Source: Selaginella tamariscina
Taxonomy: Eukaryota; Streptophyta; Lycopodiopsida; Selaginellales; Selaginellaceae
DNA length: 64,000 nucleotides
Reading direction: 5' to 3'
Assembly: GCA_003024785.1 (NCBI GenBank)
Contig: PUQB01000033.1
Span: forward strand, 1-64,000
Position numbers and translations under genes: made by a program. How positions within the stretch are numbered: the first letter of the stretch is position 1; each line of letters starts with the position of its first letter. Under the pieces are notes generated by a model. The model ran no database searches. It saw only the letters and a program-made list of their open reading frames with translations, and was not told where the DNA came from. This document shows, one piece after another, positions 1 through 64,000 of this stretch.

Positions 1-299
1 CTTGATGATCACTAGCCGAGATGTCCTCCCATCATAGTGATACCTAAAATTTAAACTCAAAGTTGAGATAATAGTGAAACATGAATTTCATAAACTCACT
101 TCTGCAACAAAAATGGCCATAATAGTTTAACAAGAAAATATTTATTGAGTTCTACATAGCATATCTCACCTACAAATAAAAATAACTAATACTCTCAAGG
201 CCGACAAAGTATGAAGAAACAAAAAGCAAAAAAAGCATACCAGGATTATTAAGTCTCTAGTTCCATTGAAGTCCCACACTTAAAAATTGTCCAATGCAT

Positions 300-1070
300 G
301 CAAATAGCTTTGGGTGGTGACATTTGAAATTGAAAACTTTCCCTTTATTGAAGCCCGAGCCTTTCATTTACAATGCCTCCAATTACAAAGTGGTTATCCG
401 GCGGACCTTTCTACATGCCAACCAGCACTCCCACTTTTGCCAACCAGTTCCTTTTAGTCTTTATTGCCATAATATGAACACTTGCTCCATAACTCCACTA
501 CTTCTCGTCTAACTTAACCACCACAATCCATTCTTTATTGAAATTGGAAGTGAGCAACGTACATACTTAGATGTGCTTTAGTGAATGTGAGTTCCATTGC
601 ACATTGTTTGTGTCAATTGCATTAAGACCTTTGAAGTTAGCCTCAAATTCATAGCACCAAGTATTGCTAGATACACAATACTGGTATATATCATTGCATA
701 TGTGTCCTTTGCCTAGAGCATGTAGTGTCGATTGATGGGCTCCAAATTCTCAAAGTAGAGCATTCCAATGTGTTGCAATATTCTCAAAATAGGTCCAATG
801 TTGCAATTGTCTAGCCATGTCATGCTCCAATCATATAGTATCCTTGTCAATTTAGTCAACAAGGTGCATATACAAAATGGCTACTGTTGATTAAGCCATC
901 GACCACATAACTCATATACCATTGCATGAAGTCCTGGTGTTCTTGTGCATGACCAAAATCCCAATCAACTAAGTGGATGGTATGGCTACCTTCCTTTCTT
1001 CATGTAGCTCGTCCATGCGCTTCAACAGAGTCTCCATCCTTGCCATCACTATTGAGCCTCTTCAATTGTT
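300..1070 (-). pseudogene. Unrecognised minus-strand gene fragment (duplicate of 56800-57690)
   Basis: This is the copy-1 version of the minus-strand coding-like stretch that is better preserved at 57391-57690 and 56800-57000. Here small indels break the frames into pieces of under 65 residues. I do not recognise the protein. The pieces have plausible protein composition (acidic and Lys-rich, then hydrophobic helices), and the sequence is conserved between the two duplicates, but neither shows a full reading frame. It could be an exon remnant of a host gene or of a transposon. No function is proposed. Confidence 0.3.
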
Positions 1071-1673
1071 GTGAATAGATGTTCATTAAATTGCTTTAGC
1101 ACATTAAGCACCATAGGTGCATTACATCAAATTCTGAAACTCTAACAAATTTAATATGAAAGCCAACATCAAATGAAATCCAACATCAAATAATACAAAA
1201 TATTAGCAAACAAGTGCAACAAAAGCCACAAAGATGATCAAATTTCCTCTTGGATCTTAGCATGTTGCTCCAATCTAGTATTGTAGGAAGAATGCAAGTG
1301 CTTGTAGAAGCTAGAATTACTCCAATACCTTTCCTCCATTCCATGAGAATTCACACAATCATGATTCACAAACATAAATTTGTTGAAAAAATCAATCTTC
1401 CAATTGGTTCTTGCAATTACTCTTTAACATATTTGAATTGATGTCACCTCCAAGCTGATCTTGTGACACCTTGCCATTGACAATGTACTCCCTTGATTGA
1501 GTCATTTGTGTAGCATCATGGTTTTTTTTTTTTAATAGCAAATTTGGGGCTTTATTTTTATGAACTTTCATTCATGCAAGGATTAACAATTTTACCATGG
1601 TTTAAATCACCAAATAAACCATGGTAAATAAATTAACAAATTTTAAACTAATTAAATCCCTTCAACATGGATT

Positions 1674-2570
1674 TCTTCATCAACTTGCATGTTGCTCGCT
1701 TTCCTTAAACCAATTGCGTTCAAGGAAGTGAAGGTACATTTCTTCTTTTTATTCTTTTTTCTTTATTTATTTGACTTTCTTATATTGGAGTTTTTGTAGG
1801 TTGGTACAACAGTGGTTCTAAGGAATTCTTATTGGATGGTCACCCTTACCAAATGTTACAACTGAAAGTTGTCACCAAGGTTGATAAATTTTGAGAACAA
1901 GCATTTACTGTTCTAGTTGGGCACACCTGCCTTAGAAAATGATCATCCAACCTAGGACTTAGCAAGTGAAAGTGGATGTAAGTTTTAATTTTCTTTGTGT
2001 ACCTGGAATGCGCAAAGGATGAAGATCAAAGCCCTCCACCATCCCCGACACCATCAAAACCATTGAAAGTAGTCTTGGTATTATTATGATTTTTGCGCTT
2101 ATAATAACAATATCCTAGTTCTTCCAACTATGTTAAAAAGGTAGTGGTTAAGTCCGATCAGAGCAACTACAAGCCATCTAAACAGCTGAATTCCAAGGAC
2201 CAAGTTGAACTCTTAGATTGTGAGGAGGTTACTCTCATATGAGTTTTGTTTGTAAATTTTTACTAAGGATTTTTTTGAAAACATAGGAAACTATTCCTAG
2301 CAACAACAATGGAGATGAAGAATCTGATGATGAACAAAAATCTAGAGATCATAATCCCAGTGAGATTGTTAGTATAGAAGTAAGACACATCAGTTAGAGA
2401 CAACTACTGATAGCCCCATGGAGAATACAATGCATGTACATGTAGAAGCGGAGATAATTCTTGCACTTAAACATTTTCATTATGAACTCCTTGTTTCTGT
2501 ATTGTAGGCAGTTGTTAAAGAAGATGGTGGGGAGGGTGGTCTGACTGTCACGAACAAATAAAAAGATGAC
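1674..2570 (+). pseudogene. Unrecognised multi-exon gene fragment, copy 1
   Basis: Exon-like blocks follow each other on the plus strand: a start reading MDFFINLHVARF near 1674 ending at a GT donor, a block after TTTTTGTAG near 1800, an acidic/Pro-rich block near 2010-2070, and an acidic block after CATAG near 2287. The same blocks occur at 58266-59240. Copy 1 has lost about 80 bp before the acidic/Pro-rich block, including its splice acceptor, so it is probably dead. The family is not recognised. Confidence 0.3.
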
Positions 2571-4250
2571 ATTCCAATTGTGAATACTATGCAAGTTAGT
2601 TTGTATTTGCTTCATTGTTGTTTGTAAACAATGTATTCTATTCATGCAAGTGCATAAAGAGGAACTAGCAGAGGAGCCAATTGAGAAGCTGCTTACAACA
2701 AAGCAATATCACCGAGACCATGTATAAGGATAAGCAGTCGGCTGTAAGTTTTTGGACTGTAAAATTGCAGCCTAGCTAACATTAGAAAAAAAAAATTCTC
2801 CTATGTAGCCGAAGTAAATAAAGCAAGTGAAGATGACTACAAGGTAACAAGTGTTGTGATTAGGTTCCTGTCTAAAGCCTCACAATTTTATAGGTACCTA
2901 AGGATTATCAAGGAGCTGGATATGGACTCCCTCAAATTTCTAGCTAGCATACTTCTTCAACAACTAGTAACCAAATTAAGCCTTTTCTATGAAAGTCTTT
3001 TGTTGTTGCCCACAACTAGAAGGTTGGTTCTAAGGTATTTGTAGTTGTGGCATCTCAACCTATTTCAAATGGGATTTTGAAGATTCACAATGCAAGTTGG
3101 TAGGAGAAGCAGTTTGATTCTTCAATTGTGCACTCCTGATTAGTCACATTGTTTTTAGTAACCACTTATGTTACCACTTTAGAAGTCAAAGTAGAAGCCA
3201 CTATAGGACACTATAATTAGTAGTTTTCAATATGTAATCTTGAATCTCACTTTTATAAACCATTTTAAATATTGCAAAGCAGCCTATAATGTAGTTGACA
3301 TAATATTAGCACTTTCAAAAACTCAAAGAAAAAACACTCATTCAAACACTATATTTCACACTTTATGAGCCACATTTGGTTGTCACCACAACTTTCCTCT
3401 TTCAAAATCCACTTTCATATAGCACTATAAGTACAAATATTTCCACAATAAAGTCCACTATAAAATCCATGTTCTTCTTAATAAGCATTTATATCTTCTT
3501 GTACAAGGGTATGCTCTTGAGCTTATTAAAACAAATGAGGCATGAACAACCATAACAATGTATAACTTCAGCATATCCATATAATATTATTGTGGACTAT
3601 TATTTATTGCTAACTATGTGACCAACAATGTATCGAGTTGCTCCATCGATTATGGCATGGATGTAAACACCCCAAGGCACAAATTCATAATAAGTTGCAT
3701 ACATATAGATGTAAAAGAGGCCTTTGAATGTGATATACCTCATCGTCCATGTGCCATAAAGCATATGCCTAGTCATTATGTAAACATATCTTGGAATTCT
3801 TTTAAAGACTTCATTATTGTAGTGATTCTTCTAATATCAACCTCATTGGAGATGCGCAGCCTATTCAAAATTTGAAAACTTATTTGATAAAATCTTATAC
3901 CCTAGCTAGTCTTGTTCTTTTACAAAGGGATGATAAAAAAATGAGTAGTTGCAATCACAAGGATATTCTTATAAGTATACACTCCCTTCTAGTTAAGACT
4001 GATAAACCCTCATTATAAAATCGCTTCCCCACACCCAATGCTTTTGCAATGTCCTTCATTAACTATCCTTCTTTCTTCTTACTATGAATTATTTTTATAC
4101 TTAAATTCGCACGCCTAAAAAGTCTTCTTCCGGGACAAGCAACTCTACCATCCCAAATCATATAATCTAATGTAAGAAAATTAAGATCGAATTTTAATAT
4201 ATGTTGATTTTGTGAGATGGACCGTTATTAAATCTTCTTGTTGTTTGTCC

Positions 4251-4685
4251 AAAAATAAGATCTTCACTTTTAGCAAAATGGCAATGCCTCAGTATTGTTT
4301 GTCCATTCTCATACATGTGAATAAGCCAAATCTAAACACATGACTTTAAGAATTCCAAATCAAAAAACTTTTCATGTAATCTTTATGTCAAGTCATAACC
4401 GTATTACATGTCAATTAAAATTTATTGTCATCACCCCACTTGAACATATTTTAAAATTTTCAACAATATGGGTTTATATGTGTTCCTCATACTCCTTCCC
4501 TAAAATTTGTATTAAATTGAGTTTTTCTATTAAGTTATAATTTATTACATATTTTGTAGTATTGTAAATATACTCTCCTGAAGATGTTCAATTATTTGAA
4601 TTATTAATGTTTAAAACATTCATTTATTTTCTTCTTTAACATATTTATATAAATTAAATTTCTTCAATCTTTGTCTAAATGCAAA
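4251..4685. other. AT-rich flank without recognised genes
   Basis: This stretch lies between the end of the segmental duplication and the first transposon terminus. It holds only short chance ORFs. It does not resemble the gypsy LTR that abuts the other end of the outer element, so the two ends of that element no longer share one insertion site. Confidence 0.6.
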
Positions 4686-4711
4686 ATGCATGTTGTAACT
4701 AAAATGGCATG
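4686..4711 (+). repeat. Terminal inverted repeat, A-side end of the outer element
   Basis: The 26-bp terminus starts ATGCA and contains TTGTAACTAAAATGG followed by CATG. It matches the termini at 10875, 25663 and 44865 when each is read inward. It lies about 490 bp past the stop codon of gene A1. Confidence 0.7.
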
Positions 4712-5197
4712 TCTATAGTCCCATTTCATAATAATTAGCAATTTTAATTATTTAATTAGCATATTCTAATATTAAAGGAATATTCTTTAGAATATATATT
4801 TGAAGATAGAATATTCTATTTTGTAATTGACCCTTTAATAAATTATAGCATTCATGAACCAAAAATTAATAACATTATAAAAGTAGAAGGTATTAATTAT
4901 ATAATATATTATATTTAAGATTGTATGGGCCTAATATAAAAATTAAAGAAGAGCATAAGAGGTACATTATATAAATATTGATGTTGTTATTAAAATATTA
5001 ATATTTAAATATAACATTAATTAAAAATTTGTACTAGTAATAATATAATATAATATACAAAATCCTATAATAATATAGTGAATCTTCTATATCTTTTTTA
5101 TAAATTTATATAGTTAAGTAAACAATTTGGTACTATTATTAAAGAGTTTATTATAATATGAATATTAATATACGAATTTTATAATTTTGTAATTGCT

Positions 5198-8100
5198 TTA
5201 AGCTTCAGAAAACATACATTTTCTTGCAGTTTTGTTAATCGTGACTTTATCAACGCTTCTTAACATCCACTTATATCGAATAGATTTAACATTTATAAAA
5301 ACATGTTGGATTCTTTTTGATTAGGAGACCATATTTTCTCTAGGCATCCATTATATCTTGTTCTCCTTCTTATGTCGCTTTTTTGTGATTTGAAATATGC
5401 AACCTTAACCATATTATTTTTTGTGATTATTTCAAGTGTGTCTATAATTTAAACCCATCCAAAAACTGATTATATGACACATCTGGAGTAATAAGGACCA
5501 TCATTAGTTTTTGAAGATCTTACAGTAATCAAAATATGCTTTAGGTTTTTGGTTCCTTTGTACAATAAAGTGTGGGGTTTCCACTTCCATATCACTACTG
5601 GCTTCTATGTCGTATGTGCTCAATGATGTCATTTCAATCTCTTCTCACTACCTTGTTTTAGGCCAAAAAGAGTGTTGCAATTCTATACTTGTGACAATAG
5701 GCCCTTCTAACTCTCGGACCATAGTCTCCCAATAGTCGACCACATGCTTATATAGTTCTGAGTAACCAGTTGCCTTATCAGAATTCTTTGGCATCAATTT
5801 TTAAACCCATGCCACATATTTTTTGATGCCATTAATAATAACCTCTTGTTCCTTGAGTTGGGCACTTAATGGAATAGGGTCTGCTTGTCCTTCTGGGAGA
5901 AGTGGCTTTCCATTCTCTCCACTTTTGAAGAGCATTAACCCCTCTTTTGGTAACCACTCCTGCTCTAATGGCCGTAACTTGTACTGCATAATAGGTATAC
6001 CATCTCGTATGGAGAAAAAGAATTGTAGCGGCACAAGGTGACCAATTAAAGAATCACTCCCCTCTTTTATATACTTCTTAAGAAATTTTTTGAAGTCTGG
6101 CACCTCAGTCACAAGCAAAGCACAACTTTTTTTGGAGATGCAATTTTTAAAAAGATTCATCAAATGCGGTAAGGTAAGTGCACTTGTCCTTTTTGTAGAG
6201 TTAGAGACCTTGCTAAAGAACGCATTAATATCTTCATGAGTGTGACCAACCATAAGAAAATAAAAGTAAGTATGAGCTTGAGAAACCCTTAAGTAAAATG
6301 ATTTACCTATTTTTGTTCTCGCCTGCACAATTATCCATTTGTAAAAGCAAATGACGAGGAAGCTTATTTGATGTTGAGGACACATGTACACTATTTGAGC
6401 TAAATACCTCCACTGAACCTGAACTCTCAACAGGGCCATCTGTTTTTTGTACAGGCTACTGATAATGCCTCTCATATTCCCAAGTAGCCTCAAGTGCAGA
6501 CGTGTTCATGAGAGCATTATGTAAAGGTTGAAGGTGTTATTTCTTCACTTTGAGATCACTGATAGGACATGTTTGTGAGTGGGCTTTAAGATTTCTGAAA
6601 CACATGGCCAACGACCCAATAGTGAAATTGGAGTCACTAGACCAATGTGGAAGTGAAAAGTGTCCATATGACTCACAACCGTGTCCATGTGTTAGCACAC
6701 ATGTCAATGAAATCGGAAGTTTCATGACATTTCCAAGGCACTTTAGGTTACAACGAGCTTTAGAATGCTGGTCTTTGAATGATCCATCTTGTCATGGATC
6801 AAGCACAGGTACTCTGATGGGCATGACATAGAAAGCATGTGGTGTGCATAGTACTAAGACGGCAAGTTTTTTGTGCAATCATGTGGGCCTCCATCTTCTT
6901 TTGAATGGCAGTGATCTCCACCAAGGTTTTTGCACAAGCCTTTGGAGCCTTCAATGATGTACAAGTGTCACACTTGGAAAAGCTAAAGTGTTTTGCAATC
7001 TCCACATCCTTAAAATGAGTATTCCATATGTTGTTGAAGGTACCAGTGCAGATTACTTGCAGCCCCATCAAGCTGAGGCACTTGTTCACATCTTCACATA
7101 GCTTCAATTGAGTGTAGATCGAAGGCAAAACCTTGAGATTTTCATGACCCCTGCATTTGTGATTCGGCATTTGTGAGGCATCCTGTCTGCATTTGCTTCC
7201 ATAAAAGCCTTTAGTATCTCTATGGCTGCCATAATGTGAGAGCGGGTTTTGACCAAGTGAGTGTTCTCATGTACTTAGGTCTGCACTCCATCTAGCCACT
7301 CATCCCTCCGATGGTAGAACGTGGTCTTTGGGATCCCGTATATACTGTACCAAGTTTTGAAGCAGATGGCCACCTTATTAAATATCATGGATGTACTCTG
7401 ATAACCTGTGTCCGAGGTCATTCCATCAATATACCCAGTTAGTGCAGCATATACAAACTCATGCCTTTGCTTTTGGGTGAGCGTACGAAAGACATGTCTA
7501 CATTGGGTAATTTCATTCCGGTCTGCCATCTGACAACACTTCTTCTTGTAGCAGTCAATCGTGGAAATGCTTGTAACACTTTTGAAAGATGTAGAATCCA
7601 TCTTCACCCTCTTGTTGAAACTTGCAGGGGAAGATCTACAACCCATAAATCGCCTTTTTTTTACAATAGGACCAATGCAAGGAACCTCTTCAAATATGAG
7701 TTGTTCTTCCAGGTTGTTATTATTGAAATCCAACCCAGAATATGTTGAACCATCTTGCCGTCTTAATTCAGATGTTCGCCACCTCACGAGGAATCCAGGA
7801 TGCAAAGTGCCATTAGATAAAACCTTTGTCACAACTACACCCACGAAGTCGAACCCTAGTTTCTCTTCTGACACTGCTTCCACTGGATTTATAGCTGTGA
7901 TGATGCCTCTCCCAACCTCAATCTTATGAAGAAAGAGAATCACCTCATCCATCACAACAGACAAGCCATCATCTGGAAAACTCGTGCTACTGTGTTTGTG
8001 ACTCTGTATATTCTGTGTCAGCCTTGACTTCATTCAAATTCCACAATACATAAGAACCCTTCTCAAATTCCATTCTCGGAACCTCAACATGCTTGAAAAT

Positions 8101-8238
8101 GGTGTTCACCCATACGTACACACAAGATCCTTGGGCAATATTGTGACATGATGCATTATCATCTCGAACTTCCACAGTTCCAGTGCCAACTATCTCATTG
8201 TTTCGAAGAAGACATACTTTATCTCCAGTATTATACAT
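5198..8238 (-). pseudogene. Gene A1: broken copy of the DUF7869-like element protein
   Basis: This inverted paralogue of gene A2 (22067-25182) can be followed from the ATG at 8238 to the TAA at 5198. It is broken into at least six frame-shifted pieces. An internal deletion of about 71 bp, relative to A2, joins two TTTTC-like tracts near 6251. It removes the 3' end of the 54-bp intron and the first 22 or so codons after it, between the DN..ENKN motif and GHTHEDI. In the last motif this copy reads GHTHEDIN instead of GHTHEDID. It does keep the six-A run (6443-6448, shown as T) that A2 has lost, so A1 shows the ancestral frame there. The leader intron upstream (8245-9485) holds palindrome array 1. 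The copy is clearly non-functional. Confidence 0.85.
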
Positions 8239-8392
8239 ATTGTCCTGCACATAAATAATTGTGTTATTTATGATATATGTTTATGCAATATTTCTAAGAA
8301 ATCATAACTGCGGTTGCTTAATAATATGCATGTGCAATAATACATAATTATATATAAAGATAATATCTCATGCTTTATTAATACAACTGATG

Positions 8393-9369
8393 GGCAAGAT
8401 TAATCCTGCCCATGACTCCATCCGACGAGGAACGATGGGTGGGATTAATCCTGCCGCAGACTCTACCCCTTCGGAGTGAGTCAGCAGGATTAATCCTCGT
8501 CAACTCTACCCCATCAGAGAGAGTCGGTGGGATTAATCCCGCCACCGATTCCCTCCCGCGAGGAAGAATCGGCGGATTAATCCCACCGCCAATTCCCTCC
8601 CGCGAGGAAGAATCGGCGGGATTAATCCCACCGCCAATTCCCTCCCGCGAGGAAAAATCGGTGGGATTAATCCCGCCCTCGTTGGAGAGAGGCGGTGGGA
8701 TTAATCCCGCCGCGGACTCCCTCAAACGAGGAAGTACCGGCGGGATTAATCCTGCCGCCGGATCTTCCTCGTCGGTGAGAGTTGGCGGGATTAATCCCAC
8801 CGCAAATCCCTCTGACGAGGAAGAGGGGGCGGAATTAATCCCGCCTACAACACTGACTATTGAGAATAGGCGGCGGGATTAATCCGTCCACAACACTGAC
8901 GACAGAGAATAGGCGGCGGGATTAATCCCGCCCACAACTCTGATGACAAGGAATAAGCGGCGGGATTAATCCCGCCCACAACTCTCTCAAAAACTATGAT
9001 TTCAAAGAGATTCGGGATGAATCCTGCCCACAAATATTTAAAACAGGAAAGTGCTGGCGAGATTAATCCCGCCACCCCTTCTCTGCCTCCTAAAATGGTT
9101 GGCGAGATTAATCCCGTAAATAACTCTTTCTAATAAACTCAAGGAACTCTTTATTAGTTGAAAGAGTTATCGGCATGATTAATCCCGCCTCTCTTTTTAA
9201 GAGACGGAAAAGCATTGCCCGGACTAATTCTACCATAACTATCAAAGAGATGGTGGCGGGATTAATTCCGCCACCTTTCGAAGAGGCGAAAAAAAATGGC
9301 CGGATTAATCCCGCCGCCCGGCTAACCGAGAATATTAAGTTAGAAGTATATTTAAACGGGATAAATCCC
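8393..9369. repeat. Palindrome array 1, in the leader intron of gene A1
   Basis: About 22 variants of GGCGGGATTAATCCCGCC lie about 40-48 bp apart. Many spacers are dyads themselves, for example GATTC...GAATC around CCTCCCGCGAGG near 8552-8570, so the array alternates two kinds of palindrome. It sits between a leader-exon donor (GTAAGT on minus at 9485) and the acceptor GTGCAG at 8245. ORFs through it encode only GLIPP/GGINPA-type repeats and are not genes. Confidence 0.9.
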
Positions 9370-9485
9370 TAATAACATATATTATAATCCTAATGCATTC
9401 CTAAATCTCTAAATTTGAAAATTTAAGAGAGAATGTAAGAGAGTGAATCTTTATAAATATATCTAAATTTGTTTATAATACTTAC

Positions 9486-9660
9486 TTGTAAACAGCACTG
9501 AAGGCGCTGTGCTTTCTTATAAACAATAGCGCACCCAATTTAATGTCGCTCCTGAGCTGATCATTAAGAAGAAAAAAGAAAATTTGAAGAGTGAAAAATA
9601 AATAAATGAAGAAACCCTTGCTGGAGAAAGAACAAGATCTGAATTTGAGTGAGAAATTAA
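9486..9660 (-). promoter_or_regulatory. Putative untranslated leader exon and start region of gene A1
   Basis: The minus strand ends a conserved block with TTTACAA followed by GTAAGT, a good plant 5' splice site. The block matches the leader of A2 (about 20940-21107), including the AAAGCAC...GCGCCTTCAGTGCTG segment. No translation start in it continues into gene A, so I treat it as untranslated. The exon's 5' limit is not visible. Confidence 0.45.
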
Positions 9661-9929
9661 ATGCATTTTTAAATTTACATGTCAGACCGACAATACTTAT
9701 GTCAGAAATTCGAAATTTTTAAAATAACAGAAAAGAAAATTTAGGATGAGTTAAAACAAATAACCGATAGTCTGATATATATACTCTCCAATTCCAATGA
9801 GTGTTTTAAAATTGCATTTAATGTCATTCAAGTGCTTCAAGCTGTTTAATATTACAAAATTTTTGTAATTATTTTACATTCTTAATATTCAAGTATATAT
9901 TATATATATATAACTAATACAATAAATAA

Positions 9930-10620
9930 ATTGATATATTATTATGTATCATTTAAAATATATTCATAGTCTATTTATTATTATTATTTTCTTAATTACT
10001 CGAGTAATTAATTTACATTTCCTAATATTAATGGGATATTCTTTATTATTTTCTTAATATTCAAAGAATATTCCAATATTAAACCTGATTATCATAATTA
10101 AATTAGTCTTATTCTTAATTATCTTAGTAATTATTCTAAATTCTTATTATTTCAAGAATATTCCTATGTTAAACCTTATTATAAATATTAAATTAATATA
10201 TATTATTAAAACTATATATGACTATATATTAGATAAAATGATGTATTATTATGTATAATTTAAAATATGTTCATAGTGTGTATATTAATATCATTTTCTT
10301 AATTACTTGAGTAATTAATCTTTTTTATATTAATGCGATATTCTTTATTATTTTCTTATTATTCCAAGAATATTTCAATATTAAACATGATTATCATAAT
10401 TAATTTAGTTAATTATTTCAGTACTTGATCTACATTTGTATATATTAATGGGATTTTCTCAATTAATTTCTTATTATTTCAAGAATATTCTAATGTTAAA
10501 CCTTATTATCAATATTAAATTAATATACATTATTAAAACTATATATGGCTATAATTTAAATAACATATATTATTAATATTTTAAGATAGTGTGTTATTAA
10601 TATTATTTCTTAATTATTCG
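9930..10620. repeat. AT-rich tandem repeat of about 305 bp, left copy
   Basis: Two units and part of a third share landmarks such as TATTATTATGTATMATTTAAAATAT, CTYGAGTAATTAAT and GAATATTCYWATRTTAAAC. The same block appears inverted at 19920-20660 and truncated at 36845-37240. It always lies on the A side of the central promoter region of the element. No genes are visible in it. Confidence 0.8.
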
Positions 10621-10874
10621 ATGTTTGTTTTGCACACATATATACAAAATAAAATATTATACACGTGCACACACATTAGAAGTACTTACAGAGACACATA
10701 TGCACACACATGCACATTGCCCCCAAACTTGAGAAATTATACTTCTTTTGAAAAACATCATGTTCAACATGTATGATCTAATGTATCAGTTTATGTGTAT
10801 GTAACACATTGAATTACACATGTAATATATGTAATATCTGTGGTAATACACGTGTAAATAGTGTACTAATATAT
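10621..10874. promoter_or_regulatory. Left half of the outer element's interrupted central promoter region
   Basis: CA-rich sequence that ends GTGTACTAAT-ATAT at the border of the inner element. The right half resumes at 25690 with ATAT-GCAATGTGTAC. Joined, the two reproduce the uninterrupted sequence seen on the minus strand at 19192-19216. Confidence 0.6.
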
Positions 10875-10898
10875 ATGCACGTAACTAAAGTGGGCATG
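10875..10898 (+). repeat. Terminal inverted repeat, B/C side of the inner element
   Basis: The 24-bp end (ATGCACG then TAACTAAAGTGGGCATG) is the inverted partner of 25663-25689. It lacks a TTG trinucleotide and has one A-to-G and one A-to-C difference. It lies about 255 bp past the stop of gene C1 and is preceded by ATAT. Confidence 0.75.
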
Positions 10899-11152
10899 AT
10901 ACGTGAAAATGGGAATAAATTACTAATTAATACTTAAGTTTTAATTATTAATTAATCATTTAATTAATATGTAATTAAGCCTTAAATATTAATTAATTAA
11001 TTAATTAATCCTTCAATAACCTTACTTAGTAAGGAATATTCCTAAAATATCTTAGAATATTCATATTATTCTAAAAATAGTTTACAATAATGAAGAAATA
11101 CTATCAAACATAATTACAAATGAAATCATTTTCTTATCAACATGTTAATTTT

Positions 11153-12317
11153 TTATAAATACTTTCTTTCTATCATACAAAGAAATCTTTTCATTTTGTC
11201 TAAATCATCACTCTCCGGATTAATCAAATCATTTTGGTCAATATCTTGATGTTGTTGCCACCACTTAACACTCTCACGAATGCAATTGGGAGTTGCCATC
11301 CTTGTTAATACATAAGATGTGATAAGAGAAGGTCTGCATAAAGGCTCATCTAAAAACTGACGTTCCTTAAGAATAATATTATAAAGCGCCCGGTTGCTAT
11401 CCTTCATTTTATAAAATTCAATATCACGAGAAAGAAAAGCTTCAGGAAATGTATGATACGGTGGATACTGCTCACAAAAATTTTCGAGATTCTTCTTTCT
11501 GAGGCACGTATCCAAGTAGTTCACTAGCTCATCCATGATATCGGTATCAGAATATGGATCGAAAGTGATTGGATGAATACAAGCAATGTTTTGGTTGAGC
11601 ATAGCCTTCTGAGGAGAGTCGTCTACTACTAACATCTGTGCGTTCTTCATTATCCTTAAGCGACTGATCTCCCCATGAGTCCCAATTATTCTTTCATTCT
11701 TGAAGAAGTATGGCTTGCTTTCCTTTCTTATATTTGAAATTCGAGAGGTTTATGACACATTCGCTGGTCAAAAATCCAATCTTTACGAATCACCTCTTCT
11801 GCAACACTACAATGTTTCTTAAGTAAATTCAACAGCGGTGTTAAGTTATGAATCTGCATGCATGACCAAATCCCCACAAGCGCACCCATCTCCTTAAGCT
11901 TTTGAAAGAGACGATCCAACCCTGGACGAAAAATAATATCATATCGAAATTTACCATGACAAGGAATGAAATCTCCTTGTTTGATTTCTTTTTTCTATCC
12001 TGGGGCCTTTGTCGATGAAGCAGAACACCATTGACATCCAACAACACAATATGGCCATGAGTAACATGAGATGGCGTTGCCTCTTGAATACTTTGCAAAT
12101 CACTTGTTTGCTCCCTTTCACATTTATCCGTTGCCACTATCTCGTTGCCTATCCCTTCATCATTTAATTGTACATCATCCTTACAAGATTCAGATATTGC
12201 ATGCGCTGAAGAAATTGATTTCGGAACTGAAGCCAATAAAAATGATGATGAAGTGGCCCCCATGGTAACGATGTTTTGAGCTGCATTATTATCCATTTCC
12301 TGCATGAACTCTGTCAT
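11153..12317 (-). pseudogene. Gene C1: FCP1-like HAD phosphatase (frame-shifted)
   Basis: The product would be a HAD-superfamily protein of the FCP1/NLI-interacting-factor type, a family that dephosphorylates Ser/Thr residues such as those of the RNA polymerase II tail. Seen here: motif I LLDVNGVLL near 12040-12015 (the second Asp of the usual DxDx is Asn, a variant I know from plant members), RPGLDRLFQKLKEMGALVGIWS for motif II, and LVVDDSPQKA for motif III near 11630, followed by HPITFDPYSDTD. An N-terminal extension of about 90 acidic and Ser-rich residues precedes the domain. The chosen ATG at 12317 begins MTEFMQEMD. The frame is lost in an A-run after motif I (about 11985-11990) and shifts again near 11740, before the intact C-terminal 165 residues. 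It lies about 270 bp downstream of B1 on the same strand. Whether it is separate from B or spliced to it is unclear. Confidence 0.75.
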
Positions 12318-12589
12318 TCTGACATGTGGCACAAGAAATTGTCGCCAAACCCCTCTCTTACCTCATGGCAATGCTGAAAATCCATGTTCTCAATTATTTC
12401 ATTACATCTGCAAAATGATAATTAGCTGACCTTAAAATTATCAAGGTATATTATTTACCTTGTTAATGTGTGACCCATGTTTGAACTAAAAGCTTCATTA
12501 ATCCTTGAGAATTTATTTTCTGTACAAATATAAAAGAAATATACAAAAATGCCTTATGTTACACTCATTTACAACTATTCGTCACTCTA

Positions 12590-15500
12590 TCAATTCATTA
12601 TCAATTCTTCTTCGCTATTACCTTCTGAGTGAGGCGAAGAAGGTCTAAGCCGCTTGTGAGATGGTTCAAGATCTTCTGCATCTTCTATTGATGTTTCCAT
12701 GGGTCCTGGAGTGTGCGAATGTTCTGTACTCCTCGAGATAACTTCCGGTCTAATATCTGATTGAAGTTCGTTCTCAGACTCCGAGATTGAACCAGATTCA
12801 CCTTCAGAGCTATCGCACTTATCTGGAGGGAACTTTCTCAAATACGCCTTTATGGAATTTGGGGTACTCAGTTGAGACCCAATCTATCCACTTGTTCAGG
12901 TCCTCAACCATGGTCTTATCCTTTTCAACGGCAAACACACATGTATGCCGAAGGTAACACTCCTTCAAGACGGACCCCCTAGTGCAGTAGTCAAAAACCC
13001 ACGCATCACTGTGAGGACCCCTAATCAAGTTGACGATGCTCCGTGCCGCTTGACTTGTAATGTTTGGATAACGTACATTGTCGAATACGTCACTCATACC
13101 TATCGGTGTATCGGATGGAGGTTCAGGGCCGTTGGAGTGCAAACAGATGCCTGGCCAGTCATTTGGAAGCTTGAAATTGTTTGGCGCATTCCTAACAACC
13201 AAGTGAACAACGGTATCAATGCACTTGGGATTAGCATCGTTCATATAAAATCCTGTCCAACGATGTCTATTCTTCTTGGCGAAGGCGAAGGCAAAAGTAT
13301 CGGTGACATGAGCAAGAATCAAGAAATAAATACCTGAAAAAGTAGGTATCAGTGAAGAGCGCAAGCATGAATTCAATAATAAATACCTTCTATGTATATG
13401 CTTGCACGGCTAAGTTTCTCCACCAGATCCTCTAGTGCCCTATCTGTCGAAAGATTTTTTGACACCCGCCGATCCATCACGAACAATTGAAACGGTTTCC
13501 TACAAGCAGTGATGTTACCCCATAAAGTCTCCGAATCTAACAACAAACATCTGTAGGGCTTGTCGTGATTTGTAGCATCCTCCTTTATAAGGTTCAATTC
13601 GGTTCTCCGCTGCTGAAGGACTGCCATAAGAGAAGGCGTCATCCCAATGTTCTCCTTTTTGGCGTTGGCGTGCAATAGATTCTTGCCCAGATCTTCCGAT
13701 TGGTTCACCCATTCGACAAGCATATCATCGTTCGTCACATGCAAATATTTGCTGACCTCTTCATATGTTGAAGTCGAGGTCCAACCCAGTTTGTGGCAGT
13801 GTATTCCCAACCACTCCTTGAAATGCCTGACCGTCTTCAACTCCATTGCCTTGAGATGAAAAGGAGAGGTTGGGCTGCTGTTATTAATTTGTAGTTTGCC
13901 ATCGATCACCAAATCAGCCAAGACTTCCATCTCCTCCATCGTTGTTCCATTTAAAGGCTTCAACCATGTGAGCTTGAAATCGTTGTCTACATCCTTTGTA
14001 GATTGAACAGACTTAGCCTTCGGCGTCTTACTGGGTTTCTTTGCAGACTTTTCTGAGGGCTCCCCTTCACTTGTCTGCTTCTTCTTCAGTGTTCCTTTTG
14101 AAAAGGATTCCATAATCCCCAACCATTTGGCAAAGATCTTATCTTCGGGGCAAGAAATCAACATCATCAGAAAGGATGTTTCCTTCCCGCCCACCTGGGC
14201 AAAATCAACTGCTGCAATTTCTTCAACTCTCTGAGGAAAAAGACAGATTAATATACCGGCGAGATAAATCCCGCCCAAACAATTTGCTTACCCGGTATTC
14301 CGCAGATTGTGTATTCCCTGCGGTAGCTCTTTGTGGTCGCTGAAGAGATTCCCACACGGCTCATAAACTTTTGCTGTTGTAGTGGTTGGTGTCGGCAGCG
14401 TCCCATTCCGCCGATAACTTATGGTACTGCTCGATTGTGAGATTCGGCTTAGCTAAAAACGCCGATCTTTTTGTCAGCTTCTCACGGGTATGCTCGGAAA
14501 GTTTTGTTGCCATCGTTCCTTTGTTGTGTTCCTCGAGAAGTCGTTGGGCTGCCGTTATTGTGTGCTGGCCACTAATGATGTAGTACTTGATAGATTTTTT
14601 ATTCTCCGTCTGAATCTTCATGAGTTGTTCTGGTGTTGTGATCCAGACTTTGTCAGCGCCCTTCCTTCTTTCATAGTATGGACACAAAACAGCATTATGT
14701 GGAACGGTATAAGAATTGTCGTCCTTCATCTTCTCCATGAGCTCAGCTACACGTTCCTGGTTGAGTGGCCTGTAATTGAAGTTTGGGTTGACGCTGCAAT
14801 ATTTAACCCTACAAGGATAAATCTTATCATCCAACATCATTTCCTTGTGACTTATTGCAGCATGAGATGCCACAGGTGCAGCTGACAAAACGATTGATGA
14901 TTTTCTTTTGCGATCCGAATCAACATGTGTGATCCCCGACTGCAGCTGTTCTAGTGTTCTCGGTACACTCTTCCAGCTCCCAAAGCTCCCTAAGCAAATT
15001 GAACGTGATCTGTAGAGAACCTGAGACCGAGCCACCCTCTCAATCTCCATTATGATGTCGCTGTGTTCTTCTTCAATGTGAAGAGGGAAGATTGCTTCAC
15101 TTGCTGATTTTCTGTATTGTGAAGCAATATCTCCTGACAATACACCTACTCGATGAGTCTGAAGATTTTCGAAGTAGACATCCAGATGGATCCCCTCCAT
15201 AGATGGGCTTTCGTTGAGTTGAAGAAGAACTCCAAGGTCAACATCATTAGTGAACACGTGAACGTCATTATCCACAAGTCGACAAAACCACCCGAAATTA
15301 ATGTTGTAACTGACGACCTCTGGATCCGAGAACGTGACATTGGATGGAACAAGGCATATGTGTCGAGCATCGTCCAATCTGGGTTCGCAGCCTGCTTTCG
15401 GGTGCTTGACTAGCGAATCTACTTTCCATTGTTTTGCTTGTCCATGAGATGTGACAGAGGTTAATTTGACAGCAGCCATGGTTGCTCCAATGCGCTTCCC

Positions 15501-15714
15501 ATTTATCTTAAAATATGGCCAAGTTGATTCCAGAATCCCCCTGCCCATCTCTTCTCCTGCTCTTGTCTTTAATGTCACCTCAATTCCACATCTGAATACA
15601 AAAATGATTAGTTCAAGTATCCGAGTATAACAGATTTTATTTTAATTCTTACCCAGAATTTGACGACGACTCCATACTAATGACTCGATCTCCTTGTTTG
15701 ATCAAATCGTCCTT
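12590..15714 (-). pseudogene. Gene B1: ParB/Srx-like plus methyltransferase-like protein (best copy)
   Basis: Four exons are supported by GT-AG signals and by comparison with two paralogues: 15714-15653, 15591-14292, 14230-13387 and 13333-12590. The likely ATG is at 15675 (MESSSN), giving about 970 residues. Exon 1 starts with a GDRVISM stretch that resembles the start of gene A. Residues encoded near 14800-14530 look ParB-like: NPNFNYRPLN..RVAELMEKM, then YYIISGQHTITAAQRLL (compare the DGQHR/GxHR signature). A Lys-rich linker follows. The third part, VFDYCTRGS...CVFAVEKD near 13000-12920 after GIYFLILAHVTD, recalls the C-terminal motifs of N4/N6 DNA methyltransferases, but the DPPY and FxGxG boxes are degenerate. 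An acidic tail ends the protein. Two defects: about 20 bp lost near 14366, and a net 2-base loss near 12860. The domain calls are from memory of the families and are tentative. Confidence 0.6.
14231..14291 (-). other. Intron of gene B1 containing a lone palindrome
   Basis: This 61-bp GT-AG intron holds one degenerate palindrome unit (GGCGAGATAAATCCCGCC on plus). The same intron carries the same unit in B2 (29982-30043) and B3 (about 41534-41593). The unit is therefore old in this intron and is not confined to the leader-intron arrays. Confidence 0.7.
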
Positions 15715-15819
15715 CTGCAAAATAATACACTATAAATATAAATTATATAAAAACGCACACACACTTGTATAAACCCGAATATACAAAAATAATACACAGA
15801 GAGAAGTAGACGTAATTAA

Positions 15820-15902
15820 CTGTCCGAAGCTCACATTTGTGTTAGTGCAAAAGAAAGATAACATTTCGTTTTAGAACCACCACAAATGTGAGCTCTGGAC
15901 AG
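15820..15902. repeat. Conserved hairpin upstream of gene B1
   Basis: Arms of 22 nt, CTGTCCRAAGCTCACATTTG-TG and its complement, occupy 15820-15841 and 15881-15902 and enclose a 39-nt loop. The same structure with the same loop length lies at 28371-28453 and, with a longer interval by indel count, at 39888-39970. It sits about 105 bp before the first coding exon, inside the leader intron. Confidence 0.85.
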
Positions 15903-16015
15903 TTTTACATAGATTCCTAGCTTTTACTCGAAATATTATGATAAGATGATAAAAGTAAATAAAATGAGATATGCAACTTATATATACTAATACACATATA
16001 TATTCACATGGAAGG

Positions 16016-17610
16016 TGCGGCGGGATTAATCTCGCCACCCCTTCAATGCCTCCTGAAAGAGTGGGCGGGATTAATCTCGCCACCTTTCTGGAGGCCTTGA
16101 ACGGGAGTGCGGAATTAATCTTGCCACCCTTCTCGGTTCAGAGAGAACTGGGCAGGATTTATTTCTCACACCCCTTCAGTGACTCCAGAAAGGGGATTAA
16201 TCTCGCCCACCATGTAAGTGATGGTTAAATGAATTTCCCCACCCTTCCCAATTCTCTCCATTGGTATGTTGAAAACCTTCTACGTCTCAGACAGAAACGT
16301 TTGGGATTGGTCCGACTCACCAATGGAGAAAACAAAGGAAGGGTGGCGGGATTCATTCCTCCAACAGGCATTGAAGACTCGGCGGGATTAATCCCGCCGC
16401 CCAGGGCCTTCACTCGGTCCCTATGCGGCGGGATTAATCCCGCCGGACGCCAATTCCCTGCGCGGAATCGGGCGGGATTAAATCCGCCGCCTAGGCACTT
16501 CAGGCAGGCCAATGGCGGCGGGATAAATCCCGCCCGATTCGCCAGGGCATGCGTACGCGGCGAGATTAATCCCGCGTCCCAGGCCCTTCACTCAGGCCTT
16601 AGTCGGCGGGATTAATCCGCCGAACGCCAATGCCCTGTGCGAAATCTTGCGGGATTAATCCCGCCGCCTAGGCCCTTCAGGAAGGCCAATGGCGGCGGGA
16701 TAAATCCCGCCCGATTCCGCGCAGGGCATGCGTACGCGGCGGGATTAATCCCGCCCACCATGTAAGGGATGGTGAAATTAATCCCACCACCCTTCTCAGT
16801 TCCCTCCATTGGTATTTTGTAAACCTTCTCCGTCTCAGACAGAGTTAGTCGGGATTGATTCAACATACCAATGGAGGAATAAAAGAAGGGTGGCGGGATT
16901 AATCCCGCCACCGGGTAATGAAGGTTAGAGACTAATCCGCCGCCCTCTCGTAAATCATGCGCTCACACATATATATTGGCCGGCATTTTGAACAGGGATG
17001 GGTGGGGGCGGGATTAATCCCGCCGCTTATATCCTGCGGAAGTGCCTAAGCGGCGGGATTAATCCGCCGCCCTCCGCGAAGGGCATGAGCGTGGGGCCGG
17101 ATTAATCCCGCCGTTCATGTCCTGCGTGAATTCCCTGGGCGGCGGGATTAATCCCGCCGCCTTACGCGCAGACATGTCATGCAGGTTCTTCGGTTAGCCT
17201 TCCGTGCAGGATCTTTCATGCAGGCTCTTCGGTTAGCCTCATGAGCGGCGGGATTAATCCGCCCATCCCCTGTAAATGCCCTGCGCGGAATCCGGCGGGA
17301 TTAATCCCGCCCATTAGGGCCTTCACACAGGCCATTGCCGGCGAGATAAATCCCGCCGCATTCGCGCAGGGCATGGGTGAGCGGCGGGATTAATCCCGCT
17401 GCCGAGGCCCTTCACGCAGGCCATGGGCGGCGGGATTAATCCGCTGCTCTTCGGTTTGTCGTAGAGCGGCGGGATTAATCCCGCCGCCCATAGCCTGCGT
17501 GAAGGGCCTCGGCGGCGGGATTAATCCCGCCGCCATGGCCCAACCATATAGCGGCGGGATTAATCCCGCCGCCGAGGCCATAAACCTATAGCGGCGGGAT
17601 TAATCCCGCT
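16016..17610. repeat. Palindrome array 2, in the leader intron of gene B1
   Basis: About 30 palindromes based on GGCGGGATTAATCCCGCC. Between 16381 and 16738 they start at intervals of 46, 44, 46, 42, 46, 42, 47 and 44 bp. A higher-order duplication of about 176 bp is visible (16490-16565 against 16665-16745, both with the GGGCATGCGTACGCGGCG segment). Spacers such as GGCCCTTCACGCAGGCC and GCCCTGCGCGGAATC recur in both orientations. A separate inverted motif with TCTGAGACG...CAATGGAG occurs at 16255-16325 and 16800-16880. Confidence 0.9.
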
Positions 17611-17639
17611 CGAGGGGCTTAGCGTGTGTGCGAGAGATA

Positions 17640-18368
17640 AAATTAATAAATAAAAAAATTATACAGATAAAAACACACACATATATATATGTGTGTGTGT
17701 GTATATATATATATATTATATGTATGTATGTATGTATGTATAGGAGTGTACGTGTGTGTGCAAGAGATAGATAAATAAATAAAATTATACAGTACTGGTA
17801 CACATAATATATGTGTGTACATAGGTATATATATGTGTGTATATGTATATCGTGTGTATGCGTGTGAGCGAAACAAATAAAATCATACAGATAAACAAAC
17901 ACACACACACACACATATATATACACAGGAGTGTGCGTGTGTGTGCGAAAGATAAAACTAATAAATAAATAAAATTATACAGATAAACACACACATATAT
18001 AGTGTGTATATAGATATATAATCCATAGAGAAAGAGAGAGAGTCTGTGAATATATAAGCATATATATAAACTAGTGTTGTATGTATGTATATATGTATAT
18101 AGGTATATATATATGTGTATATGTATATTGTGTGTATGCGTGTGTGAGCAAACAAATAAAATCATACAGATAAACAAACACACACACACACACATATACA
18201 TACACAGGAGTGTGCGTGTGTGTGCGAGAGATAAAACTAATAAATAAATAAAATTATACAGATAAACACACACATATATATATGTGTGTATATAGATATA
18301 TAACCCATATGAATATATAAGCATATATATAAACTAGTGTTGTATACTATTTGTTAATATGCATTGAT

Positions 18369-18420
<52 letters not shown>

Positions 18421-18700
18421 GCAGTGTGCGTGTGTGTGGGAGAGATAGATCAATAAAAAAAATTTACAGATACTGGTACACATAATATATGTATGTATAT
18501 ATGTATATAGGTATATATATATGTGTATATGTATATCGTGTGTATGCGTGTGTGAGCGAAACAAATAAAATCATACAGATAAACAAACACACACCACACA
18601 CACATATACATACACAGGAGTGTGCGTGTGTGTGCGAGAGAAAAACTAATAAATAAATTTATACGCACACTCCTATACATATATACATACATACACACAC
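17640..18700. repeat. CA/TG microsatellite block, B1 leader intron
   Basis: Long runs of CA/TG and TA/TATG, with a unit of roughly 300-350 bp (GTGTGCGTGTGTGTGCGAGAGATAAA and CATACAGATAAACAAACACAC) repeated about three times. No gene is visible. The predicted ORFs are low-complexity. Equivalent blocks lie at 26600-27324 and 38460-39020. Confidence 0.9.
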
Positions 18701-18715
18701 ACACACAGATCTCAC

Positions 18716-18790
18716 CTGTGTGCACAGCCGCCGCCGCCGATTTCACAGCCGCCGCCTCTTGAAACCCTAAGAATATACCTAAACCCTAAA
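18716..18790 (-). promoter_or_regulatory. Putative leader exon of gene B1 with GCC repeats and a telobox
   Basis: On minus, a GGCGGCGGC-rich stretch ends CACACAG followed by GTGAGATC, a good donor. It is preceded by GGGTTTC and TTTAGGGTTTAGG telobox-like copies. The same arrangement occurs at 26555-26608 (copy 2) and 38320-38454 (copy 3). A leader intron from 18715 to 15715 (about 3.0 kb) would hold the microsatellites, palindrome array and hairpin. The assignment is inferred from conserved splice signals. Transcription is not shown. Confidence 0.45.
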
Positions 18791-18899
18791 GGAATTAAAT
18801 ATATATATTAACCCTAATAGAATATTCCTTCTGAGAATATACTTAAACCCTAAAAAGAATAAAATATAGATTCGCCCTAAACGAATATTCTTTCATTAT

Positions 18900-19920
18900 A
18901 TTATTAGCGCGTGCGTGTGCGTGGGTGTATCACATACACCCCAAAAATATAAATCATGCAGGGATTTAACATGTGTGTGTCCATGAGAGTGTTAAAGTTT
19001 CATGTGTATCAATACATACATACACATTGCATATATTAATACACATAATATATACATACACACGTGTATACACACAGACATACATACATATTACATGGGT
19101 TTAGGGTTTAGGGTTTAGGGTTTTGGATTTAGGATGGATCATGCATGGTGTGTATGTATGAGAGAAGAGAGAGTGTTGAAAAATTATTTTTGTACACATT
19201 GCATATATTAGTACACATATATACTTACACATATTATACACAGATATACATACATAGTATATGAGAGAAGAGAGACAGTACATATTATGGATCATGCATG
19301 GTGTGTATTATACACACAGACATACATACATATTAGTACATAATATTGAGAGACCGAGTACATATTATAGATCATGCATGGTGTGTATGTTTGAGAGAAG
19401 AGAGACAGTACATATTAACATGGATCATGCATGGTGTGTATGTATGAGAGAAGACAGAAAGTACACATATATACATACAGAGTACACATATATACATGCA
19501 CACGTGTATACACACAGACATACATACATATTACATGAGTAAATTCATTGTGTTACATATTAGGGTTTAGGGTTTAGGGTTTAGGATGGATCATGCATGG
19601 TGTGAAGAGAGAGTGTTGAAAAATTATTTTTGTACACACATGTATACACAGGGTTTAGGGTTTAGGGTTTAGGGTTTGCTCCCAACAAGCTTAATATAAA
19701 TATTACACATGTAAATTCAATGTGTTACATACACACAGATTGAGTACATATATCATACATGCGTTGAACATATGATGTTTTCAATAAAGAAGCAACATAT
19801 TTCTTCAGTTTGGTTTAGGGTTGTGCATGTGTGTGCATATGTGTTTTTGTAAGTTCTTGTAATGCGTGTGTAAATTTATGATTGTGTTTATATATGTGTG
19901 CAAAACAAACATCGAATAAT
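18900..19920. promoter_or_regulatory. Central divergent intergenic region with telomere-like arrays
   Basis: This region lies between the 5' ends of B1 (minus) and A2 (plus). It has TTTAGGG arrays at 19097-19123, 19561-19584 and 19651-19677, and about five copies of a unit with GGATCATGCATGGTGTGTAT and AGAGAAGAGAGA at 19130-19460. GTGTACTAATATATGCAATG (minus, 19192-19216) is an uninterrupted version of the site into which the inner element jumped. There is no coding sequence. A two-way promoter is inferred from the position. Confidence 0.6.
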
Positions 19921-20660
19921 TAAAAAATAATATTAATAAACACACTATGAACATATTTTAAATTATACATAATAATATATGATTTTATCTAATATATAGC
20001 CATATATAGTTTTAATAATATATATTAATTTAATATTGATAAAAAGGTTTAACATTGAAATATTCTTGAAATAATAAGAAATTAATTGAGAAAATCCCAT
20101 TAATATATCAAATGTAAATTAAGTACTCAAATAATTAACTAAATTAATTATCATAATCATGTTTAATATTGGAATATTCTTGGAATAATAAGAAAATAAT
20201 AAAGAATATCCCATTAATATAAAGAAGATTAATTACTCAAGTAATTAAGGAAATGATATTAATATATATATTATTAAAACTATATATGACTATATATTAG
20301 ATAAAATGATGTATTATTATGTATAATTTAAAATATGTTCATAGTGTGTATTAATTTAATATTGATAATAAGGTTTAACACATGAATATTCTTGAAATAA
20401 TAACAAATTAATTGAGAAAATCCCATTAATATATACAAATGTAGAATAATTACTGCAATAATTAAGAACAAGACTAATTTAATTATGATAATCAGGTTTA
20501 ATATTAGAATATTCTTCAAATATTAATAAAATATTAAAGAATATCCCATTGATACTAGGAAATGAAAACTAAATACTCGAGTAATTAAGAAAATAATAAT
20601 AATAAACAGACTATGAATATATTTTAAATGATACATAATAATATATCAATTTATTTATTG
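19920..20660. repeat. AT-rich tandem repeat of about 305 bp, inverted copy
   Basis: Reverse-complement counterpart of 9930-10620, with the same landmarks (GTTTAATATTRGAATATTC, ATTACTCGAGTAATTAA). It holds two full units and a partial one. It lies on the A2 side of the central region. No gene is seen. Confidence 0.8.
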
Positions 20661-21107
20661 TATAAGTATATATTTATATATATATATATAATATAAATAT
20701 ACTTGAATACTAAGAATGTAGAATATAGTCTAAAATTTCGTAATATTAAACAGCTTGAATCACTTGAATAACATTAAATGCAATTTTAAAATACTCATTG
20801 GAACTGGAGAGTATATATGTCAGAGTGTCGGATATTTGTGTCAACTCATCTTAAATTTTATTTTCTGTTCTTTTTAAAAATTTGAATTTCTGACATATGT
20901 ATTGTCGGTCTGACATGTAAATTTGAAAATGCATTTAATTTCCCACTCAAATTCAGATCTGGTTCTTTCTCCGGCAAGGGTTTCTTCATTTCTGTATTTT
21001 TCACTCTTTAGATCTTCTTTTTTCTTCATAGTGATCATCTCAGGAGCGAGATTAAATTGGGTGCTATTCTTTATAGGAAAGCACGGCGCCTTCAGTGCTG
21101 TTTACAA
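20661..21107 (+). promoter_or_regulatory. Promoter-proximal region and putative leader exon of gene A2
   Basis: AT-rich sequence precedes a conserved block (about 20940-21107) that ends TTTACAA before GTAAGT at 21108. The next usable acceptor is GTGCAG at 22060, just before the A2 start codon. The matching block at 9486-9660 supports it. The 62-residue frame running through the block is not conserved in the left copy and is not called as coding. Confidence 0.45.
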
Positions 21108-21273
21108 GTAAGTATTATAAACAAATTTAAAAATACTTATAAAGATTCACTCTCTTACATTCTCTCTTAAAATTACAATTTAGGGGTTTAGGAATGCATT
21201 AGGATTATAATATATTCCGTTAGGGATTTATCCCGTTTAAATATCCTTTTAACTTAATATTCTAGGTTAACCG

Positions 21274-21914
21274 GGGCGGCGGGATTAATCCGGCCATTTC
21301 TTTTTCGCCTCTTCGAAGAGGTGGCGGGATTAATCCCGCCACCATCTCTCGGGCAATGCTTCTCCGCCACTGAAAAAGAGTGCGGGATTAATCCCGCCGA
21401 TAACCTTCTCAACTGATGAAGAGTTACCAGAATTTATTAGAAAGAGTTGTCGGCGGGATTAATCCCGCCAACCATTTTAGGAGGCAGGGAAGGGGTGGCG
21501 GGATTAATCTCGCCACCACATCCCTGTTTTAAGGATTTGGGGACAGGATTTATCCCGAGATCTCTTTGAAATCATAGTTTTGGAGAGAGTTATGTGCGGG
21601 TTTAATCCCGCCACCCATTCCCCGTCGTAAGAATTGTGGGCGGGATTAATCCCGCCTTGGACTCCTCCGAAGGAAGAGCCGGCGGGATTAATCCCGCCGC
21701 CTCCTCCTCGGGGAGAGTCGGCGGGATTAATCCCGCCGGACTCCCCCGGGAGGAAGAGCGGCGGGATTAATCCCGCCGGCTCTTCCTTGTCGGAGGGAGT
21801 CCAAGGCGGGATTAATCCCGCCGACTCTCTCCGAAGGGGTTGAGTCGGCGGCGGGATTAATCCCGCCGACCGTTCCTCGTCGGAGGGATTCGTGGGCGGG
21901 ATTAATCCCGCCCA
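21274..21914. repeat. Palindrome array 3, in the leader intron of gene A2
   Basis: About 14 units of GGCGGGATTAATCCCGCC, many perfect, lie about 40-46 bp apart inside the predicted intron 21108-22060. Spacers such as CTCCTCGGGGAGAG and CTTCCTTGTCGGAGGG are weak dyads. Spacer content is related to array 1 (the other A-side array) rather than to arrays 2, 4 and 5. Confidence 0.9.
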
Positions 21915-22066
21915 TCAGTTGTATTAATCAAACATGAGATATTATCTCTAAACATAATTATGTATTATTGCATATGCATATTATTAAGTAACCGTAATTC
22001 AGATTTCTTAGAAATATTGCATAAACAGATATCATAAATAATACAATTATTTATGTGCAGGACAAT

Positions 22067-25000
22067 ATGTTTAATACTGGAGATAAAGTATGTCTTCTTC
22101 GGAACAACGAGATAGTTGGCACTGGAACTGTGGAAGTTCGAGATAATAATGCATCATGTCACAATATTGCCCAAGGATCTTGTGTGTACGTATGGGTGAA
22201 CACCATTTACAAGCATGTTGAGGTTCTGGGAATGGAATTTGAGGAGGGTTCTCCTGTATTGTGGAATTTGGATGAAGTCAAGGCTGACACAGAATATGCA
22301 GAGTCACAAACAAATAGTAGCACGAGTTTACCAGATGATGGCTTGCCTGCTGTGATGGATGAGGTGATTCTCTTTCTTCGTGAGATTGAAGTCGGAAGAG
22401 GCATCATCACAGCTATAAATCCAATGGAAGCAGTGTCAGAAGAGAAACTAGGGTCCGACTTCGTGGGTGTAGTTGTGACAGAGGTTTCACCTAATGGCAC
22501 ATTGTATCCTGGATCCCTCGTGAGGTGGCGAACATCTGAATTAAGACGGCAAGATGGTTCAACATATTCTGGGTTGGATTTCAATAATAACAACCCGGAA
22601 GAACAACTCATATTTGAAGAGGTTCCTTGCATTGGTCCTATTGTAAGAAAAAGGCGATTCATGGGTTGTAGATCTTCCCCTGCAAGTTTCAGCAAGAGGG
22701 TAAAGATGGATCCTACATCTTCCGAAAGTGTTACGAGCATTTCCACGATTGACTGTTGCAAGAAGAAGTGTTGTCAGATGGCAGACCGGAATGAAATTAC
22801 CCAATGTAGACATGTCTTTCGTATGCTCACCCAAAAGCAAAGGCATGAGTTTGTATATGCTGCACTAACTGGGTGTATTGATGGAATGGCCTCGGACACA
22901 GGTTATCAGAGTACATCCATGGTATTTAATAAGGTGGCCATCTGCTTCAAAGCTTGGTACAGTATATACGGGATCCCAAAGACCACGTTCTACCGTCGGA
23001 GGGATGAGTGGCTAGATGGAGCGCGAACCTCAGTTCATGGGAACACTCGCTTGGTCAAAACCCGCTCTCACATCATGGCAGCCATAGAGATACTCAAGGC
23101 TTTTGTGGAAGCAAATGCAGACAGGATGCCTCACAAATGCCGAACCACAAATGCAGGGGTCAGGGAAAATCTCAAGGTTTTACCTTCAATCTACACTCAA
23201 TTGAAACTGTGTGAACATGTGAACAAGTGCCTCAGTTTGATGGGGCTCCAAGCAATCTGCACTGGTACCTTCAACAACATATGGAATACTCATTTTAAGG
23301 ATGTGGAGATTGCAAAACACTCTAGCTTTTCTAAGTGTGACACTTGTACATCATTGAAGGCTGCAGAGGCTTGTGCAAAAACCTTGGTGGAGATCACTAC
23401 CATTCAAAGGAAGATGGAGGCCCACATGATTGCACAACAAACTTGCCGGTCTCAGTACTATGCACACCGCATGCTTTCTGTGTCACGCCCATCAGAGTAC
23501 CTGTGCTTGATCCATGACAAGATGGATCATTCAAAGACCAGCATTCCAAAGCTCTTTGCAACACCAAAGTGCCTTGGAAATGTCATGAAACTTCCGATTT
23601 CATTGACAGGTGTGCTAACACATGGACACGGTTGTGAGTCATATGGACACTTTTCACTTCCACATTGGTCTAGCGACTCCAATTTCACTATTGGGTCGTT
23701 AGCCATGTGTTTCAGAAACCTTGAAGCCCACTCACAGACAAGTCCTATCAGTGATCTCAAAGTGAAGAAACAACACCTTCAACCTTTACATAATGCTCTC
23801 ATGAACACATCTGCACTTGAGGCTACTTGGGAATATGAGAGGCATTGTCAGCAACCTGCACAAAAACAGATGGCCCTGTTGAGAGTTCAGGTTCAGTGGA
23901 GGGATCTAGCTCAAATAGTGTACATGTGTCCTCAACATCAAATAAGCTTCCTCGTCATTTGCTTTTACAGATGGATAATTGTGCAGGCGAGAACAAAAAT
24001 AGGTAAATCATTTTACTTAAGGGTTTCTCAAGCTCATACTTACTTTTATTTTCTAGATATGTGCTAGCATACTTGTCAATGCTTGTTGCCAAAGGTGTGT
24101 TTGAAACAATCACGCTCAGTTTCCTTATGGTTGGTCACACTCATGAAGATATTGATGCGTTCTTCAGCAAGGTCTCCAACTCTACAAAAAGGACAAGTGC
24201 ACTTACCTTACCGCATATGATGAATCTTTTTGAAAATTGCATCTCCAAAAAAAGTTGTGCTTTGCTTGTGACTGAGGTGCCAGACTTCAAAAAATTTCTC
24301 AAGGAGTATATAAAAGGGAGTGATTCTTTAGTTGGTCACCTTGTGCCGCTACAATTCTTTTTCTCCATACGAGATGGTATACCTATTATGCAGTACAAGT
24401 TACGGCCATCAGAGCAGGAGTGGTTACCGAAAGAGGGCTTAATGCTCTTCAAAAGTGGAGAGGATGGAAAGCCACTTCTCCCAGAAGGACAACCAGACCC
24501 TATTCCATTGAGTGCCCAGCTCAAGGAACAAGAGGTTATTATTGATGGCATCAAAAAATATGTGGCATGGGTTCAAAAATCGATGCCAAAGAATTCTGAT
24601 AAGGCAACTGGTTACTCAGAACTATATAAGCATGTGGTCAACTATTGGGAGACTGTTGTTCGAGAGTTGGAAGGGCCTACTGTCACAAGTACAGAATTGC
24701 AACACCCTTTCTGGCCTAAAACAAGGTGGCGAGAGGAGATTGAAATGACATCACTGAGCATAGACGACATAGAAGCCAGTAGTGATGTGGAAGTGCAAAC
24801 CCCACACTTTGTTGGACAAAGGAACCAAAAACCTAAAGCATACTTTGATTGCTGCAAGGATCTTCAAAAACTAATGATGGTTCTCATTACTCCAGATGCG
24901 TCATATAATCAGCCTATTTGGATGGGTCAAATTATCGACACACCTGAAGTAATCACAAAAAATAGTATTGTTAAGGTTGCATGGTTCAAACCACAAAAAA

Positions 25001-25182
25001 GGCGACACGAGAAGGAGAGCGAAAGATATAATGGATGCCTAGAGAAAACATGGTCTCCCAATCAAAAAGACCCAGCATGTTTTATAAATGTTAAATCCAT
25101 TCGATATGGGTGGATGTCAAGAAGCGTTGATAAAGTCACGATTAACAAAACTGCAAGGGAATGTATGTTTTCTGAAGCTTAA
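22067..25182 (+). CDS. Gene A2: DUF7869-like protein, candidate transposase (one frameshift)
   Basis: Exon 22067-24002, a 54-bp intron 24003-24056 (GTAAAT...TTCTAG), exon 24057-25182; about 1,020 residues once a one-base loss in the A-run at 23862-23866 is allowed for. A1 keeps six A's there and reads on. The ATG follows a GTGCAG acceptor. In order: an N-terminal GDKV...CHNIAQGSCVYVWV region resembling the DUF8039/Tnp1-like module of plant transposons; a second related block ending RWRTSELR; a Cys-rich patch CCKKKCC; a helical region with YGIPKTTFYRR and HGN; TKCDTC-like FSKCDTCTSLK; then KMDHSKT (Asp at 23525), MDNCAGENKN (23974) and GHTHEDID (24133-24156). This order is what I know of DUF7869 proteins. 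The spacing of acids suggests an RNase H-like (DDE) nuclease, unproven. It is the least damaged gene of the system. Confidence 0.75.
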
Positions 25183-25662
25183 AGCAATTACAAAATTATA
25201 AAATATCATATATTTAATATTCATAATTATTATAAACTCTTTAATAATAGTACCAAATTGTATACTTAACTATATAAATTTAAAAAATGATATGGAAGAT
25301 TGACTATATTATTATAGGATTTTATATATATATTATTACTACTACAAATTTTTAATTAATAATGTTATATTTAAATATTAATATTTTAATAACAACATCA
25401 ATATTTATATAATGTACCTCTTATGCTCTTCCTTAATTGTTATATTAGGCAATATATTATATAATTTAATACATTCTACTTTTATAATGTTATTAATTTT
25501 TGTTCAATGAATGCTATAATTTATTAAAGGGTAGAATACAAAATAGAATATTCTAAAGAATATTCTCTTTTCAAACATATATTCTAAAGAATATTCCTTT
25601 AATATTAGAAAATGCTAATTAAATAGCTAAAATTGCTAATTATTAGGAAATGGGACTATAGC
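25183..25662. other. AT-rich 3' flank of gene A2
   Basis: AT-rich sequence without genes, with several GAATATTC-type subterminal repeats (about 25553-25600). The 3' flank of the B/C side contains similar GGAATATTC repeats (11030-11070, 33205-33220, 44700-44725), so the subterminal regions of both ends resemble each other. Confidence 0.6.
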
Positions 25663-25689
25663 CATGCCCATTTTAGTTACAACTTGCAT
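25663..25689 (-). repeat. Terminal inverted repeat, A side of the inner element
   Basis: The 27-bp end reads inward (on minus) ATGCAAG-TTG-TAACTAAAATGGGCATG and pairs with 10875-10898. ATAT follows at 25690, duplicating 10871-10874. Confidence 0.75.
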
Positions 25690-26608
25690 ATATGCAATGT
25701 GTACGATTTTCATTTGTTAACACTCTATCTCTTCTCTCATACATACACAGTGTCACCATGCGTAATCCCTCTTTCATACATACACACCATGCATGATCAT
25801 GATCCATAATATGTAGCCTATCTCTCTTCTCTCATAATACACACCATGCATGATCCATAATATGCATTGATGTTACAATATTATGTAGTATGTATAATGT
25901 ATATCTATGTATAACACTCACTCCTTTCATACATAAACACCATGCATGATCCATCCTAACTAAACCCTAAACCCTATGTAACACATTGAATTTACACATC
26001 TAATATGTATGTATGTCTGTGTGTATACACGTGTGTAGGTATATGTGTACTAATATATGCAATGTGTATGAATTTAATTTGTTAACACTCTTTCTCTTAT
26101 CTCATACATACACACCATGCATGATCCATATTAATATGTACTGTCTCTCTTCTGTCAAATATACACACCATGCATGATCCATAATATGTATTGCCACTCT
26201 TCTCTCATACATACACACCATGCATGATCCTGTATTCTATCTCTCTAATATTAATATGTACTAATATGTATGTATGTCTATGTGTATAATACTATGTGTG
26301 TATATATGTATTGCTGCACGTGAAACTTTAACACTCTCATGGACACACACATGTTAAACCCCTGCATGATTTTTATTCTTGGGTGTATGTGATACACCCA
26401 CGCACACGCACACGCTGATAATATAATGAAAGAATATTCGTTTAGGGCGAATCTATAGTTTATTCTTTTAAGGTTTAAGTATATTTTTAGAAGGAATATT
26501 CGATTAGGGTTAATATATATTCTATTCTTTTTAGGATTTTGGTATATTCCTAGGGTTTCAAGAAGTAAGGCGGCGGCTATGAAATCTCCTTCTCTCTCTC
26601 ACACACAG
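25690..26608 (+). promoter_or_regulatory. Right half of the outer element's central region and leader exon of gene B2
   Basis: This region starts at the ATAT junction. It contains about six copies of the CATACACACCATGCATGATCC unit, short AAACCCTAAACCC telomere-like runs near 25965-25976, a second intact GTGTACTAATATATGCAATG target-like site at 26045, and two TTTAGGG-bearing repeats at 26440-26560. It then has a GGCGGCGG segment ending CACACAG before GTGAGATC at 26609. No coding sequence. Confidence 0.5.
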
Positions 26609-27271
26609 GTGAGATCTCTCTCTCTCTCACACGCACACTCCTGAGTTTATTTATTTATTTTTATTCACATATATATTTATGTGTGTGTATCTTAATAATA
26701 TAATTTAGATCTCTATCTCTCGCACACACACGCACACTCGTATACATACACACACACACACACACACACACAATATATATATATATCTGTGTGTTTGTGT
26801 TTATGTATCTGTATTATATTAATTTATTGATTTTATTGATTTGTTAATTGTATCTCTCGCACACACACGCACACTCCTGTATATATGTGTGTGTGTGTGT
26901 GTGTTTGTTTATCTATATGATTTTATTTGTTTCACACACGCATACACACGATATACATATACACATATATATATATATTTAACCTATGTACATATATACA
27001 TACATATATTATGTGTACCAGTATCTGTATAATTTTATTTATTTATCTAGTTCTCTCACACACTCGCACACTCCTGTATATACATATACATATACATAAA
27101 TATACATATACATATACATATATATGTGTGTGTGTATCTGTATAATTTAATTTATTTAGCACACACAAACAATATACATATACATATACATATGTGTGTG
27201 TGTATCAGTATAATTTTATCTGATTTGTCTATCTCTGGCACACACACGCACTCTCCTACACACACATATAC

Positions 27272-27324
<53 letters not shown>
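26609..27324. repeat. CA/TG microsatellite block, B2 leader intron
   Basis: Runs of CA, TG, TA and TATG, including about 38 bp of pure TG just before the first palindrome (27285-27322). No gene seen. It is the counterpart of 17640-18700. Confidence 0.9.
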
Positions 27325-27325
<1 letters not shown>

Positions 27326-28254
27326 CGGCGGCATTAATCCCGCCGCTATATGATTAGCCCCTCGGTGGCGGATTAATCCCGCCGCTATATGGTTAGACCC
27401 TTGGCGGCGGGGTTAATCCGCCGCTCATTCGTTATCCTCATAAGCGGAGGGATTAATCCTGCCGCCTTCAGGTAAGCTATTCGGTTAGCCTCATGAGTGG
27501 CGGGATTAATCTCGCCGTCATTTCAGGTAGGTTATTCGGTTAGCCTCATGAGCGGCGGATTAATCCCGCCGCCATTTCAGGTAGGTTATTCGGTTAGCCT
27601 CATGAGCGGCGGGATTAATCCCGCCGCCATTTCAGGTAGGTTATTCGGTTAGCCTCATGAGCGGCAGGATTAATCCCGCTGCCCAAGGCTAACCGAAGAG
27701 TGGCGGGATTAATCCCGCCGCCTACGCATGCCTTGCGCGGAATCTGGCGGGATTTATCCCGCCGCCATTGCCTGCCTGAAGGGCCTAGGCGGCGGGATTA
27801 ATCCCGCCGATTCCGCGTAGGGCATTGGCGTCGGCGGGATTAATCCCGCACTAGGGACCGAGTGAAGGCCCTGGGCGGCGGATTAATCCCGCCGAGCCTT
27901 CAATGCCTGTTGGAGGATGAATCCCGCCACCCTTCCTTTTTCTCCATTGGTGAGTCGGACCAATCCCAAACGTTTCTGTCTGAGACGTAGAAGGTTTACA
28001 ACATACCAATGGAGGGACTGGGAAGGGTGGCGAGATTCATTTAACCATCCCTTACATGGTGGGCGAGATTAATCCCGCTCCTTTCTGGAGTCACTGAAGG
28101 GGTGTGCCAAATAAATCCTGCCAAGTTCTCTCTGAGACCGAGAAGGGTGGCAGATTAATTCCGCACTCCCGTTCAAGGCCTCCAGAAAGGTGGCGAGATT
28201 AATCCCGCCCACTCTTTCAGGAGGCATTGAAGGGGTGGCGAGATTAATCCCGCC
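27325..28254. repeat. Palindrome array 4, in the leader intron of gene B2
   Basis: About 20 palindromes. Between about 27470 and 27665 a unit of about 55 bp, spacer TTCAGGTAGGTTATTCGGTT-AGCCTCATGAG plus one palindrome, is tandemly repeated four to five times, showing expansion by whole units. The later part mirrors array 2 (the TCTGAGACG spacer at about 27975 and CCTCCAGAAAGG near 28180). Confidence 0.9.
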
Positions 28255-28370
28255 GCACCTTCCATGTGAATATATATGTGTATTAGTATATATAAGTTGC
28301 ATATCTCATTTTATTTACTTTTATCATCTTATCATAATATTTCGAGTAAAAGCTAGGAATCTATGTAAAA

Positions 28371-28453
28371 CTGTCCAGAGCTCACATTTGTGGTGGTTCT
28401 AAAACGAAATGTTATCTTTCTTTTGCACTAGCACAAATGTGAGCTTTGGACAG
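28371..28453. repeat. Conserved hairpin upstream of gene B2
   Basis: Arms at 28371-28392 and 28432-28453 (CTGTCCAGAGCTCACATTTG-TG with its complement), loop 39 nt. One position of the stem differs between arms (AGAGC/AAAGC). It lies about 100 bp before the exon at 28555. Confidence 0.85.
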
Positions 28454-28554
28454 TTAATTCCGTCACTTCTCTCTGTGTATTATTTTTGTATATTCGGGTT
28501 TATACAAGTGTGTGTGTTTTATATGATTTGTATTCATAGTGTATTATTTTGCAG

Positions 28555-31500
28555 AAGGACGATTTAATTAAACAAGGAGATCGAGTCATTAGTATGGAGT
28601 CGTCGTCAAATTTGGGTAAGAATTAAAATAAAATCTGTTATACTCGGATATGTGCTTGAACTAATCATTTTTGTATTCAGATGTGGAATTGAGGTGACAT
28701 TGAAGACAAGAGCAGGAGAAGAGATGGGCAGGGGGATTCTGGAATCAACTTGGCCATATTTCAAACTAAACGGGAAGCGCATTGGAACAACCATGGTTGC
28801 TGTCAAACTAACCTCTGTCACATCGCATGGACAAGCAAAACAATGGAAAGTGGTGTGCTAGTCAAGCATCCGAAAGCATGCTGCGAACCCAGATTGAACG
28901 ATGCTCGACACATATGCCTTGTTCCATCCAATGTCACGTTCTCGGATCCAGAGGTCGCCAGTTACAACATTAATTTCGGGTGGTTTGTCGACTTGTGGAT
29001 AATGACGTTCACGTGTTCACTAATGATGTTGACCGTGGAGTTCTTCTTCAACTCAACGAAAGCCCATCTATGGAGGGGATCCAACTGGATGTCTACTTCG
29101 AAGATCTTCAGACTCATCGAGTAGGTGTATTCTCAGGAGATATTGCTTCACAATACAGAAAATCCACAAGTGGAGCAATCGTCCCTCTTCACATTGAAGA
29201 AGAACACAGCGACATCATAAGGAGATTGAGAGGGTGGCTTGGTCTCAGGTTCTTTACAGATCACGTTCAATTTGCTTAGAAATTTGGGAGCTGGAGAGTG
29301 TGCCGAGAACATTAGAACAGCTCAATCGGGGATCACACATGTTGATTCGGATCGTAGAAGAAAATCATCATTTTGTCAGCTGCACCTGTGGCATCCCATG
29401 CTGCAATAAGCCACAAGGAAATGATGTTGGATGATAGGATTTACGAGTGTAGGGTTAAGTATTGCAGCGTCAACCCAAACTTCAATTACAGGCCACTCAA
29501 CAGGAACGTGTAGCTGAGCTCATGGAGAAGATGAAGGACGACAATTCTTACACCGTTCCACATAATGCTGTTTTGTGCGCATACTACGAGAGAACAAAGG
29601 CGCTGACAAAGTGTGGATCACAACACCGGAACAAATGAGGAAGGTTCAGACGGAGAATAGAAAATCAGTTAAGTACTACATCATTAGTGGCCAGCACACA
29701 ATAACGGCAGCCCAACGACTTCTCGACGAACACAACAAAGGAACGATGGCAACAAAACTTTCCGAGCATACCCGTGAGAAGCTGACGAAAAGATCGGCGT
29801 TTTTAGCGAAGCCGAATCTCACAATCGAGCAGTACCATAAGTTATCGGCGGAATGGGACGCTGCAGACACCAACCACTACAACAGCAAAATATGGAGAAG
29901 TTCAAACACACGAGCCGTGTGGGAATCTCTTCAGCGACCACAAAGAGCTACCGCAGGAATACACAATCTGCGGACTACCGGGTAAGCAAATTGTTTGGGC
30001 GGGATTTATCTCGCCGGTATATTAATCTGTCTTTTTTTCTCAGAGAGTTGAAGAAATTGTAGCAGTTGATTTTGCCCAGGTGGGCGGGAAGGAAACATCC
30101 TTTTTGATGATGTTGATTTCTTGTCCCGAGGATAGGATCTTTGCCAAATGGTTGGGGATTATGGAATCCTTTGCAAAAGGAACACTGAAGAAGAAGCAGA
30201 CAAGTGAAGGGAGCCCTCAGAGAAGTCTGCAAAGAAACCCAGTAAGACGCCGAAGGTCTAAGTCTGTTCAATCTATAAAGGATGTAGACAACGATTTCAA
30301 GCTCACATGGTTGAAGCCTTTAAATGGAACAACGATGGAGGAGATGGAAGTCTTGGCTGATTTGGTGATTGATGGCAAATTACAATTAACAACAGCAGCC
30401 CACCTCTCCTTTTCATCTCAAGGCAATGGAGTTGAAGACGGTCAGGCACTTCAAGGAGTGGTTGGGAATACACTGCCACAAACTGGGTTGGACCTCGGCT
30501 TCAACATACGAAGAGGTCAGAAATATTTGCATGTGACAAACGATGATATGCTTGTCGAATGGGTGAATCAATCGGAAGATCTGGGCAAGAATCTATTGCA
30601 CGCCAACGCCAAGAAGGAGAACATTGCGATGACGCCTTCTCTTATGGCAGTCCTTCAGCAGCGGAGAACCGAGTTGAACCTTATAAAGGAGGATGCTACG
30701 AATCACGAAGCCCTACAGATGTTTGTTGTTGGATTCGGAGACTTTATGGGGTACCATCACTGCTTGTAGGAAACCGTTTCAATTGTTCGTGATGGATCGG
30801 CGGGTGTCAAAAAATCCTTCGACAGAGAGGATTTGGTGGAGAAACTTAGCCGTGCAAGCATGTAAAGAAGGTATTTATTATTGAATTCATACTTGCACTC
30901 TTGACTGATATCTACGTTTTCAGGTATTTATTTCTTGATTCTTGCTCATGTCACCGATACCTTTGCCTTCGCCTTTGCCAAGAGGAATAAACATCGTTGG
31001 ACAGGATTTTATATGAATGATGCTGATGAAGTGCATTGATTCGGTTGTTCACTTGGTTGTTAGGAATGCGCCAAACAATTTCAAACTTCCAAATGACTGG
31101 CCAGGCATCTTTGCACTCCAACGGCCCTGAACCTCCATCCGATACACCGATAGCTGAGAGTGACGTATTCGGCAATGTACGTTATCCAAACATTACAAGT
31201 CAAGCGGCACGGAGCATCGTCAACTTGATCAGGGGTCCTCACAGTGATGCGTGGGTTTTTGACTACTGCACTAGGGGGTCCGTCTTGAAGGAGTGTTACC
31301 TTCGGATACATGTGTGTTTGCCGTTGAAAAGGATAAGACCATGGTTGAGGACCTGAACAAGTGGATAGAGAGGTTCTCAACTGATACCCCAACAAACCCA
31401 TAAGGAGTATTTGAGAAAGTTCCCTCCGATAAGTGCGATAGCTCTGAAGACGAATCTGGTTCAATGTCGGAGTCTGAGGACGAACTTCAATCAGATATTA

Positions 31501-31664
31501 GACCGGAAGTTATCTCGAGGAGTACAGAACATTCACACACTCCATTACCCATGGAAACATCAACAGAAGATACGGAAGATCTTGAACCATCTCACAAGCG
31601 GCTTAGACCTTCTTCGCCTCACTCAGAAGGTAATAGCGAAGAAGAATTGTTAATGAGTTCTTAG
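28555..31664 (+). pseudogene. Gene B2: ParB/methyltransferase-like protein, decayed copy
   Basis: Exons correspond to 28555-28615, 28681-29981, 30044-30870 and 30924-31664, with the same GT-AG introns as B1. The ParB-like segment (YYIISGQHTITAAQRLL) is at about 29672-29722, the region equivalent to VFDYCTRGS near 31255-31283 and the acidic tail at 31464-31664. At the lesion site of B1 this copy keeps the segment reading KIWR/EKFKHTSRVW..SADYR, so the paralogues together define the ancestral frame. Exon 1 has lost one base and at least six further indels break the frame. The stop at 31662 matches the conserved end. The copy is non-functional. Confidence 0.7.
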
Positions 31665-31930
31665 AGTGACGAATAGTTGTAAATGAGTGTAACATAAGGC
31701 ATTTTTGTATATTTTTTATATTTGTACAGAAAATAAATTCTCAAGGATTAATGAAGCTTTTAGTTCAAACATGGGTCACACATTAACAAGGTAAATAATA
31801 TACCTTGATAATTTTAAGGTCAGCTAATTATCATTTTGCAGATGTAATGAAACATTGAGAACATGGATTTTCAGCATTGCCATGAGGTAAGAGAGGGGTT
31901 TGGCGACAATTTCTTGTGCCACATGTCAGA
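31665..31930 (+). other. B2-C2 spacer with possible polyadenylation and splice signals
   Basis: AAAATAAATTCTC at about 31730 could serve as a polyadenylation signal for B. A GTAAATAA donor-like site at 31791 and a TTTTGCAG acceptor-like site near 31842 are conserved in all three copies, so C could instead be joined to B by splicing or have its own untranslated exons. No coding potential seen. Confidence 0.4.
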
Positions 31931-33098
31931 ATGACAGAGTTCATGCAGGAAATGGATAATAATGCAGCTCAAAACATCGTTACCATGGGGCCACTTCAGT
32001 TTTTTCATCATCATTTTTATTGGCTTCAGTTCCGAAATCAATTTCTTCAGCGCATGCAATATCTGAATCTTGTAAGGATGATGTACAATTAAATGATGAA
32101 GGGATAGGCAACGAGATAGTGTCAAGATAAATGTGAAAGGGAGCAAACAAGTGATTTGCAAAGTATTCAAGAGGCAACGCTATCCATGTTACTCATGGCC
32201 ATATTGTGTTGTTGGATGTCAATGGTGTTCTGCTTCATCGACAAAGGCCCGAGGATAGGAAAAAAGAAATCAAACAAGGAGATTTCATTCCTTGTCATGG
32301 TAAATTTCGATATGATATTATTTTTCGTCCAGGGTTGGATCGTCTCTTTCAAAAGCTTAAGGAGATGGGTGCGCTTGTGGGGATTTGGTCATGCATGCAG
32401 ATTCACAACTTAACACCTGTTGAATTTGCTTAAGAAACATTGTAGTGTTGCAGAAGAGGTGATTCGTAAAGATTGGATTTTTGACCAGCGAATATGTTAT
32501 AAACCTCTCGAATTTCACAATATAAGAAAGGAAAGCAAGCCATACTTCTTCAAGAATGAAAGAATAATTGGGACTCATGGGGAGATCAGTCGCTTAAGGA
32601 TAATGAAGAACGCACAGATGTTAGTGGTAGACGACTCTCCTCAGAAGGCTATGCTCAACCAAAACATTGCTTGTATTCATCCAATCACTTTCGATCCATA
32701 TTCTGATACGATATGGATGAGCTAGTGAATTACTTGGATACGTGCCTCAGAAAGAAGAATCTCGAAAATTTTTGTGAGCAGTATCCACCGTATCAACATT
32801 TCCTGAAGCTTTTCTTTCTCGTGATTTTGAATTTTATAAAATGAAGGATAGCAACCGGGCGCTTTATATATTTATTCTTAAGGAACGTCATTCTTTAAAT
32901 GAGCCTTTATGCAGACCTGGTCTTATTACATCTTATGTATTAACAAGGATGGCAACTTCCAATTGCATTCGTGAGAGTGTAAGGTGGTGGCAACAACATC
33001 AAGATATTGACCGAAATGATTCGATTAATTCGGAGAGTGATGATTTAGACAAAATGAGGAGATTTCTCTGTATGGTTAGGAAGAAAGTATTTATATAA
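31931..33098 (+). pseudogene. Gene C2: FCP1-like phosphatase, decayed copy
   Basis: Paralogue of C1. This copy keeps the frame across motif I and motif II: the ORF at 32206-32433 runs LLDVNGVLL..DFIPCHGKFRYDIIFRPGLDRLFQKL...GIWS. LVVDDSPQKA follows at about 32620-32650. The frame is lost near 31995, 32125, 32415 and 32705. The C-terminal part, with WWQQHQDID and an acidic end, extends to 33098. Conservation of all three HAD motifs across three copies suggests that C was functional when the element spread. Confidence 0.75.
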
Positions 33099-33355
33099 AT
33101 TAACATGTTGATAAGGAAATGATTTCATTTGTAATTATGTTTGATAGTATTTCTTAATTATTTTAAACTATTTTTAGAATAATATGAATATTATAAGATA
33201 TTTTAGGAATATTCCTTACTAAGTAAGGTTATTGAAAAATAATTAATTAATTAATTAATATTTAAGGCTTAATTACATATTAATTAAATGATTAATTAAT
33301 AATTAAAACTTAAGTATTAATTAATAATTTATTTTATATTCCCATTTTCACGTAT

Positions 33356-33375
33356 CATTCCCACACAACGTGCAT
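33356..33375 (-). repeat. Degenerate terminal repeat, B/C side of the outer element
   Basis: Reads on plus CATTCCCAC then ACAACGTGCAT. Compared with the other termini, about seven bases (TTTAGTT) are missing. It directly abuts the gypsy LTR remnant that starts ATATTC. Confidence 0.55.
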
Positions 33376-33499
33376 ATATTCTTTGATTCGTTATACAGGT
33401 CGTAACAATCCTCCCCCCATTAGCAAGTCCTTGTCCTCAAGGGCAGTATAGCTTACTCAACTGATCCTATATCATTAGCCTTGTACATCCACAAAGAAT

Positions 33500-34273
33500 C
33501 TACCCGGACTCATTCCTTGTGAGTACTCTCTTTAATTGGCTAACATGAAACACTGGGTGCACCCTCACTCCTTCTGGCAGCCGTAGTCGATATGTCACCT
33601 TATCGATACGCTCTAAAATCTCATAAAGACCTGAGTACCTAGAAGACAACTTATCATTGTGTCCCTTCCATAAGGCCACAATAGTGTTTCGCCTTACATG
33701 TGTGGCAAATACCACTCAGAGATATACATAATCTCCCACCTGGAACTCTTGGAAGCTTCTGTGCTCATTAACAAACTTGATAACTCAGCTCTGTGCTACT
33801 TGTAAGTTCTTCTTGCACAAACTCTGAATGTTTCTAAGCTCAACACTCAAATCTTTAGCTTCCTCATCCATGTTGCCTTGAGCTTTCTTACTTGCTAAAC
33901 CCAGTTCAAAAGCTGTCTTGGAATGCCGTCCAAACATAGCATAATATGGACTCATTCCAATGCCACTGTGTCCTTGGCAAATGGGTGACAAAGTCCATAG
34001 AGATACTGCCCCATCGCCTGTCTAGAATAGGCAATGGTACTAATAGCCCACTTGGTTTTTCCCTGGGCACCTTACTTGCTGACACTTGTCACAAGTCCTG
34101 CAGTACTCTATGATATTAGCTTTCATATTCCTCCAATAGAACCTTCTCTTAATCAACTCATACGTTTTCCTCCCCTCAAAATGACCAGCCTCCGGGTGAT
34201 CATGATGGAAATATAATACCTGGTTGATTAAATGGTCCACACGAGGAAGATACACACGGCCATTGTAGTACAA
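33500..34273 (-). pseudogene. Gypsy-1 integrase remnants
   Basis: The zinc-binding part is at 34040-34273 (H2C2 pattern HHDHPEAGHFEGRKT...CRTCDKCQ). The integrase C-terminal parts are at 33785-33991 ([11 protein letters not shown]) and 33500-33715 (KLSSRYSGLYEILERI...VHPVFHVSQLK). Most of the catalytic core between them is missing, so the integrase is inactive. Confidence 0.85.
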
Positions 34274-35474
34274 AACTCCATCCTAAAATGAGAATGGTGG
34301 CTCTAGCTGTCCTTTGAGCTCCTGTACCTCAACGTCTTTCCCACGCAATGCTCAATAGGAAATTTGCCAAACTCCATGAGCTTAACCATCCAGCGAGCTT
34401 GCTGAGAGTTTAACTCTTTCTGTTTGAACAGATACACCAAAGTCTTGTGATCTGTAAACACTTTGAAACTTGCACTTTAAAAATAGTGCCTCCAAACTCA
34501 TAATGTATTAACAATAGCCAGTAATTCTTGCTCATATGTTGAGTATTGTTTCTCTGCAGGATTCAAGTACGACTCTTATAAGCAATAGGCCTTCCCTCTT
34601 GCATAAGTACAACTCCAATGGCCACTCCACTTGCATCACACGATACCTCATAAGGCTTAAAAGGATCTGCAATACATAAAACTGGTGCACGTACCAAAGC
34701 TTGTTTCAATGCTTGGAAACTGCTCTTCTCTGAAGCACTTCATGCAAAGGGAACATCCTTCCTCAGCAACCTAGTTAACAGAGAAGCTTTCTTAGCATAA
34801 TCTTTGACATACCGTCGATAATAACCAGCCATGCCTAAGAAACTCCGTAACTCTTCTATATTGTTAGAAACTGGCCATTGCTCCACCACTGCCACCTTTT
34901 GTGGATCAATCTTCACTCCACTTGGCATCACAATGTGAGCCGAAAACTCCACTTTGCACTGAGCAAATGCACATTTTCTCTTCTTTGCATAGAACTTGTT
35001 CTCCCTTAACAACTGAAGAACTCTTCGCAAATGCTGCACATGCTCCTTCATATTCTTACTGTAAATAAAAATATCGTTGAGGAAGATCTCCACAAAGTCG
35101 TGCAAGTAGTCACCAAACACCTCAGTTGTCAACTGAGTGAATGTGACTAGGGCATTTGTTAAGCCGAATGGCATAACAGTGAACTCGAAATGCCCAACTA
35201 TCTTGGTGAACACTCTGGCTCCACCGAGATGATCCATGATAGTATCCACACATGGCATGGGCATCCTGTCCTTCACTGTTTGCTTGTTGAGAGCTCTGTA
35301 GTCTATGCACATCCTCATGGTGCCATTTTTCTTCCTGACAAGCAATACTGGTGCACCAAATGGAGACTTGCTCAGTTGTATGAAGCCATATTCCAATAGC
35401 TCCATCACTTGTCTCTTAACCTCTTGCTCCTTAGCATGGCTCAGTCGGAATGGCTTACAGTAAATGGCTTTCAT
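34274..35474 (-). pseudogene. Gypsy-1 reverse transcriptase and RNase H remnants
   Basis: RT at 34740-35474 starts near FRLSHAKEQEVKRQVMELLE and shows SPFGAPVLLVRKKNGTMRMC and MPFGLTNA. The segment between GARVFTKI and GHFEFTVMPF, normally about 25 residues carrying the first catalytic Asp, is deleted. The FxDD box reads FLND, with Asn at 35076-35078. RNase H-like sequence (34290-34740) is frame-shifted. Identification by RT motifs is firm. Activity is excluded. Confidence 0.9.
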
Positions 35475-35699
35475 ACCCTATTCCAGCTCCACACCTCTTG
35501 CATGTGGTAGCCATGAGGTAGCTCAGGAGGGAAGACGTCAGCAAACTCCTCGCACAACAGCTTTGCTCAAGGTGACAGTAAAAAAACTTGTTTGGAGACT
35601 CAAGCTTTATTCCAAACCAAGTGTCTTTCACTTCACTATACTCAAGCTTCATGTGCTTGGTGCTCCACTAGATCTTAAGATCCACACGCACTAGCTCCG

Positions 35700-36312
35700 C
35701 AAGAAAGAAAGTTTCCACCAGTTGGGTTTTGTCAACCTCTAGTTGTAACTCCTCCACACAAGTAATTTAGCTCTGTGTGACAACTAAGTCCTCAATCTCA
35801 TATTGAGGCACAGTTTTCGTTTAGCTCCACCAGCTGGGTTTTGCCAACCTACAGTTGTAACTCCTCCACATGTGTGATAGCTGAGCCCTCAATCTCGTAT
35901 TGAGGCACAGTCTTCGTGTAGCTCCACCAACTGGGTTTTGCCAACCTACAGCTGTAACTCCTCCACACAAGCACTATAGCTCTGTGTGATAACTGAGCCC
36001 TCAATCTTGTATTGAGGCACAATCTTCGTGCAACTCCACTAGTTGGGTTTTGCCAACCTACAGCTGTAACTCCTCCACACAAGCAATGTAGCTCTGTGTG
36101 ATAGCTGAGCCCTCAATCTCGTATTGAGGCTCTTTGCGTAGCTCCACTAGCTGAGTTTTGCCAACCTCCAGCTGTAACTCCTCCACACAAGCACTATAGC
36201 TTTGTGTGATAGCTGAGCCTTCAAATTTGTATTGAGGCATAGTCTTTGTGGGCAAGCTGCACTCCTCCACTAACTTTGTTGACACAAAGTTATCGCTACT
36301 CATGCTATCCAC
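35700..36312 (-). pseudogene. Gypsy-1 protease remnant with an in-frame tandem repeat
   Basis: The start VLVDSMSSDNFVSTKL (about 36305-36255) resembles the retropepsin active site, with DSG changed to DSM. It is followed by about five tandem copies of a 105-120-bp unit encoding EGSAIT.S...CVEELQLEVGKTQL-type repeats at 35715-36250. This block replaces the normal downstream half of the protease. The repeat is probably a later amplification within the element. Confidence 0.7.
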
Positions 36313-36637
36313 AAGGACTCACACTGGACGCTCACCAAGTCGTCCCTCCACCACAATAGCACGTGTGTGTGGCTTCTCCCGTGCCATGTAGTTTACCTAT
36401 TGAGCAAGAACAAATAGAAGTTTACCTTGTGGTTTAGAGAAGTCTCCTTTGTGCTCCTTTCCACGCTCCATCTCCTAAAGCTTCTTAGGCGTCTACTTGT
36501 CCTTGCTGCCATTGAAACTTTTGCCCTTGGGCTTGCTTCTCCTTGGACAATTTGCCTTTTAGTGTCCAATGTCTCCACACATGTGGTATTATCCCTTCCC
36601 ACTAGGCACTCATCTCGAACCTTGCTCCAATACCAAT

Positions 36638-36843
36638 TGTTAGGCACCACTACGTACAAACTAGAGACCCTCACAAATACCCAACCTCCCCGAGCTGTCT
36701 CTAGTCTCCACACGCTACTCTCCAAAAAGGCTTCCAATATTAGTGTGCCCTTAATTCTCTTAGATTTAGGTATAACTCTTTAAGAATATTCTAGCTTATA
36801 CCTTTTTGGGGAATATTCTTTGATTCGTATACAGGTCGTAACA
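36638..36843 (-). repeat. 5' LTR of gypsy-1
   Basis: 206 bp from TG at 36843 to CA at 36638 on minus. Its outer 32 bp match 33376-33407. The primer-binding site follows two bases inside. Confidence 0.8.
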
Positions 36844-36844
36844 T

Positions 36845-37240
36845 TAATATGTATAATTTAAAATCTGTTCATAATGTGTATATTAATTTATTTTCTTAAT
36901 TACTCGAGTAATTAATCTACATTTCTTTATATGGGATATTCTTTATTATTTTCTTATTATTCCAAGAATATTTCAATATTAAACATGATTATCATAATTA
37001 ATTTAGTTAATTATTAGTACTTGTACTACATTTGTATATTAATGGGATTTTCTCAATTAATTCAAGAATATTTCAATGTTAAACCTTATTATCAATATTA
37101 AATTAATATATATTATTAAAACTATATATGACTATATATTAGATAAAATGATATATTATTATGTATAATTTAAAATATGTTCATAATGTGTTTATTAATA
37201 TTATTTTTTTAATTATTCGATGTTTCTTTTGCACACATAT
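36845..37240. repeat. Truncated A-side AT-rich repeat of element 3
   Basis: Same plus-strand orientation and landmarks as 10243-10620 (TACTCGAGTAATTAATCTACATTTC, AAAACTATATATGAC). It shows that element 3 once continued leftward into a divergent gene A. Confidence 0.75.
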
Positions 37241-38454
37241 ATAAATATAATCATAAATTTATATATAAACATGCAAACGCATTAGAAACACTTACAGAGA
37301 CACATATGCACACGCATGCACAAGCCAATGAGTGGATCACGATATAACTAAAGCATCTAGCTTTGTATTTATGATATAGAGTTTAAAACCAAAACCAAAT
37401 ATTTATAGTTACACACACTCTACACTGGGACTTACTTATGTTTAGTGTTTAGAGTAAATAATTAAAAAATGTGCATGCATTTAGTTTATTAATATAAAGA
37501 TTTTATACTAATATATATATTATGTACCATATAAAATTTAATAATAAAATACTTGCATTGGGTTTAAACCCTAAACCAAACTAGAGAGATATATTGCTTC
37601 TTTATTGAAAACATCATGTTCAATGCATGTATGATCCATATGTACTCAATTTGTGTGTATGTAACACATTGAATTTACACATGTAATATGTATGTATGTT
37701 TGTGTGTATACATGTGTGTATGTATTATGTGTATTAATATATGCAATGTGTACAAATTTAATTTGTTAACACTCTCTCTCTTTTCTCTCATACATACACA
37801 CCATGTATGATCCGTAATATGTAGTCTGTCTCTCTTTTCTCATACATACATACCATGCATGATCCATAATATATATTGATGTTACAATATTATGTACTAT
37901 GTATATATGTTTGTATAATATTATATGTGTGTATATTTATATTGTTACACGTGAAAATTTAACACTCTCATAGACACACATATGTTAAACCCGTACATGA
38001 TTTATATTTTTGGGGTGTATGTGATACACTCACACACCCACACATGCACACAAATTTAAAATTATGATAATATATAATGAAAGAATATTCATTTAGGGTC
38101 AATATATATTTTATTCGTTTTAGGGTTTAGGTATATTCTTAATATTTGATTAGGGTTAATATATATTTTATTCGTTTTAGGGTTTAGGTATATTCTTAAT
38201 ATTTGATTAGGGTTAATATATATTTTATTCATTTTAGGGTTTAGGTATATTCTTAATATTTGATTAGGGTTAATATATATTTTATTCCTTTTAGGGTTTA
38301 GGTATATTCTTAAGGTTTTAAGAAGAAAGGCGGCAGAAGCGGCGGTGGTGGAATAGAGCGGCTGTGCCATAGATGTATAAATTTCTCTCTTAGAAGGCGT
38401 GGCGATGCAGAATGGCGCGGCGGTGCAGTAAGCATTGAAGGCGCATTCACACAG
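37241..38454 (+). promoter_or_regulatory. Central region, 57-bp telobox repeat and leader exon of element 3
   Basis: An intact version of the inner element's target (ATTAATATATGCAATGTG) lies at about 37734. CATGCATGATCC-type units follow. At 38092-38320, four tandem units of about 57 bp each carry TTTTAGGGTTTAGG and GATTAGGGTT; B1 and B2 have two such units. A GGCGGC/GGCGCG-rich leader ends CACACAG before GTGAAATC at 38455. No coding sequence is supported. Confidence 0.5.
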
Positions 38455-38459
38455 GTGAA

Positions 38460-38610
38460 ATCTTTCTCTCTCTCACACGCACACTCCTATGTATATTTAT
38501 TTATATGTATTTACATATATATTTATATGTGTGTGTATCTTAATAATAAAATTATTTATCTATCTCTCGCACACACATGCACACTCATGTGTGTATATAT
38601 ATATATATAA

Positions 38611-38644
<34 letters not shown>

Positions 38645-38914
38645 TTGTTTATCTATATAATTTTATTTGTTTCGCTCACACATGCATACACACGATATAC
38701 ATATACACATATATATATACCTATTACATATATACATACATATTATGTGTGTGTATATGTATAGTTTTATTGATTTATTAATTTTATCTCTCACACACAC
38801 ACTCACACACATGATATACATATCCATATATATATACATATATAAATATATATATCTATGTTTGTATCTGTATAATCTTATTGATTTTTCTATCTCACAC
38901 ACATGCACACTCCC

Positions 38915-38958
<44 letters not shown>

Positions 38959-39020
38959 TTGTTTATCTCGCACATTCCTGTATATACATATGCATATATA
39001 TATATATATTTTGTGTGTGC
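38460..39020. repeat. CA/TG microsatellite block, B3 leader intron
   Basis: CA, TG and TA runs equivalent to 17640-18700 and 26609-27324. No gene seen. Confidence 0.9.
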
Positions 39021-39036
39021 GCGGGGCTAACCAAAG

Positions 39037-39776
39037 GGCGGCGAGATTAATCCCACCGCTCTTTAGTTAGCCCCGCAGGCGGCGGGATTAATCCTATCGC
39101 CCTTCATGCAGGCCCTCTGTGCAGGTCATGGGCGCCGCCCTTCATGCAAGCTATTTGGTTAGCCTCATGGGTGGCAGAATTAATCCCACCACCCATGAGG
39201 CTAACTAAAGAGTGGCGGGATTAATCCTGCCACCCATATATATGTGTGTGTACACATGATTTACGAGAGGGCGGCGGGATTAATCCACCGCACTCCGTGC
39301 AGGCCATGGGTGGCAAGATTAGTCCTGCCGACCCTTCTATGCTTGGTGGCAGGATTAATCCCGTCGTCCCTCTGAGGAGGCGTGAAAATGGTGGGAGGAT
39401 TAATTCCTTCACCGAGCATGGAAGGGGTGGCGAGATTAATCCCACCACCCTTCTTTGTCTCCTGAATTGGTGAGCCAAATCAATCCTAACCACTTTTGTC
39501 TGAGACGGAGAAGGGTTACCACACACTAATTCATGGGATGAGAAGGGTGGCAAGATTAATTCTACCATCCCTTCCATGGTGGGCAGATTAATCCGCCACC
39601 CTTCTTGATCACCTGGTGGGGTGTGCCAAATAAATCCCACCCAGTTCTCTCTGAGACTAAGAAGGGTGGCAGGATTAATCCTGCACACCCATCCAGGGGA
39701 TCAAGAAGGGTGGCAAGATTAATCCCGCCCACCCTTTTAGGAGGCATAGAAGGGGTGGCGAGATTAATCCATCACC
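39037..39776. repeat. Palindrome array 5, in the leader intron of gene B3
   Basis: About 15 units, on average more degenerate than in arrays 2 and 4 (many GGCAGGATTAATCC or GGCAAGATTAATCC forms, mainly C-to-T and G-to-A changes). Symmetry is partly lost, consistent with an older copy. Confidence 0.85.
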
Positions 39777-39887
39777 CCTTCCATGTGAATATATATGTGT
39801 ATTAATATATAAGTTGCATATCTCATTTTATTTACTTCTATCATCTTATCATAATATTTTGAGTAAAAGCCAGTAAACTATGTGAAA

Positions 39888-39970
39888 CTGACCAAAGCTC
39901 ACATTTGTGGTGGTTCTAAAACCAAATGTTATCAGTCTTTTGCACTAGCACAAATGTGAGCTTTGGACAG
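39888..39970. repeat. Conserved hairpin upstream of gene B3
   Basis: Arms at 39888-39909 and 39949-39970, with loop 39 nt. The left arm differs from the right at one paired position (CTGACC against CTGTCC). It is kept while the surrounding sequence has drifted. Confidence 0.8.
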
Positions 39971-40104
39971 TTAATCCCATCCACTTCTTTTGAGACAAAC
40001 AAGGGTGTATGTGAATTTATCAATGTATTAATTTTGTATATTCAGGTTTATATGAGTGTGTGTGCATTCTATATGAATTGTATTCATAGTGTATTATTGT
40101 GCAG

Positions 40105-43100
40105 AAGGACAATTTGATCAAACAAGGAATTTAGTCATTAGTATGAGCGTCGTCAAATTCTGGGTAAGAATTAAATAAAATTTGTTATACGGATATGTAC
40201 TTGAAGAACTAATCATTTTTGTATTCAGATGTAGAATTGAGATGACATTGAAAACAAGGAGGAGAAGAGATGGGCAGGGGGATTTTGGAATCAACTTGGT
40301 TATATTTTAAAATAAATGGGAATCGCATTGGAGCAGCCATGGTTACTGTTAAACTAACCTCTGTCATAACGTGTGAAAAGCAAAACAATGGAAAGTAGAT
40401 TTACTAGTCAAGCACCCAAAGCAAGCTGTGAACCCAGATTGGACGATGCTCGACACGTATGCCTTGTTCCATCCAATGTCACGTTCTCGGATCCGAGGTT
40501 GCCAGTTACGACATTAATCTCGGGTAGTTTCGTTGACTTATGGATAATGACGTTCATGTGTTCATTAATGATGTTGATCGTGGAGTTCTTCTTCAATTCA
40601 ATGAAATCCCATCTATGGAGGGGATCCAATTAGATGTCTACTTCAAAGATCTCCATACTCATCGAGTAGGTGTATTCTCAGGAGATATTGTTCACAATAC
40701 AGAACATTCACAAGTGGAGTAATTGTCCCTCTTCACATTAAAGAAGAACACAACGACATCATTAGGGAGATTGAGAGGGTGGCTTGGTCCTAGGTTCTTT
40801 ACAGATCATGTTCAATTTGCTTAGAAATTTTTGGAAGCTAGAAGAGTGTGCCAAGAACATTACAACAGCTGCAATTAGGGATCACACATGTTGATTCGAA
40901 TCGTAGAAGAAAATCATTTGTTATTTTGTCAGCTGCACCTATTGCATCCCATGCTATAATAAGCCATAAGGAAAAGATGTTGAATGATAAGATTTACGAA
41001 TGTAAGGTTAAGTATTGGAGCAACAACCCAAGCTTCAATTATAAGCCACTGAACTAGGAACGTGTAGCTGAGCTCATGGAGAAATGAAGGACGACAATTC
41101 TTACACCGTTCCACATAATGTTGTTTTGTGCCTATACTATGAAAGAAAGAAAGGCACTGAGAAAGTGTAGGTGACAACACCAGAACAAATCACAAAGATT
41201 CAGATGAAGAATAGAAAAGCAATTAAGTACTACATTATTAGTGGCCAGCACACAATAACAGCCCAACGACTTCTTGATGAACACATAAAGGAACGATGGC
41301 AACACAACTTTTCGAGCATACTCGTAAGAAGCTGACAAAAAGATCGGTGTTTTAGCTAAGTCAAATCTCACAATCGAGTAGTAGCATAAGTTATCGGCAA
41401 ATGGGACGCTGCCAACAACAACCACTACAACAACAAAATATGGGAGAAGTTCAAACACACGTGATATATGTGGGAAACTCTTGAGTGACCACAAAGAGCT
41501 ACTATAGGGAATACACAATGTGCGGACTACTGGGTAAGTAAATTCTTGGCGGGATTTATCTTGCCAGTAATTAATTGTCTCTTTTTTTTTCAAGAGTTGA
41601 AGAAATTACAGCAGTTGATTTTGCCCAGTGGGCGGAAGGAAACATCCTTTTTGATGATGTTGATCTCTTGCCCGGATAGATCTTTGCCAAATGGTTGGGG
41701 ATTATGGAATCCTTTGCAAAAGGAACACTGAAGAAGAAGCAGACAAGTGAAGGGGAGCCCTCAGAGAAGTCTGCAAAGAAACCCAGTAAGACGCCGAAGG
41801 CTAAGTCTGTTCAATCTACAAAGGATGTAGACAACGATTTCAAGCTCACATGGTTGAAGCCTTTAAATGGAACAACGATGGAGAGATGGAAGTCTTGGCT
41901 GATTTGGTGATTGATGGCAAACTACAATTAACAACAACAGCCCCACCTCTCCTTTTCATGTCAAGGCAATGGAGTTGAAACGGTCAGGCACTTCAAGGAG
42001 TGGTTGGGAATACATTGCCACAAACTGGGTTGGACCGGCTTCAACATACAAGAGGTCAACAAATATTTGCATGTGACAATGATGATATGCTTGTCGAATG
42101 GGTGAACAATCGGAAGATCTGGCAAGAATCTATTGCACACCAACGCAAAAAGAGAACATTGCGATGACGCCTTCTCTTATGGCAGTCCTTCAGCAGCAGA
42201 GAACCGAGTTGAACCTTATAAAGGAGGATGCTACGAATCACGACAAGCCCTACAATGTTTGTTGTTGATTCGAGACTTTATGGGGTAACATCACTGCTTG
42301 TAGGAAACCGTTTCAATTGTTCGTGATGGATCGGCAGGTGTCAAAAAATCCTTCGACAGATAGGGCACTAGAGGATTTGGTGGAGAAACTTAGCCGTGCA
42401 AGCATATACAAAGAAGGTATTTATTATTGAATTCATACTTGCACTCTTGACTGATACCTATTTTCAGTATTTATTTCTTGATTTTGCTCATGTCACCATA
42501 CTTTTCCTTTTGCCAAGTCACGTTGGACAGGATTTTATATGAAGATGCTGATCCCAAGTGCATTGATACGGTTGTTCACTTGGTTGTTAGGAATGCGCCA
42601 AACAATTTCAAACTTCCAAATGACTGGCCAGGCATCTGTTTGCACTCCAACGGGCCTGAACCTCCATTGATACACATAGCTGAGAGGGACGTATTCGGCA
42701 ATGTACGTTATCCAAACATTACAAGTCAGCGCACGGAGCATCGTCAACTTGATCAGGGGTCCTCACAGTGATGCATGGGTTTTTACTATGCACTAGGGGA
42801 TCCGTCTTGAAGGAGTGTTACCTTCGATACATGTGTGTTTGCCGTTGAAAAGGATAAGACCATGGTTGAGGACCTGAACAAGTGGATAGAGAGGTTCTCA
42901 ACTGACTACCCCAACAAACCCATACAGGAGTATTTGGAAAGTTCCCTCCAGAAAGTGCGATAGCTCTGAAGAGAATCTGGTTCAATGTCAGTCTGAGGAC
43001 GATCTTCAATCAGATATTAGACCGAAGTTATCTCAGGAGTACAGAACATTCACACTCCATTACCCATGGAAACATCAATAGAAGATACAGAAGATCATGA

Positions 43101-43179
43101 AATGATCTTCCAAGTGGCTAAAACCTTCTTTGCCTCACTCAGAAGGTAATAGCGAAGAGAATTGTTAATGAGTTCTTAG
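40105..43179 (+). pseudogene. Gene B3: ParB/methyltransferase-like protein, most decayed copy
   Basis: Follows B1/B2 from the exon after GTGCAG (40104) to the TAG at 43177, with introns at the same places (one near 41534-41593, one near 42417-42474). Frame breaks occur every 100-250 bp, so no long ORF survives. The segment near 41220-41275 still reads YYIISGQHTIT. The consensus at 41446-41470 and 42900-42960 was used to define the ancestral frame where B1 is damaged. Non-functional. Confidence 0.7.
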
Positions 43180-43445
43180 AGACGAATAGTTGTAAATGAG
43201 TGTAACATAAGGCATTTTTGTATATTTCGTTTATATTTGTATAGAAAATAAATTCTCAAGGATTAATGAAGCTTTTAGTTCAAACATGGGTCACACATTA
43301 ACAGGTAAATAATATATCTTGATAATTATAAGGCTAGCTAACTATCATGTTGCAGATGTAATGAAACAGTTGAGAACATGGATTTTCAGCATTGGCATGA
43401 GATAAGAGAGGGGTTTGGCAAAAATTTCTTGTGCCACATATCAAA

Positions 43446-44597
43446 ATGACAGAGTTCATGCAGGAAATGGATAATAATGCAGCTCAAAATCCTTACCATG
43501 GGACCACTTTAGTTTTTCATCACCATTTCTATTGCTTTAGTTCCTAAATCACTTTCTTCAGCGCCTGCAATATCTGAATCTTGTAAGGATGATGTACAAG
43601 TAAATGATAAAGGAATAGGCAACAATATAGTGTCAATTAATAAATGTGAAAGGGACCAAACAAGTGAGTTGCAAAGCATTCAAGAGGCAACGCTACCCCT
43701 GTTACCCATGGTCATATTGTGTTGTTAGATGTCAATGGTGTTCTGCTTCATCAAACAAAGGCCCAAGGATAGAAAAAAAGAAATCAAACAAGGAGATTTT
43801 ATTTCCTTGTCATGGTAAATTTCGATATGATATCATTTTTCGCCCAGGGTTAGACCGTCTTTTTCAAAAGCTTAAGGAGATGGGTGCACTTGTGGGGATT
43901 TGGTCATGTATGCAGATTCACAACTTGACACTGCTATTGAATTTGCTTAAGAAACATTGTAATGTGTAGAAAAGGTGATTCGTAAAGATTAGATTTTTAA
44001 CTAGCGAATGTTATAAACCTCTCGAAAATTTCACAAATATAATAAAGGAAAGCAAGCCATACTTCTTCAAGAATGAAAGATTTATTGGCCTTCATGGGAA
44101 GATTAATCAGTTAAGGGAACGCACATATCTTAGTGTCCTTAGAAGGCTATGCTCAACCAAAACATTGCTTATATCCATTTAATCACTTTTGACCCATATT
44201 TTGATATCAATACCATGGATGAGCTAGTGAACTATTTAGATACGTGCCTCAGAAAGAAAAATCTCAAAAACTTTTTGAGTAATATTTGCCATATCAAACA
44301 TTTTTCTAACGCTTTTCTTTCTCGTGATTTTGAATTTTATAAAATGAAGAAGAGCAACCAAACGCTTTACAATATTATTCTTAAGGAACATTTTTTTAGA
44401 TGAGCCTTTATGCAACCCTGGTCTTATCACAGCTTATGTATTAACAAGGATGGCAACTTCTAATTGCATTCGTGAGAGTGTTAAGTGGTGGCAATAACAT
44501 AAAAATATTGACCAAAATGATTCAATTAATCCGGAGAGTGATGACTTAGACAAAATGAGGAGAATTCTCTGTATGGTTAAGAAGAAAGTATTTATAA
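43446..44597 (+). pseudogene. Gene C3: FCP1-like phosphatase, decayed copy
   Basis: Homologous to C1/C2. VLLDVNGVLLH is readable near 43723-43755 and FRPGLDRLFQKLKEMG...GIWS near 43840-43910. The motif III region near 44120-44150 has suffered a deletion (VDDSP is not intact). An A-run indel after motif I repeats the type of lesion seen in C1. Non-functional. Confidence 0.7.
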
Positions 44598-44864
44598 ATA
44601 AATTAACATGTTGATAAGGAAATGATTTTATTTGTAATTATTTTGATAGTATTTTTTAATTATTGTAAATTTTTTTAGAACAAAGAATAATATGAATATT
44701 CTAAGATATTTTAGGAATATTCCTTACTAAGTAAGGTTATTGAAGGATTAATTTGTTAATTAATTCATATTTAAGACTTAATTATATATTAATTAAATAA
44801 TTAATTAATAATTAAAACTTAAGTATTAATTAAAAATTTATTTTATATTCCCATTTTTACGTAT

Positions 44865-44891
44865 CATGTTCATTTTAGTTAGAACGTGCAT
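44865..44891 (-). repeat. Terminal repeat, B/C side of element 3
   Basis: Reads on plus CATGTTCATTTTAGTTAGAA-CGTGCAT, matching the inner element's termini with three substitutions. Non-element sequence begins at CAAAG. Confidence 0.65.
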
Positions 44892-45800
44892 CAAAGTTTA
44901 TCAAGATGGTTGCTAACATGCACACGTGGGAGCTCATAAGTCTCTAATGGTTGTATATGAGAGTTTTAAGTTAGGGTTACATTCTTATGATTTGGCATTT
45001 CATTTTTGAAAGATTTTATTTTATTTTTTATAAATCTTCAAGAAGAGGTAAATTTTTAAGTGTATATGATAAATATTCTTTATACACTAATACACATGTT
45101 CATAGTTGGCGGGCTTAACTAATTTAATAATAATTTATTATGTACTCAATTTTATTCTTAACTTTGTGAGTTCATGTTTAAGTTAGACCCTTAATGCAAT
45201 TGTTAAACATAATATCTTTAAACTCTTAGGTTTATTTATGTCTAGGTTTAATTATTTAACGACCCTTAACATAAGTTAGACCTTTAGTGAGTTTATCGAT
45301 ACTTAACTTAGTTATTGTTTTTAAATTGATGAGTTTATCCTTAAGATTGATTCGTAACCCAGTTATTATGACTATCCTTAATCTTATGCTTGGGCTTAAC
45401 TATTTAATGATTTCTTATTATTATTCATAACATAGTGAATTTATTTCTAAACTAAACCTTTAACTTAGTTGTTATTCTTAATATAACCATAAGATGAGTA
45501 GAATATTTAATATTAAATGACGAGGTTAGAATAATCGTCAAATGTCAATGATGTGTTTAGAACACATAGATACACACAACATACATATACACAATATAAC
45601 TTATTATTATCCTTAGCCTAATGAGTATCTTAACCCAATTGTTATTTTTAACTTGATAAATTTATTTTTAAATTGGACCTTTAATATAATGAATTTATCC
45701 TAAACTAATTTTTAAGTTTATTTATAAGTTAAACCCTTGAGTTAAAAGATAATGAATTTAAAAATAATCATCATGGAATTTAGGATGGCCATTGATGGCG
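44892..45800. other. AT-rich intergenic region
   Basis: No coding region seen. Short phrases such as TTAACTTAGTTATT and CCTTTAACTTAGTTGTTATT recur in degenerate form, giving a weak repetitive texture. It lies between element 3 and the DRB gene. Confidence 0.5.
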
Positions 45801-46030
45801 TTTACAAACACATATACACATGTACACACTAAATCACAGCATGCACACGTGGACACTTATACACACATACAGCTAAATCATAGCATGCACACGACACATG
45901 TACACACACTAAATCACAGCATGCACACGTGGACACATATATACACGTACACACACTAAATCACAACATGCACACGTGGACACATATACACACGTACACA
46001 CACTAAATCATAACATGCACACGTGGATGT
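45801..46030. repeat. Minisatellite of about 47 bp with G-box cores, upstream of the DRB gene
   Basis: About five tandem units of ACACACTAAATCACAGCATG plus CACACGTGGACACATATACACACGTAC. Each unit carries CACGTG, the plant G-box, or a close variant. It ends about 255 bp before the first recognised DRB exon. Confidence 0.85.
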
Positions 46031-46286
46031 TCACGCTCTAATTGTTGTTTTAGAGAGTTTTAGGTTAGGGTTACACTCTTATGATTCGGCATTTCATTTT
46101 TGACAGAAGTTTTCTTTTTTTTTATAAAGCTTCAAGGAGAGGTAATTTTTGAGTTCATATGCTGTATACATGTTTCGATCTTATACTAAAATCAGTGAGC
46201 GGCATAATTAAGATTAAGAGGGTAATAATTTTAGGGAAATTTGTATATGAAATAAACTTTGATAATAACAAATAATTTAAATGCAG

Positions 46287-47494
46287 ATGTATAAGAGTAG
46301 ACTGCAGGAGATTACACACAAGAAGTTGTGGGCCGTCCAGTTTACCAGCACGTAAGAGTAGGGCCGTTAAACAGTCCTCGGTTTAAGGCTGTTGTTGAAG
46401 TCAATGGGTCAAAATATGAATCTGATCTTGGTACATATATAGAATATATATATATATATATATATCATAGCAGCTTATATATATTTGTGTAACAGCTTAC
46501 CCAAATACATATATACATACATACATATATATTTTTATTTATGTATACATACATACATACATGTGTGTTACATTGAAACAGGATTTGACAATCTCAAGGA
46601 AGCCGAGAATGCTGCTGCAAAAAAAGCTATAGAAGCAAACGGTGAAAGCTTCTCAACCACAATCTATGGTAAAGTAAAATAAAAATATAAAGAAAATTTA
46701 CAAAATTACAAGATTCAAATATACAAAATTTACAAAGAAAATTTTCAAAAACAATCATATAACACCCAATTGTGCTAGTGTATTAAGCTTTAGAGGGTCA
46801 TTCTATCTTATTATTGTTTTATAGTATGCATAAATAAAGCAAATATCATTGCTTACACTTGTATTGATTTTCGTTTATTATTGCAGTTATATACTGGGCT
46901 AGTGAAGACTAGACTGCAACAGTATACTCAGGAAAATGGTCTTCAACGTCCAGTGTATTCAGTAATTGAAGCTGCCATAAAAAATCCTCCAATGTACACT
47001 GGGACAGTGGAGATTAATGGATTCAAGTACATTGGAAGCTATGCAACAAGCCAAAAACAAGCTGAAATTGGTGCAGCAAGAGTTGCTATGATCTGCATCG
47101 AACAGGATCAAAGTAAGTTTCACATGTTTAGTTTTTTCAGTTAATCTGTGTAAATTATTATAATTTAGGTATACGGAAAATCTAAGAAGAAGAGAAGAAT
47201 TCATCAAGAGTTGAGGCATGGTAAAAATTGTGATAGAAGTAAATTATAAGTAGAATCTCTTTGGATGCTGTGACATGTTTGTTAACAGGTACTAGAAGAA
47301 CCAAGGTACAGAAAACAGATGCAGATAATAATTCAAAACAAGCACGAGGATATGCCAATGCTAATTTACGAGAGATTCCATGCCAGCAACAACGTGCACA
47401 AATGTATCCTCCTAGTGTTTTCCCTCCTGCTCCATATGGTTACTATCCTCGTTCTCGGTCGTACACTCCACCTCAGCCACATTATTATTTTTAA
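46287..47494 (+). CDS. Double-stranded-RNA-binding protein (DRB/HYL1-like), four exons, possible frameshift in exon 1
   Basis: Exons: 46287-46430, 46582-46673, 46887-47112 and 47289-47494; about 222 residues. It has two dsRNA-binding domains. The first runs from MYKSRLQEIT through VYQHVRVGP, FKAVVEVNGSKYES and AENAAAKKAIEA. The second reads LVKTRLQQYTQENGLQRPVY, YTGTVEINGFKYIG and AEIGAARVAM. A short Tyr/Pro-rich tail follows. Plant DRB proteins assist Dicer-like enzymes in small-RNA production. One base appears to be missing near 46337 in the first domain (GGCCGTC-CAGTTTACC), which would stop translation at once; it may be a real lesion or a sequence error. The start follows TTTAAATGCAG, so 46287 could instead be an internal exon. 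It is the only host-like gene recognised here. Confidence 0.75.
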
Positions 47495-47639
47495 TTTTCT
47501 TATTTGTTCTGGGTTTCAATAAAAATATTTTATTTATGAAAACTATATTCATCCATCAACTCAAAATAAACTCCAAACATTATAAATGATAAGATACGGT
47601 TCATGAGTTATTCCTAGATTATAACTAACATATTCTACT

Positions 47640-49270
47640 TACGCATGGTGGGTTGGGTTTGAATTCCGACCAACCAACTAGAAAATTACATAAATGTCTA
47701 TGTAATTTTCTTACCCAGTTTCTTTACTGCAACTATAATTGCATTATATTTACTTCACAAGTAGATGAAGTCACACTATGCCACTTCTGGAACACCATGA
47801 TACAGCTCCCCCTATGTACATATACACCACCTCGTTTGTGATTTATTATCATTAAGTCTCTAGCCCAATCATTGTCAACAAGCCTTAGACTTTGGTCCTC
47901 CCTCACATACCATATTGCTAAGTCTTTAACAAAGAATTTGAACCACAGGATACCAATGCTTAAGTGCAGGTTTTAACATGTACCTCCTCACATTAACAAC
48001 ATAAGAACTACAACATACCAATGCTTAAGTTCATGTTTTAACATGTACCTCCTCACTAGCAACATAAGCTAAAATATCAAGATGATTAGAATTTGCTAAA
48101 TACATTAAGGCTCCTACAATATTTTGATACGGTTTATCAAACATCTAGCATCTTGGTGCCAAACTCTTAGAGAGTTCAAATTTGGAGTTCTACACTACAT
48201 GTGTATGGACAATCCGTATTAAAATATGTTGAACAAACCTGTCTAATATAGTATCTATATATTTTCTTTGATGCAAATATATAATATGCTCATATTTATT
48301 ACTTAATATTTTCAATCTTAAACAATATGTAAGTTTACTTAAATATGAAATTTTAAACCTACTTATAAGTTTAAATTTGATGTTTTGGAGAATATTCTTA
48401 GTGGCAGCAAGAATGAGATCATTTACGTATATGATAATTATGCATATAAAAGATGTGTTTCTAAATATATATGAAACGTGTGTACTCTGCCATATATAAA
48501 TCTATTTAACTTACAAATAAGATACTCTTGATCCTGAATCTCAAAAATATATGGTTGTTTCCTATGTAAGTTCACCATTTTAAAATGCATTCTTTTCATA
48601 CATTGGATAAGTTTCAAATTTAACTTTGTTGCAATTGCAAGTATAATCTCAAAATAAAAATTAATTTTGCAATAAGAAAAAAATTTATGTATAATCAAAC
48701 TCCTTTGTCACAAAATGAGCTTTAAACTTGTCGACTTCCATCGTCACAGTACTTAGGACTTTGTACACCCATTTGCAAGTGATCACATTTCTCCCATTTG
48801 GCAACATTGTATAAACTTAAGTTTGATTTGCCATTTAGACATCAAATTCATCTTGCATAGCAACATGCCACTTATCCACTAAGTGTTTTATGTAAAGTTT
48901 CTAACTCATTTACAACATTAGTAAATTAAAAGTAATAAACTGAAGGTAATCTTGTTATTCTTTTAACGATGCAAGTCTAACTTGTATTGTCAAGCACAAC
49001 TCTTTATTTTGTTACCATAGGGGTATTTCCTACCCTTAACAGTTTCAAATTCGTATTTGGGAGGTCTTATCAAGTGAACGTTCCAAGAGTTAAAAGGTTG
49101 AGGCATGTCTCCAACCTCCTCCTTCACATCAAACTAAGAGTAACACTCATAGCTAAATAGGATATTTGTGTCTTTATCCAACTATGGGTGTGGATCTTAA
49201 CTGACAGGTTCTTTTTACGAAGTTTCTAAGAGTTCAGAGAGGGGTTATAGAGATGGCATATGTGAGTCAC
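47640..49270 (-). mobile_element. Ty1/copia pol remnant
   Basis: Read on minus with many frame breaks. At about 48840-48740 it shows LPNGRNVITCKWVYKV. It then shows FEIQDQEYLICKLNRFIYG (near 48510-48550), YVNDLILAA (near 48390-48430, the YVDD box with Asp changed to Asn), YQNIVGALMYLANSNHLDIL (48040-48130) and RNase H-like sequence near 47690-47900. The order is copia RT then RNase H. No LTRs were identified. Copy dead. Confidence 0.8.
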
Positions 49271-49646
49271 ATTCGTGGCACTAGGTGTAACTCTTGAATT
49301 TGAGGAGCTATGGTGAGATAGCCCACATCTTAAAAAATAGTGTGACATGAAAATGTGACATTAGGCTAAATGGCACACGGTATAATGTTGAAGCACACCT
49401 TTGAGGTTGCCTCATGGGCTTAATGTCAAGGAGTTGAGTACTTTAACAAGCAAGCGTGCTTGTGCTCACATAAAGGTATTAAGCCTTGGGCATTTGCTCA
49501 AGGTCCACTCGAGGGAGGTTAGATCTCATAACTGGATGTGTTATTGGCTCACTCGGTTGGAGGGGAAGGTGTTCTACTTGGATCTAAGGATTAAATGACC
49601 TAATCTCATTAGCAATAGCCCATTCGTGAGACAATCACAAGGTTGT

Positions 49647-49974
49647 TGTGACAATTGAACTTCATCACACAAATACAAATACGGATACGAATACATATAC
49701 GAATATGAATATGGATAAGGATATAAATAAGTATATAGATAAGGATATAGATAAGGATCATTAAAATTAACCAAGTTCAAGATAAGGATACGGATATGGA
49801 TAAGGGTCACTAAAATTAACTAAGTCTAGATTTGCCTTTCCTTATAGTATATAAGGGTAAACATGATCAGGGTGAAACATCCTGATTTAAAGCTAGTTTA
49901 GGAGCTAAGCCTCTTGTCTTGTTTTGATCTCTGTAAAACATTTTGTTTCATTTATTCTTGGCTTGGTTTTTGGC
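49647..49974 (+). repeat. 5' LTR of gypsy-2
   Basis: 328 bp, rich in GGATA(C/A)GAATA(T/C)-like hexamer repeats in its first half. A TATAGTATATAAGGG box near 49844 is a plausible promoter. It differs from the 3' LTR by many substitutions and indels, so the insertion is old. Confidence 0.85.
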
Positions 49975-50094
49975 AGTTTAAACAGGAATACTTTTTCATT
50001 CCTTGATTTTGAGCTCTATAGCTTAAGAATCAACGGTTACGATAGGATCTACAATGTTAATCATTCTCATCATGGGTTTTAGAATCAAAAGTCA

Positions 50095-50760
50095 GTCTAC
50101 CCAACCAAGTTTGATGGCTCAAGGTCACAATTTTGGGGTTTCATGAATCAAGTTCAGATGGTCTTTTGATTACACCTACACTGATACCTTATGGTTATAG
50201 CATAAGTGGGTCTTGTATCACTAGTGCAACTTTTGAAATCATGGGCTACATTTTTCTAAGCCTTTAAAGCTACCTTCGGCAATCTTGACCATGAATGCAT
50301 TGTGGTAATCAAGTTTTGACAACTATGGCAAGGTTCTTATGCAGCATCCAAATATGCTTTTGATTTTTTATTAATTTCATGTAATGGACATTGCCCTTCG
50401 TGATCAATTTAGGGAAGGTCTTCGTGATGATGTCAAGGATCTCCTACTGACTCTCAAGGATCTCCTACTGACTCTCAAGGACCCAAATTCTATGGACAAA
50501 GCTATTACTCAGGCAATTTGTTGTGACAATTGATTTTTTGAGCGACACCAAGAGAAATGTTCTTGACAAATATTTTGACTATGAGGACCATTGAAACTCA
50601 AGTTGTGCGACAATGACATCTTTAAACAAACTTATGTTTATACTGTGATAAGGACAAACATTGAATTACTAGGTACCCAAATCGATAATGAATTCAAGCT
50701 AAAGTGGTGGATGGTCCCTCGGCTGAATTAGGAAATGAGGAGGTCTAGTCTAAAAGGAGC
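50095..50760 (+). pseudogene. Gypsy-2 gag remnant
   Basis: Starts with QPTKFDGSRSQFWGFMNQVQ, the usual gag opening of plant chromoviruses. Frames are broken after about 30 residues and no zinc knuckle is readable. Confidence 0.6.
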
Positions 50761-50879
50761 ATTCTAATTGGACTATTGCAAATCTGCTCCAAATATCTCT
50801 TCCTCAATGGTTGTTCTACATGTCATCCCGGCAACAAATACCAGCAAGCCCTTTCTTCATTTGATTATTATCTCGACAT

Positions 50880-51180
50880 TTAACGTTATTCAAGTTAATG
50901 TAGTAGCTTTACTGGATGTGGTATAACCAACAACTTGACTGACTGCCTTTTCGTCCAACAACATAATATAAAGCTTTGTTTGCATTCCGATTCAATTAAG
51001 TTGATAATTGCTAATGAAAGACCAATGACATTTGGCGATATTACTAAAGAAATGGTGTCTTTCACGGTCACTCTTGGTAATATCTTGTGCTTGATCTCCT
51101 TCAACGTCACTTCAATTCCCAACACTCTTGTTATTCTTGGTTTTCCTTGGTTTGAGACCCTTAATTCACAAATTGATTAA
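50880..51180 (+). pseudogene. Gypsy-2 protease remnant
   Basis: The ORF ends with a segment resembling the VILGxPWL part of gypsy retropepsins (LVILGFPWFETL near 51130-51160). The active-site DSG is replaced or out of frame (CGITNNLTD near 50920). Confidence 0.55.
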
Positions 51181-51219
51181 ACAACTCGTACCTTGGTTGT
51201 TTTTACTCTAGCTTTTGTT

Positions 51220-51440
51220 CCATCTTTGACTCTTGGCTGTATCTTGGTAACTTGGCTCTTGGCAATACCTCTGCAATTCTGACTCCTAGCTGTGTCTCAG
51301 CAACTTCGGCTCTTGGTAGTATCTCTACAACTCCAACTCCTGGTTGTATCTTAGCAACTCCAACTTCTAGTTGCATTTTAACACATTTGGTTCCTGGCAG
51401 CATTTTTGCATCTTCGTCTTTGGTTCTGACTCCACTTCAG
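51220..51440 (+). repeat. Imperfect tandem repeat in the gypsy-2 protease-RT spacer
   Basis: Degenerate units of about 30-45 bp with CAACTYSRRCTCCTGGYTGT and GGCTCTTGGYARTATC. They encode a Thr/Pro/Ser-rich stretch. Probably a linker. Confidence 0.6.
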
Positions 51441-51639
51441 CTTTGGTTCTAACTTCATCTCAATCTCTGCTTTGATCACAACTCTAGCATGGCAATGTCT
51501 TGCGTCTTTAAAGACATCAGCTCTGACTTTGACTTTGACTCTAACAACATCCCTAATCTATATTCTCGACTATTTCATTGCCAAAATTTATCAATGCTAG
51601 CTGTACTCAACCGAACACAGTTTTTGCTATGATGGTGAT

Positions 51640-52960
51640 CCGATTTCAGCATTTGCTCCTAGTTTCTTGCCATCTGCATACCATGAGTTTATGAATATAT
51701 TCAACAAGGTCCAAGCCATTCATCTTCCTGAACATCGTTCGTATGATTGTCTGATTGATATTATTGAAAATAAGACACCTCCATTTGGTCTAATTTATGA
51801 TCTTTCTCCACTCGTGCTTGAAGCTTTCCAGGACGATAATCTAGCTACCAATTTCATTTGTCATTCCAAGTCTTTATCTTGTGCCCTTATCTTCTTCGTT
51901 AAAAAAAAGGACGGGTCGACTATTGTGAGTTGAACAAGATCATCATTCATAATCCGTATTATTTACCTCTATCTCCGAGATTCTTGAGCATCTTCATGGG
52001 GCTCGTTACTTTATGAAAATTGACCTTCGAGGTGCTTGCAATCTGCTCTATTTGCCATGGTGATGAATGGAAAACTATTTACGTATACACTATGGGCATT
52101 TTGAGTACACATTGATGCCTTTTGGGTTCACTGATGCCCTTGTAGTTTTTTAGCATATGGCCAACGACATCTTTCACGACTTTTTTGATTGGTTTGTGAT
52201 TATTTACTTGGACGACGTTCTTATTTTTTTGAAGACAGAGGAGGAACATTAGCAACACATTCATTAGGTTCTAGACATATTTCGGCAACATGGTCTCTAT
52301 GCCAAGTTGGAGAAGTGTTATTTTCACCAAGAATAGGTCGAGTTTCTTGAATACGTGGTGTCATGCACTGGAATCTCCATGGACCCGGCAAAGGTGCACA
52401 TAGTTCTTGAGTGGAAAATGCTGAAGTCAACTCGAGACGTCCAATGTTTTCTCGGCTTTGCTAATTTCTACCGATGTTTCATTAAGGACTTATCCAAATT
52501 ATATTTCCATTGAATTAGCTCACTAAGAAGGAAGTTCCATTCAAGTGGTATATGGAGGCTGAGAACGCGTTTATCAAACTCAAGTTTGCTTTTACCTCAG
52601 CTCCAATCTTGCTTCAAATTGACCCGGTCAAACCCTTTGTGATGGAGATAGATGCATCTAACTTTGCTTTGGGTGTTATTCTGTATTAGTATGGTTCTGA
52701 CAACGATCTACACCCCATAGCATTCCACTCATGCAAGTTCATAACTGTGAAGATCAACTATGAGATTCATGACAAGGAACTTCTAGCTATTATGGATTGC
52801 TTTTAAAAGTGGCAAAGGTTTCTTGAAGGTTCCCCTTACAAGGTAACTGTCTTCACTAATCATCAGAACTTGGTTTACTTTTCTCAGGCTCAAGTTCTAA
52901 ATCAACGTCAAGCTCATTCAACCCATTAGATCTCTCTCAGTGCGACTTCAAGATCAAGTA
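51640..52960 (+). pseudogene. Gypsy-2 reverse transcriptase and RNase H remnants
   Basis: LPSAYHEFMNIFNKV..LPEHRSYDCLID opens the RT. HGARYFMKIDL, GHFEYTLMPFGFTDA and IIYLDDVLIF (YLDD intact, 52204-52215) follow, then [11 protein letters not shown] and an RNase H with ASNFALG-like sequence near 52650. Stops and a GYHQ-region deletion break it. Unlike the other RT remnants here, the catalytic YxDD is unchanged. Confidence 0.85.
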
Positions 52961-53239
52961 TTGACCTAGCACTTAGTAAGTTCAATCCACAATGAACATA
53001 TTTGGTGTCACATTGGTGATGTGGAATTTGACCAACAAAAGCAAGTGGTACTTGGTCTCAAACACCTCCAAGCACTCGCCATTTATGTTGCACCTTTTGA
53101 CTCCAACCTTCTTGACACTATCTGCTCTAAACTTGTCTCCGATCCAATGGCTCAGATATCTTAAGTCACCTCGCAGGTAACACTCCGTCCGTCTCATGAG
53201 CTAACTACAATTTGTTTTGATTTACCAACAATTTGCTTC

Positions 53240-54130
53240 TCCATAATGACTTGGTTTATGTTCCACAGTGCTTCAATCTCATCATGACACTCTGCTTGCT
53301 GGTCACTTTGGCATTACAAAAACAATGGAACTAATCAGCCGTAACTATTGATACCCCAACTATGCCAATCGATGGAAGAGTTTATTCGTACTTGTGACAT
53401 TTGTGCTCACTCTAAAATTCCTTGTCATCACCCGTATGGTCTCCTCCAACCGCTTCCAGCTTTAATAATGCCTTGGTTTTGCACCTCGATGAACTTTATG
53501 ATTGATTTACCACCAACTCAAGGATTTAACATTGTTCTCATTGTTGTGGACCATTTTATTAAGATGGCTCACTTCCTATCATGTACAAAGATTATTTTCA
53601 GTGAAGATACATCTGACTTAGTTATGAAGGACATTTTTTAGCTACACGGACTCCCCAACAACATTGTCAGTGATCGTGATCCATAGTGTATAGCTAAGTT
53701 CAGGCAACAACTTCTTGAGCTACTCAAGATCAAGAGGTTGTTATCTTCGGGTTATCATCCAGAATATGATGGTCAATTAGAATGCACCTCGAACAGTATT
53801 TATGGTGCTTCATCAACTACCAATAGGATGATTGGTTACTGCTATTGCCCTTAGCTGAGTTCTCCTACAACAACTCCAAGCATGCGTCATCTGGTATGTC
53901 ACCCTTCTATGCCTTCATAGGTCAACATCCACGATGGAGTTTTGATATGCCTAAGAGTTCGATAAATCCATCTACCAAAGATCGACTTGACCATCTCCAA
54001 TTTGTCCAAGCTATGCTTCATCAATATCTTCTGAAGGCACATGAACATCAGAAGATAGTTACCAATTGGTATCATAAAGACAATCCGTTTTATCAGATTG
54101 GTGAGCAGGTCTGGCTTCTTCAATGCAACA
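53240..54130 (+). pseudogene. Gypsy-2 integrase remnants
   Basis: Zinc-binding tail CDICAHSK near 53395. Core with SMNFMIDLP (first catalytic Asp region, SMD to SMN), VVDHFIKMAHF, LPNNIVSDRDP and SGYHPEYDGQLE. C-terminal part EFSYNNSKHASSGMSPFYAF at 53845-54144. Several stops. Confidence 0.85.
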
Positions 54131-54159
54131 TTAAAACTATGTGACCTTGTGGGAAGTTT

Positions 54160-54520
54160 GTGTTATCAGTGGCATCTCATATCAACAATGTGGCTTATCG
54201 ATTGAAGCATCCTTCTTCGATGCACATCCATCCGGTATTCCATGTTTCTCTTCTTGAGCCATACTATTCAAACACACTACTTGGTCAAGCCTTACCACCT
54301 CCAGCTCTAATTACAGTTGACAATGATTTGGAATATGAAGTCACAAAATCTTGGACTCTAAATTCCTTTGCCGTCAACTTTATTACTTGGTCAACTAAGT
54401 TGGCAACCCTCTAAGTGATCATTCTTGGGAATTCGTAATGAATTTGCAACATGCTCATGACACCGTCAACAAGTTTCATCGCAAGTATCTGAACAAGCAT
54501 GACTCTCGAAGGAGGGAGAT
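54160..54520 (+). pseudogene. Gypsy-2 integrase end and chromodomain remnant
   Basis: HPVFHVSLLEPY is followed by a chromodomain-like frame: DLEYEVTKS near 54330 and NLQHAHDTVNKFHRKY near 54435-54485. Such domains target insertion to modified histones in chromoviruses. The frame is shifted between the two halves. Confidence 0.65.
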
Positions 54521-54522
54521 GG

Positions 54523-54821
54523 TGTGATAATTTGACTTTGTTACATGAATATGAATATGGATACAAATACAAATACGAATAAGGATACACATAAGGATAA
54601 GGATATGAATAAGGATCATTAAAAGCTAAGTCTAGGATAAGAATATGGATATGGATAAGGGTCACTAAAATTAGTTAAGTCTAGATTTGGCTTCTCTTAT
54701 AGTATATAAGGGTGAACATGATCTATTTGAGTTCAACGTTGATTTAGGAGCTAAGCCTCTTATCTTGTTTTGATCTATGTAATCTAGCTTATTTCATGTC
54801 TTCTCAGCTTGGTTCCTAACA
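54523..54821 (+). repeat. 3' LTR of gypsy-2
   Basis: 299 bp, TG...CA, aligned over its length with 49647-49974, including the TATAGTATATAAGGG box and the GAGCTAAGCCTCTT segment. Confidence 0.85.
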
Positions 54822-54826
54822 GTCGT

Positions 54827-56601
54827 GTACTTAGGGTTATTCAAACCTAGCCTTAAGGAGTTTATTTAGAAAAACACTCGTGTTCGCTTATAGCACACAC
54901 TCGTGTCCTCACTAAGTATGAACCCTAGGTTTAAGATATGACTTTGCCCTTAAGAATTAGTTGTGGTTCAGGGTACCTCTTGTTACCGAAAAGGGGTTGT
55001 AATCCTGGACGAGGGTGATTCCTCAAGGGATAAGTGATAATGCCTAACTCTGTCATGTGGGACATGTCTCCTTGATGGGTTAAGGCAAGAGCGTATCTAG
55101 GTCACCTAGGGCGGAATCCTAAAGTCTACTTGCGTTATTCTTTGGGGTTCAAAGGGTAGTCATTCTAAGAGACTTAGGATAGAATCCTAAGTCTCATGCC
55201 TATTTAGGCATTTAAGTTAGATGCTCAAGGTTGTCTTGAAAGACACCAGATACCACTTGGTAGCCACGTGTTAGCCCTTTGGGTTAAAACCTTGACAAGT
55301 TGCATGTAACTTATTAAAAGCACTCATCTCTAGGAGCTATGTGTCCTTGACAACATCATAAGTCTGATAAGGAATGTTTGCAATGTGTTCCCAGTGAGAG
55401 GAGTAACTCTCATGCACTTAAGTCATTAGCACATACTATTATATAAACACGTAAAACTCACCCATCTTTCCTCTCATCCAACTAAAACTCCATTGCATGA
55501 GTAAAAGATGGCCGATAAACACCTCCCCAATTGAATGTCTTCATTGTGTGAATGTTCCACATGTTCACAAACTCTTGGACACCTACTTGTAACTTTTGAA
55601 AGAGCACAATCTTTCACAATGAGTTTTTTGTATTGGCTTTCTAGAACATTGTGGCTTTTAGCTCCTATAGTGAGATTCGAGAGTGTTATGTAGTGAATTT
55701 CTTGATTTTAGTGGTTTTTGTAAGCGGCTTCTTAGTTTTGAGTGGCTTTCAAAAGTGGTTTTTTAGCTTTGAGTGGCTTTTGAAAGTGGTTATTCTTGTT
55801 AGGTGGTTTTTTAATGTGGCTTTTCATTTTTATGTGGCTTTTGAAAGTGGGTTTTGAAAAAAATATGAGGCCAAGTGGCCTTCATTGTATATTTTGAAAG
55901 TGGTTTTACTTACAATGTGACAAAAACTTAATTCTCATCCACGAGAAGGTATGTAATACTTCCATTTGTAGAACTTGTAACCTACACATTCCACTTGAAA
56001 TTGAACATGGAAAAAAGACCAAAAATGAAAGCTTATTAGCTTATATGTACTAGCCATTTGCACCAAGCACTAGTTCTTTTGCCACAAATATTTTTTGTTT
56101 GGACACTATTGATAGAACAACTGCTAGTTGATGTCTTCGTACTTGAATCACATCATCAACTTGCATTGAAATATAACCATCTTCTCTCTCACCACATAGC
56201 ATAAAGCACTCAAGAGCTGACCACTTCTACTTTGTGTTGTGTGGAATAGCCATTCCCACTAACACCTTCTCTCCATTGATACTACGTTCCTCCAACTAGG
56301 TGACCTCTTGCCATTTGTCTTTTAGAGTTGCTAGATATTATTGCTATTGTTTTCAATCCTACTCATGTTTAAATTTGTATGATGTCACCTGCTATTATCC
56401 AAATTGGATTTCTTCTTGCCCATGTTTGAAGCTCAAATGGGAAATTGCAAGTCACAACCTCCAACGCAATGTTGAAACCTTGCCTAGCCATCACTGGATT
56501 GCTATGAGGGACAATGCATATCTCACTAAGGATATCTTGAACAACTAGAATGCATGTTGAGTCAAAAGTTTCTCGGCCTGGAGCTAATATTTCCCTATAC
56601 C
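54827..56601. other. Intergenic region, no recognised gene
   Basis: Mixed-composition sequence with only short ORFs. At 55650-55920 a degenerate repeat of GTGGCTTTTGAAAGTGGTT recurs about eight times. The complementary CCACTTTCAAAA phrase appears in the duplicated segments near 3290-3420 and 59990-60100. The 56150-56560 part may belong to the neighbouring duplicated gene fragment. Confidence 0.5.
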
Positions 56602-56794
56602 TTGATGAATCACTGGTCGAGATGTCCTCTCATCATAGTGATACCTAAAATTTAAACTCAAAGTTGAGATATATATGTGAAACATTGAATTTCATAAACT
56701 CACTTCTGCAACAAAAATGGCCATAATAGTTTAACAAGAAAATATTATTGAGTTCTACATAGCATATCTCACCTACAAAAGTAAAAATTACTAA

Positions 56795-57690
56795 TACTCT
56801 CAAGGCCGACAAAGTATGAAAAACAAAAAGCAAAAAGTAGTACCAAGATTATCAAGGTCTCTAGTCTCCATTGAAGTCCCACACTTAAAAATTGTCCCAT
56901 GCATGCAAATAGCTTTGTGGTGGTGACATTTGAAATTAAAAACTTTCCCTTTATTGAAGCCCAAGCCTTTCATTCTAGACAATGCCTCCAACCACAAAGT
57001 GGTTATCCGGCGACCTTTCTACATGCCAACCAGCACTCCCACTTTTGCCAAGAGGTTCCTCTAGTCTTTATTGCCATAATATGAACACTTGCTCCATAAC
57101 TCCACTACTTTCTCGTCTAACTTAGCCACCACAATCCCATTCTTTATTGGAATTGGAAGTGAGCAACGTACATACCTTAGATGTGCTTTAGTGAATGTGA
57201 GTTCCATTTGCACATTGTTTGTGTCAATTGCATTAAGACCTTTAAAGTCAGCTAGACCTAAAGTATTGCTGGATACACAATATTGGTATATATCATTGCA
57301 TATGTGTCCTTTGCCTAGAGCATGTAGTAGTGTCGATTGATGGGTTCCAAAGTTCTCAAACTAGAGCACTTCCAATGTGTTGTAATATTCTCAAAATAGG
57401 TCCAACGTTGCAATTGTCTCATTTGTCCTTCTCCAATCATATAGTATCCTTGTCAATTCAGTCAACAAGGTGCATATACGGAAATGGCTACTGTTGATTA
57501 AGTCGTCGACCACATAACCATATATCATTGCATGAAGTCCTGGTGTTCTTATGCATGACAAAATCCCAATCAAGTAAGTGGATGGTATGGCTGCCTTCCT
57601 TTCTTCATGTAGCTCGTCATGCGCTTCAACAAAGTCTCCATCCTTGCCATCACTATTGAGCCTCTTCAATTCTTGTGAATAGATGTTCAT
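56795..57690 (-). pseudogene. Unrecognised minus-strand gene fragment, better copy
   Basis: Two coding-like stretches: 57391-57690 (99 residues, with KRLNSDGKDGDFVEAHDELH and a hydrophobic helical second half) and about 56848-56998 (WLEALSRMKGLGFNKGKVF, then FKCHHHKAICMHG). Between them other frames read KVVELWSKCSYYGNKD and NFGTHQSTLLHALGKGHIC, so the locus was probably continuous coding sequence now shifted. I do not recognise the family, and no catalytic motif is evident. Confidence 0.35.
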
Positions 57691-58265
57691 TAGATTGCTT
57701 TAGCACATTAAGCACCATAGGTGCATCACATCAAATGCTGAAACCTCTAACAAATTTAATATGAAAGCCAACATCAAAGAATACAATAATATTAGCAAAC
57801 AAGTGCAACAAAAGCCACAAAGATGATCAAATTTCCTCTTGGATCTTAGCATGTTGCTCCAATCTAGCATTGTAGGAAGAATGCAAGTGCTTGTAGAAGC
57901 TAGAATTACTCCAATACCTTTCCTTCATTCCATGAGAATTCACACACATCATTGCATTCACAAACATAAATTGTTGAAAAAATCAATCTTCCAATTGGTT
58001 CTTGTAATTACTCTTTAACATATTTGAATTGATGTCACCTCCAAGCTGATCTTGTGACAACCTTGCCATTGACAATGTACTCCCTTGATTGAGTCATTTG
58101 TGTAGCATCATGGTTTTTTTTTTTTTTTTATATAGCAAATTTGGGGCTTTTTTTTTTATGAACTTTCATTCATGCAAGGATTAACAATTTTACCATGGTT
58201 TAAATCACCAAATAAACCATGGTAATATAAATTAACAAATTTTAAACTAATTGAATCCCTTCAAC

Positions 58266-59240
58266 ATGGATTTCTTCATCAACTTGCATGTTGCTCGCTT
58301 TCCTAAACCAATTGCCTTCAAGGAAGTGAAGGTATATTTCTTCTTTTATTCTTTTATTTATTTGACTTTTTATTATATTGGAGTTTTTGTAGGTTGGTAC
58401 AATAGTGGTTCTAAGGAAATTCTTATTGTATGGTCACCCTTACCAAATGTTACAACTGAAAGTTGTCACCAAGGTCGATAAATTTGAGAACAAACATTTA
58501 CTGTTCTAGTTGGGCACACCTGCCTTAGAAAATGATCATCCAACCTAGACTTAGCAAGTGAAAGTGGATGTAAGTTTTAATTTTCTGTGTACAGCTCTTA
58601 AATTTTTTTTGTTGGTGGCTACAAGATGTTCTTTGTTGGCCAACAAAGGTATGTGATGAGGAGGAGGACCTGGAATGCGCAAAGGATGAAGATCAAAGCC
58701 CTCCACCATCCCGACACCATCAAAACCATTGAAAGTAGTCTTGGTATGTATTATGATTTTTGCGCTTATAATAATAATATCCCGGTTCTCCCAACTATGT
58801 TAAAAGAGTGCGCAGGTAGTGGTTAAGTCCGGTCAGAGCAACCACAAGCCATCTAAACAGCTAAATTCCAAGGACCAAGTTGAACTCTTACATTGTGAGG
58901 AGGTACTCTCATATATGAGTTTTGTTTGTTAATTTTTACTAAGGATTTTTTTCAAAACATAGGAAGCTATTCCTAGCAACAACAATGGAGATGAAGAATC
59001 TAATGATGAACAAAAATCTAGAGATCATAATCCTGGTGAGATTGTTAGTATGGAAGTAGAGACACATCAGTTAGAGACAACTACCGGTAGCCCCATGGAG
59101 AATACAATGCATGTACATGTAGAAGAGGAGATAAATTCTTGCACTTACATATTTTCATTATGAACTCCTTGTTTCTGTATTGTAGGTAGTTGTTAAAGAA
59201 GATGGTGGGGAGGGTGGTTTGACTGTCACGAACAAATAAA
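58266..59240 (+). pseudogene. Unrecognised multi-exon gene fragment, better copy
   Basis: Exon-like blocks: 58266-58331 (MDFFINLHVARFPKPIAF..., donor GTATAT), one from 58393 (VGTIVVLRKFLLYGHPYQML...), an acidic/Pro block from 58649 (VCDEEEDLECAKDEDQSPPP), an Asn/Asp/Glu-rich block from 58973 (EAIPSNNNGDEESNDEQKS) and a short one after TGTATTGTAG near 59186 that ends at a stop (TNK). These could be parts of a nuclear, acidic protein. The family is not recognised. Frames are short and may already be dead. Confidence 0.35.
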
Positions 59241-61257
59241 AGGATGACATTCCAATTGTGAATACTATGCAAGTTAGTTTGCATTTGCTTCATTGTTGTT
59301 TTTGTAAACAATGTATTCTATTCATGCAAGTGCATAAAGAGGAACTAGCAGAGGAGCCAATTGAGAAGCTGCTTATGACAAAGCAATATCACTGAGACCA
59401 TGTATAAGGATAAGCAGTGGCTGTAAGTTTTTGGACTGTAAAATTGCAGCCTAGCTAACATTAGAAAAAAAAATTCTCCTATGTAACCGAAGTAAATAAA
59501 GCAAGTGAAGATGACTACAAGGTAACAAGTGTTGTGATTTAGGTTCCTGTCTAAAGCCTCACAATTTTATAGGTACCTAAGGATTATCAAGGAGCTGGAT
59601 ATGGACTCCCTCAAATTTCTAGCTAGTGTACTTCTTCAACAACTAGTAACCAAATTAAGCCTTGTTTCTATGAAAGTCTTTTGTTGTTGCCCACAACTAG
59701 AAGGTTGGTTCTAAGGTATTTGTAGTTGCGGCATCTCAACCTATTTCAAATGGGATTTTGAAGATTCACAATGCAAGTTGGTAGGAGAAGCAGTTTGATT
59801 CTTCAATTGTGCACTCCTGAGTAGTCACGTTGTTTTCAGTAACCACTTATGCTACCACTTTAGAAGTCAAAGTAGAAGCCACTATAGGACACTATAGTTA
59901 GTAGTTTTCAATATGTAATCTTAAATCTCACTTTTGTAAACCATTTTAAATATTGCAAAGCAGCCTATAATGTTGTTAACATAATATAGCACTTTCAAAA
60001 ACTCAAAGAAAAACACTCATTCAAACACTATATTTCACACTTTATGAGGCCACATTTGGTTGTCACCAACTTTCTCTTTCAAATCCACTTTCATATAGCA
60101 CTATAAGTAACAATATATTTCCACAATAAAGTCACTATAAAATCCATGTTCTTCCTAATAAGCATTTATATCTCTTGTACAAGGGTATGCTCTTAAGCTT
60201 TATTAGAACAAATGAGAAATGGACAACCAAACAATGTATAACTTCAGCATATCCATATAATACTATTGTGGACTTATTATTTATGCTAACTATGTGACCA
60301 ACAATGTATCGAGTCGCTCCATCAATTATGGCATGAATGTAAACACCCCAAGGCCAAATTCATAATAAGTTGCATACATATAGATGTAAAAGAGGCCTTT
60401 GAATGTGCTTATTACCTCATCGTCCATGTCCATAAAAGGATATGCCTAGTCATTATGTAAACATATCTTGGAATTCTTTTGAAGACTTCATTATTGTAGT
60501 GATTCTTCTAATATCAACCTCATTGGAGATGCATCAGATTGTGGCCTATTCAAAATTCCAAAAACTTTGTTTGATAAAATCTTATACCTTAGCTAGTCTT
60601 GTTCTTTTACAAAGGGATGAATAAAAAAATGAGTAGTGCAATCACAAGATATTCTTTAAGGATACACTCCCTTCTAGTTGAGACTGGTAAACCCTCATCA
60701 TAAAATCGCTTCCCACACCCAATGCTTTCGCAATGTCCTTCATTAACTATCCTTCTTTCGTCTTACTATGAATTATTTTTTATACTTAAATTCACGGGCC
60801 TAAAAAGTCTTCTTCCGGGACAAGCAACTCTACCATCCCAAATCATATTATCCAATGTAAGAAAATTATGATCGAATTTTAATGTATGTTGATTTTGTGA
60901 GATGGACTGTTATTAAATCTTCTTGTTGTTTATCCAATAAATAAGATCTTCACCTTATCAAGCCACGATCGAGGAACAAGGAAGTGAGCAGGATTCCGAG
61001 AACAAGAAAGCTGGACTCAGAAGTAGGACAAGGAGTAGGATAGGGAGTAGGACATGAATTAGAAACCAGGAACAAGACAAGAGTAGGAGGCAAGGAGCAA
61101 GACAAGACAAGAACAAGACAAGACAAGATTGATTGTAGAAAGACTGGTGCTAATAGTAACTGATTGTATAAGAATTAGGTCAGAGCTTTATGCTCACAAC
61201 TCCAAGCTAATCTAGTCATGAGTCTAATCTGGTCATGAGCTAAAAATAGTGACCTTA

Positions 61258-61440
61258 TCCTTTAGGCATATCCTGTAGTATATCTATAGGCATATCCTGT
61301 AGGAATATCCTGCAAGCATATCCTATAGGAATATCCAGCAGGCATATCCTGTAGGTATATTCTATAAGCATATCCTGTAGGAATATCATGTAGGTATATC
61401 CTGTAGGAATATCCTGTAAGCATATCCTATCCTATAACCC
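61258..61440. repeat. Minisatellite in the gypsy-3 LTR
   Basis: Tandem units of about 12-23 bp built on TATCCTGTAGG and CATATCCTGTAGGAA, roughly ten copies. Confidence 0.85.
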
Positions 61441-61488
61441 ATATCCTGTATCTTACATCCTGTATCGGGTCATGACAACACCTCCTCC

Positions 61489-62854
61489 TTAAGGACGAGT
61501 TCCACGAGTCTTGGGACCTGGTTTAGCAGGATAACGTCGATGGAAAGCAGCAATTTTGGAAGAAGCATGGAGTAAGTTGGATGTAGATTCCCAAGTGCGA
61601 TCAGTAGGCAAATAACCTTTCCAATCCACTAAGTATTGAAGCTGGCAGTGATGAAGATGAGAATCAAGGATGGTTGCAACTTCGTACTCAGGTTCACCGT
61701 CAATGACCACAGGAGGGGAGGAGGAAGAAGTACTACCAGGAATAGAGAAGGATGATACAGCTCCAACAAAGACGTGTGAAACACAAGATGAAGTTTCACC
61801 GTAGATGGTAAGTCAAGTCGGAAAGCTACAAGATTGACCTCAGCTGCAATCTTGTAAGGGCCCAATCGTTGAAAATCCAACTTAGAAGAAGGCATGTTGG
61901 TGCGAATATGCAGATGAAGAAGCCACACGAGATCACCAAACTTGTATGCAGGTGTCGATTGACGATGAGTATCAGCATGATGCTTGTACCATTCCTGTGC
62001 CTGCTGAAGATGAACCCGAAGATCCTCATGTACCTGATGAAGATGCTGGAGACGATCCTGTACTGCAAGAGCAGAAGAAGGAGAAGCAAGAGGAAAAAAG
62101 TCAAAACATGGATGGTAGCTTGTAAGAGCAAAGAAACGTGTCTGGCTTGTAGAAGCGTGAACGGAGTTGTTGTAGGCAAACTCCGCCATTGGAAGAAGGT
62201 CCAACTAGTAGTCCTGCTGATAACTAATGAAGCAGCAAAGATATCGCTCCAAGGTTTGAATCGTGCGTTCTAACTGCCCATCAGTTTGTGGATGGTATCC
62301 TGAAGAAAGGTCCGCTTTAACCTGTAGACTCCGGAGAAATTCTCACCAAAGCTTGAACATGAATTGTGGGCCTCGATCAGAAATAATGCTCTCAGGAAGA
62401 CCATAGTATCGGAATACTTCGCGGATCACCAACTTAGCGGTTGTCTGGCCTTTAGCAGTCTTGTGACATGGTAAGAAATGAGCATGTTTGGTGAAACGGT
62501 CAACCATCACAAGAACTGCATCAAATCCATGAGAAGGAGGAGATTTGTGAGGAAATCCATAGAAATGGATCTCCAAGGAGCAGAAGGAATAGGAAAAGGA
62601 CGAAGAAGACTAGAGGGTGCGTGACGAGGCATCTTCGACCTATTGCAGGTGTCACAACTCCGTACAAACTTGTTCACAAAACCTCGCAACTTAGGCCACC
62701 AATAGTTGTGAGTCACCAACTCAACTGTCTTGGCCACACAAAATGTCATGTAGTTGGGGTTCATGACAATCCTGTACCACACAAGTCCTGCAACACCAAA
62801 AGGAACGTACAGGAGACCTTCCCGGTATAGGAGTCCGTCCTGTATGGCAAACAA
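61489..62854 (-). pseudogene. Gypsy-3 integrase and chromodomain remnants
   Basis: Integrase zinc region at 62507-62854 (HNYWWPKLRGF...CDTCNRSK), core at 62343-62576 (VMVDRFTKHAHFLP, LPESIISDRGPQF), C-terminal region at 61629-62204 (EFAYNNSVHAST...KLDFQRLGPYKI...LHLVFHTSLLE) and chromodomain at 61489-61710 (EYEVATILDSHL..LQYLVDWKGYLPTDRTWE). The frame shifts between the blocks. Confidence 0.9.
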
Positions 62855-63004
62855 CTTATAGTTTGTACAGGAACTGGGGAAGAGGATTTGCGATGTCAGG
62901 ACTAATGTGTGAAAACATATTCCTTACCAAGTCATTTGTAGCCAACTGCAAATGGATGTCCTGTAGGAGTGTGGAATTTGCTGGAGCCTGATGAACTTGT
63001 AGTG

Positions 63005-63990
63005 CTACAAGCCAAAGTTGATCAGGACCCAACAACACTTGCTTTTGACAATCATATGCAAGATTGCTAGGGGTTGGTGCAAGGTAAGAGTGCCTAGACA
63101 ATGCATTCGCCTTGCCATTTTAAAAACCAGGCCTGTAGATGATGACGAAATCAAAACATGATAGGAACTCCGCCCACCTAGCCTGTTGTCGACTAAGAAC
63201 TCGAGCCGTTTGAAAATACTCCAGGTTCTTGTGATCCGTAAGAACTTGTACAGGATGCACATCACCTTCCAGGAAATCCGCCATTCCTCGAACGAATCCA
63301 CAATGGCTTTGAGTTCCTTGTCATGAATCTCATAATTGATCTTCACCAAAAGGAACTTACGAGAGTGAAAAGCTACCTGATGAAGCAACTTATCTTCTCC
63401 AACTTGTGATAGACAGATCCTACTGCATAATCCGAGGCATCTGCTTCAACAAAGAAGGGACGAAAAGGATCAGGATGTGCTAAAATTGGAGCTATCGTGA
63501 AGGCGTCCTTGAGTGTTGTGAATGGATGTTCTACCTTGTCAGACCAAGAGCACTCCTGTGCGCTTGGTGAGTTCCGTGAGTGGAAGTACACGCTTGGAGA
63601 AGCCCTGTATGAAACGCCTGTAGAAGTTTGTAAAGCGAAGGAACATTGTACGTCTCGTACAGACTTGGTATGAAACGCCTGTAGAAGTTTGTAAAGCGAA
63701 GGAAACATTGTACGTCTCGTACAGACTTGGGACTCTCCCACTCCACGATAGTCTTTACCTTGTGCAGCAGGAGAGATAATGTAGCCCAAGAACTCCACAG
63801 TATCCCTGTCGAAGAAACACTTCTCCAACTTCGCATACAGGCCATGCTTGCGAAGCCTCTGTAGGACTAGTCGTACATGCTTGTCATGAGCCGCCTGGTC
63901 CTTGGAGAAAATCAAAATGTCATTGAAGTAGATTACCACAAACTGGTCCAAGAAGTCACGAAAGATGTCGTTCACCATGTGTTGGAACAC
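63005..63990 (-). pseudogene. Gypsy-3 reverse transcriptase and RNase H remnants
   Basis: RT C-terminal half at 63373-63990. The YxDD box reads YFND (Asn at 63922-63924), then [13 protein letters not shown] and VEFLGYIIS. An internal tandem duplication of about 62 bp (63606-63668 repeated at 63669-63730) duplicates the [11 protein letters not shown] region. RNase H follows (FFVEADASDYAVG near 63440, then [18 protein letters not shown]). Inactive. Confidence 0.85.
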
Positions 63991-64000
63991 GGCTGGGCCA

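Follow-up and report, generated by a model that had tools for sequence, protein, structure and literature searches.

Positions 10,875 to 25,689 of the window, by which we mean the whole 64,000-nucleotide stretch of Selaginella tamariscina DNA that was analysed, are occupied by a single copy of a DNA transposon with terminal inverted repeats (TIRs), 14,815 bp long, the ends of which coincide with the boundaries of other copies. Two gene units run outward and reach the termini, with gene A on the plus strand and genes B and C on the minus strand. We consider it likely that gene A, a DUF7869 protein, serves this transposon as its transposase. The family to which the copy belongs is best explained as an autonomous-type DNA transposon of the TIR class that amplified recently, and it is young and very abundant in its host.

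The element and its ends

An earlier note on this DNA had proposed a single element with ends at exactly these two positions, an inverted repeat of 24-27 bp at both ends, an ATAT duplication and two transcription units directed outward to the termini. All of this was borne out, as copies elsewhere in the genome end at the same boundaries, the left repeat measures 24 bp and the right 27 bp, ATAT lies directly outside both ends with varied 4-bp duplications at other copies, and the strands of A and of B and C are as proposed. Cut-and-paste TIR transposons are recognised by inverted repeats at boundaries common to many copies and by a short target-site duplication of fixed length, and both were found here, the duplication in 14 of 30 unselected end pairs, with 16 lacking it. 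The ends comprise the following features.

10875..25689, no strand: whole transposon copy, 14,815 bp; boundaries match those of other copies
10875..10898, plus strand: left TIR, ATGCACGTAACTAAAGTGGGCATG, 24 bp; without 3 bp found in many other copies
25663..25689, minus strand: right TIR, CATGCCCATTTTAGTTACAACTTGCAT, 27 bp
10871..10874, no strand: left target-site duplication ATAT, from the sequence and from 4-bp duplications at other copies
25690..25693, no strand: right target-site duplication ATAT, from the sequence

When the complement of the right TIR, ATGCAAGTTGTAACTAAAATGGGCATG, is set against the left TIR, ATGCACGTAACTAAAGTGGGCATG, the alignment shows two substitutions and a single gap of 3 bp. 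As the left end extends by a few bases in many other copies (ATGCACGTTGTAAC), the left TIR in the window should be regarded as a short variant. The window copy also carries frameshifts that affect A, B and C.

Copies in the host genome

Our search covered the host assembly of 300.7 Mb in 1,391 contigs. A 17-bp core of the TIR, TAACTAAARTGGGCATG, has 3,421 exact matches there (1,716 + 1,705), while the same pattern read backwards has none; if each element had two intact ends, this would amount to about 1,700 elements. Among the first 100 sites listed, neighbouring cores lying 10-19 kb apart were oriented inward (+-) in 22 cases, as compared to 3 for -+, 2 for ++ and 1 for --. The left 301 bp of the element matched at 97-100% in all of the best 40 of 932 candidate places, and the right 304 bp were 100% identical in the best 40 of 1,118. 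It should be noted that the latter query took in the ATAT flank and therefore favours copies with ATAT.

Ten copies, taken from the left-end match list, were compared by blastn. Both ends are spanned in four of them (C1137, C960, C549 and C391; about 14.7-15.0 kb), in which long segments are mostly 95-99% identical and the order is conserved. Another copy (C520) has an altered right end, and the remaining five (C1193, C1091, C704, C943 and C136) are interrupted, internally deleted, diverging or off the contig. For example, an internal deletion in C704 joins 13730 to 24326, with the right end lying beyond the end of the contig. On the B/C side, the alignment reached beyond 16 kb for 8 of these 10 copies. 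A much reduced derivative of approximately 240 bp (L109) has inward-facing cores 208 bp apart and holds subterminal sequence of both the left and the right type. The assembly search that the earlier note had called for yielded further copies with a common order, coinciding TIRs and, for some of them, 4-bp duplications.

Target-site duplications

Flanking duplications were assessed in 30 end pairs that had not been picked by their flanks, namely 5, 9 and 16 from three samples of copies. The sample of 16 represents 16 of 19 G/A-type pairs, after exclusion of those with spacings of 10.1, 11.8 and 18.1 kb (outside 13.5-15.7 kb). Also outside the 30 are C224, which has no recognisable right end, and those five of the ten blastn-compared copies for which the right end was not found or was unavailable. 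Identical 4-bp flanks were seen in 14 of the 30 pairs, where partners shuffled 100,000 times gave 0.86 on average and 6 at most. The 14 duplications are ATTA and ACTT (twice each), CTTA, GCTA, GATA, AATA, ATAC, TTAT, AAGA, TAGA, CGTT and CTAT; in five of them (C520, C213, C1b, C2b and C3b) the right-hand hexamer that marks the end has one changed or missing base, with four of these five placed by eye. The other 16 pairs showed no matching duplication, the left end being unclear in three (C1c, C21 and C66), and may represent recombinant or damaged copies. In a second sample, six of the seven pairs with both ends seen match, and three of the ten members have no left end in the stretch examined; this sample is biased, as its query ended in ATAT. 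Earlier readings of the duplication as TATA, as 5-6 bp or as TA were dropped after varied 4-bp pairs appeared, and the same pairs led us to abandon ATAT as a part of the TIR.

Older copies in the window

The main copy is itself inserted in an older, inverted copy of the same family, and a third, partial copy follows.

4686..10870, minus strand: gene-A half of the older inverted copy, interrupted by the main copy
25694..33375, minus strand: gene-B/C half of the older inverted copy
36843..44891, minus strand: third copy, incomplete; B/C half 87% identical in DNA, gene A not matched

Long segments of the older copy are 91-94% identical to the main one, with a central stretch at 82%. A sequence made by joining the flanks of the main copy matches internal sequence of six of the ten other copies straight through the join, at 81-86% over 78-107 bp. 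The flanks of the older copy itself do not match each other. Genes B and C are present in all three window copies. Neither this nesting nor the palindrome arrays described below appears in the earlier note.

Gene A

Gene A consists of two exons separated by a short intron.

22067..24002, plus strand: exon 1, start of DUF7869 plus acidic motifs one and two; frame shifted near 23865 in this copy
24003..24056, plus strand: intron, 54 bp, GT...AG
24057..25182, plus strand: exon 2, DUF7869 with GHTHEDID; Pfam E 6e-27

The Pfam match upholds the DUF7869-like label that the earlier note had given to this gene. In copy C391 the frame is open through to the splice site, unlike in the window copy with its frameshift. 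We collected 110 relatives, including named proteins of Riccia, Physcomitrium, Ceratodon and the anemone Exaiptasia, and chose 44 of them for alignment. The acidic residues are near-invariant, with D192, D195 and D393 found in 44 of 44 and D353 in 43 of 44. The third motif, GHTHEDID, has its Asp in all 44, and the conserved residues are compatible with a D/D/D triad of putative catalytic residues. All 44 relatives match DUF7869, and a further five Pfam families each have a match in a single member; one of these, Transposase_23 (TNP1/EN/SPM), matches 1 of the 44 at E 0.00066. PF26133 is a precomputed second domain in 20 of the 110 relatives, although it is not reported for A and was not returned in the Pfam scan of the 44. 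The gene A profile matched no chain among PDB sequences, and PDB searches with B pieces and with C yielded nothing meaningful, the matches to designed repeat proteins and p27 looking like chance.

DUF7869 is well represented in the host genome (300 matches, with the best 150 of 4,249 candidates scored) and was found in none of 14 control genomes. In a prokaryote collection, three MAG contigs hold DUF7869, which most likely reflects eukaryotic contamination, and these contigs were left out of account. Judged from its sequence, gene A is a probable transposase. A domain of unknown function, here seen in bryophytes and a cnidarian, would in this way gain a probable role as a transposase with defined ends and target duplications.

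Genes B and C

The minus-strand unit contains two genes.

14292..15591, minus strand: gene B main exon; includes the piece earlier labelled ParB/Srx-like
13387..14230, minus strand: gene B middle exon; open frames, splice signals
12590..13333, minus strand: last gene B exon seen; open frames, splice signals
11153..12317, minus strand: gene C, FCP1/NIF-like; frameshifts here, one open 402-aa frame in copy C960

Gene B has at least three exons, and a further 5' exon, not located, is likely. A 188-aa piece of B was 99-100% identical and without a stop in each of the best 150 of 4,885 candidate places. Proteins sharing words with the queries were drawn from a collection of about 5.8 billion, and no homologue at E <= 1e-3 was obtained for B among 7,990 candidates (query residues 260-920) or for C among 1,811; the functions of both genes are therefore ones that we infer. 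Gene B had no match of weight in Pfam, NCBIfam or PDB. In Pfam only DUF1015 (E 0.028) and, at E 0.023, PH_BUD3_C came up, each of them below the cut-off, and its PDB matches to designed repeat proteins were taken as chance.

The earlier note had called B ParB/Srx-like and, in its C-terminal half, methyltransferase-like. Neither label was sustained, as Pfam, NCBIfam and PDB sequence searches gave no significant match to ParB/Srx models or structures, and as the C-terminal half matched no methyltransferase family in Pfam or NCBIfam, with only designed repeat proteins among its PDB matches. With no supporting match or homologue, both labels should be treated as leads only. By eye, the stretch ISGQHTITAAQRL of B bears what we take to be a resemblance to the ParB motif, and we see a slim chance that B is a very diverged ParB-type protein with the 18-bp palindromes described below as its parS-like sites. 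If B is of this type, a eukaryotic transposon would carry its own array-nucleated DNA-protein complex, with about 27,000 genomic sites, and would put a ParB-like complex to use in regulation, end pairing or segregation.

More distant relatives of B also exist in this genome (63 matches, with the best 40 of 212 candidates scored) and look like a separate, smaller set. In a decayed member, L069, most aligned pieces are about 40-50% identical to B. In one stretch with a distant relative (C1276), two fragments of B were found, and neither A nor C had a match there.

Gene C, in the frame of copy C960, matches Pfam NIF above its cut-off (E 2.4e-12, 47.2 bits, cut-off 21.8). The usual catalytic motif of FCP1/NIF proteins is DxDx(T/V). 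In the nine copies where the first catalytic motif of C was seen it reads DVNGV, with the second Asp replaced by Asn, which makes phosphatase activity doubtful. Of the FCP1-like phosphatase named in the earlier note, the family assignment stands, while the enzymatic part is in doubt.

Coding constraint and co-mobility

Constraint was assessed by dN/dS between copies. Against the older copy, the values were 0.27, 0.15 and 0.67 for the three B segments (B1, B2 and B3), 0.55 for C, and 0.56 and 0.45 for the two A segments (A1 and A2); against the third copy they were 0.43, 0.23 and 0.95 for B1 to B3 and 0.37 for C. Taken as point estimates, nine of these ten values fall below 0.7, as do seven of the eight for B and C. 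The last B segment shows weak constraint (0.67 and 0.95). Codons with gaps, and those read as stops in the other copy, did not enter the calculation; the stops so left out number 10 in A and 0 in B and C of the older copy, and 10 in B and 5 in C of the third copy. Decay after insertion raises dN/dS values.

The earlier note had held that the element would be called into question if A and B occurred independently, with no shared ends. When 150 listed A places were compared to 150 listed B places, 18 A-B pairs lay within 13 kb, and 16 of them were in the arrangement of the element, at 9.35-11.2 kb; two were not. As both lists are cut short, these pairs are a sample rather than a full count. Neither independent occurrence of this kind nor a failure of copy boundaries to coincide with 10875 and 25689, which the note had also named as grounds for refutation, was observed. 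The best explanation is that B and C are element genes under selection that moved with A, rather than chance passengers.

Palindrome arrays

Upstream of each unit lies an array of short palindromic sites, and a single site is found within a gene B intron.

16019..17610, no strand: array of 29 palindrome sites (4 mismatches allowed) upstream of gene B, at intervals of mostly 39-47 bp
21278..21912, no strand: array of 13 palindrome sites (4 mismatches allowed) upstream of gene A
14258..14275, no strand: palindrome site in gene B intron; equivalents in the other two window copies at 29998 and 41548, and in the distant relative at L069:4337

The site, GGCGGGATTAATCCCGCC, is an 18-bp perfect palindrome with 82 occurrences in the window at up to 3 mismatches, where 0 are expected in shuffles. 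Exact matches in the genome number 27,128, and the sequence read backwards has 0. Spacing within the arrays is mostly near 45 bp, and the spacers are nearly random. Over 78 sites (third copy excluded), the palindrome columns hold 1.58 bits against 0.20 for the flanks, a contrast that is inflated, as the sites were chosen by their core. Equivalent arrays are present on both sides of the older copy and on the B side of the third copy. On contig C1, gene A or B was present in each of the four stretches beside arrays that were examined. The L069 relative has similar sites upstream of B, 44-47 bp apart, plus one in the same intron; only one of its upstream sites lies within 4 mismatches, the others and their spacing having been judged by eye. 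In a second relict, a B fragment is preceded by four sites of the type GGGATWWATCC.

Proposed mode of action and alternative explanations

We suggest that A would recognise the 24-27 bp TIRs, cut with three conserved acidic residues (in DKMD, QMDN and GHTHED) and join the element to the target at staggered cuts, which would give rise to the 4-bp duplications. One array immediately precedes each of the two divergent units, and both would be bound by a protein that the element encodes, B being the most likely candidate. Bound there, B could control the expression of both units and perhaps the assembly of a transposition complex, much as TNPA does on the subterminal repeats of En/Spm. That B acts at the arrays is put forward tentatively, at somewhat less than even probability. 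As to C, with its altered first catalytic motif, one may speculate that it acts on host transcription, or on B or A, via phosphate-dependent binding.

The arrays could instead be targets of host silencing, or structural repeats (hairpins or the product of tandem-repeat expansion) acquired together with the promoter regions. Four of the 18 palindrome positions are CpG, and mismatches of the CpG type (C-to-T or G-to-A) make up 13 of 30 in the older A-side array and 13 of 29 in the array of the third copy, an excess that is expected if the sites are methylated; array lengths, moreover, vary between copies. In the older B-side array, however, only 3 of 29 mismatches are of this type. Simple tandem expansion would not leave the palindrome kept between nearly random spacers, and sites occur at the same relative places, one intron included, in strongly differing copies. 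We regard such an origin of the arrays as unlikely, though well worth bearing in mind.

Alternatively, B and C could be captured host genes, carried as passengers of an element in which only A and the TIRs matter. Many plant host genes have a NIF/FCP1 domain, capture of gene fragments by plant transposons is frequent, and no role for B or C can be read from their sequences. Such capture is nonetheless improbable, given how far the B/C side persists in most of the copies compared, the presence of both genes in all three window copies, their low dN/dS in all but one comparison and the stop-free, nearly identical B pieces across the genome; palindrome-like sites, in addition, lie upstream of even the distant B relatives. 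A very improbable reading makes the whole a Helitron, an LTR element or an integrated DNA virus with inverted ends arising by chance. Although its large size and several genes would suit this, the TIRs are defined and accompanied by varied 4-bp duplications, the latter speaking against a Helitron. In addition, the frames scanned gave no Pfam match to a capsid, polymerase, Rep or reverse transcriptase, and no relative of A was confirmed among 60 pattern-matched IMG/VR stretches.

Relation to known systems

A literature search at the level of titles and abstracts found, among the matches listed, no transposon with the combination of A, B and C, and DUF7869 was mentioned in none of the papers searched. 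The view in the earlier note that no such family has been described has to be qualified, as the element fits published descriptions of Sola. Sola would be the most likely superfamily, as judged by published description, since the 4-bp duplications, the conserved Asp motifs, the size and the moss relatives all fit. In the passages at hand, Sola elements have a DDD-type transposase, 4-bp target-site duplications and variable TIRs of at least 11 bp, are mostly 2-9 kb long with some exceeding 15 kb, include Sola1 in the moss Physcomitrella and, for Sola2, have AT-rich duplications (PMC10741241, PMC3627910, PMC9033089). The companion gene of Sola2 in these passages is Fanzor1, not B or C, and palindrome arrays are not mentioned in them.

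En/Spm elements encode a transposase and, in addition, TNPA, a diverging DNA-binding protein whose targets are numerous short repeats with a part that is GC-rich and methylatable (PMC2613891). Our element would resemble them in the large size reached by some members and in a second DNA-binding protein acting on repeats. It differs in that its termini are ATGCAC and not CACTA or CACTG, in that A has no tnp2 match in Pfam, and in that its repeats form two internal, promoter-side arrays rather than lying subterminally. The target duplication of En/Spm (CACTA) elements is 3 bp, as compared to 4 bp here. Kolobok elements have TTAA as their target, and none of the 14 duplications is TTAA. Kolobok lineages, a DDD/E superfamily, carry accessory genes such as KolX, a RecQ helicase and nucleases (PMC9587614, in the part available), and our element is similar in keeping lineage-specific companion proteins, although the companion genes are different.

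As a very large family of young copies, the element allows its protein and the candidate palindromic site to be tested together. Tens of thousands of identical palindromes in one genome could possibly affect nearby gene control and DNA methylation. With the DUF7869 proteins of bryophytes and cnidarians, A has the domain and the acidic motifs in common, at 30-36% identity to the named plant proteins (Riccia, Physcomitrium and Ceratodon) and 28% to that of Exaiptasia.

Copies of the element and their relatives

When the window copy of the transposon (10875-25689) is compared with the copies L009-L026 from the same genome assembly, single-base indels are found, and the reading frames are broken at differing places. 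These indels may reflect long-read assembly error, and copies that are in fact intact may look broken owing to them. Microsatellite-rich stretches at window positions 17640-19560 and 25770-27300 are common to the element centre and its flanks, as the flanks are the interior of the older, inverted copy that the window copy interrupts.

On contig C784 (L052), the right end of one copy is followed by a GCTA duplication, one further base and then the left end of another copy, so the two lie head to tail. A family derivative of about 240 bp on contig C1 (L109, 1857180-1857525) carries left-type and right-type ends, the left hexamer being altered, around a gene-free interior; it is a MITE-like relative of the family.

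A distant gene B fragment in C1276:60800-70700 (L075) has palindrome-like sites upstream, and the same stretch holds a RING-finger-like open frame, possibly a captured gene. Among the matches listed (best 40 of 212 candidates), places related to this fragment come as pairs, with about 10-12 kb between the two members. At C999:130174-130737, the reading frame that holds the 188-aa gene B piece stays open for 1,943 aa, well above the 478 common among the matches listed (best 150 of 4,885 candidate places); this long frame is perhaps a read-through of an in-phase 45-bp array.

CADCWO010000071.1 (L072), a 4.3-kb contig of a 'Synechococcales' MAG, carries the gene of a DUF7869 relative that is 30% identical across 31-688; the presence of this contig in a bacterial bin is probably eukaryotic contamination.
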